Shown here one piece after another: positions 1 through 64,000 of a stretch of DNA of 64,000 nucleotides (positions within the stretch are counted from its first letter, which is position 1; every line of letters begins with the position of its first letter). The stretch lies in assembly GCF_013377295.1 (NCBI RefSeq), contig NZ_CP016180.1, positions 992,001 through 1,056,000 of the forward strand, given 5' to 3'. The notes below the pieces were generated by a model. The model saw only the letters and a program-made list of their open reading frames with translations. It was not told where the DNA came from and did no database searches. Origin of the DNA: Pasteurella skyensis (GTDB taxonomy: Bacteria > Pseudomonadota > Gammaproteobacteria > Enterobacterales > Pasteurellaceae). The position numbers and the translations under genes are program-made.

Positions 1-921
1 CATTTTATTAAATGCAAATTCATCAGCCTCTGTTTCGTGATCTCGAGAATAACGATTGGCAACGACGGCGGTACCTAACCCCACCACTAAATCTGCCAAT
101 CCATCAGTATCGCCCACAACAGAAAGCACAATCACAGTCATTAATGATTTTTGCACCACAGACTGCAAGCCGTGACGATTAACAATATGCCCCACTTCGT
201 GTAATAAAACAGCGTCTATCTCATCAGGGTTTTGGCTGATTTCTACCAGTCTATCTGTCACTATAATATCACCAGAGGGTAACGCAAAGGCATTTGCTAA
301 TTCAATATCATCATTGAGGGAGAAACGTCTAAAACGGAGTTGATAGTTTACATCGCTATCAGGGAGCAAAGGCAATAATTTATCTTTAAAACGTTGTTGA
401 ATACGTGTTTTTGTTTTGTCCTCTAACTCGCTCTCTTCTAACATAAATTCATCAACAAATTCTAAGGTTTGCTCACCGAGAACTTGTCTAATTTCGGTAG
501 GAACAATATATGCCATTTTTTGACTGACCCAAGGCACACCCCATTGTAAGAAACTTAAGGCAAAGACAATAACAATCAGGGTAAATAGAATAATACGCTT
601 AAAACTACTTTCTTGACGATGTAGCCATAAGAAAAAGCGATTGCTTTTAGTATTAACAATTAGCGTATCAACAGAAATATTATCAGAAGTAATAAAAATA
701 GAGCCATCCGCTAGCTCTATTTTTCGTTCAAGATTGCCCAATCTAGGCTCAATAACAAGTTGATGGATTTCTCCTGTCAGTGTTTCACCATTGGAAATTT
801 CAACACTATAAATACGATTTTGTTGCTCACGATGCACAATTTTATCATCGCAAGCAACGGTTAGCGTTGCTTCACACTGTGCAGCACTACCTTTAGGAAA
901 CCATCGACCTGTTATTAACAT
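1..921 (-). CDS. M48 family metallopeptidase, C-terminus cut by window edge
   Basis: The frame is open from an ATG at 921 to the window edge (307 codons), so the C-terminus lies outside. Residues 241-245 read HEVGH, the HExxH zinc motif of M48 peptidases, and a downstream run resembling the third-ligand helix (HETEADEFAF) is visible. Two hydrophobic stretches precede the catalytic part, so the enzyme is probably anchored in the inner membrane. The ATG overlaps the stop of the upstream yjgN-like gene (TGATG), implying translational coupling. Zinc-dependent proteolysis follows from the family; the substrate is unknown. Confidence 0.85.
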   Translation of the reverse strand, partial: MLITGRWFPKGSAAQCEATLTVACDDKIVHREQQNRIYSVEISNGETLTGEIHQLVIEPRLGNLERKIELADGSIFITSDNISVDTLIVNTKSNRFFLWLHRQESSFKRIILFTLIVIVFALSFLQWGVPWVSQKMAYIVPTEIRQVLGEQTLEFVDEFMLEESELEDKTKTRIQQRFKDKLLPLLPDSDVNYQLRFRRFSLNDDIELANAFALPSGDIIVTDRLVEISQNPDEIDAVLLHEVGHIVNRHGLQSVVQKSLMTVIVLSVVGDTDGLADLVVGLGTAVVANRYSRDHETEADEFAFNKM

Positions 922-2129
922 CAAAAACCAACACCGACATCAATATCAAAAGCATCCCCAATTTCTTCACCAATTGCAGATTGCTCTTTTACTTTTTGGG
1001 TTAAATAATCATCAATATTAACGTTGCTATCATCAATCCACGTATTGGTAACAACATAGCGAGACATTCTTACCGCCGCCCAAGATGAGCCAATACCAAA
1101 GGTAAAAATAACAAGTAACATATTGGTGATCATTGTTCCAAATAAACCTTTTGCAGTAATGGTTGATTTAAAACAAACCTTATCATCAAGTAGCATATTT
1201 TGATAAACATATTGACGCTGGCGACTATAAATATAGGCACCAATAAATAGAGAGAATATTAAAAAGCCTGCATAGATTAAAATAAACATTGTGATAAATA
1301 TAGGGTTAGTTTCCATTTCATAAGCAAGATCATAGCGGTTCATTCCTGATAAATCGAAACCTAATGCTATAAAACCTGCTACAAAAACGCCACCAACAAG
1401 AAGAGTAATCAATGCTGCTTTCACATAAATCATAAAGAGTTTCTTTTTAGTCACATTAACGGAAAATTCACCTTGCCCAAATTTCAAACCACCAATAGTA
1501 TATTCAATCTCTTTTTTCTTTCTTATAACCATAATATAAACAGATAAAACAAGTGCTATAACAAAGCCAACAATACCAGTAATTATAGGCAAGACAAAAA
1601 GACTCACTGGATTTTCATTGCCACTCATAGCCTGTGTAAAATTATTCTGAAACATATAGGCACTCACCGTACTACTTGCTATAACTGGTAAAAGAAAAAC
1701 CAAAAAAATCAATATTGGTAGCCATAAATAAATTAAATAAGCTCGTCCTAAGCCTCCTTCAAAACTGAATCTCACATTGCTAAAACTGGTCATTCGAGCA
1801 TTAAACATCAAACTACGCCAAATTAACCAAGGTGCAACCACAAATAGTAATAGAGGTAAAATTAACGAAAGAGCTGGAGTGAGTTGACTTAATACACCAT
1901 AGCTAATCACTAACACTAAACCAATAATATAACCTACTAGCAACTGTCTCCCTGTTGCGTGGTAATCTAAAGTGCGTCCTTGATACTCGGTATTTCCGTA
2001 AAAATAACGAGTTGTACGCACTTTTGCCCAAGGGTAATACAATCCCAAAGTCACGATAGTTAATAACACATTCACTATCCAAATTTTGAAATACTCACCG
2101 CCTTTACCATTAAATGCTAATGCTTTCAT
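921..2129 (-). CDS. YjgN family (DUF898) inner-membrane protein
   Basis: This is a 402-residue polytopic membrane protein. It starts with the DUF898 signature (FNGKGGEYFKIWIVN then LGLYYPWAKVRTTRYFY) and repeats a related pattern near residues 330-360 (FGTMITNMLLVIFTFGIGSSWAAVRMSRY), so the family's internal duplication is visible. Several hydrophobic helices lie between. E. coli YjgN belongs to the same family and its biochemical role is not established. The gene is coupled to the following M48 peptidase gene, a pairing that suggests a joint role at the envelope. Confidence 0.88.
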   Translation of the reverse strand: MKALAFNGKGGEYFKIWIVNVLLTIVTLGLYYPWAKVRTTRYFYGNTEYQGRTLDYHATGRQLLVGYIIGLVLVISYGVLSQLTPALSLILPLLLFVVAPWLIWRSLMFNARMTSFSNVRFSFEGGLGRAYLIYLWLPILIFLVFLLPVIASSTVSAYMFQNNFTQAMSGNENPVSLFVLPIITGIVGFVIALVLSVYIMVIRKKKEIEYTIGGLKFGQGEFSVNVTKKKLFMIYVKAALITLLVGGVFVAGFIALGFDLSGMNRYDLAYEMETNPIFITMFILIYAGFLIFSLFIGAYIYSRQRQYVYQNMLLDDKVCFKSTITAKGLFGTMITNMLLVIFTFGIGSSWAAVRMSRYVVTNTWIDDSNVNIDDYLTQKVKEQSAIGEEIGDAFDIDVGVGF

Positions 2130-2219
2130 TTTTGCCTCTATAATTTAATTAAATGAACAAGAGAATGATAAAGTAAAGTTTTAGACACTTCAATTTTATT
2201 CTATAATTTAAACAAAAAA

Positions 2220-2248
2220 TAACCGCTTATTTGATAAACAAGCGGTTA
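2220..2248. terminator. Terminator made of two inverted uptake-signal-like words
   Basis: TAACCGCTT (2220-2228) pairs perfectly with AAGCGGTTA (2240-2248) over an 11-base loop, flanked by A- and T-rich sequence. One arm contains ACAAGCGGT, the core of the Apl-type DNA uptake sequence. Inverted uptake sequences doubling as terminators are common in Pasteurellaceae. It lies between the yjgN-like gene and the GST gene. Confidence 0.7.
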
Positions 2249-2277
2249 CATTTTAATAAAAATTTGCAAAAATATAA

Positions 2278-2946
2278 TTACAACGCTTCACTTTTTGCTA
2301 ATGCTTTCTTATAAGACTCAATCGCCTCAACTCTCTCTACATAATCTGCAATATTTGGAAAATCTCTTTGGAAATTAAATAATTTCAAACGATTAATTGT
2401 CAGCAATTCAAAACTCGTCACAATATCTGCTGCAGTTAGTTCACTTCCTGCTAAAAATTGATTTTCTTCTAGCTGATCATTCATATATCCAAGTAATTTT
2501 TTAATACGTGGCATTGGAAAAAATGTTGCTGCCGTTTGAGTAACACGTTTAATTAATGGACGTATTAAGAAAGGTGTTTTTTCTGTCATTGAATTAAAAA
2601 TAAATACCATCAATAACATTGGCATTAAACTTCCTTGCCCTGCGTGGAACCAGTATAAATAAGGAATGCGATTTTTATCACCTTGTGCAGGACGTAATCT
2701 TTGTCCTTCTTCGCTATATTTCTCTAAAATATAATCCACAATTGCATTGGTTTCTGCTAACACAACATCGCCATCTGTAATAATCGGTGCAGTGCCTGCG
2801 GGATGTAATGCCTTATATTCCTCTGGAGCAAGCATTGTTTTTTTATCACGTGCATATACCTTTAATTCATAAGGTACATTAAGTTCTTCAAGCAACCAAA
2901 TAATGCGAAAAGATTGTGAGTTTTCTAGGTGGTGTAATGTAATCAT
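2278..2946 (-). CDS. Glutathione S-transferase family protein
   Basis: The 222-residue protein has an N-terminal thioredoxin-fold domain (residues 1-80). It shows the start MITLHHLENSQSFRIIWLLEEL, the cis-Pro region (HPAGTAPIITDGD) and the SNAIL-like ETNAIVDYILEKY motif of GSTs. An alpha-helical C-terminal domain contains the N-capping region (LTAADIVTSFELL). A catalytic Ser is likely at the N-terminus. It lies just downstream of the ohrR-like gene on the same strand, which fits a role in glutathione-dependent detoxification of electrophiles or peroxides. The substrate cannot be predicted. Confidence 0.88.
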   Translation of the reverse strand: MITLHHLENSQSFRIIWLLEELNVPYELKVYARDKKTMLAPEEYKALHPAGTAPIITDGDVVLAETNAIVDYILEKYSEEGQRLRPAQGDKNRIPYLYWFHAGQGSLMPMLLMVFIFNSMTEKTPFLIRPLIKRVTQTAATFFPMPRIKKLLGYMNDQLEENQFLAGSELTAADIVTSFELLTINRLKLFNFQRDFPNIADYVERVEAIESYKKALAKSEAL

Positions 2947-2987
2947 TTTAAAGCCTCTTTTGTTGTTAATAATTCGATAATTTTCTA

Positions 2988-3422
2988 TTAAATTAAGTCA
3001 GATTTGAATTTATCTAATAAAAATACAAGCTGTTGATATTCTGTTTCAGTTAATGCTTGTGTTTGCTCCTGCCTAATTTTATCTCGCTCTTTTTGGGCAA
3101 GAATTTTTAATTTAATCCCTTTATCTGTTAACTTCACTTTTTTCATTCGTTTATCCGTGTCACTCACGATAAGTGTAATTAAATTTTTATCACACATTTT
3201 TTTCAGCATTAACGTTAAACACCCATTATCAATTAAGGTTTTTTTGTGTAATTCTCCAACGCTAATATTATCCTCTTCCCACAAAGCCATCATTGCTACA
3301 TATTGCGGATAAGTTAGATCAATCTTTTCAAGTGATACCCTATAACGTCGTGTGATTGCATTTGAAATCACATAGAAACGATGACAAAGCTGGTTAGATA
3401 ATTGTTGATTATTTGTTGTCAT
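2988..3422 (-). CDS. OhrR-like MarR family repressor
   Basis: This 144-residue MarR protein has the OhrR pattern. Cys13 sits in the first helix (QLCHRFYVISNAITRRYR), followed by LTYPQYVAMMALWEEDNISVGEL, the winged-helix recognition segment and the wing with DTDKRMKKVKLTDKG. In OhrR proteins the N-terminal Cys is oxidised by organic hydroperoxides and the repressor leaves DNA. The gene is divergent from yqhD-ohr and faces a palindromic operator at 3474-3535, so autoregulation and control of that operon are likely. The assignment to OhrR rather than a generic MarR rests on this Cys and on the neighbouring ohr. Confidence 0.85.
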   Translation of the reverse strand: MTTNNQQLSNQLCHRFYVISNAITRRYRVSLEKIDLTYPQYVAMMALWEEDNISVGELHKKTLIDNGCLTLMLKKMCDKNLITLIVSDTDKRMKKVKLTDKGIKLKILAQKERDKIRQEQTQALTETEYQQLVFLLDKFKSDLI

Positions 3423-3473
3423 TATTATTACCTTCTATTATTAAATTTTGTGTGGATAAGTATAACAGAAAAT

Positions 3474-3535
3474 ATTTTGTACACAAAATACTTGCAAATA
3501 AATTTTTCCTCTATATAATTATTTGCATACAAAAT
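3474..3535 (+). promoter_or_regulatory. Promoter flanked by two OhrR-type operators (copy 1)
   Basis: A -35 box TTGCAA (3492-3497) and -10 box TATAAT (3514-3519) are 16 bases apart. An inverted repeat ATTTTGT-AC-ACAAAAT (3474-3489) lies directly upstream of the -35. A second, ATTTGCATACAAAAT (3521-3535), lies directly downstream of the -10. The layout recurs with identical spacing at 7594-7655. Binding by the adjacent OhrR-like protein is inferred. Confidence 0.75.
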
Positions 3536-3560
3536 AAATTCAACTAATAGAGAGTATAAA

Positions 3561-4724
3561 ATGAAAAATTTTCAATACAAAAATCCGACTAAAATCCTTT
3601 TTGGACAAGGACAAATAGCCAATTTATCTCAAGAGATCCCAGAAGATGCAAGAATCTTAATGCTTTATGGTGGGGGAAGTATTAAACGTAATGGTGTTTA
3701 TGATCAAATTATCAATACATTAAAAGACTATACCCTTATTGAATTTAGTGGCGTGCCTGCTAATCCCGAATATGAAATTTTAATGGAAGCGGTTAAAACG
3801 ATTAAAGAAAATCAGCTTGATTATATTCTTGCAGTAGGCGGTGGTTCAGTGATTGATGGTGCAAAATTTATTTCGGCTGCCACACACTATGAAAGCGATG
3901 CTTGGGATATTTTAGCCAAAAAAGCAGAAATAAAATTAGCCGTACCTTTTTCTGCCGTTTTAACACTGCCCGCCACAGGATCTGAAATGAATTCAGGTGC
4001 AGTTGTTTCTCGCCGAGCAACAAAAGAAAAATTATCTTTTGGTTCGCCATTATTGTTCCCTCAATGTTCTGTACTTGATCCTACGGTTATTCAATCCTTG
4101 CCTAAAAAACAATTGGTAAATGGGGTAACAGATGCTTTTACTCACGTTTTAGAACAATATATGACGTATCCAGCTGGTGGTTTACTCCAAGATCGTTTTT
4201 CTGAAAGTATTTTACAAACCTTGATCGAAGTGGGTGAAACTGTTGTGAATGATCCTAACGATTATCAAGCTGCCTCTAACTTTATGTGGTCGTGTACGAT
4301 GGCATTAAATGGATTGATCAGTCAAGGCGTACCAAGTGATTGGGGCGTTCACGCCATTGGACACGAATTAACAGCATTGTTTGGTATTGATCACGCACGT
4401 ACCTTAGCCATTGTTGCTCCACGCTATTATGAGCATTGTTTTGAAACTAAAAAAGAAAAATTAGCTCAATATGCTGAACGAGTTTGGCAAGTTACAGAAG
4501 GTAATCTTGAACAAAAAGCACAGCAAGGTATCTTAAAAACAGAACAATTTTTTAATTCATTAGGTATCGAAACGACGCTATCGGCTTATACGGAAGATTA
4601 CAATGGTAGTGCCGAAATTATCGCTGAAAGATTTACTCAACGTGGTTGGTTAGGGCTTGGAGAACATCAAGCTATTACACCTAATGATGTACAACAAATT
4701 GTAAAAAACACTTATACAAAATAA
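3561..4724 (+). CDS. yqhD: Iron-containing alcohol dehydrogenase, YqhD type
   Basis: The 387-residue enzyme belongs to the group III metal-dependent alcohol dehydrogenases. It carries GGGS near residue 38, GGGSVIDGAKFI near 93 (nucleotide binding), TDAFTHVLEQY (Asp and His metal ligands) and HAIGHELTALFGIDHARTLA (two further His ligands). E. coli YqhD is an NADPH-dependent aldehyde reductase that removes toxic aldehydes, including lipid-peroxidation products. The start follows a GAGAG-type ribosome site. It is the first gene of the operon controlled by the operators at 3474-3535, and ohr follows 12 bases after its stop, so peroxide-dependent induction is likely. Confidence 0.92.
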   Translation: MKNFQYKNPTKILFGQGQIANLSQEIPEDARILMLYGGGSIKRNGVYDQIINTLKDYTLIEFSGVPANPEYEILMEAVKTIKENQLDYILAVGGGSVIDGAKFISAATHYESDAWDILAKKAEIKLAVPFSAVLTLPATGSEMNSGAVVSRRATKEKLSFGSPLLFPQCSVLDPTVIQSLPKKQLVNGVTDAFTHVLEQYMTYPAGGLLQDRFSESILQTLIEVGETVVNDPNDYQAASNFMWSCTMALNGLISQGVPSDWGVHAIGHELTALFGIDHARTLAIVAPRYYEHCFETKKEKLAQYAERVWQVTEGNLEQKAQQGILKTEQFFNSLGIETTLSAYTEDYNGSAEIIAERFTQRGWLGLGEHQAITPNDVQQIVKNTYTK

Positions 4725-4736
4725 AAGGAAAACAAA

Positions 4737-5150
4737 ATGAAAGCATTATATTCAACAACAGTAACTGCCACTGGTGGAAGAAATGGCAACATTAAATCAG
4801 ATAATGGTGTATTAGATTTAGAAGTCAGAATGCCAAAAGCATTAGGTGGTCAAAATGATGACTTTACTAACCCTGAACAATTATTTGCTGGTGGCTATGC
4901 GGCGTGTTTTGATAGTGCGTTAAACCTAGTCGCTCAAAAATCCAAAGTGAAAATTGATAGTACCATTACTGCAACAGTAAGTATTCTTGCTAATGCAACA
5001 GGTGGTTTTGATTTAGCTGTTGATTTAGTGGCGGATATTCAAGGTGTAGAGAGAAAAACTGCTCAACAATTGCTTGAAAAAGCTCATCAAGTTTGTCCAT
5101 ATTCAAATGCCACACGTGGCAATATTGAAGTCAATATATCATTAAAATAA
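4737..5150 (+). CDS. ohr: Organic hydroperoxide resistance peroxidase Ohr
   Basis: The 137-residue protein has the OsmC/Ohr fold. Both redox cysteines are present: Cys57 in FAGGYAACFDSAL and Cys120 in VCPYSNATRGN. The conserved Arg of the active site is probably in the LEVRMPKALGG segment. Ohr reduces organic hydroperoxides using lipoylated proteins as electron donors in the species studied. That is worth noting because lplA in this window is frameshifted. It is the second gene of the operon, after yqhD. Confidence 0.95.
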   Translation: MKALYSTTVTATGGRNGNIKSDNGVLDLEVRMPKALGGQNDDFTNPEQLFAGGYAACFDSALNLVAQKSKVKIDSTITATVSILANATGGFDLAVDLVADIQGVERKTAQQLLEKAHQVCPYSNATRGNIEVNISLK

Positions 5151-5165
5151 ATTAGGAATAACACA

Positions 5166-5579
5166 ATGAAAAAATTACTTTTAACCTCCGTTTTATTAGC
5201 TTCTGTTACTATGACAAGCTATGCCAACACCTCTGATAACGCATCATCAGTTAGCCAAAATAGTACTCAATCGGTGCCTGTCAGCACACTCAATGGCTTA
5301 CTTACAGACAAAAATGGTATGACCCTTTATACTTTTGATAAAGACATTGCCAACAGTGGCAAAAGTGTTTGTAATGATGAATGTGCAATTTATTGGCCAC
5401 CATTATTTGCTAAAGATAATGCAATCAATGATGGGGACTACTCCGTAATCACTCGTGATGATGGCAAAAAACAATGGGCATTTAAAGGTAAGCCCTTATA
5501 TTATTGGATTAAAGATAAAAAAGTTGGCGACACCACTGGTGATGGATTTAGAAATATTTGGCGTATTGTTAAACCTTAA
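5166..5579 (+). CDS. Secreted protein with PF03640 (COG4315) repeats
   Basis: A signal peptide (MKKLLLTSVLLASVTMTSYA) is followed by about 115 mature residues. The COG4315/PF03640 repeat is clear: LLTDKNGMTLYTFDKD, VCNDECAIYWPPL, then DDGKKQWAFKGKPLYYWIKDKKVGDTTGDGFRNIWRIV. The two Cys of the CxxxC element are kept. The signal peptide has no lipobox, so the product is predicted to be periplasmic. The family's function is unknown. Its place between ohr and a DJ-1-type gene suggests a role in peroxide or aldehyde stress. Confidence 0.85.
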   Translation: MKKLLLTSVLLASVTMTSYANTSDNASSVSQNSTQSVPVSTLNGLLTDKNGMTLYTFDKDIANSGKSVCNDECAIYWPPLFAKDNAINDGDYSVITRDDGKKQWAFKGKPLYYWIKDKKVGDTTGDGFRNIWRIVKP

Positions 5580-5663
5580 CATTTAACCTTAGCTACTTTA
5601 AAGTATAGTAGTTGAAATAACTATTACTATTAAAAATTTACCATTTACAACAAGAGAAAAAAT

Positions 5664-6344
5664 ATGAAAAAAGTATTATTTGTACTAACAAGTCACGAAG
5701 ACTTAGGCAATACTGGAGAAAAAACAGGATTCTGGATAGAAGAGTTTGCAACACCTTACTATGTATTGAAGGATAATGGCATTGAAATAACGCTTGCATC
5801 ACCTAACGGTGGACAACCACCGATTGATCCTAAAAGTGCATCTCCTGACTTTCAAACACCTGCAACAATCAGATTTAATGGAGATAAAGAAACACAAGCT
5901 ATTTTAGCTCAAACCATTAAATTAGAAACGGTAAATCAAGCAGATTATGATGCGGTTTTTTATCCTGGTGGTCACGGACCTTTATGGGATTTGGCAGAAG
6001 ATAAAAATTCAATTGCATTGATAGAAAGCTTTTATCAAAATAATAAACCTGTTGCTGCGGTTTGCCACGCACCATCAATTTTTAAACATACCAAAAATAC
6101 AGATGGAACACCTTTAGTTAATGGTAAAAAAGTCACTGGTTTTACAAATGGTGAAGAAGAGGCTGTTCAATTAACTAATATTGTGCCATTTTTAGTAGAA
6201 GATATGTTAAAAAGTAATGGCGGAATTTATTCTAAAAAAGAAGATTGGGTTCCTTATGCAGTTGAAGATGATCTATTAATCACTGGGCAAAACCCTGCAT
6301 CATCAGAATTGGTTGCTGAACTTTTATTAAATAAATTGAAGTAA
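5664..6344 (+). CDS. DJ-1/PfpI (Hsp31-like) family protein, probable glyoxalase III or deglycase
   Basis: The 226-residue protein shows the nucleophile elbow AAVCHAP with Cys134 and His135, a glutamate pair near residues 26-27 (GFWIEEFATPYY) and YPGGHGPLWDL. These are hallmarks of the Hsp31-like branch of DJ-1 proteins, many of which convert methylglyoxal to lactate without a cofactor. It follows the PF03640 gene in the OhrR-controlled operon. The length is normal and no defect is visible. Activity is inferred from the family. Confidence 0.88.
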   Translation: MKKVLFVLTSHEDLGNTGEKTGFWIEEFATPYYVLKDNGIEITLASPNGGQPPIDPKSASPDFQTPATIRFNGDKETQAILAQTIKLETVNQADYDAVFYPGGHGPLWDLAEDKNSIALIESFYQNNKPVAAVCHAPSIFKHTKNTDGTPLVNGKKVTGFTNGEEEAVQLTNIVPFLVEDMLKSNGGIYSKKEDWVPYAVEDDLLITGQNPASSELVAELLLNKLK

Positions 6345-6491
6345 AACTCAATCTTATAATATAAAAAATATAACAGTTTGAGTTTATACTCAGGCTGTTA
6401 TTACGTTTAATAGCCCTTATTATACATTTAGTGGATATATCAAATTCCTTATAAAAGATTAAGTAATTTGGGTTAAAAACAGGATATAACA

Positions 6492-6896
6492 ATGAGTAAA
6501 ATAGATATAATTATTAGCAAAGGATTTACCCTATCCGGTATTATGAACCTATCAGTACTCTTCTTTTCAAGATTTTTTACCAATGAAACAATCGTTAAAT
6601 ACGATCCCATTGTAATGTCTAATTTTGGACTATTAATGATAATGGTATGGGGTGGTGTATTTTTATCCGTTTCCAAATCATTTCATCATCTAAAATGGCT
6701 AATTGGTATATTCGTTATTGAGAAATCTATTTATGGGTGTATGTGGATAAATTGGCTTATTCATCATAATCTTTCAGATGTATATCAAGAAGATATAATG
6801 GCAGGTATCTTTTACAGTATATATGGAATAAATGACTGGCTATTTGGACTCTTCTTCTTTCTCGTATTTAGTTACTTAATCAAGTCTAAGAAATAA
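6492..6896 (+). CDS. Unrecognised small inner-membrane protein, four helices
   Basis: I do not recognise this 134-residue protein. Four hydrophobic segments are visible (residues about 10-28, 45-60, 67-87 and 105-130) with a basic C-terminus (YLIKSKK), so both ends are probably cytoplasmic. A weak ribosome site (ACAGGATATAACA) precedes the ATG. It sits inside the stress operon between the DJ-1 and SDR genes with short gaps, so co-transcription is likely. The four-helix layout resembles DoxX-like or DUF-type membrane proteins, but no signature confirms that. Confidence 0.65.
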   Translation: MSKIDIIISKGFTLSGIMNLSVLFFSRFFTNETIVKYDPIVMSNFGLLMIMVWGGVFLSVSKSFHHLKWLIGIFVIEKSIYGCMWINWLIHHNLSDVYQEDIMAGIFYSIYGINDWLFGLFFFLVFSYLIKSKK

Positions 6897-6924
6897 CGAA
6901 ATCAAAATGATAAAAGAGGAAAAA

Positions 6925-7572
6925 ATGAAAAAAACCGCTATTCTACTTGGTGCAACAGGACTTACTGGCAGTTATTTGCTAGATTTATTACTAGCAAGTG
7001 ATGACTACGAAAAAGTAAAAATATTTACTCGTAGAGCAACAGGAAAAACACACCCTAAATTGGAAGAAATCGTTTGTAATATGTTAGAACTAGAGCAACA
7101 AACCGATAATTTCACTGCCGATGAAGTATTTTGCTGTATCGGAACAACAAAAGCCAAGACACCCGATAAAACCTTATATCGAGCTATTGATTACGGTATT
7201 CCTGTCACATCAGCAAAATTAGCAGAAAAAAACAATATACCAACGTTTAGCGTAATTTCAGCTATCGGTGCGAATGCAAATAGTCGAGTATTTTATAGCC
7301 GAACTAAAGGCGAAATGGAACGAGATATTTTACAATACAATATTCCCAATATTCTGGTTTATCGTCCATCACTGATTTATGGTAATCGAAAAGAGAAACG
7401 TATTGGGGAGGCTATCGGTATCTGGTTAGTTAATATTTTACAATATACAATGATTGGCAAATTAAAAAAATATCGTGCTATTAGCAACGAAGATCTTGCA
7501 AAAGCTTTGTTTATCGATGTTAGTCGTCTGGATCGTAAAGGTCATCAAGTTATTTTTAGCGATAATTTCTAA
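6925..7572 (+). CDS. NAD(P)-binding atypical short-chain dehydrogenase (TIP30/HTATIP2-like)
   Basis: The Rossmann start KKTAILLGATGLTGSYLLDLLL contains the GxTGxTG nucleotide-binding motif. Later segments EVFCCIGTTKAKTPD, FSVISAIGANANSRVFYSRTKGEMER (YxxxK) and VYRPSLIYGNR are typical of the atypical SDR group around TIP30. I place the start at 6925 because AGAGGA (6915-6920) sits just upstream; an in-frame ATG at 6907 would add six residues and lacks such a site. It is the last gene of the first OhrR-linked operon. The substrate is unknown. Confidence 0.82.
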   Translation: MKKTAILLGATGLTGSYLLDLLLASDDYEKVKIFTRRATGKTHPKLEEIVCNMLELEQQTDNFTADEVFCCIGTTKAKTPDKTLYRAIDYGIPVTSAKLAEKNNIPTFSVISAIGANANSRVFYSRTKGEMERDILQYNIPNILVYRPSLIYGNRKEKRIGEAIGIWLVNILQYTMIGKLKKYRAISNEDLAKALFIDVSRLDRKGHQVIFSDNF

Positions 7573-7593
7573 AAAATCCAATAAATAAAATAT

Positions 7594-7655
7594 ATTTTGC
7601 ACACAAAATACTTGCAAGCAAAATTTTTATCCGTATAATTGTTTGCATACAAAAC
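7594..7655 (+). promoter_or_regulatory. Promoter flanked by two OhrR-type operators (copy 2)
   Basis: ATTTTGC-AC-ACAAAAT (7594-7609), -35 TTGCAA (7612-7617), -10 TATAAT (7634-7639) and GTTTGCATACAAAAC (7641-7655) repeat the arrangement at 3474-3535 at exactly the same distances. It drives the DUF6506-nitroreductase-DoxX genes. The repressor is inferred to be the OhrR-like protein encoded at 2988-3422. Confidence 0.75.
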
Positions 7656-7696
7656 AATTTAAACCATTAACAAATCAAAACTATAGGAGTTTTAAA

Positions 7697-7996
7697 ATGA
7701 AATTAAGTAAATATGCGTTTATTATGCGTGACCCAAGTTATACTGAACCAAAATCAGCACAAATTGACTCACCTGCTTTTGCAATGACCGTTTACGGTGT
7801 AGGTACCGTTGAGCAAGCCTGTGATGTTGCTAAAGAATTAGTGGCTGGTGGTATTCAATTAATTGAGTTATGTGGTGCATTTAAAGGAACAATGATTGAC
7901 CAAGTTATCGAAGCAATCGATGGTCAAGTTCCTGTGGGTCATATGGAATATAGTGAAGAAGAAGCGGTGAAATTAAAAGCATTTTTTGCAAAATAA
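7697..7996 (+). CDS. DUF6506 family protein
   Basis: The ATG at 7697 follows a strong AGGAG (7685-7689). An upstream TTG in the same frame lies inside the operator and is unlikely to be used. The 99-residue product (KYAFIMRDPSYTEPKS, then VYGVGTVEQACDVAKELVAGGIQLIELCGAF) looks like the small alpha/beta family DUF6506, whose function is unknown. One Cys (ELCGAF) might be reactive. As the first gene behind a duplicated OhrR-type promoter it probably belongs to the peroxide/electrophile response. Confidence 0.7.
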   Translation: MKLSKYAFIMRDPSYTEPKSAQIDSPAFAMTVYGVGTVEQACDVAKELVAGGIQLIELCGAFKGTMIDQVIEAIDGQVPVGHMEYSEEEAVKLKAFFAK

Positions 7997-8005
7997 ATAT
8001 CTAAC

Positions 8006-8033
8006 GTAGAGACGTAGCATACTACGTCTCCAC
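8006..8033. repeat. Short intergenic palindrome, GTAGAGAC family
   Basis: GAGACGTAG (8009-8017) and CTACGTCTC (8022-8030) form a perfect nine-base inverted repeat around CATA, preceded by GTA. The outer words GTAGAGAC/GTCTC also appear at 19497-19566. It lies between the DUF6506 and nitroreductase genes and may form a hairpin in their mRNA. It has no T-tract, so it is not a standard terminator. Confidence 0.6.
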
Positions 8034-8062
8034 AAATACAATTTAAGGAAACAATAAATAAT

Positions 8063-8716
8063 ATGTCAATTTTAGAAACAGCAAAAAAACGTTATTCAAC
8101 AAAATCGTTTAATCCAAATAAAAAAATCAGTGATGCTGATATTCATACACTAAAAACGATTTATCAACTAAGTCCGTCTAGTATTAATATTCAGCCTTGG
8201 CATACTCTCATTACTGACAGTGAAGAAAGAAAAAAACAAATCACCCAAGCCACACAGGGTAATTATATTTTCAATGAACAAAAAATTTTAGACGCATCAC
8301 ATATTATGGTGCTATGTGTACGTAATGATATTGACCAAAACCATTTAGATAAACTACTCGAGAAAGAACAAGCGGATGGGCGTATCCCCAACGAAGAAAT
8401 TTATAATATGACAAGGGATTTACGTAATGGATTTTTAGCGAGTCACAGTGGAAGCCCTGAATTTTTACAAAACTGGGCAGCTAATCAAATCTATATCGCT
8501 TTAGGTGGATTATTACTTGCAGCGGCTGATATGGTCATTGATACACTTACAATGGAAGGGTTTGATCCTGAAATATTAAGTGCTGTTTTAGGGCTAAAAG
8601 AAAAAGGGTTAACACCTGTTACTTTAGTTGCTCTCGGTTATCACAATGATGATGACTTTAATGCTAATTTGCCAAAATCTCGTTTTGAACTAGATGAAAT
8701 TTTTACGCATTTTTAA
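8063..8716 (+). CDS. Nitroreductase family protein, NfsB-like
   Basis: The 217-residue flavoprotein has the classical start KKRYSTKSFNPNKKISD and SPSSINIQPWHTLI (FMN phosphate contacts). It also has QIYIALGGLLLAAADMVIDTLTMEGFD and the C-terminal VALGYHNDDDFN, all typical of NfsB. Such enzymes are FMN-dependent, oxygen-insensitive NAD(P)H nitro- or quinone reductases. It is the second gene of the copy-2 operon, so induction by organic peroxides or electrophiles is likely. The exact substrate is unknown. Confidence 0.9.
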   Translation: MSILETAKKRYSTKSFNPNKKISDADIHTLKTIYQLSPSSINIQPWHTLITDSEERKKQITQATQGNYIFNEQKILDASHIMVLCVRNDIDQNHLDKLLEKEQADGRIPNEEIYNMTRDLRNGFLASHSGSPEFLQNWAANQIYIALGGLLLAAADMVIDTLTMEGFDPEILSAVLGLKEKGLTPVTLVALGYHNDDDFNANLPKSRFELDEIFTHF

Positions 8717-8737
8717 GATATAGTTAGGTAAAAAACA

Positions 8738-9151
8738 ATGCAAAAAATAAAACAATATACGCTCATTTTTCTACGCTATGTACTCGTTATATTTATGATA
8801 AACGCAGGTATTCAGCACTTTCTCAAAGTGGATTTTTATATGCCCTTTGTACCACGATTTTTACCATTTACAGAATTTTTTGTCTATTTTTCAGCGGTAA
8901 TTGAAATAATTTTAGGCGTATTATTGGCGATTAGGTTTAATCATATTCGCCCTTATGGTAAAACCATTGCCACTTGGTCAGCATTGGCAATATTTATGAT
9001 GTTTTGGGTGTTTTTACCGATACATATCAGTGATGTATTTATGGAAAACCCTGCTATCGGTACGCATAAACTAGCACTAATTCGTGTACCTATTCAGTTT
9101 GTGTTTATTGGTTGGGCGTGGGTGGTTTATCGGTTTTTAAGTAATCGGTAA
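8738..9151 (+). CDS. DoxX-like membrane protein
   Basis: The 137-residue protein has four transmembrane helices. The segments YVLVIFMINAGIQHFLKVDFYMPFVPRFLPF and YFSAVIEIILGVLLAI fit DoxX-like proteins, including the conserved proline-rich loop after helix 1. DoxX relatives often accompany thiol-stress genes. It starts 21 bases after the nitroreductase stop and is probably the last gene of the second OhrR-linked operon. Confidence 0.82.
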   Translation: MQKIKQYTLIFLRYVLVIFMINAGIQHFLKVDFYMPFVPRFLPFTEFFVYFSAVIEIILGVLLAIRFNHIRPYGKTIATWSALAIFMMFWVFLPIHISDVFMENPAIGTHKLALIRVPIQFVFIGWAWVVYRFLSNR

Positions 9152-9282
9152 ATGCGGTATAATGAAAATCAGCTATCTGTAATGTGCAATATAATGCAAT
9201 AAAAAAGGATTAACTGTAACCTTTGGTAGTATATTTTCATATCGGCAATTACACTTTTGCCAACCGCTTTAGTTAACTTTTC

Positions 9283-9311
9283 CAATTGTGAATACACTGT
9301 GTTCGCAATTG
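9283..9311. promoter_or_regulatory. Inverted repeat upstream of the catalase-related gene
   Basis: CAATTGTGAA (9283-9292) and TTCGCAATTG (9302-9311) form a ten-base inverted repeat with one mismatch over a nine-base centre. It is about 45 bases upstream of the ATG at 9357 and could be an operator for an unidentified regulator. No clear -35/-10 pair can be assigned nearby. The rest of 9152-9356 holds no convincing gene. Confidence 0.35.
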
Positions 9312-9356
9312 AAGAAGTTACCCAAGATAAACATAATCCTTCTCTAGGAAAAGCAA

Positions 9357-10430
9357 ATGTTAAAAAAAATCCTCCTCAGCATTACCACCATTATTTTGGT
9401 GGCGTGATTATCTTTTTACGCCTTTATTAAAGCAACTGAACACCATCATTCTGAAAAAGAAATGATTGCTGAAATGACTGAAATCCTGCAAAACAAAATG
9501 GCGCGAGATTATCAAAATGGTAACACCAAACGAGATGCTCACCCAAAAACATTGGGATTATTAACAGCAGAATTTAAAGTACTAGATAACCTGCCTACTG
9601 AATTACAAACTGAGGTTTTTCAAGCTGGGAAAACCTATAACAGTTTGATTAGAGTATCGAATGCGAGTGGTAGTATTCAGTCTGATAAAGAAAAAGATTT
9701 CAGAGGTTTTGCAATAAAACTTATTGGTGTAGAAGGGCAACGTTTTAATACCGAGCAACATACCCAAGATTTTCTATTGATGTCTAATGAAACAATGCCA
9801 TTGGGAACCGTTGAATTATTTAGAGATGCAGTCTATTATTCAATTGAGTGGCATAGTGTCGTGCTGGGTTTAAAATTTGCTTTAACAGGAAATTTAGGTG
9901 TATTAAAAGCCTTAGCAAATGGCGTGAAGAATCACACTAGCCCACTGGATATTTCTTATTGGAGTACCACGCCCTATCAGTTTGGTAACACACAAGTTAA
10001 ATATAAAATCGTGCCGACTTCTACATTTAAAAGTAAATTACCGACTCCCCTAACCGACAACTATTTAACCGATAATATGGCAAACCATTTGGCAAAGGAG
10101 AGTGTAACCTTTGATTTTTATGTGCAAAAATTTATTGATGAAAAGCAAACACCGATAGAAGATGCTAGCGTGCAATGGAAAAGTCCTTTTATTAAAGTGG
10201 CAATCTTAACTATTCCACAGCAAACAATGAATACACCTGAACGCTTTGCACTTGCTGAACAACTTTCTTTTTCACCAGCAAATGCCGTCAAAGCACATAA
10301 GCCATTAGGCGGACTAAACCGAGCAAGAATTGAAATCTACAAAACATTATCAAACTATCGCCATAGAACAAATCAAGAGCGGTTAATTGAACCAAGTATG
10401 ATAGTGTTTGAAGCAGTTAAATCATATTAA
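9357..10430 (+). pseudogene. Catalase-related heme protein with in-frame TGA in its membrane anchor
   Basis: A long frame from 9462 encodes 322 residues of a catalase-fold protein (LIRVSNASGSIQSDKEKDFRGFAIKLIG, TQDFLLMSNETMP, QFGNTQVKYKIVP). It resembles the small periplasmic or membrane-anchored catalase-like family rather than full catalases. The same frame continues upstream to an ATG at 9357 that reads MLKKILLSITTIILVA, then TGA (9405-9407), then LSFYAFIKATEHHH. The only defect is this stop within a signal or anchor helix, where TGG or CGA would restore the protein. Restart at ATG 9462 would give a protein without an export signal. Selenocysteine is unlikely because no SECIS-like hairpin is obvious after the TGA. 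Confidence 0.75.
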
Positions 10431-10464
10431 ATTTTAACAAAAATACGTTTCCACACCTATGTAT

Positions 10465-11146
10465 TTAAAGATAATTTTTAAGATCTGAAAAAGTGTGTAT
10501 TTCGATAATTCCTTTATCGTTATACTCGCTTTTTTTATTTGCTAAGTTTAACCAAAAAGCGTCAAGCCCAATATTTCTCGCCCCTAAAATGTCTTTCTCA
10601 ACGCTATCCCCTATCATACAAACTTGCTCTATCGGTAAATTGAGTTTTTGTAATCCCTGTAAAAACATAAAAGGGTGTGGCTTTTCGTGTCCTGTTGCTT
10701 CACTGGTTACAATATATTTAACTTTATCCGATAAACCTAATTGCTGAATTTTTCTAAACTGAATATGGCTGGTTAAATCAGTGACAAAACAAATCTGCTC
10801 ACCAAATTTATCAAAAAATTCGTCCACAAAAGGAAATTTCTGCATATTTTCTAGGAATGTATCCCAGTAAAATATTATATATTTGTAATCCATAACGCAG
10901 TGGGTTGATACCCAAATCTTCAAGCATTTTTTGAATATACAGCAATCGATTATGAGAAGAGCCTGTACCATTTAAAATATAATGTGTTGTGTGGCGAGAT
11001 TGTGCATACGCATTTCTCACCACATTTTCATCAAGGTTGAACTCTGTTTTACAAAACTGTACAACATTCTCTAATGCAATTTTATTCGCAAAAGTATAAT
11101 CATAAATCGTGTCATCAATATCTAATAAAAAACCTTTGTATTTCAT
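10465..11146 (-). pseudogene. HAD family phosphatase (YjjG-like), frameshifted
   Basis: The N-terminal frame (from 11146) carries motif I LLDIDDTIYDYT. A second frame, ending at 10465, carries motif II (CFVTDLTS), the Lys motif (GHEKPHPF) and motif IV (MIGDSVEKDILGAR). Removing one base from the four-A run at 10869-10872 (T run on the coding strand) joins them as LQIYNIYWDTFLENM, the expected family sequence. The gene is therefore broken by a one-base insertion, or the base is a sequencing error. An intact enzyme would be a cytoplasmic nucleotide or sugar-phosphate phosphatase. The gap 11147-11330 holds no visible gene. Confidence 0.82.
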
Positions 11147-11330
11147 ATTATTCCTTTTTTGTAAAAAGTGATAAAGATCTTACCGCTATAAAAACTAAAT
11201 ATTTACTGTTCTCTTAATTTATAATTTTAAGCTCACTAATAAAATCTTTATAGCTCATATTATGAAATATTTGAGCTTAAAATCAAAAGAAAGTGAGCCT
11301 AAAATTCATTTTTATTTATATAGCTTTTCC

Positions 11331-11450
11331 GTAGGGGAGGATTGAGTGAGCAAAGCGAACGGAATATCCTCCCGTGAATTATTTGCTAAAAATTCACATA
11401 TTGAGAAGCGGGAGCATATACGCAAACTATGTTTGCTAATGCTCCCCTAC
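11331..11450. repeat. Compound palindromic element with three hairpins
   Basis: GTAGGGGAG (11331-11339) is perfectly complementary to CTCCCCTAC (11442-11450). Inside are three hairpins: GGAGGAT/ATCCTCC (11336-11342/11366-11372), GTGAATT/AATTCAC (11374-11380/11391-11397) and GGGAGCAT/ATGCTCCC (11410-11417/11439-11446). The last contains an inner GCAAAC/GTTTGC. It could be a REP- or MITE-like element, or a structured terminator after pmbA. The small ORF crossing it is not credible. Confidence 0.55.
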
Positions 11451-11457
11451 CTTAAAA

Positions 11458-12807
11458 CTACTCCCCAGAAACCTTCAAACTCTCCAACAATATCGCTCCT
11501 GTTTGAATATTTGATCGCAACTCCACATCATCACTCACTGCAACTAAATTTTGGTACATATCTTGCAATCTACCTGCAATAGTAATTTCCGCAACGGGAT
11601 ATTGGATTTCGCCGTTTTCTACCCAAAAACCTGATGCACCACGAGAATATTCTCCCGTTACACCGTTAATGGCACTACCCATCATTTCCGTTACAAGTAA
11701 ACCCGTTCCCATCTCTTTGAGTAAGGTTTCTAATCCGCCTGTTCGATTTGGTTTAACGATCCAATTATGAATGCCCCCTGCGTGCCCTGTAGATTTTAAT
11801 CCTAATTTACGTCCACTATAACTGGTAACAAGGTAAGTTTCTAAAATACCTGCTTTGATAATTTCTCGATCTTGAGTGCGAACCCCTTCACTGTCAAAAG
11901 GCGATGAGGCTAATTGACGTAATAGATGGGGATGTTCTGAAATTTCAAACCAATTTGGTAATACTTGCTCGCCCAATTTATCTTGCATAAAACTTGCTTT
12001 ACGATACAACGCACCTCCGCTGATCGCCGTTGCTAAATGACTAATTAAACCCGTTGCCACTTCATTGGCAAAAATCACAGGGACTTCTCTGGTGCTTAAT
12101 TTTTGAGGATTTAAGCGTTTTACTGCTCTCATTGCTGACTGTTCACCTACCCACTGTGGTGATTGTAACTGATTAAATTCACGTGAAATCGTATAAGCAT
12201 AATCGCGCTCTAATTGATCATTATAAGCTGCAATCACACTGGTAGAAAGTGAATAGCGGCTTGAAAGATAACCTTGCAACATTCCGTGTGTATTACCATA
12301 CATTCTCACACCACTGTGTGAATTAAAGGTGGCTCCTTCACTGTTTACAATTCGTTTATCAAAATTTAACGCACAATGCTCGGCTTGAATTGCCATTTCA
12401 ACAGCTTGATCCACGTCGATATCTGCTTGATGATATAAATCTAAATCAAGGGGATCAAAGGCTAATAATTCTTTATCAGCTAAGCCTGCACATTCATCTT
12501 CAGAGGTATATTTTGCAATAGCTAAAGCAGATTCTACCGCTTGTTGTATAGATTTTGGTTGTAGATCTGAAGTAGAGGCATTGCCTTTGCATTTGCCTAA
12601 ATAAACAGAGATCCCCAATGATCCATCGTTATTAAATTCAATATTTTCTGTTTGTTCTAAACGAGTGGAAACTGATAATCCTGTAACTTTAGTAACGGCA
12701 ACTTCTGCCTCTGCCCCTGCTTTTTTTGCAATATTTAGTGCAAAACTGACTGCTTCTTGTAATGTTTCTTTTTGTTGTTGTAATTCTTCTTTCGTCACTA
12801 ATGACAT
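11458..12807 (-). CDS. pmbA: Metalloprotease PmbA (TldE)
   Basis: The 449-residue protein matches PmbA in length and sequence. It has the N-terminal region with [29 protein letters not shown], the central [19 protein letters not shown], and the C-terminal [10 protein letters not shown] and [28 protein letters not shown]. PmbA/TldE acts with TldD in cytoplasmic proteolysis of unfolded peptides, such as microcin precursors and the CcdA antitoxin. It is divergent from darP, the classical gammaproteobacterial arrangement. Confidence 0.95.
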
Positions 12808-12925
12808 AGTTTATTCCTAAATTTATTTATAACTCGGTTAATAATAACAAAAAAGCACGATGAATTTCCCTATTTTTTGCAAATTTTGTTACACTATCTC
12901 TATTTAACAGATACAGAGAATAGAT

Positions 12926-13453
12926 ATGGCGAAAAAACAGCATAATGAAATAGATTGGACAGATGAGGAAGAAGAGATCATTTGGGTCAGTAAAAGTGAG
13001 ATAAAACGAGATGCAGAAGATTTAAAAAAATTAGGGACTCAACTTGTTGAATTATCAAATGCTAAACTTGATACCGTACCACTGAATGAAAACTTAAAAG
13101 AAGCGATTACATTGGCTCAACGTTTAAAAATGGAGGCACGTCGTCGCCAAATCCAATATATTGGAAAACTGTTGCGTCAATGTGATGTTGAACCTATCCA
13201 AGAAGCCTTAGATAAATTGAATAATACTCATAAACAACAGCAAGCAATGTTACATAAAATTGAAGTTATTCGTGAACAGTTAATTGAGCAAGGTGATGCT
13301 GCGATTAATAATTTAATGACTGACTACCCTACGCTAGATCGTCAAAAATTACGTAGTTTGGTACGTGGTGTTCTAAAAGAGAGAGAAAATAATAAACCAC
13401 CTAAGAATTTTCGTGAAATTTACCAATATTTGAAAAGTATAATGTTAAATTAA
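12926..13453 (+). CDS. darP: Ribosome-associated protein DarP (YjgA, DUF615)
   Basis: The 175-residue, highly charged helical protein starts with an acidic segment (WTDEEEEIIWVSKSEIKRDAEDLKKLGTQL) and ends with LDRQKLRSLVRGVLKERENNKPPKNFREIYQYLK, both typical of YjgA/DUF615. E. coli YjgA (DarP) binds late 50S assembly intermediates near the peptidyl transferase centre. It is divergent from pmbA, 118 bases away, as in many gammaproteobacteria. Confidence 0.93.
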   Translation: MAKKQHNEIDWTDEEEEIIWVSKSEIKRDAEDLKKLGTQLVELSNAKLDTVPLNENLKEAITLAQRLKMEARRRQIQYIGKLLRQCDVEPIQEALDKLNNTHKQQQAMLHKIEVIREQLIEQGDAAINNLMTDYPTLDRQKLRSLVRGVLKERENNKPPKNFREIYQYLKSIMLN

Positions 13454-13602
13454 ATATTGTAAAACAATGTGTTATAAATTTAAGCGGTCACTTGTATCAA
13501 AAAATTTGCAAATTTTTCTTATAATGTTACCGCTATGATTTGTTACTCATTAAAATAACAACTCTCAACTTTATTTTAAAAAATAAACTTTTTTTGAAAA
13601 TT

Positions 13603-13616
13603 TTGATAATAATCAA
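13603..13616 (+). promoter_or_regulatory. FNR-type box upstream of ackA
   Basis: TTGATAATAATCAA is a perfect match to the FNR consensus TTGATnnnnATCAA. It lies 113 bases before the ackA start, in the 275-base gap after darP, within promoter range. Anaerobic activation of acetate-kinase fermentation genes by FNR would fit. No single -10 box can be chosen with confidence. Confidence 0.55.
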
Positions 13617-13728
13617 GATATAACAATTTATTTTAACTGCTAAAAAGTGTATCCTATGCAAGAATTTCTAATGCACATTTTATTGTGTAATTTTATCCAC
13701 TTATAAATAATTAAAATAGGTCTATTTT

Positions 13729-14928
13729 ATGTCTAATAAAAATTTAATTCTTATCCTTAACTGCGGTAGTTCATCTTTAAAATTTGCAGTACTTGATCCT
13801 GTTACGGGTGATGAAACCTTATCAGGTCTTGCTGAAGCGTTTCATCTTGAAGATGCTCGCATTAAATGGAAGTTAAATGGTGAAAAAGGAAGTGCTGATT
13901 TAGGTGCAGGTGCTGCACACACACAAGCGTTGGATTTCCTTGCAAAAAATATTTTAACCGATGAATTAAAACAGAGTATTGCAGCGATCGGTCATCGTAT
14001 TGTTCACGGTGGAGAAAAATTCACTGAATCTGCTGTTATCACCGATGAAGTTATCAAAGGTATTGAAGATGCGGTTGAATTTGCGCCTCTTCACAACCCT
14101 GCTCATTTAATTGGAATTAAAGAAGCATTTAGAATTTTCCCTGAATTAAAAGAACGTAACGTTGCTGTTTTTGATACAGCATTCCACCAAACAATGCCAG
14201 AAGAAGCTTATTTATATGCTATTCCTTATGCAATGTACAAAGAAAATGGAGTACGTCGCTATGGAGCTCACGGAACAAGCCATTACTTCGTTAGCCGTGA
14301 AGCTGCAAAAACATTAGGTATTGCAGAAGATAAAATCAATGTGATTACGTGTCATTTAGGTAATGGTGCGTCAATTGCTGTTGTTCGTGATGGTAAATGT
14401 ATTGATACCTCAATGGGCTTAACACCTTTAGAAGGTTTAGTAATGGGTACGCGTAGTGGTGATTTAGATCCTGCTATTCTTTTCTATATGTACGATACTT
14501 TAGGTATGAGTATGGAAGAGATTAATCAAACATTAACCAAAAAATCTGGATTATTAGGTTTAACAGAAGTTACCAGTGATTGTCGTTATGCAGAAGACAA
14601 TTATGATAAAGAAGCGGCAGCCAAACGTGCGTTGGATGTATTCTGCTATAAATTAGCGAAATATATCGGTTCTTATATGGCGGTTATTGGCGATCGCTTA
14701 GATGCGATTGTCTTTACTGGTGGAATCGGTGAAAACTCTTCATTAGTTCGTGAATTAACCTTAAATCACTTAAAATTATTTGGTTATCAACTAGATGAAG
14801 AAAGAAACTTAGCAGCACGTTTTGGTAACGCAGGCGTAATTACAAAAGACGGTACACCAGTATCTATTGTTCTTCCAACAAATGAAGAATTAGTAATTGC
14901 ACGAGATACAGCTAAGCTAACTGCATAA
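13729..14928 (+). CDS. ackA: Acetate kinase
   Basis: The 399-residue enzyme shows [16 protein letters not shown] at the N-terminus, [34 protein letters not shown] and [16 protein letters not shown]. It also shows [43 protein letters not shown] and the C-terminal [11 protein letters not shown]. It interconverts acetyl phosphate plus ADP with acetate plus ATP in the cytoplasm. pta follows after a hairpin terminator, so readthrough or a separate promoter must serve pta. The codon pattern suggests high expression. Confidence 0.98.
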
Positions 14929-14938
14929 TTTAACTATT

Positions 14939-14963
14939 AAAACCTACCTCAAAGGTAGGTTTT
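14939..14963 (+). terminator. Intrinsic terminator between ackA and pta
   Basis: AAAACCTACC (14939-14948) pairs perfectly with GGTAGGTTTT (14954-14963) over a TCAAA loop and is followed by T-rich sequence. It probably attenuates transcription from ackA into pta. Confidence 0.85.
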
Positions 14964-14993
14964 TTCTTTTTATTGACCATAGGAACTTATACA

Positions 14994-17138
14994 ATGTCTA
15001 GAACTATTATCCTTATTCCAACTACTGCTGGTGTGGGTTTAACCAGTGTGAGTTTGGGATTTGTTCATTCACTTGAACAAAAAGGTGCCAAAGTAGGTTT
15101 TTTAAAGCCAATCTCTCAACCAATAAGTGGAAGTGATGAACTAGATCGCTCAACAAGTATTATCAAAACATCACAAACTGTTGAAGTGGGAACACCAATA
15201 ATGTTAAGTGATGCGGAAACATTAATTGGTGAAAATCAAACCGATGTGTTATTAGAAAAAATTGTTGAACACCATCAAAAAATCGCTAAAAATAATGAAA
15301 TTATTGTGGTTGAAGGTGTTATTCCAACACGTAGAAGTGCTTATGCAAATCATATCAATTATGAGATTGCACAAACTTTAGATGCTGAAATTATTTTAGT
15401 GGCAACCCCTGGAACAGATACACCAGAACAATTAAAAGAGCGAGTGGATGTTGCTGCTTCTGAATTTGGTGGACGTAATAATCCTAATTTATTAGGGGTA
15501 ATTATTAATAAATTTAATGCGCCTGTTGATGAAACGGGACGAACTCGTCCTGACTTAACAGAAATTTTTGATTCATTCCAACATTTAAATCGCAATATAA
15601 ATATAAAAGAATTACATCGTTTATTTGCAAAAAGCCAAGTGAAACTACTCGCTTGTGTGGAATGGAAACCTGAATTAATTGAAACACGTGCTATTGATAT
15701 TGCAAAACACTTAAGTGCAACCATTATTCAAGAAGGTGAATTACATACTCGTCGTATTCGTGGTGTTACTTTCTGTGCAAGAAGTTTACCAAATATGATC
15801 GAACATATGAAAGCGGGTTCATTAATCGTAACATCTGCCGATCGTCCTGATGTGATTATTGCCGCCGCACTTTCTATTATGAACGGTATTGAAATTGGTG
15901 CTATTTTATTAACTGGCGGCTATAAATTAGATTTAGGAGTGAGAAATCTTTGCCAGCAAGCTTTTGAAAAAGGTGTGCCTATTTTCCGTATCGAAGGCAA
16001 TACTTGGCAAACCGCCCTTAGTCTACAAAGTTTCAGTTTAGAAGTACCTATTGATGATAAAGTGCGTATTGAAAAAATCAAACAATATGTATCAGAACAG
16101 CTTTCTAATGAATTTATTACCAATATTACTAATGATACCGCACGTACCAGACATCTCTCCCCTGCCGCATTCCGTTATCAGTTAACTGAATTTGCTCGTG
16201 CAGCTAAAAAACGTATTGTACTTCCAGAAGGTGATGAACCTCGTACTGTAAAAGCTGCGGCATTATGTGCTGAACGTGGTATTGCAGACTGTATTTTATT
16301 AGCACCCGTTGCAGACGTGAAACGAGTCGCTGAAGCTCAAGGTGTTCAACTTGGTAAAGGTGTAACAATTATTGATCCTGCAACTATCCGTAACAACTAT
16401 GTTGATCGTTTAGTTGAACTGCGTAAAAATAAAGGAATGACAGAAGTTGTTGCTCGTGAGCAATTATTAGACAATGTTGTTCTGGGTACAATGATGTTAG
16501 AAGCAGAAGAAGTGGATGGCTTAGTATCCGGTGCCGTACACACCACAGCGAACACCATTCGCCCACCTATGCAAATTATCAAAACTGCACCGGGTAGCTC
16601 AATTGTTTCTTCAATCTTCTTTATGCTATTGCCAGATCAAGTACTGGTTTATGGTGACTGTGCAGTAAACCCAGATCCAAATGCAGAACAATTAGCCGAA
16701 ATTGCTATTCAATCTGCGGAATCAGCAAAAGCATTCGGTGTTGAACCCCGTGTTGCGATGATCTCTTACTCAACAGGGACATCAGGTTCTGGTGCAGATG
16801 TTGAAAAAGTAAAAGAAGCAACGCGTATCGCACAAGAAAAACGTCCAGATTTAATTATTGATGGACCTTTACAATATGATGCTGCCGTTATGGAAGATGT
16901 GGCTCGCTCTAAAGCACCAAACTCTCCAGTTGCAGGTAAAGCTACGGTATTTGTATTCCCTGACTTAAATACAGGTAATACAACTTACAAAGCAGTACAA
17001 CGCTCTGCAGATCTTGTTTCGATCGGACCAATGTTACAAGGTATGCGTAAACCAGTAAACGACTTATCTCGTGGTGCATTGGTTGATGATATTGTTTATA
17101 CAATCGCATTAACTGCAATTCAAGCGACACAAGGTTAG
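14994..17138 (+). CDS. pta: Phosphate acetyltransferase, long form
   Basis: The protein is about 714 residues. It has an N-terminal P-loop/DRTGG region ([43 protein letters not shown]) and a C-terminal catalytic domain ([70 protein letters not shown]). It converts acetyl-CoA and phosphate to acetyl phosphate, feeding ackA. I choose the ATG at 14994, preceded by AGGAAC. A TTG at 14973 is less likely. Confidence 0.97.
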
Positions 17139-17145
17139 TTTTTTA

Positions 17146-17353
17146 CCCCCCTCCTAACCTCCCCCCGCAAGCGGAGGGAGGGATTTTTACCAGCGGAACC
17201 TCCTTCACTTGCGAGGGTGGGATTTTTACCAGCGAACCTCCTTCACTTTCGAGGGTGGGATTTTTACCAGCGAACCTCCTTCACTTGCGAGGGTGGGACT
17301 TTTACCAACAAATTTCCCTCCTCCGCTTGCGGGGGAGGGCTAGGGAGGGAGCA
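17146..17353. repeat. GC-rich inverted repeat enclosing 38-base tandem repeats
   Basis: The outer arms (about 17146-17187 and 17315-17353) contain CCCCGCAAGCGGAGGGAGGG and its near complement CTCCGCTTGCGGGGGAGGG. Between them lie three 38-39-base tandem units (17180-17218, 17219-17256, 17257-17294) and a partial fourth. Each unit has TTTTTACCAGCG and a CCTCC...GAGGG hairpin. The 17139-17458 gap contains no gene. The block follows pta directly and may end its transcript. Confidence 0.75.
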
Positions 17354-17458
17354 TTACCCTGTTTTTGAGTTTAAAAAGGGTTAATAATATCCCTTCCTAC
17401 CTATTTATTTGTTATACTGAATACTCATTAAGATAATCCCACAAATTTATAAAATATA

Positions 17459-18253
17459 ATGAGTTTATTTCTTAAAACTGGACGTATCATTTTGCTCATT
17501 ATCGGTATGATACTGGTAATTGACTGCTCTATATTATTTTTATTTCTAAAATTCAATTTTGGCACAGTTGTTCCTTTTTTAATTGGCGTGATTTTTGTTG
17601 CTCACGCTATTTTTTGGGAAAAAATTCAGGATTTTATCGCTCAAAATAAATGGAAAAAAAGAGTGTGGTATCTACTGTGGAGCTTGTTTATTATTTGGTT
17701 GATTAGTTTCGTGATTTTTGTACTCGCCCTTGTGAAACAAATTAACTCACAACCTCCTGCAACAAAGATACAAGCAGTGATCATTTTAGGTGCAGGTGTA
17801 AACGGTGATAAACCAACTCCAACCCTTGCTAGTCGATTAGATAAGGCTGTGCAAATTATTCATCAACAACCTACTTTGCCTACAATTATTACAGCAGGAG
17901 GTGTTGGCTTTGGACGTGACGTGAGTGAAGCATACGTTATGGCAAAATATCTACAGAAACAGCATAGTATTCCTATGAAAGTGATTAATCAAGAAAACAA
18001 AAGCCAAAGTACTGAGGAAAATTTATTATTTAGCCAGCCGATTTTAATCAATAGAGGAATTCGTCCAAATACAGATAAAATTGCTATTGTGACTAATGAT
18101 TTCCATACTATTCGAGCAAAAGCTATTGCCCAAAAGCAAGGCTATAATAATGTTATTACCGTAGCAAGCACTACCCCTTTATCTATTCGTTTTAATGCGT
18201 GGTTTCGGGAATATTTTGCATTTATTAGTGGTTGGCTACTCAGAGAATATTAA
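17459..18253 (+). CDS. ElyC/SanA/YdcF family membrane protein
   Basis: The 264-residue protein has three N-terminal hydrophobic helices (residues about 8-30, 36-50 and 66-92). A DUF218 domain follows: AVIILGAGVNGDKPTPTLASRLDKAVQII, TIITAGGVGFGRDVSEAYVMAKYL, ENKSQSTEENLLFSQPIL and IAIVTNDFHTIRAKAIA. ElyC and SanA affect envelope integrity and lipid-carrier metabolism in E. coli, but no reaction is settled. No obvious partner lies next to it. Transcription probably starts after the repeat block. Confidence 0.85.
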   Translation: MSLFLKTGRIILLIIGMILVIDCSILFLFLKFNFGTVVPFLIGVIFVAHAIFWEKIQDFIAQNKWKKRVWYLLWSLFIIWLISFVIFVLALVKQINSQPPATKIQAVIILGAGVNGDKPTPTLASRLDKAVQIIHQQPTLPTIITAGGVGFGRDVSEAYVMAKYLQKQHSIPMKVINQENKSQSTEENLLFSQPILINRGIRPNTDKIAIVTNDFHTIRAKAIAQKQGYNNVITVASTTPLSIRFNAWFREYFAFISGWLLREY

Positions 18254-18376
18254 AAATCTGGTATAAATAAGACATTTATTGTAAGTCGCTTTTATTAAAG
18301 TAACAATTGTAAATTAAGAGTATAAGCGGTAAGATTTTGCTTAAAATTTACCATTTTTTAGCGATATATTAAAACT

Positions 18377-18904
18377 ATGACATTCAAAAATTCAATTCAT
18401 CACGAGTTAGCAATATTTGAGCCTTACTTGGCACAATCTATAACGATCTATACTCATTGTTTTTCACAACAAACTCAAACTGTCCAACAATTTGTAAACG
18501 AGATTGAACAAACGGCTCAAATACTCTCTAAACTCACTCAAAATGATATGGCTGAATTTTATTCAGATAGGCTTATTTTACAATATCGTACCTTACAGAA
18601 AGGGATTGAACGATTAAAAAATAAAACTCATCAAAATGAAAAAATGCGTAAAAAGTTTCAATCATCGTACCGCTTCCCTAAAAATATTCACGCAATGCGA
18701 CCGTCAAAACGTTTAGAAGAATATAAAAAAGCATTGCGTTTACTTAATGATAAAATCAGTTGGATTATTGAACAAGGCTATGATGCTCAAACAATGGACG
18801 ATAAAACTTACTGGCAGATTAAATTACAAGAAACCGATTTTCGCAAACAAAAATGTTTAGATGCCATTGAAAAAACAGAAGAAGAGTTATTAAAAAGTAG
18901 ATAA
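18377..18904 (+). CDS. priC: Primosomal replication protein PriC
   Basis: The 175-residue helical, basic protein matches the PriC family: FVNEIEQTAQILSKL, AEFYSDRLILQYRTLQKGIERLK and a basic linker (RFPKNIHAMRPSKRLEEYKKALRLLNDKI). PriC restarts stalled forks by loading DnaB at gaps. Uptake-like AAGCGGT words flank the gene on both sides. It precedes ppiB by 88 bases on the same strand. Confidence 0.87.
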   Translation: MTFKNSIHHELAIFEPYLAQSITIYTHCFSQQTQTVQQFVNEIEQTAQILSKLTQNDMAEFYSDRLILQYRTLQKGIERLKNKTHQNEKMRKKFQSSYRFPKNIHAMRPSKRLEEYKKALRLLNDKISWIIEQGYDAQTMDDKTYWQIKLQETDFRKQKCLDAIEKTEEELLKSR

Positions 18905-18992
18905 GATAATCACAAGCGGTAACATTACTTTCACTTTTTGCAAAAAAATGAGAGAATAATACCGCTTATATATTTTAATAAAAGGATACAAA

Positions 18993-19484
18993 ATGATTAT
19001 ATTACATACAAACTTTGGCGATATCAAAGTTGAATTAAATTTTGACAAAGCACCTATCTCAGCTAAAAACTTTGAAGATTATTGCAAAGAAGGATTTTAC
19101 GATAACACCATCTTTCACCGTGTTATTGATGGCTTTATGATTCAAGGTGGTGGAATGGAAAGTGGTTTTATTGAGAAGCAAACCAAAGCAACCATCAAAA
19201 ATGAAGCAAATAATGGTTTAAGCAACAAGCGTGGTACTCTGGCAATGGCTCGCACTTCAGAACCACACTCTGCTTCTGCACAATTTTTTATCAACGTCGC
19301 AGATAACACTTTCTTAGATCATAAGTCGGAAACAATGCAAGGCTGGGGCTATGCCGTATTTGCTGAAGTGGTTGAAGGTATGGATGTTGTGGACAAAATC
19401 AAGGGTGTGAAAACAGGTAATCGTGGTTTCCACCAAGATGTACCAAAAGAAGAAGTGGTGATTACATCAGTCACTGTTGAATAA
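18993..19484 (+). CDS. ppiB: Peptidyl-prolyl cis-trans isomerase B (cytoplasmic cyclophilin)
   Basis: The 163-residue cyclophilin lacks a signal peptide. The active-site motif [14 protein letters not shown], the segment [25 protein letters not shown] and [20 protein letters not shown] are complete. It catalyses proline isomerisation in the cytoplasm. The start follows AAAGGATACAAA. Confidence 0.96.
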
Positions 19485-19496
19485 TCATTCGAATAC

Positions 19497-19566
19497 CGTA
19501 GAGACAGGGTATGCCCTGTCTTATGTTATTTTTATTTTAATAAACAAGGTATACCTTGTTTCTACG
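19497..19566. repeat. Paired intergenic palindromes, GTAGAGAC family
   Basis: Two palindromes lie between ppiB and cca: GACAGGG/CCCTGTC (19503-19509/19514-19520) and the perfect AAACAAGGTATACCTTGTTT (19542-19561). The whole is bounded by CGTAGA (19497-19502) and its complement TCTACG (19561-19566). The outer word matches that of the palindrome at 8006-8033, so this is a dispersed family. It ends just before the cca start. Confidence 0.6.
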
Positions 19567-19576
19567 TATATTATCT

Positions 19577-20815
19577 ATGCAAATTTACCTTGTCGGCGGT
19601 GCAGTCCGTGATCAATTATTAAACCTCTCTGTTAAAGATCGTGATTGGCTTGTGGTGGGTGAAACACCTGAACGCCTATTAGAGCAAGGTTTTCAACAAG
19701 TGGGGAATGATTTTCCTGTTTTTTTACACCCAAAAACTAATGAAGAATACGCATTAGCACGAACTGAGCGTAAAAGTGGTAAGGGCTATAATGGGTTTAT
19801 TTGTGACTTCTCTCCTGAAATCACATTAGAGCAAGATTTAATCCGTCGAGATTTAACCATTAATGCGATTGCACAAGATCTCAGTAGTAAATTATTTGAC
19901 CCTTTTAATGGTGTAACAGATTTAAATAACAAAATTCTCCGTCATATCTCCCCTGCTTTTGCAGAAGATCCCTTGCGAGTGCTTCGAGTAGCTCGTTTTG
20001 CTGCTCGATTCCATCATTTAGGCTTTAGTATTGCAGAAGAAACGGTAAATTTAATGAAAGATCTTACCGCTTGTGGAGAGTTAGATCATTTAACTGCAGA
20101 ACGAGTTTGGTTAGAAACACGTAAAGCCTTTAATACGCCTTCACCACATATTTATTTTTATATATTAAGAGAAGTGGGTGCATTAAAAGTATTATTTCCT
20201 GAAATTAATCAACTCTTTGGCATTATTCAACCTGAAAAACATCACCCTGAAATAGACTGTGGTATTCACGCTCTAATGGTGTTAGAACAAGCTAAAAAAT
20301 TAAGTACACAAGCCAGTGATCCTGAAATGATGTTATTTGGTGCGTTATGCCACGATCTTGGTAAAGGTACCACAGATAAAGCAATTTTACCTCACCATTA
20401 CGGACACGAAAAACGTGGAGTAGGACTTTCAGCAACTCTCGCTAATCGTTTAAAAGTCCCAACTCATTTAAAAGATTTTGCAAAATTAACCGCTGAATAT
20501 CACACTCATTGCCATAAAATAATGGAATTAAAGCCTAAAACGGTAATGAAAGTGTTCAATAAGTTTGATGTATGGCGAAAACCAGAGCGCTTTTTTGATT
20601 TTTTACTGGTTTGTGAAGCTGACAGCAAAGGGCGTCTAGGTTTTGAAAATAGAGAGTATCCTCAACGAGACTATGCCAAACAGCTTTATTTAGTGGCAAA
20701 CCAAGTGAATGTTCAACAGGTCATTGCCGATGGTTTTGAAAAACAAGCTATTCGTGAAGAGTTAAATAAAAGACGTCAAAAAGCCATTTTTGAGTATAAA
20801 AATTCACTGTCATAG
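19577..20815 (+). CDS. cca: Multifunctional CCA-adding tRNA nucleotidyltransferase
   Basis: The 412-residue class II enzyme matches the E. coli length. It has [17 protein letters not shown] with KDRDWLVVG (GGxVRD and catalytic DxD-type region), [30 protein letters not shown], and a C-terminal HD domain ([23 protein letters not shown]). It adds CCA to tRNA 3' ends. I choose ATG 19577; the upstream TTG at 19556 lies inside the palindromic repeat. Confidence 0.96.
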
Positions 20816-20837
20816 CCTCTTCAAAAAAAGAAGAGGC
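20815..20837. terminator. Hairpin between convergent cca and lplA
   Basis: GCCTCTTC (20815-20822) pairs perfectly with GAAGAGGC (20830-20837) around seven A residues. It overlaps the end of cca. No long T-tract follows, so terminator function for the two convergent genes is likely but not certain. Confidence 0.5.
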
Positions 20838-20846
20838 GCATAAGTA

Positions 20847-21855
20847 TTAATAAACCTCATTGCCCAGCCATTCAACCAGTTCCTTAATAGGTTTTTCCCA
20901 ATCACTATTTTTTTGAAGCAGTAAACTTAGCTGTTTATGAATTATATCCATTTGATAGCTACAACCTAACAAGGCTTCTTTAATTGACTCAATCAAATTA
21001 ATATCTAATGCATCAGAAAAAATAATAGCATCATTGATTGTGGCATTTTTTACATCTAAACGTAAATCCATTATTCCCCAGTCAAAACGAGTCTCCATTT
21101 GATGGGTAAATTCAGGGGTCTTACCAAATCGCCAATCCCAATTAGCCATCATTTCATAATATTTATTTAGATAACTATTCGTCACTAATTGTTCTTGATC
21201 TAAAATTTCAGCTTCAACATATTGGTTATGGTGTTGGCAAAAACGCTTAATAATGGCTTCACAAATCACCTGATGATCGATATTAGGGTTATATTCAACC
21301 AAATTTGCCACACGAGAGCGAACAGATTTAATCCCTTTTGCAGCAAGTTTTAATGGATGAGGGTTCAGATAATCACCTAATTTTGTCATATTGGCATTCA
21401 CCAGTAATGTGCCGTGATGAAAACTACGATCAATTTTATGTTTAAAAGCACTGCCAGACACTTTCTTATTATCAACTAAAATATCATTTCTTCCTGAACA
21501 GGTGGCTTCAATACCTAAATCTTTTAACGCATTAATAATAATATTAAAATTAGCCTGTTGATCGTAATCTTGCTTAGGAAGATAAAAAGGTAAAATTCGT
21601 ATTTCCCAAATCGTGGAATACTGCGCCACCACCACTTTGACGTCGTGCAAGATAAACATTATCCTGCTCCATTTTATCAGTCTTACACTCTACCCAAGGG
21701 TTTTGATTACGCTCAATCACAACGGTTTCAGCATTTCGCCATAAAAATAAAGTATGACAATCTGAATCTAACTCACTAAAAATCCAATCTTCAGTTGCAA
21801 GATTAAACCAAGGGTTAGTCACCTCAGAAATTAGAATACGTATTTTTTTACTCAT
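20847..21855 (-). pseudogene. lplA: Lipoate-protein ligase A, frameshifted
   Basis: The first frame starts at ATG 21855 ([26 protein letters not shown]) and holds the lipoyl-AMP binding motif [20 protein letters not shown]. The second frame resumes with [12 protein letters not shown] and carries SGRNDILVDNKKVSGSAFK, FHHGTLLVNANMTKLGDYL and the C-terminal accessory domain. Deleting one A from the run 21584-21588 fuses them. The rest is undamaged, so this is a recent mutation or a sequencing error. LplA attaches lipoate to dehydrogenase E2 subunits and GcvH, and Ohr activity can depend on lipoylated partners. Confidence 0.88.
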
Positions 21856-21887
21856 TATTTTTCCTATTTCATTAATATTAACAACAA

Positions 21888-21917
21888 GATTATAATCATT
21901 CTCATTTAAAGAGTAAA
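21888..21917 (-). promoter_or_regulatory. lplA promoter with a Fur-like box
   Basis: On the minus strand TTTACT (21917-21912) and TATAAT (21894-21889) are 17 bases apart, about 35 bases before the lplA ATG. The sequence 21888-21906 (AATGAGAATGATTATAATC on the minus strand) agrees with the Fur consensus at roughly 12 of 19 positions and overlaps the -10. Fur control is a guess. The rest of 21856-22115 contains an AAGCGGTCA uptake-like word and no gene. Confidence 0.4.
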
Positions 21918-22115
21918 TAAAAAATGAAGCGGTCACATCTTATTAAAAATTTACGATTTTTTAGGGGGGATATTTGAATTTATTTTTAACTAAAACAAGG
22001 AATTATGTGCATAATGAATGCTTTCATTCTCTCCTCTGCACCACAAAGGAGAAAATGCAATGATTGAATTATTTAATAATAACTCTCTCGGATACTTTTT
22101 TCTAATAGAATAATT

Positions 22116-23205
22116 GGCATAGTAGACAAAATAGTTGGTAATTTTGAGGAGCTATGCCCATAGTAGACAAATGAGTTGGTTTTTATTATTTTATAAATAA
22201 TTACCAACTCCTTTTATTTAGAAAATCTTTTATAAACATAATCTTATGGTATTTGGTTAAACCATTATGATTAGATAGTTTTCGTTTAAGTTCTCCAAAT
22301 AAACTTTCAAGCCTATTTGTTGTTTTTTCTATATTTAATTCAGGATATTTTTCAAAAGTAAATAAATAATCCATATTATATTTTAAGCTCCTGTAAGCAC
22401 TTCTTATATTACGATGTTTAAAAGGATATTTACCCTTTTCATTTATTTTATCGGAGCGTTCATTTAAATATTCTTTATGTTTTAAATACCAATAATGTAA
22501 ATTAATATAGAACTCGTTTTTAGAGCTATTTTTTAATGTTTTAACTAATATTTTTAGCTCTTTTCCCGCTTCAGATTTAGGGTTCCTTGTTAATTTCCTT
22601 ATTACATTTGCTATTTGATGAAATTGGCAAAGTTGTGCAGGCGTATTTAAAAAATCTCTTAATAATCCTCGTCTTCCATCACAAGTAATAGATTGAATAA
22701 TATAGCCTTTTTCTCTTAATTTATTCATTGCTAATAGATAATAAAGATTTTTTTCTGTTGTCACAATTTGATGATAAATTACCTTCTTTGATAAAGTGTC
22801 CATAAAAACGAGAACACCAAAATTTCGACCAAAGAAAGTGGTATCCATCATTAAGTTCAATTTATTATTTTGTGGGATATTTAATGGCGTTTTAGGGGCT
22901 TTTAAAACATATCTTTGAATAGTTCTAACAGAGCAATTATATTTAATTGCTAGTTGCTTATAGGTTTGTTTACCTTCTGTGTAATCTAGCCAAATTTGGC
23001 TTGAATTTAAGGATTTTTTGAAGGTAAAAGTTTTATTACAAATAGAGCATTTATAACGTTGAACATTATTTTGGGTACCATATTTGTGAATATTCGTTTT
23101 ATGACAAAAAGGACAAGTTTTTTATTCATTTTCAAAAAAGTGGGCTAAAGCACAGTAATATAAAGCTTTAACCCATTTTTTACCAACTATTTTGTCTACT
23201 ATGCC
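22116..23205 (-). mobile_element. IS256-like insertion sequence (Zn-binding variant), 1090 bp
   Basis: Perfect 26-base terminal inverted repeats lie at 22116-22141 and 23180-23205 (outer end GGCATAGTAGACAAAATAG). Flanking eight-base sequences GAATAATT (22108-22115) and GAATATTT (23206-23213) differ at one base and look like a target duplication, the size typical of IS256 elements. A degenerate third copy of the end (CATAGTAGACAAATGAG...) lies at 22159-22180. The element carries one transposase gene and inserted within the last codons of a DUF2799 lipoprotein gene. Confidence 0.88.
22201..23129 (-). pseudogene. Transposase, IS256 family variant with N-terminal zinc ribbon; frame broken at start
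   Basis: The long frame (codons from 23121 to 22201) encodes a zinc ribbon (CPFCHKTN...YKCSICNKTF), an HTH (YKQLAIKYNCSVRTIQRYV) and a DDE catalytic core. The core has MMDTTFFGRN (first Asp), CDGRRGLLRDF (second Asp), QLCQFHQIANV and TTNRLESLFGELKRKL (Glu). No ATG exists in this frame before 22860. An ATG at 23129 (reading MNKK) lies in the +1-related frame; either a -1 slip on the six-A run 23118-23123 or one missing A joins it to the zinc ribbon. It may be inactive or frameshift-controlled. Confidence 0.8.
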
Positions 23206-23733
23206 GAATATTTCTCTTTGCAGTTGCAACATATATTCTCTTGCTTCTGCTTCCGTTTTAAAATCTAACATATCGCCACTTCTTAACTTTCTCAATTCCT
23301 CTCGATATGTTTTAAGTTGTGCTCTGTCCTTTTCACGTTGTTTTTTACGTTGATATTGACGATAAGCCCTATCATAAACACGCTGTAATTTTGCCGCTTG
23401 ATGTGGAGGACAAACACTATTAAAGCTATATCCTTGCTCACCTAAACGTCTTGCATTCACTTCGGTACAATAATGAACCAAGCCTTGTTTTCTTCCCATT
23501 TCCCATTGTCTAAAATTAGGAATAACACCCGTTTCAGCACAAGCTGCTTGATGAGCATCAATACGACTCGGATAACGCCCCTGTACACCATCATTATAAC
23601 CAATCGCTTGCCAATTACCTCGCAAACACTGCTCTCTGCTTAAAGAAGGGGTACAAGCTTGCAATAAACAAAGCATACCCGTAACTACAATCCAAAACAG
23701 AGATTGTCCAATTCGTTTCTGATACTTCTCCAT
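23122..23733 (-). CDS. DUF2799 lipoprotein with C-terminus replaced by IS sequence
   Basis: A lipoprotein signal ends in LLQAC. The DUF2799 pattern follows (QCLRGNWQAIGYNDGVQGRYPSRIDAHQAACAETGVIPNFRQWEMGRKQGLVHYC) and then a charged coiled-coil tail. The frame runs across the IS border at 23205, so its last 26 residues or so (from GIVDKIVGKKW) are encoded by the IS. Joining the flanks would give a natural end QREIFY-stop, so the insertion removed only the last residue and added a tail. It is the last gene of the vWA-TMEM43-AIM24 cluster. Confidence 0.85.
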   Translation of the reverse strand: MEKYQKRIGQSLFWIVVTGMLCLLQACTPSLSREQCLRGNWQAIGYNDGVQGRYPSRIDAHQAACAETGVIPNFRQWEMGRKQGLVHYCTEVNARRLGEQGYSFNSVCPPHQAAKLQRVYDRAYRQYQRKKQREKDRAQLKTYREELRKLRSGDMLDFKTEAEAREYMLQLQREIFGIVDKIVGKKWVKALYYCALAHFFENE

Positions 23734-23790
23734 TTTTCCTCCTTTAATTTAGTGAGAGGTACATCATCAGTACCTCCACAATTTTTACTT

Positions 23791-24801
23791 TTAGTCATTA
23801 TCACCATCAAGTAAATCACCGATACCACCTAAAAAGTTTAAGGCAGAACCTTCTCCTTTACCACTAGTACTACTTGATGCCTGTAACATACGACCAGCAA
23901 GACGAGAGAACGGCAATGATTGTAACCACACTTTTCCCGGACCTTGTAAACGAGCATAGAAAACGCCTTCACCATCAAACATCATTGATTTAATACCGCC
24001 CACTTGCTCGACATCATAATGAACACTTTCTGTTAATGCAACTAAACATCCTGTATCTACGTGTAAAGTCTGTCCTGCCTGTAATTCAAGTTCTTTTAGC
24101 GTTCCCCCTGCGTGAATAAAGACCAAACCATCACCTTCAAGTTTTTGCATAATAAACCCTTCACCACCAAATAATCCAGTGAGAATTTTCTTTTGAAAGT
24201 GAATGCCTATAGAAACCCCTCTCGCACCTGCTAAAAAGCTATCTTTTTGACAAATAATACGCCCACCATAATTATCCAAAGATAACGGAATAATTGTACC
24301 TGGGAAAGGTGCGCCAAAAGCAACACGAGCTTTACCTTGTCCTTGATGAGTAAATACTGTGGTAAATAAACTTTCCCCCGTTACCAAACGTTTACCTGCA
24401 CCCAATAATTTACCCATAAAACCGCCCACATTATCATTATGTGAACCATCACCGAACACAGTTTCCATCGTGATACTAGAATCTTTATACATCATTGCCC
24501 CTGCTTCAGCAATTGCACTTTCTTGTGGATCAAGTTCAACTTCAACAAACTGCATATCTTCACCGTAGATAACATAATCTACTTCATCAGCGACCTTACC
24601 GCCTCCACCAAAGCCTCTAGGTGGTGGAGGTGGTGCCATTTTATCTAAATTAGACAGCTCATCAACGCTTTCAACAGGTACCCACTCAGGCAACCCTTCT
24701 CGCCAACATATTGCTTTTGGATATTTTGCTGCCATTTGTTGAGCCGCAGCACTGTCAAAAGGTCCTTGTTGCTGATTATTAATCATAAAATACCATTGCA
24801 T
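23791..24801 (-). CDS. AIM24/TIGR00266 family protein with N-terminal GYF_2 domain
   Basis: Residues 1-50 form a GYF_2-type domain (WYFMINNQQQGPFDSAAAQQM ... ICWREGLPEWVPV). A Pro/Gly linker (PPPPPRGFGGGG) follows, then the TIGR00266/AIM24 beta-rich domain (VELDPQESAIAEAGAMMYKDSSITMET, LTGLFGGEGFIMQKLEGDGLVFIHAGG, LQSLPFSRLAGRM). The family's function is unclear; related proteins occur with tellurium- or envelope-stress and vWA genes. The gene follows the TMEM43 gene in the same cluster. Confidence 0.88.
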   Translation of the reverse strand: MQWYFMINNQQQGPFDSAAAQQMAAKYPKAICWREGLPEWVPVESVDELSNLDKMAPPPPPRGFGGGGKVADEVDYVIYGEDMQFVEVELDPQESAIAEAGAMMYKDSSITMETVFGDGSHNDNVGGFMGKLLGAGKRLVTGESLFTTVFTHQGQGKARVAFGAPFPGTIIPLSLDNYGGRIICQKDSFLAGARGVSIGIHFQKKILTGLFGGEGFIMQKLEGDGLVFIHAGGTLKELELQAGQTLHVDTGCLVALTESVHYDVEQVGGIKSMMFDGEGVFYARLQGPGKVWLQSLPFSRLAGRMLQASSSTSGKGEGSALNFLGGIGDLLDGDND

Positions 24802-24869
24802 AATTTTCTCCTATTTTAATAACTAAAAGTGCCAAAACACCTAAATTTTTGTTTTAAATTCACCCTATT

Positions 24870-26036
24870 CTATTGAATCGGTGGTGGTGGAGGCGGAGGT
24901 GTAACAATTTTCAGTTTTTGTTTTTTGCGATACAAAACCCAAATCACAACAATTGCTGCAACTGCCAACATTATACCACTAATCATTGGACGAAAACGTA
25001 ACCAACTCATTGCAATAACAACAACGCCCCATAATAAACCTATAATACTCGCAATACCTGCAGATAAAAAGCCTACCAAACTGCCTAATGGCGGTATCAC
25101 CTTTGCCAAAGCAGATAATGGTGCAAACAACAACATCCACGCAACAATACAAGCAATAATACCACCAATACGACAGCCCCATAACCAAAATTTATTATCA
25201 CTATGGGCATCCGCAATCATTGAATCCGCACTACGAACACCCATCGCCAAAGCACTAAATTCTTGTTGATTCGTTGGTGAAATAAAAGGAACAAAACTGC
25301 CTTGATTTACCTGTGCGATAATCGATACCTTGCTTGGAAACACCGCTGTAAACCTTACTCGCACATCTCCCACATCAGGGAGCTCAGCATTACCAATATA
25401 AACTTGATTATCAACGACTTTCATCCCTGCTTTATTGAATTGCTGCATATCTATAGCGGTATCATTAGACATTTTATTTACCAAAAATGTAGGTAATCGA
25501 TAAGCACCAAAAGTCACTGAATCAGCATAATAAGTATGATCTGAAACTTGCATTGCAAGACGACTATTTAATCCACGATAATCTGGATCTTTAAAACTTT
25601 CAGAATCAACAGGATCACCAACCCACTGCTTATCATAAGTATAAATCGTCACCGTTTCCTTACCACCGCCCAATTTATCTCGCTCTTTTTTCTCCGTATG
25701 TTCGACCCATTGATAGTATTCTACATAACGAGTAAGAGAAATCGCCTTTACATTCACGCCAAATTGCGTATCTTGCAATTGGCTCTGAGTTTCTGCCATT
25801 GCAGTGGCGTGAATCAGTTTTCCTTCTAACCGACTATCTAATTTATCTACATTCTCAATATGCACCAATGCCGAAGCCGTTTGATCGATAAGGGCACGTG
25901 TTTTAATAAAATTGCCCTCATTCCAATACAACAACCCCGTACCTGCCACAAAAAGAGCAAGACCAAATATGACCCCCATCAACGAAGATCCTAAGCGTTT
26001 TCCCCAAGAAGTGTGAGTTGTTTCTGTGTATGCCAT
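24870..26036 (-). CDS. TMEM43 family membrane protein
   Basis: The roughly 388-residue protein has one N-terminal helix (SSLMGVIFGLALFVAGTGLLYWNEG). A large soluble part with ARALIDQT-like and LEGKLIHATA segments follows, then four C-terminal helices and a proline tail. This matches bacterial TMEM43 (DUF1625) proteins. I choose the ATG at 26036, preceded by GAGGGATACT, over one 12 bases upstream. Function is unknown. The C-terminal poly-Pro stretch echoes that of the AIM24 neighbour. Confidence 0.87.
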   Translation of the reverse strand: MAYTETTHTSWGKRLGSSLMGVIFGLALFVAGTGLLYWNEGNFIKTRALIDQTASALVHIENVDKLDSRLEGKLIHATAMAETQSQLQDTQFGVNVKAISLTRYVEYYQWVEHTEKKERDKLGGGKETVTIYTYDKQWVGDPVDSESFKDPDYRGLNSRLAMQVSDHTYYADSVTFGAYRLPTFLVNKMSNDTAIDMQQFNKAGMKVVDNQVYIGNAELPDVGDVRVRFTAVFPSKVSIIAQVNQGSFVPFISPTNQQEFSALAMGVRSADSMIADAHSDNKFWLWGCRIGGIIACIVAWMLLFAPLSALAKVIPPLGSLVGFLSAGIASIIGLLWGVVVIAMSWLRFRPMISGIMLAVAAIVVIWVLYRKKQKLKIVTPPPPPPPIQ

Positions 26037-26081
26037 AGTATCCCTCATTAATCAATTTATAGTTCTGTTACAAATAGATTA

Positions 26082-27215
26082 TCACCACTCTCGCCCTGAA
26101 GTCGGACAATGAATGGGAAATAAATAACCAAATATTTGACTCGGAAGCACATTTTGTCTAAAAGCATCAGGAAAATATAAATCACTATCACTCGTCAATC
26201 TTCCAGTCGTACTTTTATCATTAAGAGTGATGGTGACAGCACCATTGTGAACTCGATAATGACCAGTGATAGAGATAATTCTATCTGGCGATCCCGAATA
26301 CTCATCTTTGCCCCTATATCTTCTCATTTCTACAACATTATTGGCTCTGAAAAACAAACGTGCAGGCTTACCATCTTTAGGATAATCATCATCTCCTTGT
26401 CGCCAAACAGAACGTCTTAAAATTTTTGTAAATTCTGCATTATTATTAGGCGAATAGCCAAGCACTTCACGATAATACTGTGCGCTCTTACGAACCAATG
26501 CTAAATCAGGATCTGTTTTGCTCCGCTCTCGACGTACTGGATCAAGAGAAACCGCTTTTTTCAACGCTTGAATAACATCGTATAAAGAAACAGCACTGGT
26601 AATACTCTCATCTTGACTACAATCCAAAGTAGGAGCAACAATTGATGCCGTACAAGCAAAGTTATAATAGCCTAGTGCATAATGACGATCAGCTTTTGTC
26701 GCCTGTAAGAACAACGGTAAAGCTTGGTAATATTTCCTTTGTTTATATAATCTAAAACCACGTGTATTCAGTTTTTTGGCTTTTTGAAAATCACCTTGTG
26801 AACGCTGCCAATTTTCATTTTCAGTATCGTCATTTTCTCCTTCATCGCTATCAATCAGCACATCACCACCGCAACCATCAAAGCGTTGATTAACAATAAC
26901 CAAATGAGAAAGCGTGTCACCTTTACCCTCTGTAACACAAGGCTTTTCAATCAGCATAATCGACAATGGCTTACCATCACTTCCTTGTCCGTTATAAGTG
27001 GAGTAATCTTTATGATCATATCGTTCAACGATACCTCTAACTTCCGTTATCCCCGTTTCATTAGGATAAGAAAGTACAGCTTGATACAGCTCATCATTCT
27101 GATGTTTTAAGATCACATCCCAAAATGGCTCCATTCCACCGCCACTAAACTCTTTTGCTTGAAGTAGCCCAATATTGGCCAAAACCAATAAGATACTAAC
27201 TAATTGTTTTCTCAT
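26082..27215 (-). CDS. Exported TPR-like protein of unknown function
   Basis: A signal peptide (MRKQLVSILLVLANIGLLQA) precedes 357 residues. The first part begins SGGGMEPFWDVILK, resembling a MliC/COG3650-like fold start. The middle (KLNTRGFRLYKQRKYYQALPLFLQATKADRHYALGYYNFACTAS) is a TPR-like pair. The end (PDRIISITGHYRVHNGAVTITLND) looks like a beta-rich lipocalin-type domain. I do not recognise the family. Its position between vWA and TMEM43 genes suggests an envelope complex. Confidence 0.7.
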   Translation of the reverse strand: MRKQLVSILLVLANIGLLQAKEFSGGGMEPFWDVILKHQNDELYQAVLSYPNETGITEVRGIVERYDHKDYSTYNGQGSDGKPLSIMLIEKPCVTEGKGDTLSHLVIVNQRFDGCGGDVLIDSDEGENDDTENENWQRSQGDFQKAKKLNTRGFRLYKQRKYYQALPLFLQATKADRHYALGYYNFACTASIVAPTLDCSQDESITSAVSLYDVIQALKKAVSLDPVRRERSKTDPDLALVRKSAQYYREVLGYSPNNNAEFTKILRRSVWRQGDDDYPKDGKPARLFFRANNVVEMRRYRGKDEYSGSPDRIISITGHYRVHNGAVTITLNDKSTTGRLTSDSDLYFPDAFRQNVLPSQIFGYLFPIHCPTSGREW

Positions 27216-27331
27216 TTGTATTTACTCCCATATTGTTCTACAAAATATGATAGCCATTCAATACAGCTTTACAAAACAAAATCTGTCAAACAATTATTCC
27301 CTCTCTTCTTAAGAGAGGGAATATTCGCAAC

Positions 27332-29671
27332 TTAATCTCCTAATAGCTTTAACAAATTTCCTATTTGCTTAACCGCTTTTTCTTCTTTACTCGTGGGTTG
27401 AGCCGCTTGTTTTTTCTCCACTTTGCCACCCGCTTTGACGCACTTATCCATTTCTAGCACAGTCACACCTTTATCAATACAGATAAGAGAGACTTTGGCC
27501 TCTTGAATATCTGCTTGTAACTGCTTAACTGTCTCTTGTTTAATGGTTGCATTCCATTGAGTATGTTTTTTAGGAGAGGTTACATCAGGTTTGATACCCA
27601 CTGTATTTTCCATTTTCTTAGCCACAGCATCTGCCGCTTGTTTAGCAAGGTGATCGCAAGCTTGAGCTTGTGCCAAAGTCTCACTACCTTGATAACAACT
27701 TTCGGCAGCTTCCATAAACGGTAATCCCGTAGTAACGGCTTGTTTATAAATATTTAACACACCACCCGATAAATTATCGTTCAAGCCAGTAAGCATTTGC
27801 AAACCTTGTTGCAATTCTTGAACCTCTTCTGCACCAGCAAACGCTTGCACTAAGCCCATAACCGCTTTAGCTTGTTCATCGGTTTTATCCTTCCCGGAGG
27901 ATTGGGTATTTTCTACTCCCATATTGCTCTGTTGCTGCTCGCCCTGTGGTGCCAATTGCTGAGCCGTTTGCTCTATGCCTTTCTCTGCATCGCCCATCGC
28001 TTTGGCTAACGCCCCCATCATCGCAAAAGCTTGTGCCGCCTCATCTTGCTCCGAAGTGCCTGTTGCGCTGGCTGAAGCACGAGTGGTATTTACACCAGTA
28101 CTCTCTGACATTTGAGCTCCTGTTGTATCCGTTTGAGGTAATACAGCCTGACTCGCTTCCTTATCTGCATCAATCAAAGACTGTTTATCAATTATGGATT
28201 GTGTCAATGGTTTGAGGTAAGAACCCGTCCAATTGTGATTCGGTTTTTTACCACAGTATCCCCACGCACCTTTGAAAGTACATAGTTTGTTATCAAAACG
28301 CCAGACAGTACGCCCCCAGTGATATGAACCGTCTTTTTCACTATCACATTTGTAGTCAGAACCATCCTCAACCCAGTAGCCTGTAAAAGTTTTGGTTGTT
28401 TCATCATAATCACCGAATATACGACCATTATCTTCGGCATAGGTGCCTTGGACGCTAGAACCATCGAGGTGCACTATTGCCCCATTTTGGCTTGTTTCCC
28501 ATTGTCCCTCAATGGTTTGCACACCAGCTTTGCCACCGAAATCAATTTGCAGTGCTTTATCAGTGCTTGCTGTATCAATTTCTATGGTTTTGGTACTACT
28601 ACTGTTATCGGCTTCGATGCGGTATTTGCCAGCGGATAAGAGGAAATCTACCCCCACGTTGGCAGCTGCTCTTTTTGTCGCAATCGTTGCGCCCTCAGCA
28701 TCAATAACTGAAAAGGTCACAGGTGTGCAAGCATTCATACCCACGGCACTAATATGAATAGGTTCAAAGTTAATTGCCAGCTCTGTGGTTTTACCTGCAG
28801 TAATAGTAAACGGCGTTTTAAGTTTAAAGTCGACGTACTCAGAGATTAAAAAATACTTGCCAACAGGAATGCGCTCTTTACAAGCGCTATCAACGTAGGA
28901 ATTACAACTAGTAATACGTTTACTGTTATCTTCGTCTATTGGACAATAAATATAGTGATAAGCTGCAACTTGTTTACCACCCTCAGTCTCAAAGGCTTTA
29001 ATTCGCAGATTGTATTTAGAGGCAGGTTTTGGCTTAGGTTGCGGCTTAGGCTCAACTTTTTGCACCGTATGCACCACAGTTCTCATTGCATTATTAAGTG
29101 CTTGAGCATTTTTAGCAGAAAAATATTACCCTCCCGTTGCTCTAGCGACACAAGAAAGCTGAGCATCAGTAGCTTTATCAACATTAAAACCAATTACGTG
29201 AGTCACAAAATCAATGCCTTGTTTTTTTAATTGTTTAGCGGTAGCACAAGGATCAAGATCACAAGTTTCCTTACCATCACTAATTAAGATAACCGTAGCC
29301 TTGTCTTCCGTATAACGCAATGTATTCGCTGCTTGACGTAATGAACGGCTAATCGGTGTTTTACCCTTTGGTTGAATACTTTTTACTTGCTTTAATAACG
29401 CTTGTTTATTAAAACCACTAATAGGTACTAACACCTCAATATCGTTACAATTCCCTTTTTGTCGATGACCATACGCCATTAGCCCTAACTGTGTTTTTGG
29501 ATTCCATTGTCCAACCACTTGCTTGAGTGCATCCTTTGCAATCGCAATTTTTTCTCTACCGTCCACACGTCCCCACATACTGCCCGAAGCATCGAATACG
29601 ATCATTGCTTGATCAGCAGCTTGTGCAACACCTGCGGTAAAGAGTAATAATGATAAAAAAAGCTTTTTCAT
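27332..29671 (-). pseudogene. Exported von Willebrand factor A protein interrupted by an in-frame TAA
   Basis: From ATG 29671 a signal peptide (LFLSLLLFTAGVAQA) leads into a vWA domain with an intact MIDAS (VFDASGSMWG; DGKETCDL), ending at ARATGG and TAA (29126-29128). The same frame continues without shift as YFSAKNAQALNNAMRTVVHTVQK and runs to 27332, giving beta-rich Ig-like segments and a long helical tail. A single base change, such as AAA or CAA to TAA, explains the break at codon 182. A truncated vWA domain is made unless the stop is suppressed. It heads the cluster. Confidence 0.82.
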
Positions 29672-29877
29672 AGTACTTCTCCCGTAAAATTAAAGAAATT
29701 ATTCAACAAAAACATCACTATAGTTGGGATGAAAAGTAAAAAAATAATGACAATTTTTGCAAATTTTGAAGTGAATGTGACCGCTCGAAACTGGCTACCG
29801 ACAATATTGCCGTTAGTTTTTGATCTGCCATTGAGCAATTCAAGAATAGTGATAAAACTTACTGTAGCTAAACACAA
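29668..29877 (-). CDS. Possible small membrane protein upstream of vWA gene
   Basis: A 69-residue frame with one strong hydrophobic helix (FAKIVIIFLLFIPTIVMFLL) ends in an ATGA overlap with the vWA start. No good ribosome site is visible at its start and the family is not recognised. It also contains an uptake-like word on its coding strand (AGCGGTCACATT). It may be a non-coding leader. Confidence 0.3.
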   Translation of the reverse strand: MCLATVSFITILELLNGRSKTNGNIVGSQFRAVTFTSKFAKIVIIFLLFIPTIVMFLLNNFFNFTGEVL

Positions 29878-30118
29878 TTTTATAACTCCCTAAATGTAGG
29901 AAATAACGCATTGTTAATTACTTCCTTTCCTTAGGAGATAGAACTGATAGGTTCCTCTAAAATCCTTATTAGATCATTTAATCTACTGTTAGTATAAAAA
30001 TAACACAGAAAAAACGCAAGAAAAACCTTAATTTTAAATATAAATCATTAAAAAAGAGGGGGTTATTTGAAAAAATTGAATTTAAAAAATATATACTCAA
30101 CTAAATTGAAATAAAACA

Positions 30119-30279
30119 CGGTTACTAAGTTTGTTAAAGCAGGATTGCTGAGTTTGTCGAAGTACGGTTACTGAGCCTGTCGAAGTACGGTTACTGAGCT
30201 TGTCGAAGTACGGTTACTGAGCTTGTCGAAGTACGGTTACTGAGCTTGTCGAAGTACGGTTACTGAGCTTGTCGAAGTA
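30119..30279. repeat. Seven tandem copies of a 23-base repeat
   Basis: Seven adjacent 23-base units span 30119-30279. Units 4-7 are identical (CGGTTACTGAGCTTGTCGAA then GTA), unit 3 has one change, and units 1-2 are degenerate, so the array decays at its left end. There are no spacers, so it is not CRISPR. It lies in the 800-base gap between the vWA cluster and the prophage, which otherwise holds no gene. Confidence 0.9.
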
Positions 30280-30382
30280 TAAGTACTTTTTTCCCTACCT
30301 CTTTATTCTAAATTGAATATCGTTCATCAAATACAATACACCTTACGAGCGTAACAACTTTATTTTGCGTAATTATAAAAAT

Positions 30383-30415
30383 AAAAAAACCTTGATAATA
30401 TAAGTATTATCAAGG
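30383..30415 (-). terminator. Minus-strand intrinsic terminator at chromosome/prophage border
   Basis: CCTTGATAATA (30390-30400) and TATTATCAAGG (30405-30415) form a perfect 11-base stem with a four-base loop. Seven A residues precede it on the plus strand, giving a U-tract for minus-strand transcripts. No minus gene ends directly before it apart from the tRNA-end-like sequence at 30443-30454, so it may be the terminator of a host tRNA gene split by the prophage. Confidence 0.8.
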
Positions 30416-30442
30416 CTGTAACTAAATATAAAAGATACAAAA

Positions 30443-30454
30443 TGGTGCCTGAGC
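30443..30454 (-). other. Candidate prophage attachment site (tRNA 3'-end-like)
   Basis: On the minus strand the sequence reads GCTCAGGCACCA, the form of a tRNA acceptor 3' strand ending in CCA, about 28 bases before a terminator. The expected T-loop is missing further upstream, as would happen if an integrated element replaced the tRNA body. Direct repeats TACTACCAA (30520-30528, 30532-30540) and repeated TATACAT words to the right could be integrase arm sites. The matching attR would lie beyond 64000. Confidence 0.4.
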
Positions 30455-30681
30455 GAACACTTAACAAAATCATTTATACATCATAAATAAAGGCGATTTA
30501 ATTTATGTATCTTTATACATACTACCAACCGTACTACCAAATTTTAATTTCATAAATAATAAAGAGAGGCTAGCGAGAGAATATCGTTCCTAAATTATAA
30601 CAAAAACTCTTATATTTATATAAGATATTTCAATATGTTATGTTAGTGTTTCGGAACATTTTAGTGTTGTAAAGACTAGTT

Positions 30682-30758
30682 AAGCTGGGGGGAGTTGAAC
30701 CCTAGTCTGGCGTGTAACTAACACGTTGATTTATATTAGCTTTCAACCTTTCCAGCTT
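30682..30758 (-). tRNA. tRNA-like element, degenerate, anticodon uncertain
   Basis: On the minus strand AAGCTGG and CCAGCTT form a perfect seven-pair acceptor-like stem 77 nucleotides apart. GGGTTCAACTCCC gives a T-arm-like hairpin, and CGTG/CACG frames a seven-base loop TTAGTTA. A GTTGA/TCAAC D-arm-like hairpin is present but its loop lacks the usual GG. The T-stem is only partly paired and CCA is absent. It lies at the end of the phage late operon and may be a decayed phage tRNA. Confidence 0.4.
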
Positions 30759-30778
30759 CACCACGTGACAAACACGGA

Positions 30779-31231
30779 CTATTTACCCTGACATACTTCA
30801 ATAAATAAATCCTGTGGATTGTAACAAGCCGGATTTTTAAATCCAAGAACTTCTGCACACCACTCCGAACAGAAATATCTATCCTTAGCGTCTCCCAATC
30901 TAAAAATCTGACCTAATGCTCCGCATAAATCATACTTTAAACCTCGTGTTTTCCTAAAAAAATTATCTACCGTTGCTACATCAACATCTACGGCAACTAA
31001 ATCCCACTTGTGTGTTGGTAATTCCATTTTTTTAGTTCGCACTCCTCCATCTCTAGGAGATGATGAGTAGCATTGAAACGTTCTACTATCTGACGGTATC
31101 ACAAGTTCACAATGCGAATACTTGCTTCTCGTAAAGAGTCTTATTACTTCATCCGTTATTCTCATTTTTAATGTTTTTAAATTTTTAACTTTAACTTTGT
31201 GCTTATAAAAAGCGATACAAACACTGTTCAT
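30779..31231 (-). CDS. Phage protein with permuted NlpC/P60 (papain-like) fold
   Basis: The 150-residue protein has a His early (FTRSKYSHCELVI) and the Cys near the end (KDRYFCSEWCAEVLGF). This is the circularly permuted order of YiiX-like cysteine hydrolases. A central YDLCGALGQIFRLG fits the family. It is the last gene of the late operon, after the tail fibre region, so a peptidoglycan- or host-modifying role near the tail or lysis is possible. The substrate is unknown. Confidence 0.72.
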   Translation of the reverse strand: MNSVCIAFYKHKVKVKNLKTLKMRITDEVIRLFTRSKYSHCELVIPSDSRTFQCYSSSPRDGGVRTKKMELPTHKWDLVAVDVDVATVDNFFRKTRGLKYDLCGALGQIFRLGDAKDRYFCSEWCAEVLGFKNPACYNPQDLFIEVCQGK

Positions 31232-31240
31232 AAAACCTCC

Positions 31241-32137
31241 TTAATGGTAACAATAGAGCAAGTTTCGTGCAAGCAATGAGAATGTGTATGTTTCACTAAA
31301 ACTTGCGCTATGTAATTGTTGGCTAAAGCTAGATGCGTGATGTTTATAGGGGACTAACTCATCGTTAAATGGAATCAGTGAGTAATAAGTTAAATCAAAC
31401 CAAGGATAAAACCAATTTCCAATCGACTTTGCATAAACAAAATAAATTGGTGTTAAAACAACATACAGTCTTTTATTGTCTTTTATCGTCGGCATCTGGA
31501 TCTTATTATGCTTCACCGTATAATCATTATCCCACCAGTTTTTTACTGAATGAAATTTCAAGGATGTTATATCCAAAGCATTTAGATTTATATTATTGCT
31601 ATCAATGTATGATAAAGCATTGTTTGAATCGATTAGAATTAAACCGTAATCAGGTATCAAGTGCTTTTTGGGTTTACCAGCAACAATGAAATGTATGCGG
31701 TGTTCTTTATCAGTCAATCGACCGTTAGGATAGTCTTCTGCCACTTTCCAGTGCTTATCAAGATTATAAGATGTGCAGAGAAACATTTCAGTACTGTTTC
31801 CTGAATGCCTAAATTTGATAGGAAGAAAATTTAAAAATACTTTTTCATTAGCTTCCGCTGGAGTTGTTTTCCAGGTAAACATATGTGGAATATTAGATAC
31901 TAGTACAATTAAATTACTAAGATCTAATTTAGTATTGCTAATCTTAATCCATTTCGACTTATTATTAAAATATCGGTTATTGTCATACGGTATTCCTCCG
32001 TCGTCGTCAACCGTCATTTCATCCGAGAGTTTTGTATCAAAAGCCAAATCTTTAATAGCAATATCAAACTTGGATAATAATGTTAATGAAAACTCATTAG
32101 AATCGAACACGTGATCATCAATAGACAAGCCAATCAT
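31241..32137 (-). CDS. Unrecognised distal tail-region protein
   Basis: I do not recognise this protein of about 298 residues. I start it at ATG 32137, which overlaps the previous stop (ATGA) and follows GAGGTAACGCT. It is rich in Asn, Asp, Ser and aromatic residues with many beta-strand-like stretches (LALRFNP-type motifs absent; NKSKWIKISNTKLDLSNLIVL, TPIYFVYAKSIGNWFYPWF). That would suit a receptor-binding or tail-fibre component downstream of J. No chaperone motif is visible. Confidence 0.6.
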   Translation of the reverse strand: MIGLSIDDHVFDSNEFSLTLLSKFDIAIKDLAFDTKLSDEMTVDDDGGIPYDNNRYFNNKSKWIKISNTKLDLSNLIVLVSNIPHMFTWKTTPAEANEKVFLNFLPIKFRHSGNSTEMFLCTSYNLDKHWKVAEDYPNGRLTDKEHRIHFIVAGKPKKHLIPDYGLILIDSNNALSYIDSNNINLNALDITSLKFHSVKNWWDNDYTVKHNKIQMPTIKDNKRLYVVLTPIYFVYAKSIGNWFYPWFDLTYYSLIPFNDELVPYKHHASSFSQQLHSASFSETYTFSLLARNLLYCYH

Positions 32138-32391
32138 AGCGTTACCTCGATGCAATGCGGTAATACTTCTTTTGCGTTAGTGATCGTACCCACGACTTCA
32201 AAAGTCCCATTTCTGAAGCCTAAAATTTTAGCACTACTATCACCACTGTAAACAACACCACAATCAAATACTAAAGCGTGTGTATTCGTATTTAAGTCAT
32301 CAATTACGCTATCAAGAGACAAATTTCTTTTAACGCTCACTCTGCTATGGTTGTTGCTCTGAATTGTAGAAATTCCATATTTTTCAGACAT
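32134..32391 (-). CDS. Small hypothetical phage protein
   Basis: This is an 85-residue protein of unknown family. The visible core is DDLNTNTHALVFDCGVVYSGDSSAKILGFRNGTFEVVGTI, which looks like a small beta domain. It is coupled to the next gene by an ATGA overlap and follows the DUF4376 gene closely, so it is probably part of the fibre/assembly group. Confidence 0.6.
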   Translation of the reverse strand: MSEKYGISTIQSNNHSRVSVKRNLSLDSVIDDLNTNTHALVFDCGVVYSGDSSAKILGFRNGTFEVVGTITNAKEVLPHCIEVTL

Positions 32392-32405
32392 AGCCTCTCC
32401 TTTTA

Positions 32406-33068
32406 TTACGCGGGACTTGCATTGGCATAAGTGCTAACATATTGCTCAGAATCAATATACTCTTCAGTCCAACCGCTTGAAAAATCATATGCTAACGGAT
32501 TTTCACAAGTTTTTAACTGTGCGTGATGTCTTTCTGCATTAAAATAGTTAAGCTGATATTCAGAGAACTTCTTAGCGTGAATTTCTTTGAGTAGTTCTTC
32601 TGTCATATCAACAAAATCACCGCTCATTGTTTTCCATTTTACATCTACCCAAATTCCTAAAGAAAGATTGTTAATTAATTGCTGATAACCGATTTCAGAA
32701 ACTAGATCAGTATGAAACCATTTTCCTACAGACTCTATATAAACCCCACCTTGACAAGCTTGATAGCGCTTTTTCTTGATTTTTTCCCAGACCTCTTTAC
32801 GCTCTTTTTTAAGACGAGCATTTTTTGATTCAATATCGATAATCCAACTTTTCGTCCCATCATCCCATTGATAATCCGAAGTTGGCGCTGGTGGCACTCC
32901 TGAAATACCTAAACTACCGTCTTCGGCAATCCAAAAAAAACCACCGAAGCGTTGGGTTTCTCTAATAAGTTTTTCTTCCGCTTCCGTGATTAAAAATGTA
33001 TCTTCCGTGATTTCTTCCTTTTTAGAAATAGCAGAAATTAATTTACTGTTGAATAGAAAGACTTTCAT
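32406..33068 (-). CDS. DUF4376 domain protein (tail fibre assembly region)
   Basis: The C-terminal half carries DUF4376 (WEKIKKKRYQACQGGVYIESVGKWFHTDLVSEIGYQQL ... VKWKTMSGDFVDMTEELLKEI). The N-terminal half (FLITEAEEKLIRETQRFGGFFWIAEDGSLGISGVPPAPTSDYQWDD) resembles phage tail fibre assembly chaperones. I start at ATG 33068 (MKVFLFNSK); an ATG at 33083 is possible. It overlaps the upstream gene by 26 bases. A role in fibre assembly is inferred from position. Confidence 0.75.
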   Translation of the reverse strand: MKVFLFNSKLISAISKKEEITEDTFLITEAEEKLIRETQRFGGFFWIAEDGSLGISGVPPAPTSDYQWDDGTKSWIIDIESKNARLKKERKEVWEKIKKKRYQACQGGVYIESVGKWFHTDLVSEIGYQQLINNLSLGIWVDVKWKTMSGDFVDMTEELLKEIHAKKFSEYQLNYFNAERHHAQLKTCENPLAYDFSSGWTEEYIDSEQYVSTYANASPA

Positions 33069-33402
33069 TATTAAATACCTCATTTGGAATATAAAAATAG
33101 GACATATCGTGACATTTCTGAATTTCTTTACGATAAAAGATAGATTCGGGATTCAAAACTAATTGTCGCAACGCAATAAGATTTGGATCGACGTCAAAAT
33201 CCTCTATCTGATATTCAATGTCTAGAGGAGTAAGCACCTCTGCTCTGTCTTCATACCAAGCTTTTCTATCTTGATATGAGGCAATCTGAACTTCGATTAG
33301 ATTATTAATATAATCAACTTTAATCTTCCCTACTGTATGTAAGCCAAGAGTGAGATGTTTAATCCCCTCTTGAAACATTATGTTTTCTTCAATAAAAAAC
33401 AT
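33043..33402 (-). CDS. Hypothetical phage protein after J
   Basis: This 119-residue protein begins MFFIEENIMFQEGIKHLTLGLH after a good GGGGAGAAATA ribosome site, 12 bases after J. It has no recognised motif. The segment KVDYINNLIEVQIASYQDRKAWYEDR suggests an alpha/beta fold. Gene order J-this-DUF4376 suggests a tail-tip accessory. Confidence 0.62.
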   Translation of the reverse strand: MFFIEENIMFQEGIKHLTLGLHTVGKIKVDYINNLIEVQIASYQDRKAWYEDRAEVLTPLDIEYQIEDFDVDPNLIALRQLVLNPESIFYRKEIQKCHDMSYFYIPNEVFNNESLSIQQ

Positions 33403-33413
33403 TATTTCTCCCC

Positions 33414-36400
33414 TTATAATTTACCCATACGCACCCGTATCTTTCCGTTAGTGTCATAAACTGTTATACGTTCTGAATCTATTACCAAGCCAACATCTTT
33501 GCCTGCGCCTTTAATGCTGACTTGCCCAGACGAATTTACTTTGAACTTACCGTTTCCTATATCAATACTTCCCGCAGTAATATCTCCTAAGTTCGAACTA
33601 AGCGCCGACAATTTACTTACACTTAACTTATCAGCAGTTATCGCTCCTGAAGATATTTTATCTGCCGAAACAGCATTGGCTGCGAGATGCGACGTTGTAA
33701 TACCGCCTTTTGCTATAAGCGCGGGAGCCAATACCGCTTTTTCTTCTTGCACTGTAAATAAGGGTTGCAACTCTCCATTTTCACTCGCAGCAACATTAAA
33801 GTTATTTGCGAGTACGTTTACTGAAGATTCGACTGCTTGACCATCTATACTAGAACCAAGTGTAATCCCAGCTATTGCTTTTCTATTTCCCGCAATTGCT
33901 TGTGTCTTAAGCGTGTACGTTGAAGAGACTTTTTTAGCTAGAGTCACTGGCGCCCATTCACTTCTATAAGAAATCGGCATTACAGTCTGTTTGTATGCGT
34001 CATCTCTATTGCTATAGCCCGAAGGATGTAGTGTAACACTTACATTTTTTTCAGTGTCTATCCAATAAGTTTCGCCACCTCTTAGATAGAAAACTTCTTG
34101 GCTTGATATTTCCATTTGACTGAGTTTTAAGATTGGCGATTTGTTATCTTTTACGCTTTTAAATGTAAATTCCTCGATATTTCTTTGAACATCTATTACA
34201 CCCCAACCACACCCGTTGGTCGTCCATTGGCAGAGCATTGAGAAGCCATAATCGCTACCCCAGCTCGTCCGATGTGACTGTGCAACAAGTTCTTTTGAAA
34301 CCCTAAAAAAATATTTTGCCACACACCCAAGTCTTGAGCTCACCACAGGATACCAAGTATTTTCATCCAGATTCGTCAAATCTAGATTAGTTCTAACGAG
34401 ATTATCGGGATTAAAATTCTCGACTTTTGCAGTTAACGTAGTCAGCTGATTTGTAAAAGCCGAGTTTTGAGTAGCCTGCGTTTCTTTAAATGAAGATATT
34501 TCAGCTGTAACTTCATTTTTTAAGTCTTCAGGGGCTGGTGTCCAATCAGTTGCGACATCCCCAACACTAACTTTAATCCATTCAATTTCTGGGTTCACTG
34601 CAACACTAGCTTGTAAATGAAATGTCGTGTTGTCGGGGGTTAAGTTGCCTGTTAATACTCTTTTTAACGTTAATACTTGCCATTTTGTACTTAGCTTTTT
34701 ATCAAACGCTTGATAACTGTTATCAGTGTTAAAATACTGACTGTATCCCACATTGTCTTTATCGCACTTCGCTTTTATCTGAACAACAACAGAAGTGCCT
34801 CTTTTAATAGTCTCAGACAGCCAGTTGCGCTTGTATCTAATTCTCGAGCCATACGCTGACAAAGGGGCTTTGGAATTTAAAAAGTAGTTTCTTGCGCCGA
34901 CCTCAATATTATCAACTTTAGCGGTCAGTGTTGTTAACTGACTTGCCGCTGATTGCTGATTATTCGCAACAGTTTGAGATAATGTACTAATACCCGCTTT
35001 GTTAGTGTTCACTTGGCTAACTAAAGTCTGTCTCGCTTGCGCTTCTGCGTTATCGCCCGCAATTCTTGCGGCTCTTTCTTGCTCTAACCCTGCAACTAAA
35101 TTATTTTTAACTGCAGTTAATCGTGCAAGTTGTTGAGATTGCTCATTTGTCGCAGTTTCAACAGCTGTGATTTTAGTGCCGAATTGTTGAGCTTGTACAA
35201 GCAATGCTTGTTGGCGTTGTGTTGCTTCTGTTGTAATTTTGCTGTTGAGTATTTTTTCTCCAGCTTTTCTATGCTCTATCTCATCATTAATTAGCTTATC
35301 GTAATTAAACGCACTTTTTAATACGTCAATTTCGTCATCGATATCGACAGATGTCTGAGCTTTCAAACCTGCATTTTTATAGAACTCGCCGTTGTTAATT
35401 CCACGTGTATGACGTAGCCAGTAGTAACGGATTTTGTTCGCTCCGACTTCGTGCGAGTACATTTGAGCGGTCACTTTTGCTAATTTTTCTGCGGTTTTTA
35501 TATCGTCGGTTTCTGATACAAAAATCTCGGTTTCTGTTGTGTCATCAACGTATTGCCACTCAAGAACAACGTTTTTTAAACCATTTGTGATTTCTACGGC
35601 TGTTGGTCTTGGTGGCTTGTCGATAACAAAATCATTGGTCTTCGTGTTTAACACTTGACCATCGTCATTTTTAGCTACAATGGTGACACTATAATCACCA
35701 TTAGCTAAATTATCTAACTTAGCTGTCGGAGATTTTTGACCTAATTTAGTATCATAAAGCTGTCCATCTTTATAAATTCTAATATCATATTGAGCTGTAC
35801 CACTGCCGTTTGAAGTGTCAGCGGTAACAGTAGCACTACCTTGATTAACATTGATTGCGACATTATCAACTGTTGGCGTTCTATGGAGAGTATCTTCCTG
35901 AGCTGAAAATATAACTCCATTATCAACAATATTCTCTTTCTGCGGCTCGTGTTGTAAGGCTAAAATTGAATACTTGCCTTTCTCCTCTTCGCTAATAGTC
36001 AAGGCTTTAAAAAGTTGAGGTTTAATCGTCTGTGTAGTCAAAGACCATACGCCTAAATCTTGTAAGCCTGTTGGCTCATTTTCTAACGTAATTTGATGAC
36101 CGTTTACACTCTCAATCTTGATGTCTCGTGGGCGTGCGGAGTTATCAATATAGCTAAAATAACTATTATCAGTAATTTCAATTTCACGATCTAAAGTAAC
36201 TACCTTACCATTTACCGCAGAAACTCGTCCGCCAATATCTGTGCCTGCATAAGACACATCGGCAACTTTGATAATGTCGCCAGGTATGTGCATTAAGCCC
36301 TCTGTACCGACTTTAAATGTAACTGTTTTTGTCTCTAGTTTTTCAGTTTGTAAAATCCATAAGCCAGTACGGTGTGCTTGACCACGAGATGTACAACCAA

Positions 36401-37676
36401 AGGCTTTGACTTTCTTCACATTTAAACCATTTCTACGGATTAAATCATCATCAGAAACATACTCAATTGTTTTCTGATAATTATTTGTTGGATCGCTCCA
36501 TTCTACGTGAATAGCATTGTGGCGAGATTTTAATGCTGAGTATGTGTAAGTAAATTCGCCATCAATAACATTTGCATTGGTATAAGTCCAAACAGGATCT
36601 GTCGGTCTATCCATCACAATAGTTAGTTCTCGACCATTCCACACAGGCATTGCTCTAAAAATTGAGCAAATATCATTAATTAAATTATAAGCAGATTTTT
36701 GATCTGTTATCCAAGCATTACATACAAAACGAGGCTCTTCACCGCCGAAGCCATCTGGAACAATCTGGTCACAATATTGCCCAGCCTGATATAACGCCCA
36801 TTTATCTACTCCAAAATCTCCTAAGCGTTGCCCCAAACCGTAACGTTTACTTGTTACTACATCATAAAGTATCCAAGCAGGATTGTTCGTCCATTCTGTT
36901 TTAAAAGTACCGTCCCAAATTCCATCATATTGACGAGTATGAGGGTTGTAATTGCTTGGTACTCGAACTTTAATACCATAAACATCATAAGTACGACTTG
37001 GAACAGATGAGAAATAATCAGAATCGAATTTAATGCCTGCCAATGCTGTGTTTGGATAGCTAAAATCTGTATCAATGATTTCTGTATAACTCGCCCAAAT
37101 TGTGTTGTTTTGTAGTCGGCTACTTGTACTATCTTCATTTATTCGCTCAACTCGAACGATAAAAGGGGTTTCAGGTAAATCTGTAAAAATATATTTTCTT
37201 AAATATTGAGAACTGTATTTACCGCTAATAGTGATAATATGACTATTATCACCTATTGTTACTCTAAAAGTAGCTTCTGAACCATAAGTATCACCTTGAT
37301 CGTTTTGGTGAAACAATGACTGAACGCCTAATGTTAAACGTAGGCGAGTTACATTGCTATCGGTTATCGTGTGAGTCAAAGGAGTTTTCTTGCGAACTTG
37401 TTTACTTACTGCGATTTCTTTTTCACTCGTATTAAAACCTGTCATCGCCGTTTGGTCTTGTGTACCACGACGGCTTTCTGCAAATAAATTTTTAAAATTA
37501 TAGCTATCATCACTAGCTTGAACAGGTGTGTTGTCAAGATAAACAGATTTAAAACCATCTTGTAGTCCTTGTATTTCACCCTCTGACACAATCTCAACAA
37601 TCTTAACATTTTGTTTAGAACGACCGCTATCTTTAGCTTCGTAAGGAGTGTGTCCGCTTTCTCCACCTTTTCCCAT
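33414..37676 (-). CDS. Tail tip protein J (host specificity)
   Basis: The 1420-residue protein has the lambda J layout. The N-terminal part is conserved (KQNVKIVEIVSEGEIQGLQDGFKSVYLDNTPVQ; WILYDVVTSKRYGLGQRLGDFGVDKWALYQAGQYCD). Two fibronectin-type III-like segments lie near residues 600-760 and a long helical part near 780-930. The C-terminal central-fibre-like region ends GGITTSHLAANAVSADKISSGAIT...GKIRVRMGKL. It forms the tail tip and binds the receptor. A terminator lies just upstream, so it needs readthrough or its own promoter. Confidence 0.93.
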   Translation of the reverse strand: MGKGGESGHTPYEAKDSGRSKQNVKIVEIVSEGEIQGLQDGFKSVYLDNTPVQASDDSYNFKNLFAESRRGTQDQTAMTGFNTSEKEIAVSKQVRKKTPLTHTITDSNVTRLRLTLGVQSLFHQNDQGDTYGSEATFRVTIGDNSHIITISGKYSSQYLRKYIFTDLPETPFIVRVERINEDSTSSRLQNNTIWASYTEIIDTDFSYPNTALAGIKFDSDYFSSVPSRTYDVYGIKVRVPSNYNPHTRQYDGIWDGTFKTEWTNNPAWILYDVVTSKRYGLGQRLGDFGVDKWALYQAGQYCDQIVPDGFGGEEPRFVCNAWITDQKSAYNLINDICSIFRAMPVWNGRELTIVMDRPTDPVWTYTNANVIDGEFTYTYSALKSRHNAIHVEWSDPTNNYQKTIEYVSDDDLIRRNGLNVKKVKAFGCTSRGQAHRTGLWILQTEKLETKTVTFKVGTEGLMHIPGDIIKVADVSYAGTDIGGRVSAVNGKVVTLDREIEITDNSYFSYIDNSARPRDIKIESVNGHQITLENEPTGLQDLGVWSLTTQTIKPQLFKALTISEEEKGKYSILALQHEPQKENIVDNGVIFSAQEDTLHRTPTVDNVAINVNQGSATVTADTSNGSGTAQYDIRIYKDGQLYDTKLGQKSPTAKLDNLANGDYSVTIVAKNDDGQVLNTKTNDFVIDKPPRPTAVEITNGLKNVVLEWQYVDDTTETEIFVSETDDIKTAEKLAKVTAQMYSHEVGANKIRYYWLRHTRGINNGEFYKNAGLKAQTSVDIDDEIDVLKSAFNYDKLINDEIEHRKAGEKILNSKITTEATQRQQALLVQAQQFGTKITAVETATNEQSQQLARLTAVKNNLVAGLEQERAARIAGDNAEAQARQTLVSQVNTNKAGISTLSQTVANNQQSAASQLTTLTAKVDNIEVGARNYFLNSKAPLSAYGSRIRYKRNWLSETIKRGTSVVVQIKAKCDKDNVGYSQYFNTDNSYQAFDKKLSTKWQVLTLKRVLTGNLTPDNTTFHLQASVAVNPEIEWIKVSVGDVATDWTPAPEDLKNEVTAEISSFKETQATQNSAFTNQLTTLTAKVENFNPDNLVRTNLDLTNLDENTWYPVVSSRLGCVAKYFFRVSKELVAQSHRTSWGSDYGFSMLCQWTTNGCGWGVIDVQRNIEEFTFKSVKDNKSPILKLSQMEISSQEVFYLRGGETYWIDTEKNVSVTLHPSGYSNRDDAYKQTVMPISYRSEWAPVTLAKKVSSTYTLKTQAIAGNRKAIAGITLGSSIDGQAVESSVNVLANNFNVAASENGELQPLFTVQEEKAVLAPALIAKGGITTSHLAANAVSADKISSGAITADKLSVSKLSALSSNLGDITAGSIDIGNGKFKVNSSGQVSIKGAGKDVGLVIDSERITVYDTNGKIRVRMGKL

Positions 37677-37699
37677 TTTAAACTCCTGAATTTTGGAAA

Positions 37700-37731
37700 T
37701 AAAAAAACCGCCTGTATTTCTACAAGCGGTA
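37700..37731 (-). terminator. Terminator after the antirepressor gene
   Basis: ACCGCCTGTA (37707-37716) and TACAAGCGGT (37721-37730) form a ten-base stem with one G-U type pair, with seven A residues upstream that become a U-tract on the minus strand. It again uses an ACAAGCGGT uptake-like word. It separates the accessory ant region from J. Confidence 0.75.
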
Positions 37732-37754
37732 TGATTTAATTAAGTTTTTGCAAA

Positions 37755-38475
37755 TTAAAAATCATAAAGCAATCTTGGTCTAACTTGCTCTGCAAAATCA
37801 TCAAGCCAAAAATTGAACTCGTGGCTTAAGTCATAAGCTGTCGCAGCAATATTATTGCTAATACCTGAAAGACGTGTTATTCCTAGTGCCTCAAACAAAT
37901 CTCGGTGCGTTTGCTCCATATTTTTAGCAAATTGTTGAGACATATCAATATATTTTAGTATAACTTTTGCCGTTTCTCTGTCTATTGTAACCGTTTCATT
38001 TTGGTCTAATTTCTTTACTTCATTATCAAAATAGGATTTGGCTTTTTTCATTACACATTTTAATGGCATTCCAAAATTATGTAAGTAATGACCGCCTAAT
38101 TCATCACTGATTTTATTATACATTCCTTTATTAATGGCTTCAGCTCTCATTTCTTGTGCTTGATTGCAGAAATGATACAGTTTAGCTACTAATTGTAATG
38201 TATCTTCATCACATTTGTTTTCTTGTACCATATATCGAATAGTTTATGGGTAAGCAAATCATTTGTTGATCACCACCATTTGAAGGTGTGATCATAACGA
38301 TCATACCTTGTGAAAGTACTGTATCACGTTTAATTCTAGCTAATTGTGCTTCCCACGCTAAGCCGATATTTTCACAAATAGGTTTCATTGCAGTGTATTG
38401 TGTACCGTCTTTTTCAAAAGTAATTAAAGATTGATTGTTGAATGTAATTGTTTGGGTTGAGATTTGATTAGACAT
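37755..38475 (-). pseudogene. Phage antirepressor (P22_AR_N type), degenerate
   Basis: The N-terminal frame from ATG 38475 (good AAAGGAGACAGTT site) reads ITFEKDGTQYTAMKPICENIGLAWEAQLARIKRD ... QMICLPINYS, the P22_AR_N domain. It then goes off frame and stops. The expected LNGWLFGI segment is missing. A second frame (38231-37755) carries the normal C-terminal part (LVAKLYHFCNQAQEMRAEAINKGMYNKISDELGGHYLHNFG ... MSQQFAKNMEQTHRDLFEALG). A deletion plus frame change near 38225 therefore split the gene. Such proteins antagonise the phage repressor. Confidence 0.8.
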
Positions 38476-38483
38476 AACTGTCT

Positions 38484-38749
38484 CCTTTGTGTAATTTTCG
38501 AAATTACCCCTAATAATATAGGGTTGCCAAGAGGTTCGAAAACCGCACAAAGTTCGGCTGGGATTATTCCTCTTACGAGTATTATATTCTCCGCCCTCTC
38601 GGCATAGATTTTGATTTTTTACCTTTTTGTATCTAAATAAATTCTAAAGGCACTACTTTTAGTAAATTCTAGATACAAAAAAACCGCTTAGGATTTCGGT
38701 TGCGGCTTACCGCTCTGTGAAAGGTTTCGACACCTTGATAAGAATAATA
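38484..38749 (-). ncRNA. C4-like antisense RNA and structured leader of the antirepressor gene
   Basis: A minus-strand promoter, TTTACA (38772-38767) and TATTAT (38749-38744) at 17 bases, precedes a short RNA. That RNA contains an AAGGT/ACCTT hairpin and a terminator GCGG/CCGC with U7 (38676-38712). Next comes a ten-base inverted repeat (38626-38635/38670-38679). The leader follows, with TGCCGAGAGG (38604-38595) complementary to CCTCTTGGCA (38534-38525). The arrangement, a short terminated RNA before ant, is that of phage C4 antisense RNAs. The identity is inferred from structure and context. It fills the 350-base gap before ant. Confidence 0.5.
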
Positions 38750-38773
38750 TAATTTTATTTTTGATATGTAAAG

Positions 38774-38806
38774 AAAAACCAGCTTTATTTTAGCTGGGTT
38801 TTTATT
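38774..38806. terminator. Bidirectional terminator after DUF4041 gene
   Basis: CCAGCT and AGCTGG pair around TTTATTTT, flanked by A5 on the left and T5 on the right. It lies directly after the stop of the DUF4041 nuclease gene and before the ant promoter. Confidence 0.8.
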
Positions 38807-38825
38807 TAATCTTAAATAACTACGA

Positions 38826-40322
38826 TTAAGCAGCTCTTTTTTCTCGACGCTCCGCTATTGCCAAACTTTGACGATATTCCGTTGCCTCTGCTAGCATTGT
38901 CCATTTTGTTTTAATACCTTTATTTTCAAGATATTTTTTTATGTCCTTAATGCTAAGTTCAAAAAATTCTTTTCTTGCATTCACTTTATTAACAGACGCA
39001 AGCTCAAATTTATTATGTAATTCTTTCTCCAATGCTGGAGCGTCATCACTAAAAATCATTGCATGAACATCAAATGGGAATGGGACAGAAGCATCTCCTA
39101 ACTCTTTAACTCGATCTAATGGTTCTAAACGTCTAGTCATACCAATTTTAAAGATATCTTCACCAAAACTACCTATATTACTAATAATATAAACATGTCC
39201 TTGTTTTGTTTGCTGAGCCATTGATAATGCCCTTTTCCCTTTTTCTTCAGCCTCTGCTAATTGATTTTCAAGGAGTTTTAATTTTTCTTCATATTTTTGT
39301 TTTTGCTCTTCCGTAGCATTCAACATTTCTTCTCTAGCTTTAACCAATGCAGCCTGAATTAAACTTTCTTCTTTCTCAGCTTGTTTAATAGCTCTTTCAA
39401 TTTCCCTTTGTGCAGCAGCCTCTTCTCTCATCTGAGCTCGTATTTCTCTCTGCTCTTCAGCTTCTATTTCTTTCTGACAAATATATTGATAATAAGCCTC
39501 ACATTCTTGCATTTTTAATTCAACGTAAGACAAGGATATTCCAACTTCTAAATCAATCAGGAGTTTTTCTAATGTTTCTGCTAGTTTTTCTATTTTAGAT
39601 AAAGTAGCTTCGTAATTTTTAGAGCTTATCTTACTAATTAAATATTCACAATGGGTATTAAATGCTGTGATAAGTAATTTACCTTGATTATTAAAAAGAC
39701 GTTTATCATAAGCCCTATTTCCTGTTAAGTCTAAGAAATCATCAGGGTAAGAATACGCTTGGCTTTTTCTAACCATTTCTTTCTGTTTTGCTCTTATATC
39801 TTTTAATTTCTCGTTATATGCTCCACTACTTACCTCACCATATTGAGGAAGAGGGTAAATACCACAACTAACAAATTTATCCATATCCGAATATAAAGAC
39901 ATTTCACTCTGTAATGCTTCAATATTCTGTTCTAACTCCAAAAGAACCACTTTCTTATCATCTAATTTTGTATATTTCTCTTCTATCTCTGCTGATGATC
40001 TTTGCATTTCTTGAAGATGCCTTGTTTCATCGTTCAATTCTTCAAATATTTTTTTCTTTACTTTAAATTTTTCACTTATATTATCTAATTGTGCCGTTAC
40101 ACTTTTTAATTTATTTGAGGCAATAACTTCTTCATTCAACAAATTATTCTTTGTATTCTCTAATTTTTCTATTTCCACTTCTCTATTTTTCTTTTCTTCA
40201 TCAAAAGCTTTTAATACACCTGCTTTTTTAAATGCTTTCCTAAACCCAATCCAATAGCCAAAAGAAAATAAAATTGCTACAAAAACGAAGAATACAACCA
40301 ACGCTGTCATTTCATTACTCAT
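38826..40322 (-). CDS. DUF4041/GIY-YIG (T5orf172-like) nuclease with membrane anchor
   Basis: The 498-residue protein has one N-terminal transmembrane helix (LVVFFVFVAILFSFGYWIGF). A long coiled coil covers residues about 40-130 and a DUF4041 region follows (YGEVSSGAYNEKLKDIRAKQKEMVRKSQAYSYPDDFLDLTGNRAYDKRL). After a second charged coiled coil comes a C-terminal GIY-YIG-type domain (GHVYIISNIGSFGEDIFKIGMTRRLEPLDRVKELGDASVPFPFDVHAMIFSDDAPALEKELHNKF). It starts in an ATGA overlap with the 110-residue gene. The position inside the tail operon marks it as a moron. A defence or superinfection role is possible but unproven. Confidence 0.82.
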   Translation of the reverse strand: MSNEMTALVVFFVFVAILFSFGYWIGFRKAFKKAGVLKAFDEEKKNREVEIEKLENTKNNLLNEEVIASNKLKSVTAQLDNISEKFKVKKKIFEELNDETRHLQEMQRSSAEIEEKYTKLDDKKVVLLELEQNIEALQSEMSLYSDMDKFVSCGIYPLPQYGEVSSGAYNEKLKDIRAKQKEMVRKSQAYSYPDDFLDLTGNRAYDKRLFNNQGKLLITAFNTHCEYLISKISSKNYEATLSKIEKLAETLEKLLIDLEVGISLSYVELKMQECEAYYQYICQKEIEAEEQREIRAQMREEAAAQREIERAIKQAEKEESLIQAALVKAREEMLNATEEQKQKYEEKLKLLENQLAEAEEKGKRALSMAQQTKQGHVYIISNIGSFGEDIFKIGMTRRLEPLDRVKELGDASVPFPFDVHAMIFSDDAPALEKELHNKFELASVNKVNARKEFFELSIKDIKKYLENKGIKTKWTMLAEATEYRQSLAIAERREKRAA

Positions 40323-40651
40323 ACATTACTCCCTGCACAAAAAAATTGTTCCTTAAGTTTTGCTCTTTGTAAGCATCTTTTTTCCAGTGATTTATTTCCT
40401 TTAGCTAAAAACCTTTCATACTTACGTTTATTTTTAGCTTTTCTTTGCTGTTCCTGACGTTTTATTTTTTGATTTAAAATTCTTTCCGCATTCTTTCTGT
40501 CTCTTTCTATTTCGGCTAGCCTTTTCTTTCTCTCTTTCTCTAAATGCTTACGTTCTCTAATTATCTGAGCATTTCTTCTTTTGGCTTCTCTCTCTTGTTC
40601 TCGCTGTATTCGAGTTAAAGCTCGATTTACTTTTATGAGTGTTTTTAACAT
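40319..40651 (-). CDS. Small basic coiled-coil protein coupled to DUF4041 nuclease
   Basis: The 110-residue product is almost entirely charged helix (LTRIQREQEREAKRRNAQIIRERKHLEKERKKRLAEIERDRKNAERIL), very basic, ending in FFCAGSNV. It overlaps the nuclease gene by four bases. No family is recognised. Co-translation suggests it partners the coiled-coil nuclease or binds nucleic acid. Confidence 0.65.
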   Translation of the reverse strand: MLKTLIKVNRALTRIQREQEREAKRRNAQIIRERKHLEKERKKRLAEIERDRKNAERILNQKIKRQEQQRKAKNKRKYERFLAKGNKSLEKRCLQRAKLKEQFFCAGSNV

Positions 40652-40724
40652 AGCTTATCTACCATTATTAGATTTTGTTAATTAGATCAATAAAAAAGCA
40701 CTCCGAAGAATGCTTAATCTAAAA

Positions 40725-41036
40725 TTAATTATTTGTACACTGGTATTTAACTTTCATTATGTATTCCATACAGTCACCACCCCACATAGAGTTACAACCT
40801 CTCGTAGAGCCACCAAATGGCTCTGCATTAGAGTATCCCCACGCTTTACATTTTCTAATAACTGTCTGTAACGTTTTCTCTTTGTTTACTTGAACACGTT
40901 CAAATGGTTGCTTAGTAACAGCCATTTCAACAATTCCATCTGACTTGCTACCACCAACAGCATACATTTCCTTTTCTTGAACCGCACACCCTGTTAAAAC
41001 AAGACTTAACAAACTAACTACTAATAACTTTTTCAT
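40725..41036 (-). CDS. YecR-like lipoprotein
   Basis: The 103-residue lipoprotein has lipobox LTGCA after MKKLLVVSLLSLV. The mature part has MAVTKQPFERVQVNKEKTLQTVIRKCKAWGYSNAEPFGGSTRGCNSMWGGDCMEYIMKVKYQC, the YecR pattern with several Cys. A good ribosome site (GGAGG) precedes it. Phage-borne lipoproteins in the tail region often alter the host envelope; superinfection exclusion is a guess. Confidence 0.75.
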   Translation of the reverse strand: MKKLLVVSLLSLVLTGCAVQEKEMYAVGGSKSDGIVEMAVTKQPFERVQVNKEKTLQTVIRKCKAWGYSNAEPFGGSTRGCNSMWGGDCMEYIMKVKYQCTNN

Positions 41037-41204
41037 AAAACCTCCGTTGTGAATAAAAACGGTGGTATTTTATCAAAAATTAAATATTTATAGGAAAATA
41101 AATTCTGATTTTGCGATCTAGATCGAGAAAATCAATCATTCAACTTTCTAACTTGTGACTTTGTAGTAATCTCATTTCATAAAATCACGAAACGAGGAAA
41201 AACT

Positions 41205-41369
41205 ATGAAACAACAATTTAAACAGTGGTTAATTAACCAAAATGACCGATTTATAAACGACAACATTACATCTATTCTCTCTAAGATTGATGACGAACTT
41301 AATATCATTAATGCTAATGAAGAAGAAACAGAAACTTTAATACTGTGGCTTAGTGAATTTTTAGGGTAA
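41205..41369 (+). CDS. Plus-strand moron encoding a 54-residue acidic helical protein
   Basis: ATG 41205 follows a strong GAGGAAAAACT site. The frame (MKQQFKQWLINQNDRFINDN ... DELNIINANEEETETLILWL, ending SEFLG) closes at 41367-41369 and is directly followed by a terminator. TTGTGA and TAAAAT upstream could be a promoter. It runs opposite to all neighbouring late genes, so it is a self-contained transcription unit of the moron kind. The family is not recognised; an acidic, helical, small product would suit an inhibitor protein. Confidence 0.65.
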   Translation: MKQQFKQWLINQNDRFINDNITSILSKIDDELNIINANEEETETLILWLSEFLG

Positions 41370-41373
41370 TAAA

Positions 41374-41391
41374 AAACCTGCATTATGCAGG
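41374..41391 (+). terminator. Terminator of the plus-strand moron
   Basis: CCTGCA and TGCAGG pair over a TTA loop immediately after the moron stop, flanked by A6 and a later T-rich stretch. It may work in both directions. Confidence 0.65.
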
Positions 41392-41408
41392 CTTAGGTTA
41401 TTTCTTTT

Positions 41409-41447
41409 CTAGTCGTTACCGTCCCAACCTTCAATAAATCTTTTCAT
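41409..41447 (-). CDS. Possible 12-residue peptide with strong ribosome site
   Basis: On the minus strand AAGGAG stands eight bases before an ATG that opens MKRFIEGWDGND and a stop. No hairpin suggesting attenuation control is clear. It lies in the gap 41370-41552 after tail gene I. It could be a real micropeptide or only a leftover start region. Confidence 0.25.
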   Translation of the reverse strand: MKRFIEGWDGND

Positions 41448-41552
41448 AGTATGCTCCTTTTTAATTGAATTAAAAAAGATTACTGTCACTAATCTTTACT
41501 GCTTTTACGTGATGAATTATAACAAGGCGTATTTATAAAATAAACTTTATAT

Positions 41553-42125
41553 TTATTCAACAACCACTTCTTCATCAAAGGTTTCAACACCTTGCGAAAT
41601 AACTAACGATCCTGTTCTGATTTTTCCATAAGCTAACGGAACAGGACGACCTTGCGCAGTCATATTTGATAAATTAGAAAAGTGGGTAGATTTTTTCTTC
41701 TCAGCCTCATCTCCTGTATTCATTTCTGGCGTTTTGGTTAGCATTTGAGCAACACCACCAATCATCATACCAATACCTGAAGCAACCAATGCCGAACCAC
41801 CCGCCCAAGATGTCATAACTCCTACAACAATCATAACCACACCAACAATTGTTTGGAATAAGCCTTGCTTCTTAGCTCCTTTCAACACTGGTGTAAAATG
41901 TACTGTTTGACCTTTTTTTAATTTCTGAAACAACCCTTTTTCTAAATAACGAGAGTCAATGTACTTACTTCCAATTCTGACTTTAAATAATCCTTGTTGA
42001 AAGGCTTGCTTTAGCCCTTGTATTTGCGAAGTTAATGCTCTTAATGCTTCAGCAGTGTCTTGTACATCTAATTCGAATTTATCGCCAAATCTTGTAAGGC
42101 TACCGTAAAATCTAACTCCAACCAT
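41553..42125 (-). CDS. Tail assembly protein I
   Basis: The protein of about 190 residues has the lambda I pattern: VRFYGSLTRFGDKFELDVQDTAEALRALTSQIQGLKQAF, a glycine-rich hydrophobic middle (VVGVMTSWAGGSALVASGIGMMIGGVAQML) and a C-terminal NMTAQGRPVPLAYGKIRTGSLVISQGVETFDE. I choose ATG 42125, nine bases after GGAG; a TTG at 42140 is alternative. It overlaps K by 58 bases and acts at the tail tip during assembly. Confidence 0.88.
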   Translation of the reverse strand: MVGVRFYGSLTRFGDKFELDVQDTAEALRALTSQIQGLKQAFQQGLFKVRIGSKYIDSRYLEKGLFQKLKKGQTVHFTPVLKGAKKQGLFQTIVGVVMIVVGVMTSWAGGSALVASGIGMMIGGVAQMLTKTPEMNTGDEAEKKKSTHFSNLSNMTAQGRPVPLAYGKIRTGSLVISQGVETFDEEVVVE

Positions 42126-42814
42126 TTTTTGTATCTCCAAATGCTATGTGTATGCTTTAACCAATACCCATCGTATAAATCTCGCTTTGACAAACGCTTG
42201 GGACTGTGGTGTAAAATCATTTGCTCACCGATATAAATACCTGCGTGATTAGGCACATCTGCTCCAACTTGAACAAGGATAACATCACCAATCTGTAATG
42301 ACTCTCCCTCTTCTAGCTTCTCAAACCCTTGTTTTTCAATATTGTCTAAATATAAATTGGTGTCTTTCCACCATTTGTCAGCTCGTTCAAAATCAGGAAA
42401 GTCTATACCTGACAATCTATAAAAATCTCTCGCAATGGTATAGCAATCGCTTGAACCATATTCGAATGAACGACCTATAAGCGGTGGGATTTTAGGAAAA
42501 ATTTGCAAATCATCATTACAGACTAACCACCAATCTAAGCCTGAATTATGTTGCATTTGCCTATCCGCAATAGAGAGCGTTGGCTCTCCGTCAGGGTGTG
42601 AGTGAACTACTGCTACAATTTTGCCTTTGTTACTCGCTTTTAAATAATCATTAGGCGATATTTCAAAATAAACTGTAGGTTCAATTGCAATATTTTCACA
42701 AGCAACAAATTGATTTTCATTGCCATCAGAAACAATAAAACCGCACATTTCTTGCGGTTCTTTTTGCTTAGCATAGTTTATCAATTCTGCTTTTAATTTT
42801 TCTGATATATTCAT
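42068..42814 (-). CDS. Tail protein K: JAMM plus NlpC/P60 peptidase
   Basis: The 248-residue protein has an N-terminal Mov34/JAMM metalloprotease domain (EMCGFIVSDG, AVVHSHPDGEPTLSIAD) and a C-terminal NlpC/P60 domain (YGSSDCYTIARDFYRLSG with Cys; PNHAGIYIG with His). This is the lambda K architecture. It sits in the tail tip and probably cuts peptidoglycan cross-links during entry. Gene order L-K-I-J is preserved around it. Confidence 0.93.
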   Translation of the reverse strand: MNISEKLKAELINYAKQKEPQEMCGFIVSDGNENQFVACENIAIEPTVYFEISPNDYLKASNKGKIVAVVHSHPDGEPTLSIADRQMQHNSGLDWWLVCNDDLQIFPKIPPLIGRSFEYGSSDCYTIARDFYRLSGIDFPDFERADKWWKDTNLYLDNIEKQGFEKLEEGESLQIGDVILVQVGADVPNHAGIYIGEQMILHHSPKRLSKRDLYDGYWLKHTHSIWRYKKWLELDFTVALQDLAINSN

Positions 42815-42817
42815 TTA

Positions 42818-43531
42818 CTACCTCAATTTATTAACACTGATAAATCCGCCGTAATTCATTGTGTTATTTCTCAACTTACAACCGCTGATTAAGCCGCTAC
42901 ATTTATCTTTCTTAATGTCTGATGTTCGTTGGTCTTTTTCATCCGCAATAGCTCCACCTGTATATCCACATTCAGATGAACGATAAACCCAATGACAAGC
43001 TATTGTTACTGTCCGTAGTGGAATAATTGCATTATCAGTCTCTGTCGGAAGTGCTAATACAAATGTTGCTATTTCTCGTTTTAATGCTGAGAGTTGTTCA
43101 ACAACAAAATAGCTTAGCACTTCTTGAGATGGGTCTGCGTTATCGTTACCCTCGCTAAAGTTTTCAGCATCTAAATATTGTGCATAAACGAGATGACGGC
43201 GAACAACAGCACCTAAGCATTGCTCAAAGCGATTTACTAATCCTGTAACAAAGCCATTAATATTCGCAATAGTCAAATTAGGGCGGTTTGATGTGCCTGT
43301 CCCTGACGTTTCAAAACCGTCTGCTTTTACACCGAAAGGCTGGTATTTCTTACCCTGCCAAACAATCGGCTTTAATTCTTCATTTGTACCTGCGTAGAAA
43401 CGATATAGTTCGCCATTCATTCCGTCTTGGTCTGTAAGATTGCGTAAATCGACTTCCCACAATTCAATCATTGTGTCTTGCTCGAGTTTAGCAAGTTCCA
43501 ACTTAAACTCATTACTTATTAGCTGTGGCAT
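42818..43531 (-). CDS. Minor tail protein L
   Basis: The 237-residue protein carries the lambda L pattern. It reads MIELWEVDLRNLTDQDG ... LYRFYAGTNEELKPIVWQGKKYQPFGVKADGFETSGTGTSNRPNLTIANINGFVTGLV and ends with Cys residues (ACHWVYRSSECGYTGG; DKCSGLISGCKLRNN) matching the Fe-S cluster ligands described for L. It starts after GAGGTTAAT. It joins the tail tip with J, I and H. Confidence 0.92.
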   Translation of the reverse strand: MPQLISNEFKLELAKLEQDTMIELWEVDLRNLTDQDGMNGELYRFYAGTNEELKPIVWQGKKYQPFGVKADGFETSGTGTSNRPNLTIANINGFVTGLVNRFEQCLGAVVRRHLVYAQYLDAENFSEGNDNADPSQEVLSYFVVEQLSALKREIATFVLALPTETDNAIIPLRTVTIACHWVYRSSECGYTGGAIADEKDQRTSDIKKDKCSGLISGCKLRNNTMNYGGFISVNKLR

Positions 43532-43540
43532 ATTAACCTC

Positions 43541-43696
43541 TTAATATGTTCCTAACGCATAAATTATCGCAGCAATACCAAATAGCAATCCAGTTATTAG
43601 TCCTGCAATAGCTAAAATAATCCCTGCTCTATCTGCACCTTTTTCACTCATTTTTCCACCTACCCTTATTTGATTTTTTGGTGTATACTTAATCAA
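43541..43696 (-). CDS. Small membrane protein in tail operon
   Basis: A TTG at 43696, seven bases after AAAGGAG, opens a 51-codon frame. An in-frame ATG at 43651 would give 36 residues. The shared part, MSEKGADRAGIILAIAGLI followed by a Gly-rich hydrophobic stretch, forms one transmembrane helix with a charged N-terminus. It lies between the tape measure terminator and L. The function is unknown; it is too short for most gene callers. Confidence 0.5.
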   Translation of the reverse strand: MIKYTPKNQIRVGGKMSEKGADRAGIILAIAGLITGLLFGIAAIIYALGTY

Positions 43697-43734
43697 AATT
43701 TATCTCCTTTCGTTTAAGGTTGTTAAGGGGATTT

Positions 43735-43768
43735 AAAAACCCTAGTAATTACCAGTTACTAGGGTTTC
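43735..43768. terminator. Bidirectional terminator after tape measure gene
   Basis: AACCCTAGTAA and TTACTAGGGTT form a perfect 11-base stem over a short loop, with A-rich sequence on the left and T-rich on the right. It stops the tape-measure transcript unless antitermination acts. Confidence 0.85.
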
Positions 43769-43908
43769 TTTTTTCTACTAACTGTGTTACTTAATTATCA
43801 CAATATTTATTATCTATTAAGAGAGGAAGCTGTTCAGCACTCTCATTTTGTGATTATTATTTTCACACTACAAATGCAATATTTCTTTTAAACTAGTTTA
43901 AAGATTTA

Positions 43909-46900
43909 TTATGCGAACATTCCTCCTGACCTAAAATTATTTTGAATAACACTGTTTGCTTCTATTCTTGCTATTCCTTGCATTTTTTTCATTAATTCAA
44001 CCGTAATTTCTAAATTACCGTCTTTATCTTCTTTGGTTGAAACGTTAGCTGTTGCTTGCTCTCCGTTATTGATGATATTTACTTTTACACCATCACTACG
44101 AGAGATACCTCGACCGTGAACTGTTGGCACAGATACGCCCCCACCTGTTGCAAATCCTTGTGGTCTGCTTCGTGTTTGGTAATTTAAGTAATCAAGGTAA
44201 TTTATACCAAGTCTGCTAGTTGCTTCTTTAGTAAGAACATATTCGCCTTTGTGAACAATGCCAGCTGGAGTATATTTGCCGCCTTGTCCTGTAAATCCAC
44301 CTACACTACCTCCTGTTGCGTAACCAATTAATCCACCACTGTATGCTTGTTGAGGTGTACTTACTGCACCACCACCTGAAAATCCACCGAATGCTGATTT
44401 AATGGCGTTGAAAAGCATCATTTTAATGATCATCTTTGTTAAATCAGTCAAGATAGATTTAGCCAATGCTCCAAAATCTGCTTTTCCTGTCATTACTAGC
44501 TTAGTCAACTCGTCTGACATTCCATCAAACGCATTCATTCCTATGTTTGCAACGTTACCCATTACATCATTTGCAGTTACACCAAAATCGTGCATTGATT
44601 TTTTCCAGCCATTCATCGGGTCGCTTCTGTCTGCTAAACCAAGCCATTTGTTATACTCTTGCTCTTGAAGGGCATTATTAGCCTGTTTCTGTGTTAAATC
44701 ACCACTTTGTTGTAATGCTTGAATTTCCGCTACATTCTCATCGTACTCACGTTTTACTTTGATTTCTGGTGCGTATTTTTCAGCAATAGCTTGGCGTTCT
44801 TTAGCATATTTTTCAGCGATAATAGTTTTAGATCTTTCTGCTTCTTCAAAAGGAACAACACCGCTCTTGATAAATCCAGCCAATTTATCTAGCTCTTTTT
44901 TCTGTTCTAACGCAATACGAGTTAAACTATCAGCAGAAGAGCTTTCTAACTGACTATAATAGTCTTTCCACTGACCTAACATTTTCTCGTGTTTTTCTTT
45001 TTGAGAATTAAGCGTTGATAAGGTTCTCTTTCTATTGTTCTCCTGCTCTATTAATAAATACGAATTAAACAATTGCTTGTATTCTTCGCTTTTATCATCA
45101 AAATTACCACCAAGAGCGGACATTGCTCGCTGTCTTGCTGTTAATCTATTTGCTTTATCAGTATTCCCTGAGTTTCTTGCTTTTTTGATTTCTAAAGACA
45201 GTTTTAAGGCATTTAATTTCTCTTGAATTTTAGGATCTATAGATTGAGCGGTAGCTTGAGATAATCCGTTCATAGCATTGGTTAGCATAACAGCCGTCAA
45301 AACTGTTTTGCTCAATGTATTATTAAAGCTGGAAACATTATCACCTGCTGACGGTAACAAGTTTTTAAATTGCTCAACTGATATTCCTAATGCGTTAAAT
45401 TCCTCTTTTGTCATTTTAAGATCAGGAAATAAAATATTAAGTTGTTCACTTATTTCAACAAATGATTGCTCTTTCAACAGTTTTTTCTGTTCAGCTAAAG
45501 TATTATTGAGTTTCTTTGTTGCTTTATCTAACTCCAACTCTGCTTTTGCAGTGGCAAAGAGTTGCTTTTTAATTACATCTGCACTTTTATCTACATTTGT
45601 TGTTAATCCTGTAAACGGATCATAATATGTGATTGTCTTACTACTTGATATTTGTTTTAAATGCTCATACTCTTTCGTAAGTTCAGCTATTTTTTTGCGT
45701 TGTTCTTCAATACTCTCTTCTGCTTTACCTAAATTAACTTTTATTTCAAGAGCCGTTAATTTCTCAATATTTTTAGTTACATCAGGAAGAGTATCAGCAA
45801 ATTCCAACGCTTTCTGTCTTGCTTCTTCTAATGATTGCTTGTAATCGTAGAATATTCCAATTGCAGAACTAATAGCTATTGTGATTATTCCTAAAGGACC
45901 GCCTAAAAGTCCTAATGCACCTTTGAGTAATCGACTTGTTCCTGCAACAATTCTCTGAGATAGAGATAGTCTTCCGTTAGCTTGACTTAGTGCATTTGTG
46001 GCAACTGCTAGATTAGTTATTGCGACTCTTTCAACTTGGTGTAAAGCACTAATTCTTCTTGATTGCTCTGCCATTCTTGTTCTAACTAGCATTCTTTGTT
46101 GCTCATTTTGTGCTAATCTAAGCTGTGCTTGCAAATGAACCATATCACTTCTTGCAACACTTAACTCTGCTGTTGCTTTTGCTCTTAAGAGAACAGTCTC
46201 TCCTTTTGTTGCTAATGCTCGCTGTTTTATTGCTAGAGCGTGTTTTTCAGTGAGAAAAATCGAGTTTTCCGTATTGATCTTACTTTTTAGCTGTGCTTTC
46301 GCAAAACTAGACATTTTTACTAACAACACACTACCTATAACACTCGCTAACATATTAAAGTTATTGGCTAAAAAGCTAACGCCACTTGCTAATGATGTAA
46401 CTACTCCTGTTGTTTGATTAAGTAGTTTATCAACAAACTTCAATGCCGAGTTTTCCATTTGCTGCATTGCTTGTCCAAATGTTAAAGGCATTGTGTCAAA
46501 CTGTTGTGATATTTCTTTGCTTGCCCCTCCGATTGCATTAAACAGAATTTGAGAGGTGATTTTTCCTTCAGAAGCGAGTTTTTTAATCTCTCCACGAGAT
46601 TTACCCATATATTCAGCTACAACATCTAAGATAATTGGAGCAGATTCTGAAATAGAGCGGAACTCATCACCCTGCAAACGACCTGAGCCTAATGCTTGTG
46701 ATAATTGCAACAACGCACTTGCTTGCTCTTGTGCCGTTGCTCCTCCAACAATCATTGCTTTATTAAGCGTTTCAGTAAAATTTAATAACTGATTTTGAGA
46801 GTAACCATAATCTTTTAATGCTCTAGCAGAACGAGTGTACAACGTTGTTGTCGCCTCTAAACTTGACCTTGTTCCTTGTGCAATACTAAACAGCTTTTCT

Positions 46901-47172
46901 TGTACTCTTAGATATTCCTGCGTTGACTTTGTTACAAATTTCACTTGAGCATTTAGAGATTGCATTTTGTCAGACATTCGAATAACTGATTTAATGCTTT
47001 GTCCTAAAATACCTGCTGCAAATAATAACTTTAATGCTCTAAGAGAATTAGAAAGCGAGTCTGTTTGCTTCTCTGTTTTTTTCGCTTGTGCTTCAAATCC
47101 TTTTAAGTCATTTTTTGCTTTGACAGCACCTGTCGAGGTGATTTGTACTGCTAAAGTTGCTATATCTGCCAT
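43909..47172 (-). CDS. Tail tape measure protein
   Basis: The 1087-residue protein starts with the tape-measure N-terminal domain (VQITSTGAVKAKNDLKGFEAQAKKTEKQTDSL ... QGDEFRSISESAPIILDVVAEYMGKSRGEIKKLASEGKITSQILF). It has long coiled coils near residues 440-850, internal hydrophobic segments near 400-435, and the lambda-type end (DFGALAKSILTDLTKMIIKMMLFNAIKSAFGGF; GIVHKGEYVLTKEATSRLG). It sets tail length. At three residues per ångström-scaled turn the tail would be long, but I give no figure. Confidence 0.95.
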   Translation of the reverse strand: MADIATLAVQITSTGAVKAKNDLKGFEAQAKKTEKQTDSLSNSLRALKLLFAAGILGQSIKSVIRMSDKMQSLNAQVKFVTKSTQEYLRVQEKLFSIAQGTRSSLEATTTLYTRSARALKDYGYSQNQLLNFTETLNKAMIVGGATAQEQASALLQLSQALGSGRLQGDEFRSISESAPIILDVVAEYMGKSRGEIKKLASEGKITSQILFNAIGGASKEISQQFDTMPLTFGQAMQQMENSALKFVDKLLNQTTGVVTSLASGVSFLANNFNMLASVIGSVLLVKMSSFAKAQLKSKINTENSIFLTEKHALAIKQRALATKGETVLLRAKATAELSVARSDMVHLQAQLRLAQNEQQRMLVRTRMAEQSRRISALHQVERVAITNLAVATNALSQANGRLSLSQRIVAGTSRLLKGALGLLGGPLGIITIAISSAIGIFYDYKQSLEEARQKALEFADTLPDVTKNIEKLTALEIKVNLGKAEESIEEQRKKIAELTKEYEHLKQISSSKTITYYDPFTGLTTNVDKSADVIKKQLFATAKAELELDKATKKLNNTLAEQKKLLKEQSFVEISEQLNILFPDLKMTKEEFNALGISVEQFKNLLPSAGDNVSSFNNTLSKTVLTAVMLTNAMNGLSQATAQSIDPKIQEKLNALKLSLEIKKARNSGNTDKANRLTARQRAMSALGGNFDDKSEEYKQLFNSYLLIEQENNRKRTLSTLNSQKEKHEKMLGQWKDYYSQLESSSADSLTRIALEQKKELDKLAGFIKSGVVPFEEAERSKTIIAEKYAKERQAIAEKYAPEIKVKREYDENVAEIQALQQSGDLTQKQANNALQEQEYNKWLGLADRSDPMNGWKKSMHDFGVTANDVMGNVANIGMNAFDGMSDELTKLVMTGKADFGALAKSILTDLTKMIIKMMLFNAIKSAFGGFSGGGAVSTPQQAYSGGLIGYATGGSVGGFTGQGGKYTPAGIVHKGEYVLTKEATSRLGINYLDYLNYQTRSRPQGFATGGGVSVPTVHGRGISRSDGVKVNIINNGEQATANVSTKEDKDGNLEITVELMKKMQGIARIEANSVIQNNFRSGGMFA

Positions 47173-47224
47173 AATTTTCTCCTATTTTTTGGGGCTACAT
47201 TGCCAATGCCCACTTTCTTGGAAA

Positions 47225-47749
47225 TTAAATTAACGGCAACTCAACCTGAATTTTATCTTCAAATAATTTTAGTGTTGCCTCAATAACAGGCTTTTTATCT
47301 TTCCACTCTTTTAATCCTTTACCACATAAACTAGCAAATTGTTTTTCTGCTTTATGCTCACTCAGTGTTTGGTAATATTGTTCAAGTAAATTTGTTCCGC
47401 CTTTACTTAATTCTTTCTGCATATAATTAAATGCTTCTATATATGCAATTTTAAATTTGTTTGCTTTCTTACCTGTAAACCCCATAACTAATAAAACAAA
47501 CCCATCTTTGGTCATTTCAACATAAGGCTGTGGTTTTCCATTCTGTAAATCATTGTTTTTAAAGCAAAACGCAAAATTGCGTTCTGTAAAACATTCAGGA
47601 CTATTTTTTATTAAAGATTGTATAGAACGTAATACATCGGAGTGTCTTTTGCTAAATATTCTTGATACATCTTCAGATGTAGTGATTGCCTTATTCCCTC
47701 TTATTTGTACAAATTTTTTAAAGTCTTCTATTTGTGCTAAATCTTTCAT
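47225..47749 (-). CDS. Rha family phage regulatory protein
   Basis: The 174-residue protein has the Rha (pRha) N-terminal domain: GNKAITTSEDVSRIFSKRHSDVLRSIQSLI, NFAFCFKNNDLQNGKPQPYVEMTKDGFVLLVMGFTGKKANKFKIAYIEAFNYMQKEL. The C-terminal part is helical. Rha proteins interfere with growth in hosts lacking IHF and are often grouped with antirepressors. Its place between tail genes M and H, behind its own structured leader, marks it as an accessory insertion. Confidence 0.85.
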   Translation of the reverse strand: MKDLAQIEDFKKFVQIRGNKAITTSEDVSRIFSKRHSDVLRSIQSLIKNSPECFTERNFAFCFKNNDLQNGKPQPYVEMTKDGFVLLVMGFTGKKANKFKIAYIEAFNYMQKELSKGGTNLLEQYYQTLSEHKAEKQFASLCGKGLKEWKDKKPVIEATLKLFEDKIQVELPLI

Positions 47750-47776
47750 TTTTCTTTCTCCTGATTTTAGATAATA

Positions 47777-47850
47777 AAAAACCCCAACTATTTCTAGTCA
47801 GGGTTGTGTTATCTGTGGCAATCCTACCTTACGGCTCGGTAGCTACCGAT
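47777..47850 (-). ncRNA. Structured, terminated leader before rha (possible C4-like RNA)
   Basis: On the minus strand CGGTAGCTACCG is followed by GAGCCGTAAGGTAGG, then by an intrinsic terminator (AACCC...GGGTT with inner ACTA/TAGT and U6, 47777-47800). It ends just upstream of rha. The word GAGC(C/G)GTAAG also occurs in the short RNA before ant (38700 region). A small regulatory RNA is plausible but unproven. Confidence 0.4.
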
Positions 47851-47878
47851 TTAAAAATGCCTAAGAAATTTATACGAA

Positions 47879-48205
47879 CTATGCAACAACCTCTTTAAAT
47901 GTTGCTGTTAAAATACAAAATCCTGTATTGATGTCTGTATCCCATTCTTCACATTTAAAACTCCCTTGCTTGTCTTTGTAAGGTTTCCACACAAATGACT
48001 TTACTCCGTTATGCTCGTTTAAAAAGCTGTCTATCTCGCTGATTTTTTCTTCTGAGCCTTTGAATATTAAATCAAAGGTGCGTAGGTTATTGTTTAAACC
48101 TTTCGCACCTCTTTGCTCATATCCGTCACCAAAAGTTGTTGTAATAACCTCAGGCTTTCTTTTACGCTTCATTCCCCATTGTGGCACGTGTTCAAATACT
48201 TGCAT
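47879..48205 (-). CDS. Minor tail protein M
   Basis: From ATG 48205 the 108-residue protein reads MQVFEHVPQWGMKRKRKPEVITTTFGDGYEQRGAKGLNNNLRTFDLIFKG ... NGVKSFVWKPYKDKQGSFKCEEWDTDINTGFCILTATFKEV. This is the phage minor tail protein M family, whose start is normally near this Met. A longer frame to 48304 overlaps the frameshift product of the chaperone gene and is not needed. Confidence 0.88.
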   Translation of the reverse strand: MQVFEHVPQWGMKRKRKPEVITTTFGDGYEQRGAKGLNNNLRTFDLIFKGSEEKISEIDSFLNEHNGVKSFVWKPYKDKQGSFKCEEWDTDINTGFCILTATFKEVVA

Positions 48206-48207
48206 TA

Positions 48208-48953
48208 TTAATTCTCTTGATGAACGTTTAAAAATATTAAATCTAATTGCTTGATTGTTTCTACTTCCCACGCACTTAAACAGATACCTTTTAATCTCGC
48301 CCAAACTTCAATTTCACTATAAAGAATTGGGTTTAATGTCATTCCGCTTTGTCTACTTGCTGAAAGTTCTGCGAAATAATCAAGTAAATAAAAAACCGCA
48401 AAGCTAGGTTGTTGAATATCTAACTCTTGCGGTTGTATGTCTGTTTGCTCCCAAATTGCTGTTAAATGTTCTCTAACGGTCGCTTGAGAGTCTTTTGGCT
48501 TTTTATCTAGTTGAAAGTCTGCCTTTGCAAAATCTAATAATTCTGCAATTAGGCTTTGATAAAATTTCCAATATCGTCTGACTGTTCAACAATTTGTTCG
48601 CACAGCCAAGGACAATTTTTAAGAACTTTACGAGCATTTTCTTCGTTAAACTCTAATTTCTCATCTTCCCACTCAATATTTTCCCAGCCTGCTACACGCA
48701 CAACAGCATTTTCAAGTGTTGTTTGTCGTAATTCTTCAAGTTCTGTGAATTTCTGCTTACGAGTGCGTGAGTTTTCAAACTCTTTCTTTTGTAGTTTGCG
48801 TAACTGTTTCGCTTGAAACTTGCGTACTACATCACTTTCAGAGCCATATATACTAATAAGACCATCTGTTTCCTCTCCAGTAACAGGATTTACAATTGCG
48901 AATGTATGTGTATTTTCAGAAGCTTTTACAATATTAAAATCAGATAATTTCAT
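48208..48953 (-). CDS. Tail assembly chaperone GT-type frameshift product
   Basis: The zero-frame protein (48953-48549) reaches the slippery heptamer A AAT TTT at 48567-48561. A -1 shift there continues as FYQSLIAELLDFAKADFQLDKKP ... LNPILYSEIEVWARLKGICLSAWEVETIKQLDLIFLNVHQEN to the stop at 48210-48208, giving about 248 residues. The extension resembles DUF1799/gpT-type domains that recruit tail tube subunits. The -1 frame has no early start codon of its own, which supports frameshifting. Confidence 0.82.
48549..48953 (-). CDS. Tail assembly chaperone, zero-frame product (G-like)
   Basis: This is a 134-residue protein, MKLSDFNIVKASENTHTFAIVNPVTGEETDGLISIYG, with a charged helical second half. 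It matches the position and size of lambda gpG-like chaperones between the tail tube and tape measure. A fraction of ribosomes should shift near its end to make the long form. It coats the tape measure during assembly and is absent from the finished tail. Confidence 0.85.
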   Translation of the reverse strand: MKLSDFNIVKASENTHTFAIVNPVTGEETDGLISIYGSESDVVRKFQAKQLRKLQKKEFENSRTRKQKFTELEELRQTTLENAVVRVAGWENIEWEDEKLEFNEENARKVLKNCPWLCEQIVEQSDDIGNFIKA

Positions 48954-48962
48954 TTTTTTCTC

Positions 48963-49973
48963 CTACGCCAATGTGTCTTGAATAATTAAGGTTGTTGCTT
49001 TTTTCAATTTATCGTCAATTGTTGATGACGAGTCATAAACTGCTGGGAACGCATCAAAGTTTAATGTTTGAATGAGGTTTTTTGCTCCGTCATCAATTTC
49101 TACTGATGTCGCTTTAATACCCGGCAAAATGAATGTCATATAATCGGCATCTGTTTCTGAGCCTGCATCCATTCTTAATGCAATAGATAAATTGGCATTG
49201 TTACGAACAGCTTCAATCATTTTTTTATCTTGAAAATACATTGTGAACGATCCGCTAACCGCTACTGTTCCAATAAATACATCTGGAGCATACTTAGCAC
49301 CAAGCACTGGCTCACTAGAAGCGTTTAGATCGATGTCAATCTTCATTCCTGTCACTAATGCAGCTTCTCTTTTTCCTACAAATAATTTGCCATTAATCCC
49401 TGCTAACTTAGCTGACTGTGTAATTTCACCTGCGTTGGTGAAATACTGTGTTGTGGTTTCTTCGCCTTTTTGCCCTAAAAAAGTAACTGTAACTGAGGCA
49501 ATTCCGTTAGGTTGAATATCTAAATTAATTTTAGATACACGACAGCCTGTATAAATACGACTTAATCCTAAATCTGCGAATGTATCTTCTATTGTGTAAG
49601 AGTCTGTTGTGTGTCCAACTTCAGGAATGGTTAGCAGTTTAGCCTTTTTTTCACCTGTCCCTGCTGTTGTTTTTGTGATGACTGGTGAAACTGCTTCACC
49701 CCATTCGCCACGCAATGCTGAAGCTAAAAATTGTGACCATTGTCCTGCGGATAACTCACCTTTTAAATCACCCTCGACTTTCTCAAAGCCAACCGTTGAT
49801 GGTGAGCGTTGCATATTCTCACGAATTTCTTCACTTGAGAAAGAGTCAAAATTAGAATTTAACGTGCTTTCTGTTCGAGGAATAACTTTACCTGTTGTTT
49901 TAGTTGCTTTTGTGCCAAAAGTGGTCTCTTTTGCAACTGTAATTTTTCGTTTAACACCTTGTGCCATTGTCAT
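48963..49973 (-). CDS. Major tail tube protein
   Basis: This 336-residue tube subunit starts MTMAQGVKRKITVAKETTFGTKATKTTGKVIPRTESTLN after GGAGTACAGCAA. It has the alternating beta pattern and the SRIYTGCRVSKINLDIQPNGIASVTVTFLGQKGEE and VSGSFTMYFQDKKMIEAVRN segments of siphovirus tube proteins. The length suggests an extra domain beyond the tube core. It lies directly before the chaperone gene, as expected. Confidence 0.88.
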   Translation of the reverse strand: MTMAQGVKRKITVAKETTFGTKATKTTGKVIPRTESTLNSNFDSFSSEEIRENMQRSPSTVGFEKVEGDLKGELSAGQWSQFLASALRGEWGEAVSPVITKTTAGTGEKKAKLLTIPEVGHTTDSYTIEDTFADLGLSRIYTGCRVSKINLDIQPNGIASVTVTFLGQKGEETTTQYFTNAGEITQSAKLAGINGKLFVGKREAALVTGMKIDIDLNASSEPVLGAKYAPDVFIGTVAVSGSFTMYFQDKKMIEAVRNNANLSIALRMDAGSETDADYMTFILPGIKATSVEIDDGAKNLIQTLNFDAFPAVYDSSSTIDDKLKKATTLIIQDTLA

Positions 49974-49985
49974 TTGCTGTACTCC

Positions 49986-50387
49986 TTATAATTCGTAAGC
50001 TGTGTAGTTTATTGTGATTGGCATAGCTAAATGCCCATCTACAAAAAAAATCCCACCAGTAAGCGGTGGGTTATCAATAATAATTTGCAAATTTTGATTT
50101 TTATCAATTAATGTTGCTTGATAAAAATGCCTTCGTATTCTGTCAGCTTGCTCATCAAGTAATGATGTTCCTTTGTTGTTTTCGCAGTGTAGTGTTACCT
50201 GTAAATATCCTTTATCTGTCGCTTTAGCTGATGTTCCAATAGTTGATGTTGTTGTTGATGTTGGTTGCAAATAGACAGTTTGGCAAGGTAAATTAAGCGA
50301 GTTCACTACACCTTCATAAAGTATTTTAAATTTACTGTCTAACTCATCTAAATGATTAAGTAATAAAAACCGTATTAGTTTATTCAT
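49986..50387 (-). CDS. Tail terminator-like protein (DUF4128)
   Basis: The 133-residue protein (NLPCQTVYLQPTSTTTSTIGTSAKATDKGYLQVTLHCENNKGTSLLDEQADRIRRHFYQ ... PITINYTAYEL) fits the phage tail terminator fold and DUF4128. It lies between the gp10-like gene and the tube gene, the standard site for lambda U-like terminators that cap the tail. Confidence 0.82.
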   Translation of the reverse strand: MNKLIRFLLLNHLDELDSKFKILYEGVVNSLNLPCQTVYLQPTSTTTSTIGTSAKATDKGYLQVTLHCENNKGTSLLDEQADRIRRHFYQATLIDKNQNLQIIIDNPPLTGGIFFVDGHLAMPITINYTAYEL

Positions 50388-50795
50388 TTAAAATCTCCCT
50401 GCATTGGAATTAAACCAAGTAGTTGTTTCTGCAATGCTAATTCTTACCATTCCCTTTGGTGCTTGGATTGAATATCCACCCTTTGTTTTTCCTGTCGGAT
50501 TTTTAGGTGGGTTTGGGTATAAACCATATTCAAGCATTGTCGCATAAGGTTTATCAGTTGCGATATAAATGGTGTCACCAAATTTAGCTCGACCAATATC
50601 GGCAGGATTACCATTAAATGATGTTGGCAATGCATTGATAGAAATCGTCCAACTTTTTCGCAGTTCGCCACTGTCTACTGGAGTGCGTTTCTGCACCTTT
50701 GTATAAGTTTGTAAAGCAATTTTACGTAACGCAAGATTACTTCTCATTTCTGTTTTTTTAATAAAATTACTTATATCTGCTGTGAATGTCCCCAT
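50388..50795 (-). CDS. HK97 gp10-like tail completion protein
   Basis: The 135-residue protein has KIALQTYTKVQKRTPVDSGELRKSWTISIN and YIATDKPYATMLEYGLYPNPPKNPTGKTKGGYSIQAPKGMVR, the HK97 gp10 signature with TPVDTG and the YA..LE(Y/F)G motif. It helps join head and tail. Its ATG overlaps the preceding stop. Confidence 0.92.
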   Translation of the reverse strand: MGTFTADISNFIKKTEMRSNLALRKIALQTYTKVQKRTPVDSGELRKSWTISINALPTSFNGNPADIGRAKFGDTIYIATDKPYATMLEYGLYPNPPKNPTGKTKGGYSIQAPKGMVRISIAETTTWFNSNAGRF

Positions 50796-51178
50796 TATTC
50801 AATCCTTGCTTGCACCTTATACATAACTGTTGTATCAGCAGGTTTTAGAGGCTCACAATTAACTACTTGATAAGTATCATTACCTACAACAACTTCTGAA
50901 TTTAAAAGCATTTTTCTATCAACATTACTATTAATTGTGATATACATTAAAACATCACCTTGTTTAATGCTATTGGCTCCGCTATTTAATAGGTTAAAAT
51001 CATAATGCTGATGATTGATATAACAGTTACCTGTTAATTTTTCAGTGCTAACTTTCTCAACTTCGCCTGTCTCTACATTGTATTCTCCATCTTTTTGAAG
51101 ATGTACTTCACAAGTACAACCAAATTGAGCAATTAACTTATCAGCCGTTATTGCCATTTGTTGATAAAAACTCGTCAT
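50795..51178 (-). CDS. Head closure or neck protein (putative)
   Basis: I start at ATG 51178 behind GAGGTTA. The 127-residue product has CTCEVHLQKDGEYNVETGEVEKVSTEKLTGNCYINHQ and MYITINSNVDRKMLLNSEVVVGNDTYQVVNCEPLKPADTTVMYKVQARI. This is a small beta-rich domain like head-closure proteins of the neck. The assignment rests on fold pattern and position. Confidence 0.72.
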   Translation of the reverse strand: MTSFYQQMAITADKLIAQFGCTCEVHLQKDGEYNVETGEVEKVSTEKLTGNCYINHQHYDFNLLNSGANSIKQGDVLMYITINSNVDRKMLLNSEVVVGNDTYQVVNCEPLKPADTTVMYKVQARIE

Positions 51179-51179
51179 C

Positions 51180-51647
51180 TTAACCTCGCACAAGTTTTAC
51201 TGTTTGAATTGAATTAGAGTTTGTTGAACCACTTAGTTTAATAAATTCGCTTAATAACATTGATACATAAGCGAAACGTTGAGGGCTATTTAAACCTACA
51301 TCTTTCTCTGTTTCATACGTTACAGCTAAATCACCAACCTTTGTGGATTTTTTCAATCGCTCTGGATTTTCAGTAATAGATTTACCTTTCAATGCCAATT
51401 CGCATACAGCAAATTGAACTTTTAGAGGTATATCTTCTAGGCCATCACGAGGAAAAGCTCTAATCTGTTTTTTATCTGTTTTAGTGCCTAAAAAAGTATA
51501 ATTTACGTCAATGTAATCGCTTGCAATGAGTAAATATTTCTCTTTTAAACTATCATCTAAAGAACCCCACTCCTCAGCACTAGGGCGTTTGGAGTGGTAT
51601 TCATCAGCGAACGAAACAGAAACATAACTAGTCGTTATTTCCGCCAT
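51180..51647 (-). CDS. Head-tail connector, DnaT-like family
   Basis: From ATG 51647 (GGAG site) the 155-residue protein reads ITTSYVSVSFADEYHSKRPSAEEWGSLDDSLKEKYLLIASDYIDVNYTFLGTKTDKKQIRAFPRDG, followed by helices. The pattern is that of the phage putative DnaT-like/head-tail adaptor family with its conserved aromatic and AFPR(D) motif. It likely sits under the portal. Confidence 0.82.
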   Translation of the reverse strand: MAEITTSYVSVSFADEYHSKRPSAEEWGSLDDSLKEKYLLIASDYIDVNYTFLGTKTDKKQIRAFPRDGLEDIPLKVQFAVCELALKGKSITENPERLKKSTKVGDLAVTYETEKDVGLNSPQRFAYVSMLLSEFIKLSGSTNSNSIQTVKLVRG

Positions 51648-51960
51648 TGTTATTCTCCGCATTTTCTAGCAAAGCAATTAACTCATCTTTTTTAGCATCA
51701 GAGCCATATTTAATACCTTTTTCATCTAAGAGAGCTTTCAGTTCTGCAACTTTCATTTTGCTAAAAACATTGATTTCAGAATTATTGACGACGACTGCTT
51801 CAATGCCAAGATTTTTGTAAGCCTCAACTATTAAAGGATAATCGCCATAAATCGTGACTTCTGTCGCATTTTTTTCAACTTCATCAAAGTGTGAGGCACT
51901 GCGATAGTGTCCATCTGTACCATCAATCTTGTGACCATTACTTGAATAAATTAAATGCAT
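51628..51960 (-). CDS. Head protein with C-terminal HeH/LEM-like domain
   Basis: The 110-residue product begins with a hydrophilic beta part (HLIYSSNGHKIDGTDGHYRSASHFDEVEKNATEVTIYGDYPLIVEAYKNLG). It ends with KMKVAELKALLDEKGIKYGSDAKKDELIALLENAE, an HeH/SAP-like helix-extension-helix often found in phage head genes. It follows the capsid gene and may act in head stability or DNA contact. Confidence 0.75.
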   Translation of the reverse strand: MHLIYSSNGHKIDGTDGHYRSASHFDEVEKNATEVTIYGDYPLIVEAYKNLGIEAVVVNNSEINVFSKMKVAELKALLDEKGIKYGSDAKKDELIALLENAENNNGGNND

Positions 51961-51970
51961 TTCATTCCTC

Positions 51971-52912
51971 CTAAGTTAATGTGATAATTACACCAGCAGT
52001 GTTCTTATTGCTTGATGTATATTTCTTCCAAGATGCTGTTGCTCCTAATGTTGTTATATTAGGGTTAGCTCCTGCTTCTTTGTCATTGTAAGAGTACCCA
52101 AGAACATCAATGTTAAAGGCTCCCTCAGCACGAATACCAATAGATAAGTTTGTTCTGTCGTTGATGTTGTATGCAGCAACTTCTGGCAACTGGGAATTGG
52201 TGATTTTCACTGCACCCGGCTGTAAGCCGTAGATTGTTCTTTGTTTGGCTTGGTCAGTAACCAAAACAGGAACATTTAAAGTACCCGGCATTCCACCATA
52301 GATAACTACACCTGCTTCTTCATAGATTTTTTCAGCAATAGCTTGATCGATAAAGTCAAACCACGTTTCACTATCCATTAACCACAAGCCTACTCGGTTG
52401 AATTTATCACCAAAAGCACGGAAGCCTTTAGTCATCACTTTCTTACCATCAACACTTATTGAACCATTAGTTTGCATTTGGCTATTAGACCCAATAGCAC
52501 CATCTAATGAGGCTGTAGCATATTTAAAGTATCCTTCAATTAAAGCATCAGCATAATCTCGCCCAACTACCTGAGAGAACTCTTCAGGGCTACGTCCACG
52601 TCGCTTCATTGCTTCTTTGGTCATTTCGTACGGACCATACATAAAAGGCACTTTAACTCCTACCTTTTCGCCCATATCAACCTTGTTGCCTTCTGCTACT
52701 GCATTCGAGTTGACATCACGATGTTTGATTGAACCACCAATTTTGTAAAAAGCATCGTGAGAAAAATCGCCCAGAATATTTTCATCTCTGAGAACTAACG
52801 CACCATTACTTGCTTTGTTGAAAGTTGCAAGATTGTCTTGCATTTGCTCAAGATATCCAGTTTGAACATCCTGGTTGTAGATGATTACATCACTATTTAC
52901 TGTTGTTGCCAT
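51971..52912 (-). CDS. Major capsid protein
   Basis: The 313-residue protein lies directly after the scaffold gene. Segments FNKASNGALVLRDENILGDFSHDAFYKIGGSIKHRDVNSNAVAEGNKVDMGEKVGVKVPFMYGPYEMTKEAMKRRGRSPEEFSQVVGRDYADAL and WLMDSETWFDFIDQAIAEKIYEEAGVVIYGGMPGTLNVPVLVTD suit an HK97-fold capsid. No protease domain is attached. Position and length make the call firm although sequence motifs in this family are weak. Confidence 0.88.
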   Translation of the reverse strand: MATTVNSDVIIYNQDVQTGYLEQMQDNLATFNKASNGALVLRDENILGDFSHDAFYKIGGSIKHRDVNSNAVAEGNKVDMGEKVGVKVPFMYGPYEMTKEAMKRRGRSPEEFSQVVGRDYADALIEGYFKYATASLDGAIGSNSQMQTNGSISVDGKKVMTKGFRAFGDKFNRVGLWLMDSETWFDFIDQAIAEKIYEEAGVVIYGGMPGTLNVPVLVTDQAKQRTIYGLQPGAVKITNSQLPEVAAYNINDRTNLSIGIRAEGAFNIDVLGYSYNDKEAGANPNITTLGATASWKKYTSSNKNTAGVIITLT

Positions 52913-52927
52913 TTATAGCTCCTTAAA

Positions 52928-53701
52928 TTATTTATCAAGTTTTAGAAAAGCTTCGTGTCCATTTTCTTCAACAAACTTATGCTTCTCTTCTGCACTCATT
53001 TTTGAACGTTTTAAATTTGTTTGGCTTCCACCATTACCACCAACAGAAGGGTTGGCACCTGCACCGCTCATTCCAGAGCTTTTTAAAATACTGTCTTTGT
53101 TTGGATAGCTATCAACTAAAATAGCTAGTGACTCTTCAAAGTCGGCTAAACTACCTGCTGTCTCAGGCTTGCGTGAATACAGTTCATTACCTTGACCATC
53201 TGTTGCAACCACTTTGCCATCTTTAATTTGAAAATGACGACCAAAGAATGCTTGTGCTACATCAGTAGGAATTGCTAGGTTTTCTGCAATAAACTTACTT
53301 CTAGCAAACGAACCGCCGATCTTCTCATCATAAAGTTGTTGTTTAAGTTTTTCTGCTTCTGCATTCGCTTCGTCAAGTTGTGTTTGATATGTTTTAGCCA
53401 TTTCAGCCTTAACTTTCTCAACCTCACCTGAATCAATTAATTTTTTAGCATCTAAATCACCTAACTTCTGCAGCGCTTCTTTTGCCTTTTCAGGGTCTGT
53501 AATCCCTTCAAACGCTTTGAGTTGTTTTTCTAACGCATCTTTTGCCTCACGATGTCCTTTTGCTTCACCATTCAACTGAGCAATTTTTGCTGAGGCTCGA
53601 AACGCATCGAAAGCAATCTCGCTTCCATCTTCTTTTAAATAAACTGGCTTTCCGTCTTCTAATACTACGTTGCCGTTTTCGTCTAATTTTAATTTCCACA
53701 T
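52928..53701 (-). CDS. Scaffolding protein
   Basis: The 257-residue, highly charged helical protein starts MWKLKLDENGNVVLEDGKPVYLKEDGSEIAFD. It has a long coiled coil (residues about 40-125) and a flexible Gly/Ser/Asn segment (SGMSGAGANPSVGGNGGSQTN) before a basic C-terminus that would contact capsid. It directly precedes the capsid gene. Confidence 0.87.
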   Translation of the reverse strand: MWKLKLDENGNVVLEDGKPVYLKEDGSEIAFDAFRASAKIAQLNGEAKGHREAKDALEKQLKAFEGITDPEKAKEALQKLGDLDAKKLIDSGEVEKVKAEMAKTYQTQLDEANAEAEKLKQQLYDEKIGGSFARSKFIAENLAIPTDVAQAFFGRHFQIKDGKVVATDGQGNELYSRKPETAGSLADFEESLAILVDSYPNKDSILKSSGMSGAGANPSVGGNGGSQTNLKRSKMSAEEKHKFVEENGHEAFLKLDK

Positions 53702-53763
53702 ACTTTAGTTTCCTTTTGGTTTTTCCAAACATTCGCCTAAAACCTTCTGATTTCAGACATAAA

Positions 53764-53797
53764 AAAACCGCTTACATATCTCTATGTAAACGGTCGG
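53764..53797 (-). terminator. Terminator after the immunity gene
   Basis: ACCGCTTACATA and TATGTAAACGGT pair over TCTC with one G-U pair. Seven A residues upstream become a U-tract on the minus strand. It separates the MuF toxin-immunity pair from the scaffold gene. Confidence 0.8.
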
Positions 53798-53819
53798 TTA
53801 ATTTTAAATTGTTTAAATT

Positions 53820-54074
53820 CTAATGATTGATTTCAGACAAATACTGTCTAACTTCTTCTCTAAACTGATTTTCATCTATCATATAATTATCACCTGGATA
53901 ATAATCATCACAGGCAGATCTAATTTTAGCAGCCACAAGCCCTGTTTCCTTATCGTGTTTTCCAATTGTCTTATCGCCACTATTCCACATATCAAGATAT
54001 TGGTCTGAGAAATCAAAAGCTGATACTTTGCCTTTGTCAAAATCAATAGCAAATTGTATTAATGGTGTTACCAT
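53820..54074 (-). CDS. Colicin D-immunity-like protein, cognate to the MuF toxin
   Basis: The 84-residue acidic protein reads FAIDFDKGKVSAFDFSDQYLDMWNSGDKTIGKHDKETGLVAAKIRSACDDYYPGDNYMIDENQFREEVRQYLSEI. The pattern of an N-terminal helix, the (A)xDxYxPxxx(Y)xIDExxxxxEV segment and a last helix resembles the colicin D immunity family. It overlaps the MuF-toxin stop by seven bases, so it is made from the same mRNA and protects the lysogen. The match is by eye and needs a profile search. Confidence 0.75.
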   Translation of the reverse strand: MVTPLIQFAIDFDKGKVSAFDFSDQYLDMWNSGDKTIGKHDKETGLVAAKIRSACDDYYPGDNYMIDENQFREEVRQYLSEINH

Positions 54075-55468
54075 AAAAATTCCTCATTTATATATTTCAA
54101 GTATTGCTCTGTCCCATCTTCAAGTTGCAAGACTGTTTCAAAATAATTATTACCATCAAATATAACTGCAACTTTTGTGCTTTTATCATAAAAAACAACA
54201 CTAGGTGGATTACGTTTTTTATATACTCCTCTCTGAATTATATTAGGACTATTCATAAAATCAACGATTTTATTCTGAAACTCTTTTTGTGTTGCTGGAT
54301 TATTTCTTGTTGTGTCAATTCCTAAGTGATTTGCGTGTTTGTTAAACTTACGTTTTAATTGACTACTTTGAAACCTTGCTTCTTTTAATGCTTTAGTATC
54401 AACAACAGGCTCTATAAAATGCGGATTAAATTTACGCTGCAGTTCTGTTAGCGTTAAAGGTCGCCCTGTCTGATCTAACATATCACTAAAAGTAATGACG
54501 TTTCTACGCCATAAATCAGCTTTTCCTTTGCCTAATATCTCATCTTGTTGAGCTTTTGTTTTTCCTTTTAGCCAATCTTCATAATTCATTGAAGATTTTA
54601 CTTGCCCATCTTCACTTGCTCGTGTTCCGCTATCTAACTCTTCTAAATCATCATAGCCTAGTTCTTTCCAACTCTTGAACCACATTTGAAGAATACTGCG
54701 ACAACGTGGGTGTAATGGTGGGCGAGCGTAAGGAATGCTGTGACCAACAGGCTTTTTATCTAACGACCAACGCTTACCGTCTCTTAGCTGACACACCGTT
54801 GATGTTCTTGTGTCTAAAGTAGATAAATGCTCTTCGCCTTGTAATAAGTCTGCATTCTCGTCTTTTAACGCCTCGTGTGCTGTATCTGCCACTTTACCGA
54901 CGGCAGTAATCACTAACGTTTCTGCATTTCTGCGTTGAATATTCGCAACATTTTTTAATTCAGTTATTATCTCGCTTGTTTGCTTACCATTTAATAATCC
55001 TTGTCTAACAATGCCTTGAAATTTACGAGAATAATCATTACCTTGTTTGCTCCACCATTCTTGTAGCGGTGTACCTGCGATAAGTGGTGCTTTTTTTAAC
55101 GCATTTAATTTATACTCAGGCATTTGATTAATTAAATCATAGCCAACTGCATTGTTGTATATTCCTGATAAATGCTCGTGTTCAACAGAGAGGAATTCAG
55201 ATAACTCACTTTGTTGCTCTGTGTTAATTTCAGCATAAGTCTCGTTAATGATTTCTTTGACTTCTTTTAAGAAATTGTTCAACTCTCTTTTTTTAATTGT
55301 TTCAACACCAACCGCTGAGAGCTTTCTAACAATTTCTTTTTGAAGTTTGTTTAATTTTGGATAAACAAGTTTTCTAAGATTGGCATCATAACGAAAATGT
55401 AGGATTTTTCTGTCTGTTAGCTCTTCAGCTATCTTCTGCTCGATTGTTTTCTTCTGTGAAGCCATCAC
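54068..55468 (-). CDS. MuF-type head morphogenesis protein with C-terminal colicin D-like nuclease
   Basis: Residues about 1-270 are the SPP1 gp7/Mu gpF minor head domain (QTSEIITELKNVANIQRRNAETLVITAVGKVADTAHEAL; HLSTLDTRTSTVCQLRDGKRWSLDKKPVGHSIPYARPPLHPRCRS with its Cys/His zinc-type motif). After a linker, residues about 365-466 form a second domain: FQSSQLKRKFNKHANHLGIDTTRNNPATQKEFQNKIVDFM ... VYKKRNPPSVVFYDKSTKVAVIFDG. The KxxxKHAxxxGI core resembles colicin D/PBECR tRNases. The protein is longer than plain gp7 homologues by about that domain. Delivery with the virion is inferred. Confidence 0.82.
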   Translation of the reverse strand: MMASQKKTIEQKIAEELTDRKILHFRYDANLRKLVYPKLNKLQKEIVRKLSAVGVETIKKRELNNFLKEVKEIINETYAEINTEQQSELSEFLSVEHEHLSGIYNNAVGYDLINQMPEYKLNALKKAPLIAGTPLQEWWSKQGNDYSRKFQGIVRQGLLNGKQTSEIITELKNVANIQRRNAETLVITAVGKVADTAHEALKDENADLLQGEEHLSTLDTRTSTVCQLRDGKRWSLDKKPVGHSIPYARPPLHPRCRSILQMWFKSWKELGYDDLEELDSGTRASEDGQVKSSMNYEDWLKGKTKAQQDEILGKGKADLWRRNVITFSDMLDQTGRPLTLTELQRKFNPHFIEPVVDTKALKEARFQSSQLKRKFNKHANHLGIDTTRNNPATQKEFQNKIVDFMNSPNIIQRGVYKKRNPPSVVFYDKSTKVAVIFDGNNYFETVLQLEDGTEQYLKYINEEFLW

Positions 55469-56819
55469 TTAAACCCTCACTATTCAGCCTTTCTTGCTCA
55501 TCTTCCCAAGTTCTTTCTTCACTAATCAAACCACGTCTTTTTGCTTCTTCAAAAGTCGTGCGTGTTGAAAGTGAACCGCTTGCTTGTAACTTAATTACAG
55601 TATCCATTGAAGCGTTCGGATCTAAATCATCATCAATATTGCCTGTTATTTCTACAGCGTTATCTTGTGGAATATTGAGCCACATTGAGACAAAATCTAA
55701 TGCTTGGTCTAAACTATCTTCTAATGAATTAGCAATAGCTCTTAATTGACTGATTTCTTTTCCTTGCTCATCTTTAGCTTGGCTGTCTGTCATTGCTAAA
55801 GCTGTTTTAGTCAGTAACTTAGCACCTGCAACCTTCATCTGCTCTTCAAGTTCTTTTAGGCTGCCTTGTCCTGCTGAAATCGCCGCTCCAGAATGCTCTA
55901 TGTAACCAATTTTTCCATTTTCAGGAAGTAGTATCAAGCTTTTACCAATCTCAATATCATCAGAAACAGTAACACCTGAAGCCCACAACAAAGGTACTCG
56001 TGCTGTATTTAAAATATTGTCTTGATCTGATTGTGACTGCCAGTGTTTGATGTTTAAATAAGCCAGTTCCATCAATGGTGGCTCTGCAGTCATAAAATCT
56101 TTTTTATTAGTGATTAAAGGAATTATTGGAATTACATTTAATGACTTTCCATTGGACTTTGGCGTTATGTCGCTAACTAAATGATATTCACCATCAACCT
56201 CTTCATATTTTCTAACTCTTCCAATTTCATAAACAACAATCAGTTCTTTTGTTTCTGATGAAAACTCGTCACTATCAACAGTTGAGATTTCTTTGTATCT
56301 AAACTGAGTGAGTGATAGAGCACCGTTTATAACCGCTGTTTTAAAGCCTAAAACATTATGAGGGAGGATATGGACGAGATAAGGTCTAACGCCCTTTTTC
56401 TTTTCGTCCAAGCGTGTTTTAGCGTTGTCATTAACAGGATAATCAACTAAAACAAAGCTAATGCCATAAGATAGTGCTGATTTAAACCACTCCATAGCAA
56501 ACACATTCAAATCATTGCCTAACAAATCAATATTCGGCAATATCTCGCTTTTTATTTTTTCTTGTACATTTTCAGTAGAAATAGGATCGAAAAATACTCG
56601 CCCTGTCATTTGTTTAATAGTCTCAGCTAATGCGGGATATAATGTTGCTTTCTGTAATCGTTTTTTATAATCATCATCTTCTTCGCGCTTAAATTTCGGC
56701 AAATGTGTTTCGCCTTTCGCTCGCATTGTTCGAGTTCCGCCGAGCAAATCATCTATAATCTGAATTTGTTCGTGCAACAACGTTATTTCTTTTGTCTTTT
56801 TTGCAACTGATGAAGTCAT
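55425..56819 (-). CDS. Portal protein (DUF4055)
   Basis: The 464-residue protein fits the DUF4055 portal family. It reads RRTMRAKGETHLPKFKREEDDDYKKRLQKATLYPALAETIKQMTGRVFFDPI, RPYLVHILPHNVLGFKT, PLMELAYLNIKHWQSQSDQDNILNTARVPLLWASG and ALAMTDSQAKDEQGKEISQLRAIANSLEDSLDQALDFVSMWL. It forms the DNA entry ring. The MuF gene begins 44 bases before its stop, the normal portal-MuF coupling. Confidence 0.92.
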   Translation of the reverse strand: MTSSVAKKTKEITLLHEQIQIIDDLLGGTRTMRAKGETHLPKFKREEDDDYKKRLQKATLYPALAETIKQMTGRVFFDPISTENVQEKIKSEILPNIDLLGNDLNVFAMEWFKSALSYGISFVLVDYPVNDNAKTRLDEKKKGVRPYLVHILPHNVLGFKTAVINGALSLTQFRYKEISTVDSDEFSSETKELIVVYEIGRVRKYEEVDGEYHLVSDITPKSNGKSLNVIPIIPLITNKKDFMTAEPPLMELAYLNIKHWQSQSDQDNILNTARVPLLWASGVTVSDDIEIGKSLILLPENGKIGYIEHSGAAISAGQGSLKELEEQMKVAGAKLLTKTALAMTDSQAKDEQGKEISQLRAIANSLEDSLDQALDFVSMWLNIPQDNAVEITGNIDDDLDPNASMDTVIKLQASGSLSTRTTFEEAKRRGLISEERTWEDEQERLNSEGLSDGFTEENNRAEDS

Positions 56820-56833
56820 TTTTATTCCTCATT

Positions 56834-58069
56834 TTAAATTGGAGACTCAACTTGTGTTAATCCTCCTTTTCTCTTAATTAAAGGATTTAGAGCGTAACGA
56901 AGAGCATCTATATAGTGATTATGCTTATCAATTATTATCGGTAGCACATCACCAGTTAAACGGTCTGTCTTATAACTGTATAAACGAAATTCTTTTAATG
57001 TCTCTACACAACGTGGGTGTATATAAACTTTGTTATATGACTTGATATGTTCAATACCGTCTTCAACACTCCCCTGCCATTTTTTAGCTCCAACAATTCT
57101 TGGAAGCCCCTTTCTTTTTAAATGACTAATGCTTTCAGGACGTGCCGAATCAGCTCGAATGATATGCCTTTCAATATCAGGTATTCTATCTACTAGATAT
57201 TTAGGCGTATCGTCCAGCTCTAAGCCCACTTTTCCGCCCTCGTATTCAATATAAAGATTATTATTAAACACCCAACACTTAATACCAGCCGTTGGATCTT
57301 GAGAAAACCCAAAGTCAAGACCGTGGTAAGGTCCAGCAAAATCTTCTTTTGCTGTGAACTCTAATTCTTGGTACTTGCCATTGAATATTTGAGCATCCGA
57401 ATGCTCTCTATAAGCACCTTCCCAAATCCATCTGTATGTAGCATCGTCTAAACGTTTCTTATCAGACAATCGCTCTTGTTCTAACACATCAGGGAACCAA
57501 GGGTTATCTGTGTAATTCATTTCAACGATTAGAGCGTCATCAGGAGGATTAACTCTAAATCTATTATCAGTAGCAGACTCTCTTTGCTCAGGATTCCACG
57601 TTACCCAAATTTCAGAATTGTTTTCACGAACTGTCGGAATTAATTTAGACCAAGCCACCTCGCTTACTGACTCAGCTTCATCAACCCAAGCAAGTAGTAT
57701 TTTAGCTTTAGACTTAATACTGTCTAAATTATGACGTAATCCTGCAAACACATAACGAACAGAACCACACTTTGTTTTGATGTATTTATCGCCAATTTCA
57801 AAAAAGTTATTTAAAAAAGGCTCTGACCTTATCGCTTCTTTAACCTCTTCTAATGAACTTTCCTCTAGTGAATTCATAAACTCACGACCGCAGAGAATTA
57901 CACCACTATCGCCACTTTGTACTCTCATATAAGCATAAACAGCGGTCATTTTTGCGAACGATCTTGTTTTAGCAGAACCTCGTCCGCCATAAGCCCCTTT
58001 ATATCTGCTTGGCGTGGCAAATACAGGTATTAATTTTGGTGGAAGTCTAATAAGTGTTTCATCATTCAT
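56834..58069 (-). CDS. Terminase large subunit
   Basis: From ATG 58069 (GAGGAAAAGA site, overlapping TerS) the 411-residue enzyme shows a Walker A-like GGRGSAKTRSFAKM and Walker B ILLAWVDEAESV. It also shows a C-terminal RNase H-like nuclease (YHGLDFGFSQDPTAGIKCW; IRADSARPESI; KHNHYIDALRYAL). This is the PBSX/Terminase_3 family. It pumps DNA into the head and cuts the genome; headful packaging is usual in this family. Confidence 0.95.
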   Translation of the reverse strand: MNDETLIRLPPKLIPVFATPSRYKGAYGGRGSAKTRSFAKMTAVYAYMRVQSGDSGVILCGREFMNSLEESSLEEVKEAIRSEPFLNNFFEIGDKYIKTKCGSVRYVFAGLRHNLDSIKSKAKILLAWVDEAESVSEVAWSKLIPTVRENNSEIWVTWNPEQRESATDNRFRVNPPDDALIVEMNYTDNPWFPDVLEQERLSDKKRLDDATYRWIWEGAYREHSDAQIFNGKYQELEFTAKEDFAGPYHGLDFGFSQDPTAGIKCWVFNNNLYIEYEGGKVGLELDDTPKYLVDRIPDIERHIIRADSARPESISHLKRKGLPRIVGAKKWQGSVEDGIEHIKSYNKVYIHPRCVETLKEFRLYSYKTDRLTGDVLPIIIDKHNHYIDALRYALNPLIKRKGGLTQVESPI

Positions 58070-58433
58070 TCTTTTCCTCAAAATCAGGAGCAACTAATTT
58101 AATAACTGTTGGATTACGTATTGAATTATCGCTAGAAGTGTGATCGATAACTTGACTTTCTTTCCAGCCTGCTTGTGTTTTTAAATAAAATATTGCAGCA
58201 GTAGTATTGCCATCTTGTGCTTGTCTTATTAAATTATGAGCCACACTTGCAATAGCCTTATTTTTCCCTTTTTTATAATGTTCAAAAACTTCTGGCTGTC
58301 TTTCGCAAATCGCAGTAAAAGTGTTTCTAGCTATACCGAAGTAATCTGCTATTTGCTCTAAAGTTAAAACACTAGCAAGAGCTTCTACTTGTGCTATTTG
58401 CTTTTCATCTAATTTTTTTTTAGGTCTTGCCAT
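58062..58433 (-). CDS. Terminase small subunit
   Basis: The 123-residue protein has an N-terminal HTH (QIAQVEALASVLTLEQIADYFGIARNTFTAICER) and a helical part (IRQAQDGNTTAAIFYLKTQAGWKE) typical of small terminases. It recognises the pac site and loads TerL. It overlaps TerL by eight bases. Confidence 0.9.
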   Translation of the reverse strand: MARPKKKLDEKQIAQVEALASVLTLEQIADYFGIARNTFTAICERQPEVFEHYKKGKNKAIASVAHNLIRQAQDGNTTAAIFYLKTQAGWKESQVIDHTSSDNSIRNPTVIKLVAPDFEEKNE

Positions 58434-58436
58434 AAC

Positions 58437-58637
58437 TTATACTCCAGTTACATCTAATTCGCTCTCAATGTCTGCGTAAAAAGAACCATCATTATTGTGC
58501 CAGTGAGTAACTGGAGGCTCTTCTGCATTTTCACCTGTTTCTGCCAATAACCACTTTCCAAATTTACTTTGAAAAATAACTTGAGCATACTTACCATTAC
58601 GTAGTTTTACTGTTTTTCCAATTTCTAAATCAATCAT
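58437..58637 (-). CDS. Small hypothetical phage protein
   Basis: From ATG 58637, overlapping the Rz1-like stop and following GGAGAATCAGA, the 66-residue product reads MIDLEIGKTVKLRNGKYAQVIFQSKFGKWLLAETGENAEEPPVTHWHNNDG. It looks like a small beta barrel of a type seen between lysis and packaging genes. Function unknown. Confidence 0.65.
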   Translation of the reverse strand: MIDLEIGKTVKLRNGKYAQVIFQSKFGKWLLAETGENAEEPPVTHWHNNDGSFYADIESELDVTGV

Positions 58638-58912
58638 TCTGATTCTCCTTGCCACTCTTTAATTAAATTAATCTGTTTAGCACAGATGTCACGCTCTTCA
58701 ATCACTGTGATTAAAAACCTAATAACATCACCATAAGTCTTGCCATTAAACACTGTTTGCTTACACTCAACTAGATAAGCAATCGGTACTCTTACTTTCT
58801 CTACTTTAGTTACTACTGAGCGACTGCAACTGCTTAATAACATCACTATGCAAATTAGTATTAGCACACGTGTCTTTTTTAAGCAGCTTATTAATGATTT
58901 GATTTGCTTCAT
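58634..58912 (-). CDS. Rz1-like outer-membrane spanin (lipoprotein)
   Basis: A signal sequence ends in the lipobox LLSSC (residues about 25-29), followed by a short mature protein. The first part overlaps the Rz-like frame by about 107 bases, the nested arrangement typical of Rz/Rz1 pairs. The product would link to Rz across the periplasm for the last step of lysis. Confidence 0.82.
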   Translation of the reverse strand: MKQIKSLISCLKKTRVLILICIVMLLSSCSRSVVTKVEKVRVPIAYLVECKQTVFNGKTYGDVIRFLITVIEERDICAKQINLIKEWQGESE

Positions 58913-59153
58913 TTGATTTAACTTTTAATTGATTAATAATTGCCTGTTCTTTAATTACTGCTTCTCGCTCTAACTCAAGACTTCTAATTAACTTTTTGTT
59001 AGCGCTCTCTTGCTTAGAAATGAGTTCGGATTGTCTGCGGTTTTCGTCTTTTAAGCTAGAAATCATCTGATACTGATAACTAAACACAACACACAATCCG
59101 AAAATTAGTACAATTGCTACACCAACTACTATTATTTTAAATCTGCTAAACAT
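58806..59153 (-). CDS. Rz-like inner-membrane spanin
   Basis: The 115-residue protein has one N-terminal membrane helix (IIVVGVAIVLIFGLCVVFSY) and a long periplasmic coiled coil (SSLKDENRRQSELISKQESANKKLIRSLELEREAVIKEQ), matching phage Rz/DUF2570 proteins. It overlaps both the endolysin and the Rz1-like genes, completing a holin-endolysin-spanin cassette. Confidence 0.87.
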   Translation of the reverse strand: MFSRFKIIVVGVAIVLIFGLCVVFSYQYQMISSLKDENRRQSELISKQESANKKLIRSLELEREAVIKEQAIINQLKVKSNEANQIINKLLKKDTCANTNLHSDVIKQLQSLSSN

Positions 59154-59665
59154 AACTTACGCTCTTTCCCACGACGAATAACTAAACCGTTTAATATACG
59201 TCCGTTGCTGTACTTCCATTTTGTGAATTCATTACACATAGCTTTGATTTTCCCTGCTCGAGCATATTTAAACAATGTAGAACGCTTCATTCTTCCGCAA
59301 CCGACATTGAATGTGATTGATGTTGCTGCTTCAAATGCTCCTTGTGACAGCTTCTCTCCATTCGCATACTCATTCACACAATCTTCAGCGATTTTAATAT
59401 CGTTCTTCCAACGCTCTGCTATTTCTTCAAGTGTGTAAACCTTTCTTTTAATTAAGTTACCACTCGCTTCTGTTGAACCAATCCCTACTGTCAGAACACC
59501 AGCAGGGCATTTATAAGGGTATTTTCTGCAACCCTCAGCCTGCCCTATTATTTCCATTCCTCGCTGTGTTGTTCTTATCTCATCAGAGTAGTTAGTCATA
59601 ACAATACCGATGATCGTTAAAACTGAACAAACACCAATTTTTTTTAAATGCTTAACTCTTCTCAT
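59132..59665 (-). CDS. SAR endolysin, lysozyme family GH24 (P21 type)
   Basis: The roughly 177-residue protein has a weakly hydrophobic N-terminal helix (VCSVLTIIGIVMTNY), fitting a signal-arrest-release anchor. A GH24 core follows (EIIGQAEGCRKYPYKCPAG then VLTVGIGST). The E-8-C-5-T spacing is the catalytic triad arrangement of P21-type lysozymes. RNGLVIRRGKERKLCL is at the end. I start at ATG 59665; a GTG at 59677 is possible. It cuts peptidoglycan after membrane release. Confidence 0.9.
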   Translation of the reverse strand: MRRVKHLKKIGVCSVLTIIGIVMTNYSDEIRTTQRGMEIIGQAEGCRKYPYKCPAGVLTVGIGSTEASGNLIKRKVYTLEEIAERWKNDIKIAEDCVNEYANGEKLSQGAFEAATSITFNVGCGRMKRSTLFKYARAGKIKAMCNEFTKWKYSNGRILNGLVIRRGKERKLCLADLK

Positions 59666-59939
59666 CTTCAAGCCCACTCCTCAATTTTGCTAATTCAATC
59701 TCGTGAAGCTCTTTCTTATGTCTTATCTCAAGTTCGTGCAACTCGTTTAACTTCTCTAACTCTCGTCTTTTAGCTCTAGATTCTTTAAATCTAGCAACTG
59801 CATTAAGTATCGCCGTTATAACTCCGATGGCTAAACTTAGAAACATTAAGTTCTGTTGCTCTCCAAGCCACGCCAAGCAACTTGAGCAAAACGTAAAGAT
59901 GTATGTTGGTAACCCTGTATCTCTCATAATATTTTTCAT
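59652..59939 (-). CDS. Holin-like protein
   Basis: ATG 59939 follows a strong AGGAGG. The 95-residue product has two hydrophobic helices (residues about 8-25 and 29-46) and a highly charged coiled C-terminus (RFKESRAKRRELEKLNELHELEIRHKKELHEIEL). With a SAR endolysin downstream it is probably a pinholin-type membrane protein that sets lysis time. It is the first gene of the late operon. The family match is not certain. Confidence 0.72.
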   Translation of the reverse strand: MKNIMRDTGLPTYIFTFCSSCLAWLGEQQNLMFLSLAIGVITAILNAVARFKESRAKRRELEKLNELHELEIRHKKELHEIELAKLRSGLEDEKS

Positions 59940-59963
59940 CGCTAACCTCCTGTTTTGAGGCAT

Positions 59964-60049
59964 AAAAAAAGCCCAACCATTATTGATTGAGCTTCATCCC
60001 TTAATTAAATTTTTGACATAAAAAAGACCGATATTTCTATCAGTCTTTT
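59964..60049 (-). terminator. Two tandem terminators before the lysis genes
   Basis: AGCCCAA/TTGAGCT (59970-59976/59987-59993) and AAAGACCGATA/TATCAGTCTTT (60023-60033/60038-60048) are hairpins with U-tracts on the minus strand. They lie between the late promoter and the holin gene, so late expression should need an antiterminator (Q type) encoded outside the window. Confidence 0.7.
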
Positions 60050-60076
60050 CTGCGTAATACTATTTTCAACGCTACC

Positions 60077-60106
60077 ATAATAGCATAAGTTTCATCTCGG
60101 ACGCAA
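60077..60106 (-). promoter_or_regulatory. Probable late promoter with extended -10
   Basis: On the minus strand TTGCGT (60106-60101) and TGC-TATTAT (60085-60077) are 18 bases apart, giving an extended -10. Transcription would enter the two terminators and then the lysis genes, the lambda pR'-tR' layout. Confidence 0.6.
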
Positions 60107-60222
60107 GCTATTTTTTGAACAATTTTAAAAATTATTTTTCTAGTGCTTTTTTCAAAAAAATTAATGCATTTGTCTGATTGCTTATTTTTTAATCAAACAA
60201 ATAAAAACTTCAAAAAAACATA

Positions 60223-60251
60223 TTGACACCTTCGCAAATGCGAAGTAATAT
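60223..60251 (+). promoter_or_regulatory. Promoter with perfect operator in its spacer (aca2-like operon)
   Basis: TTGACA (60223-60228) and TAATAT (60246-60251) are exactly 17 bases apart. The palindrome CTTCGCA-AA-TGCGAAG (60230-60245) occupies the spacer, so a bound repressor would exclude polymerase. The likely repressor is the Aca2-like protein two genes downstream. Confidence 0.82.
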
Positions 60252-60299
60252 GTACACATAAGCTAAAGAGTTGCTTATAAAATTTTAAATTAACTTAAC

Positions 60300-60320
60300 G
60301 TCGCAAATAGCGACCAGGAG
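60300..60320 (+). promoter_or_regulatory. RNA stem-loop abutting the ribosome site of the candidate acr gene
   Basis: GTCGC-AAATA-GCGAC (60300-60314) forms a five-base stem one base before AGGAG (60316-60320) and eight bases further the ATG. The half-site (T)CGC is shared with the DNA operator. Aca2 of phage ZF40 is reported to bind such RNA stem-loops and block ribosomes. Confidence 0.7.
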
Positions 60321-60328
60321 AAAATAAA

Positions 60329-60739
60329 ATGAGAACTTTAACTAAAACAATCCGCAATAAAATCCGTTCAACTGAATCTGCAACTGACCTAGCTGTTTTT
60401 AAATCTGTTGTGAATTACACAGAAAAAATGAACGGCAAAGGTTGGTATTTAGATCAAGAATTTTGTGGTGATGCAGGGTTGTATAGAGAGACCATTCTTG
60501 AAATGTTCAAACTATCAAGAAAAGAAACTGAAGCGAAAATTGCAGAAGCAAAAAAAGATAGAGACATCTATAATGACTTTATAAAAAGCATTTGTGAAAA
60601 ATATGGCTTCAAGTCTGATCTTCATATTGAAATGTCAATGCTAAGTAACAAAGAACAATTTGACTACCGTAGATTGTATGAAATCTATCAAGATAGTTAC
60701 AAAGAAGCGGTATTTTTCAAAAGATTTTATAACTTATAA
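60329..60739 (+). CDS. Candidate anti-CRISPR/counter-defence protein upstream of aca2-like gene
   Basis: I do not recognise this 136-residue protein. It starts with a basic segment (MRTLTKTIRNKIRSTES), then a mixed part (NGKGWYLDQEFCGDAGLYRETILEMFKLSRKE), and ends in charged and aromatic helices (EQFDYRRLYEIYQDSYKEAVFFKRFYNL). There is no signal or membrane segment. It is the first gene of a plus-strand operon with its own operator and RNA stem-loop, and an Aca2-like gene follows nine bases later. By guilt by association it is a candidate Acr. Alternatives include another host-takeover protein. Confidence 0.6.
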   Translation: MRTLTKTIRNKIRSTESATDLAVFKSVVNYTEKMNGKGWYLDQEFCGDAGLYRETILEMFKLSRKETEAKIAEAKKDRDIYNDFIKSICEKYGFKSDLHIEMSMLSNKEQFDYRRLYEIYQDSYKEAVFFKRFYNL

Positions 60740-60747
60740 GGAGTGCT

Positions 60748-61161
60748 ATGTCACTAAATAATTTAGAGTTGAGATCGACCAGAGTCGGTCTCGGCTTAAC
60801 AGTCGCAGAAGCGAGCGACTTAGCAAAAGTTAAGAAGCGTTCGTTTCAATACTGGGAACAGGGGCGTTATGATGTGCCTGATGAAGTTTCCAGTGATTAC
60901 GCTCTTTTCAGTCGTCTTTATGATGACCTTTTAACAAATATGTTAAAAGATATTGGAAGTCACAAAATATCACTACCCTATTTTAAAGAATTTGATTATT
61001 TTGTGGAAAAAACAGGTTGTGAACTCGTTATAAAATGGCGGCTTTATCAATCTGTCCTTAACCATTTAATGCTGACAACTGAATTGATTGCATTAGATGA
61101 TAAATCACAAATCCCTGAAAACTTCTGGGCGTATAAGTGGTTAAAAACTAACACTATCTAA
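60748..61161 (+). CDS. Aca2-like HTH repressor
   Basis: The 137-residue protein shows the Aca2/DUF1870 pattern: NLELRSTRVGLGLTVAEASDLAKVKKRSFQYWEQGRYDVPDEV (HTH with RSxQYWExGRxxVPD), then a helical dimerisation part with LPYFKEFDYF and VIKWRLYQSVLNHLM. Aca2 represses acr-aca operons by binding DNA inverted repeats and, in phage ZF40, also mRNA stem-loops. Both target types lie upstream here. It is the second gene of the operon after GGAGTGCT. The similarity is judged by eye. Confidence 0.78.
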   Translation: MSLNNLELRSTRVGLGLTVAEASDLAKVKKRSFQYWEQGRYDVPDEVSSDYALFSRLYDDLLTNMLKDIGSHKISLPYFKEFDYFVEKTGCELVIKWRLYQSVLNHLMLTTELIALDDKSQIPENFWAYKWLKTNTI

Positions 61162-61183
61162 ATAAACATTAAATTAACTTACT

Positions 61184-61204
61184 GTCGCAAAGAGCGACAA
61201 GGAG
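61184..61204 (+). promoter_or_regulatory. Second RNA stem-loop at the ribosome site of the third gene
   Basis: GTCGC-AAAGA-GCGAC (61184-61198) is followed by AAGGAG (61199-61204). It copies the element at 60300-60320, together with a shared upstream TTAAATTAACTTA. It should place the third gene under the same regulator. Confidence 0.7.
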
Positions 61205-61209
61205 AAAAA

Positions 61210-61698
61210 ATGGAAATCAAGTCACAGATATTAACATCTATTAAAGACCTCTGTATTGATATCGAATTTGAACTAGGTCTGTCAGAAAATCAACAAGTTA
61301 AAAACTTCAAGAATATCCGTCAAATAGAGCGTTTTTTAGAAATGCTTAATGAAGAATACAGCGAGAATATTAAAAGTAATAATCTGAACGCTCTTATAAA
61401 TGAGTTAATTTCATTAAAAGAGCAATATATTAATTTAAAATCTGAAATTTCAGAAGATGATCTGAAAAAAGTATTTTTAATGCTTAGGAAAAGAGAATTA
61501 CACCCTGCTGGTTATTTTGATAAAGCGAAGCGTTTCTATTTATACGATAGCGAATTGGTAGAGGTGGGTCTCCCAAGCATAAAATACAAATATAGACAAA
61601 TGAATGCAGCTCGTACTTCAACATTTGTTAGAGCTGTTGCAGAGAAATATAAATGCAACAATTTACTAGAACTTATTGATTGCTTTGAAAGAGCATAG
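61210..61698 (+). CDS. Second candidate counter-defence protein under Aca2-type RNA control
   Basis: The 162-residue protein is not recognised. It is mostly charged helix (IDIEFELGLSENQQVKNFKNIRQIERFLEMLNEEYSENI; LISLKEQYINLKSEISEDDLKKVFLML). A C-terminal part contains LYDSELVEVGLPSIKYKYRQMNAARTSTFVRAVAEKYKCNNLLELIDCFE. Its leader duplicates the stem-loop of the first gene, so it is probably repressed by the same Aca2-like protein. The integrase gene follows 16 bases later and may be co-transcribed. Confidence 0.6.
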   Translation: MEIKSQILTSIKDLCIDIEFELGLSENQQVKNFKNIRQIERFLEMLNEEYSENIKSNNLNALINELISLKEQYINLKSEISEDDLKKVFLMLRKRELHPAGYFDKAKRFYLYDSELVEVGLPSIKYKYRQMNAARTSTFVRAVAEKYKCNNLLELIDCFERA

Positions 61699-61714
61699 TT
61701 AAAAGGAGTTAATT

Positions 61715-62593
61715 ATGTTATTTAATGAGTTGTACGATCAATGGCTTGATCTATATAAGCAAAAGGTGAAACAAAAAACGTATGACAACACAGTGTCTGC
61801 GTTTGAAAATCATATACTACCGATTTTTGGCACGCTAGAAGTTGAAGAAATCACATCATTATACGTTCTTGAAGCTATGCAAGAACTATCACATAAGTCT
61901 ATTTATCTTACAAATAGACTGTTACAGCAAATTGTAAGAATTTACAACTTCGGAAGAGTGCTGGGTTATGTGAAGCATAATCCAGCTATGGGAATTACTG
62001 AGTTTCTGCCGAGCGTGAAACACATAAATCACCCACACCTGCATTTTTCGCAGTTTCAGTCTTTTGTAAAATATTTAGATGCGACAAAAGAAAGCACAGC
62101 AAAAGACGCTCTATTTATGATTGTTTATACTTCACTTAGATTAAGTGAGGTGATTTGTTCAGAATGGAGTGAAATAGACTTCAAAAATAAACGGTGGACT
62201 ATACCTGCTCATCGTATGAAAACTGGGGTTGAGCATACAATCCCCATTTCAAAGCCAATGCGATTGATTTTGCGTAGGCTACAAAAGAAAAAAAAGAATA
62301 ACTATATTTTCTTTAATGAACGAAATGCTAATGAACACGTACCTGCTCATCGAGTGCGATATCTTATTGAGCGTAGTAGATTTTATGGAAAACAAACTAT
62401 TCACGGAATTAGACACGTATTTTCTACTTACGCTAATGATCAACGTTACAATGCAGATGTGATAGAAGCGCAACTATCACATAAGCAAAAGGGGGTCCGT
62501 GCTGTGTACAATAAGTCTATTTATTTAGATGATCGTCGCAAAATGATGGAGCATTGGGGGCGAAAAATAGATAGCTTTCGTCTTAATTCTTAA
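61715..62593 (+). CDS. Tyrosine recombinase (phage integrase)
   Basis: The 292-residue integrase has an N-terminal core-binding domain (YKQKVKQKTYDNTVSAFENHILPIFGTLEVEEITSLYVLEAMQEL). Its catalytic domain has the first Arg in IVYTSLRLSEV, HGIRHVFSTYANDQ (H-x-x-R-H) and LSHKQKGVRAVYNKS with the Tyr nucleophile. It lacks the extended P4-type N-terminal domain. It follows the aca2-like operon. Its position in the interior of the visible prophage is unusual. Confidence 0.92.
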   Translation: MLFNELYDQWLDLYKQKVKQKTYDNTVSAFENHILPIFGTLEVEEITSLYVLEAMQELSHKSIYLTNRLLQQIVRIYNFGRVLGYVKHNPAMGITEFLPSVKHINHPHLHFSQFQSFVKYLDATKESTAKDALFMIVYTSLRLSEVICSEWSEIDFKNKRWTIPAHRMKTGVEHTIPISKPMRLILRRLQKKKKNNYIFFNERNANEHVPAHRVRYLIERSRFYGKQTIHGIRHVFSTYANDQRYNADVIEAQLSHKQKGVRAVYNKSIYLDDRRKMMEHWGRKIDSFRLNS

Positions 62594-62601
62594 ATAAAAA
62601 T

Positions 62602-62632
62602 AAGCACTATCTTATTTTGGATAGTGCTTTTA
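62602..62632. terminator. Bidirectional terminator between integrase and early-side genes
   Basis: AAGCACTATC (62602-62611) pairs perfectly with GATAGTGCTT (62620-62629), with A-rich sequence to the left and T's to the right. It serves the plus-strand integrase and the minus-strand gene ending at 62636. Confidence 0.85.
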
Positions 62633-62635
62633 AAA

Positions 62636-63109
62636 TTAAGCAAAAAAGTAATACTTACCATTTTTTACATAAACTTTAGTCTTGTCTTTTTGCAAAATTT
62701 TCTGTGTTGACACGCTTCCATCGATATAATTACGAGCATCTACTAATTTTCTTGAAAGTGATTTTATTGAAAAATCTAGATTACACTCGCTTAAAAAGAA
62801 ATCTCTCAAATCTTCTAAATTACACTCTATTGCATAATATCCAATAATAATGTTGTATTGTATACGCTTCTCTTCTATTCTAGCTTTCTCTTCGTCTTTT
62901 ACGTCAGCATATTCAATTTCAGAAATAAGCAAAGAGATTACAGCATTATCTATCATCTCTAATTCTCTCTCACTCAAAATTGGAATGTGATAGCTATGCG
63001 TTTTTTTCTTTAATTTAAGTATTCTTAAACTCTCGCTTTTAAATTCTGTATTTAATCGTTCAAGAGCTGTTTTTCCCCATCTTTTAAGCATCAAATCAAT
63101 ATCCATCAC
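62636..63109 (-). CDS. Hypothetical phage protein
   Basis: The 157-residue, helical, charged protein (DIDLMLKRWGKTALERLNTEFKSESLRILKLKKKTHSYHIPILSERELEMIDNAVISLLISE) resembles the general form of phage antitermination or DUF1133-type proteins located before lysis genes. The end (KTKVYVKNGKYYFFA) is not diagnostic. It overlaps the HNH gene by four bases. A regulatory role is only a suggestion. Confidence 0.6.
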   Translation of the reverse strand: MMDIDLMLKRWGKTALERLNTEFKSESLRILKLKKKTHSYHIPILSERELEMIDNAVISLLISEIEYADVKDEEKARIEEKRIQYNIIIGYYAIECNLEDLRDFFLSECNLDFSIKSLSRKLVDARNYIDGSVSTQKILQKDKTKVYVKNGKYYFFA

Positions 63110-63822
63110 AAGCCTCTTTCTAGTTCTTTTATTTTTAATCTGTACTTTTGGTTGAGAGCTTTTATTTCATCCACAGTTAATTTTAATCTAGCTTGATGCC
63201 TTTTTTTATTTTGATCAAATTCATTAGCATATTTCGGCTCATAGATAGTAATTTCTGAATTTGGATGTGTTCTGCTTTTTAAAAATAAAGCATCATACAC
63301 GCTCCACCCTAATTTTAATCTTCTGATTATTGTATTCCCTGCAACAGTTACTCCTTTATGTCTGGACCATTCTGCTGCGGTCATTGTTATCCCATTAAAT
63401 GTTATTTTATGATTTGATTTATATTTACACTTCTGTTGTTTTGTATGCTTTCTCATTACATTACAGCCTCTACATATCGGTCGTAAATTTTCCAAAGAAT
63501 TATTTTTTATATTATTATCTATATGGTCTATATGAACATTACTCCACGTTAATTTTGTTTGACAGAATTTGCAATCAGGTAAATCATAACCAAACTTATC
63601 AAATACGACAGCCCTATGCTCATATACATACCCTCCTTTCATTGCCAAAGGGTGTGAACATAAATATAGCATTTGATAGCCTTTATCGTTCTGAGCTCTA
63701 GCTTTCCTTTTATTTTCTATGTCATAAGTTCCATTCCTCATAAATCTAAAATAATGTAATTGGCAAACTTGTTGAGACTTATACATTGCTTTTCTTTGAC
63801 ATCCGTCTATCTTACAATTCAT
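63106..63822 (-). CDS. HNH endonuclease
   Basis: The 238-residue protein has an N-terminal Cys/His cluster (CKIDGCQRKAMYKSQQVCQLHYFRFMRNGTYD). A central HNH core follows (CKFCQTKLTWSNVHIDHIDNNIKNNSLENLRPICRGCN) with the zinc Cys pairs and HIDH. A C-terminal helical part resembles a NUMOD-type DNA-binding repeat (ITFNGITMTAAEWSRHKGVTVAGNTIIRRLKLGWSVYDAL). It is probably a free-standing phage homing nuclease. It is coupled to its neighbours by four-base overlaps on both sides. Confidence 0.87.
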   Translation of the reverse strand: MNCKIDGCQRKAMYKSQQVCQLHYFRFMRNGTYDIENKRKARAQNDKGYQMLYLCSHPLAMKGGYVYEHRAVVFDKFGYDLPDCKFCQTKLTWSNVHIDHIDNNIKNNSLENLRPICRGCNVMRKHTKQQKCKYKSNHKITFNGITMTAAEWSRHKGVTVAGNTIIRRLKLGWSVYDALFLKSRTHPNSEITIYEPKYANEFDQNKKRHQARLKLTVDEIKALNQKYRLKIKELERGL

Positions 63823-64000
63823 TTAGAAAACTCCTTAATTTTTGCTCTAAACTCTTTCCGCATTTCTTTTAATTCTTCACAAGTGTATTTTTTACTTTCT
63901 TGATAAGAGTTGCAGTAATCTATTATTTCTTGCCCTTTTTCTTCTCCAAATCTTATTTTTAATCCTTCTGTGTATCCGTGCGTTGTTCTTGTTCCTGCTA
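63819..64000 (-). CDS. Partial phage gene at window edge
   Basis: The frame enters from the right edge and ends KEMRKEFRAKIKEFSK with a TGA overlapping the HNH start (ATGA). About 59 residues are visible (GTRTTHGYTEGLKIRFGEEK, QEIIDYCNSYQESKKYTCEELKEM). The family cannot be told from this piece. The overlap places it in the same minus-strand operon. Confidence 0.6.
   Translation of the reverse strand, partial: AGTRTTHGYTEGLKIRFGEEKGQEIIDYCNSYQESKKYTCEELKEMRKEFRAKIKEFSK

Follow-up and report, generated by a model that had tools for sequence, protein, structure and literature searches.

A candidate Aca2-controlled anti-defence cassette with a second hairpin leader and a recombinase gene in a Pasteurella skyensis prophage

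Is the small plus-strand gene cluster in this Pasteurella skyensis prophage an anti-CRISPR operon governed by Aca2 at both DNA and RNA, and what might the genes beside the regulator do? We examined the cluster within the window, that is, the whole 64,000-nt stretch that was analysed, whose numbering is used in Table 1. The reading that we favour, with moderate confidence, is that of an Aca2-controlled anti-defence cassette lying in a Pasteurellaceae-type prophage, between a Q-like gene and the holin gene, and directed against the late genes.

Table 1. Positions of the cassette features in the window
Feature	Position	Strand	Basis or detail
Promoter TTGACA-17-TAATAT	60223..60251	+	TTGACA 60223-60228, TAATAT 60246-60251; DNA operator CTTCGCA-AA-TGCGAAG 60230-60245 inside the spacer
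45-nt leader unit, copy 1	60280..60324	+	hairpin GTCGC-AAATA-GCGAC 60300-60314; Shine-Dalgarno GGAG
ORF1, orphan protein of 136 aa that may inhibit CRISPR-Cas or another defence	60329..60739	+	ORF call
aca2, 137-aa HTH protein, presumed autorepressor	60748..61161	+	PF08965, PDB 7ezy, tree
45-nt leader unit, copy 2	61164..61208	+	hairpin GTCGC-AAAGA-GCGAC 61184-61198; candidate RNA-only operator
ORF3, 162 aa	61210..61698	+	related at 40-45% identity to Moraxella phage proteins whose genes lie just before an integrase gene
292-aa tyrosine recombinase (integrase family)	61715..62593	+	PF00589, 71 bits
Inverted repeat AAGCACTATC..GATAGTGCTT, terminator-like, 3' of the recombinase gene	62602..62629		scored on the minus strand only; T-run short on the plus strand

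Gene order, prophage setting and regulator

The three genes listed in the sequence-only reading, for proteins of 136, 137 (the HTH protein) and 162 residues, are open on the plus strand in the order that it gave; omitted from that account was the recombinase frame, which starts 16 nt past ORF3 on the same strand and has its own Shine-Dalgarno sequence. The recombinase gene is probably the final gene of the operon, making a unit of four genes that is longer than first reported. The claim that the unit runs opposite to the neighbouring phage genes was borne out: on its left side the holin, lysozyme, and terminase genes are on the minus strand, as are, on its right side, the Q-like, HNH, and NinG-like genes. 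The cassette is bordered by the holin gene and by the Q-like gene, whose assignment as a late antiterminator comes from a weak match to PHROG 79 (23.0 bits). The NinG, holin, and lysozyme proteins of this prophage match proteins of Mannheimia phage 1152AP2 and Pasteurella phage Pmp13; the Q-like protein had no match in these two phages at E 1e-3, and in their annotated genomes a cassette of this kind is absent between the Q and lysis genes. No att-like direct repeats were found at the cassette borders, the longest word common to positions 59700-60334 and 62560-62759 being 10 nt. This word sits within the terminator-like repeat. A longer integrase-like ORF lies farther right (G000:C1:1072625-1073833), so the 292-aa recombinase is a second one.

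The HTH protein had been proposed to be Aca2, and a profile search of the gene agreed: it matched PF08965 (Aca2_YdiL) with 43.7 bits against a cut-off of 23.8, over residues 3-107 and profile positions 1-109 of 118, and the best PDB chain was 7ezy (E 6.9e-11). Residue Arg31 aligns with Arg30 of the Aca2 of Pectobacterium phage ZF40 and is invariant in alignments A1-A3; in the available text of PMC8434428, Arg30 of the recognition helix is needed for autoregulation by the ZF40 protein. The window Aca2 was placed by an 18-row tree in a 10-row clade (support 99/98), mainly of Moraxellaceae with one Pseudoalteromonas phage, and apart from the Pasteurella phage proteins. The clade member of Moraxella phage Mcat8 (L007) adjoins AcrIF14 (E 3.6e-66), and an identical regulator in the Moraxella-like viral contig L052 stands between AcrIF13 (E 2.4e-75) and AcrIF14 (E 1.4e-59), with a promoter (175-203 and 1236-1264) and a hairpin before each acr gene. 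The earlier statement that Aca genes mark anti-CRISPR operons holds for these close homologues; Aca2 alone is weak evidence for an acr operon, because a known acr gene lies upstream of just 35 of 1223 Aca2-like proteins of bacterial genomes, according to the part of PMC9410906 that is available. Aca2 was found in 3 of 149 relatives. Its profile matched 14 of 369 genomes of the class, those other than the window's own at E 4e-6 or weaker; these matches were confined to the first 82 of 154 positions and were not used. As a single query, the protein gave no match in the viral contigs.

Promoter repeat and leader hairpins

A perfect palindrome had been said to fill the 17-base spacer of the promoter. 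The promoter with its 17-nt spacer and the inverted repeat inside it were both recovered, but the repeat is not strictly a perfect palindrome, as a 2-nt centre interrupts its perfect 7-nt arms. The promoter match by itself is at chance level, with 12 promoter-like sites compared to 11.6 in shuffles. What lends the promoter weight is the spacer repeat together with a layout shared by relatives, and not the match score; this layout recurs in ZF40, L052, A. guerrae, and an A. indicus plasmid. When promoter and repeat were combined in one strict pattern, 8 of 16 leaders of Aca2 loci carried it, including the ORF1 leader of the window and not its ORF3 leader. Lying between -35 and -10, the repeat occupies the core promoter of the operon that carries aca2, the arrangement taken to mark the Aca2 family. 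A second inverted repeat occurs in Aca2 promoters and is dispensable for transcriptional repression, as described in the accessible portion of PMC9410906.

The two 45-nt leader units form a direct repeat of 87% identity, and the hairpin in each sits just 5' of the Shine-Dalgarno sequence of ORF1 or ORF3. At up to two mismatches, the hairpin pattern has only two matches in 64 kb (0.25 expected), and at least two matches occurred in 2 of 100 shuffles. The folding z-scores were -3.3 and -3.6 for 26-nt pieces around the hairpins and -2.4 and -2.7 for the longer leaders. When the strongest hairpin of each 60-nt leader was set against shuffles, that of ORF3 was distinct (p 0.002) and that of ORF1 weakly so (p 0.066). 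No promoter or DNA operator was found near copy 2, no 45-nt unit was found before aca2, and no hairpin of the same type was found before the recombinase gene. Copy 2 looks like an RNA-only operator, a hairpin copied without the promoter or the DNA site; with no DNA operator near this second hairpin, Aca2 would control ORF3 only through its mRNA.

The hairpins and the DNA operator have a TCG..CGA core in common. Within 60 nt 5' of the start, the core in the form TCG-N7..10-CGA occurs in 10 of the 16 leaders, where shuffles predict 0.62, and the other six lack this strict core. Among the controls, which were leaders of ATG ORFs of at least 100 aa on both strands of the same loci plus ZF40, 1 of 203 has it. 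The window supplies two of the ten core-bearing leaders, which are copies of each other, and excluding them leaves 8 of 14. Left out of the set of 16 were L007, whose leader is that of L052; L048 and L050, in which the contig begins too close by; L051, treated as a copy of L026 because the match figures of the two are identical; L053, which matched only in part; L060, almost a copy of L059; and L005, whose first gene is unclear. The proposed pairing of a promoter repeat with a hairpin before the first gene was found again in many related Aca2 loci.

Translational repression by Aca2 has reportedly been described (by Birkholz, in 2024). To the window hairpins we assign an Aca2 RNA operator as probable and no higher, because a covariance model missed them, the count of paired changes is biased, and aca2 leaders are also structured. 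The covariance model, R1, was made from five Moraxellaceae-type hairpins. With filters off it gave 15 matches to E 10 in the window, neither window hairpin among them; over 17 other loci it recovered Mcat8 (E 4e-8) and the hairpin of L057 (E 0.1), gave one match away from any such site, and missed most of the distant hairpins. As we read them, the window hairpins differ from R1 in a 5-nt loop and in a register that is off by one pair. The inner hairpin pairs vary as pairs among relatives, 60 of 60 being standard versus 35 with swapped arms, a count that is biased in that the arms were picked for pairing. By hairpin strength alone (p 0.05), 9 of the 16 first-gene leaders stood out, but so did 4 of 12 aca2 leaders, where the structures are terminator-like, and 4 of 38 other window genes scored at least 19. 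The MAFFT alignments of all hairpins (A7 and A8) were out of register and were discarded. That Aca2 binds RNA is supported by the cryo-EM structure of an Aca2-RNA complex (PMC11239489, available part).

Companion genes, recombinase and host CRISPR-Cas

ORF1 had no relatives in Pfam, PHROGs, NCBIfam, PADLOC, PDB, or the viral contigs, and it was present in 1 of the 149 relatives, the window's own genome. Its single-sequence AF2 fold had a mean pLDDT of 51.6. Neither ORF1 nor ORF3 resembles a known Acr with any weight in Pfam, PHROGs, NCBIfam, PADLOC, or PDB, the two have no mutual similarity of weight, and each as a lone query yielded nothing in the viral contigs. ORF1 is a candidate inhibitor that would likely block CRISPR-Cas.

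At 40-45% identity, ORF3 is related to proteins encoded by Moraxella phages and viral contigs, namely those of L006 (phage Mcat17), L045, L046, and L047, and an integrase gene lies directly 3' of the relative in all four. The integrases of L006 and L045 are 98% identical and that of L046 is much like that of L006; the four loci appear to represent about two independent lineages. Each ORF3 relative sits behind a promoter with a spacer repeat, which is perfect in L006 and L046 but not in L045 and L047, and has a hairpin at its Shine-Dalgarno sequence. These loci share with the window the succession of ORF3 relative and integrase, the spacer-repeat promoter, and the hairpin before the Shine-Dalgarno sequence, but their operator sequences are different and their regulator, in the two that were scanned (L006 and L047), is not Aca2 but an HTH_3 protein, encoded 3' of the integrase, in which some stretches weakly resemble MqsA and DUF1456. 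The window recombinase is 33% identical to the L047 integrase behind the ORF3 relative (E 9e-53) and resembles the ORF3-linked integrases more than it does the longer one encoded in the same prophage. Because an integrase follows the ORF3 relatives and the recombinases are related, ORF3 and the recombinase look like a pair that travels. ORF3 may be a partner of the recombinase, a role that we place slightly ahead of that of a second anti-defence protein. The calculated pI of ORF3 is 6.0. Its fold, predicted from four sequences (pLDDT 64.9), had no Foldseek matches in the PDB at E 0.001, and a PHROGs scan of the four ORF3 members found none. ORF3 occurred in 1 of the 149 relatives and its profile matched 1 of 369 genomes, in both cases the window's own.

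In the host genome, csy1-4, cas3f, and cas1f each score above cut-off and make up a type I-F set, with two large ORFs lacking an NCBIfam match among them, and the single Cas1 match of the genome is of type I-F. In its gene content the host lineage has a CRISPR-Cas system against which an inhibitor may be directed; of the types I-C, I-F, and II-C that had been suggested, I-F is the one to which the Cas1 match points. No CRISPR array was found in 19.5 kb around the cas genes (no short-spaced repeat family of at least 24 nt), and the I-F repeat is dispersed over six sites (up to 3 mismatches), lone or with one spacer. The host I-F system may be weak, because there is no array near cas and there are just lone repeats and one-spacer units. 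One host spacer matches the long tail gene of the prophage at 26 of 32 bases, compared to 23 for the best of 300 shuffled spacers. This partial match points to a relative of the prophage, which the host lineage has probably met earlier. Under the PAM and seed rules of type I-F systems, the match was rejected as a self-targeting proof of anti-CRISPR activity, as four mismatches fall in the first eight bases and no CC is adjacent. For type II-C there is a precedent in AcrIIC4 of Haemophilus parainfluenzae, which lies upstream of an aca2 (available text of PMC6282205).

The locus resembles two further known arrangements. The ZF40 locus, named acrIF8-aca2 in PMC8434428, has an acr gene, aca2, a small gene, and an integrase-family gene in order, opposite to the lysis genes, with a promoter repeat and hairpin before the first gene; ZF40 also has two integrases, gp02 elsewhere and gp28 after acrIF8-aca2-gp29. 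It differs in that its Aca2 is just 29-32% identical to the window Aca2, AcrIF8 has 92 aa and ORF1 136 aa (compared by length only), gp29 has 45 aa and ORF3 162 aa, and the recombinases of the two have no blastp match at E 1e-3. L052 (AcrIF13-aca2-AcrIF14) likewise has aca2 between two small genes and a duplicated leader, and both it and Mcat8 (aca2-AcrIF14) have regulators of the same clade as the window. However, each leader copy of L052 has a promoter, DNA operator, and hairpin, whereas copy 2 of the window is limited to the hairpin; ORF1 and ORF3 differ from AcrIF13 and AcrIF14; and no recombinase was seen in the 5.2-kb contig piece. Neither an integrase under Aca2 control nor a hairpin-only copy appears in the available portions of six open-licence papers (PMC8434428, PMC9410906, PMC6282205, PMC7648647, PMC11239489, and PMC12421847). 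For an Aca2 operon, that of the window is unusual in having a second leader with only a hairpin and in having a recombinase gene.

Competing readings and significance

If the locus is an Aca2-controlled anti-defence cassette, the promoter would give a burst of ORF1, Aca2, ORF3, and recombinase on infection. As Aca2 builds up, its dimer would bind the promoter repeat and switch transcription off, and Aca2 would also bind both mRNA hairpins and block the translation of ORF1 and ORF3 on existing transcripts, this being the only hold on ORF3. ORF1 would most likely inhibit a host defence, with type I-F CRISPR-Cas as the first candidate, and ORF3 would most likely be a co-worker of the recombinase or a second anti-defence protein.

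Somewhat short of an even chance is given to the idea that ORF3 and the recombinase are an integration/excision module captured by the Aca2 operon, with ORF3 as the partner (a directionality factor or accessory) and ORF1 as the sole candidate inhibitor. The integrase directly after all four ORF3 relatives and the relatedness of those enzymes to the window recombinase fit such a module, and the different HTH regulator of the relatives indicates that the pair travels without Aca2. The known directionality factors are small and basic, however, unlike ORF3 with its pI, and ORF3 has its own copied hairpin leader, as do the acr genes of L052, whereas the recombinase gene has none of this type. The leader duplication and the gene order are those expected if ORF1 and ORF3 are both anti-CRISPR proteins, as in L052; the ORF3 relatives are also first genes under spacer-repeat promoters and the host has I-F genes, but we consider this unlikely, since neither protein matches a known Acr by sequence and ORF3 tracks with an integrase.

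We also doubt that the cassette is an autoregulated moron devoid of anti-defence function, with ORF1 as some other lysogeny or fitness gene. Proteins of the Aca2/YdiL type do regulate many kinds of neighbours: known acr genes are scarce upstream of them, as noted above, a ResIII/DEAD helicase follows aca2 in L025 and L058, and YdiL and SO3848 are found in other contexts (PMC8434428, available text). Against this, the nearest clade includes regulators that adjoin proven acr genes, and the locus has a ZF40-like place in the prophage. The RNA step could be dispensed with if the hairpins were ordinary translation-initiation or spacer structures and Aca2 acted at DNA only, which would account for the failure of R1 at the window hairpins, for the six leaders without the strict core, and for the hairpins that are common before aca2 too. 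That alternative seems improbable, as the core is shared with the DNA operator and enriched in the leaders over the controls, and the unit was duplicated without a promoter.

Returning to the Aca2-controlled cassette, a tentative extension is that its hairpin acts as a translational operator that can be moved about, and that it was copied before the ORF3-recombinase pair. One regulator would then join anti-defence and site-specific recombination, the latter through RNA only, and the unrelated HTH_3 protein of the Moraxella phages would control the ORF3-integrase pair there by a promoter repeat and a Shine-Dalgarno hairpin of its own. Dual control of DNA and RNA by an HTH repressor has reportedly been described for Aca2; if the extension is true, double operators of DNA plus RNA would be used among phage HTH repressors more widely than by Aca2. 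The locus offers a natural separation of the sites, ORF1 having the DNA operator and a hairpin and ORF3 a hairpin only, so that the RNA step can be put to a direct test. In ORF1 it also provides an orphan as candidate inhibitor, in a host whose genome has type I-F cas genes, and with this prophage and ZF40 there are two phage groups in which an integrase-type enzyme is encoded behind aca2.

Dispersed type I-F repeats and the cas locus of the host

No CRISPR array adjoining the host cas genes was found in the 19.5 kb examined around cas. The type I-F repeat was located at six dispersed sites of the host genome, at each of which it is solitary or accompanied by one spacer, and a seventh, more degenerate copy was present at G000:C1:927402. 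A leader-like stretch common to these sites lies upstream of the repeat at all of the six except 916376. The sole spacer of one mini-array was identical at 26 of 32 bases to the tail gene of the prophage in the window, with the mismatches grouped at the 5' end. Within the host cas locus, two long open reading frames gave no NCBIfam match and are possibly further defence genes.

Coordinates of the features
Feature	Locus	Position
Type I-F repeat sites	host genome	G000:C1:836071, 852573, 859331, 882393, 916376-916463, 924363-924450
Mini-array spacer	host genome	G000:C1:924391-924422
Matching tail gene site	window	34896-34927
1220-aa ORF	L014, host I-F cas	6819-10481
1245-aa ORF	L014	14113-17850
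Promoter repeat plus Shine-Dalgarno hairpin	L006, Moraxella phage Mcat17	4883, 7028
Same	L045, relative	445
Same	L046, relative	4883, 7028
Same	L047, relative	4885, 6998
ResIII/DEAD helicase with helicase-associated domain	L025, Acinetobacter guerrae	4508-6502
Same	L058, Serratia plasmid	2869-4959
Two I-F-like lone repeats, 81-aa ORF, Csy3-family protein and Aca2-like gene, in a row	L004, related genome	119-2202

Regulators and their neighbourhoods in other genomes

Moraxella phage Mcat17 and its relatives encode a different type of phage HTH regulator with a promoter repeat plus a Shine-Dalgarno hairpin, GCCC..GGGC (GCCTA..TAGGC in L045); repeat and hairpin occur twice each in L006, L046, and L047. 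The aca2 and AcrIF14 genes of Moraxella phage Mcat8 (L007 35-535 and 683-1054) are both without annotation in the record. An arrangement of aca2 followed by the helicase gene is common to A. guerrae and the Serratia plasmid. The Csy3-family protein of L004 matched PF09615 at 176.6 bits, and its locus resembles anti-CRISPR loci of the RNA-based or Cas-mimic kind, the type of PMC10651486.
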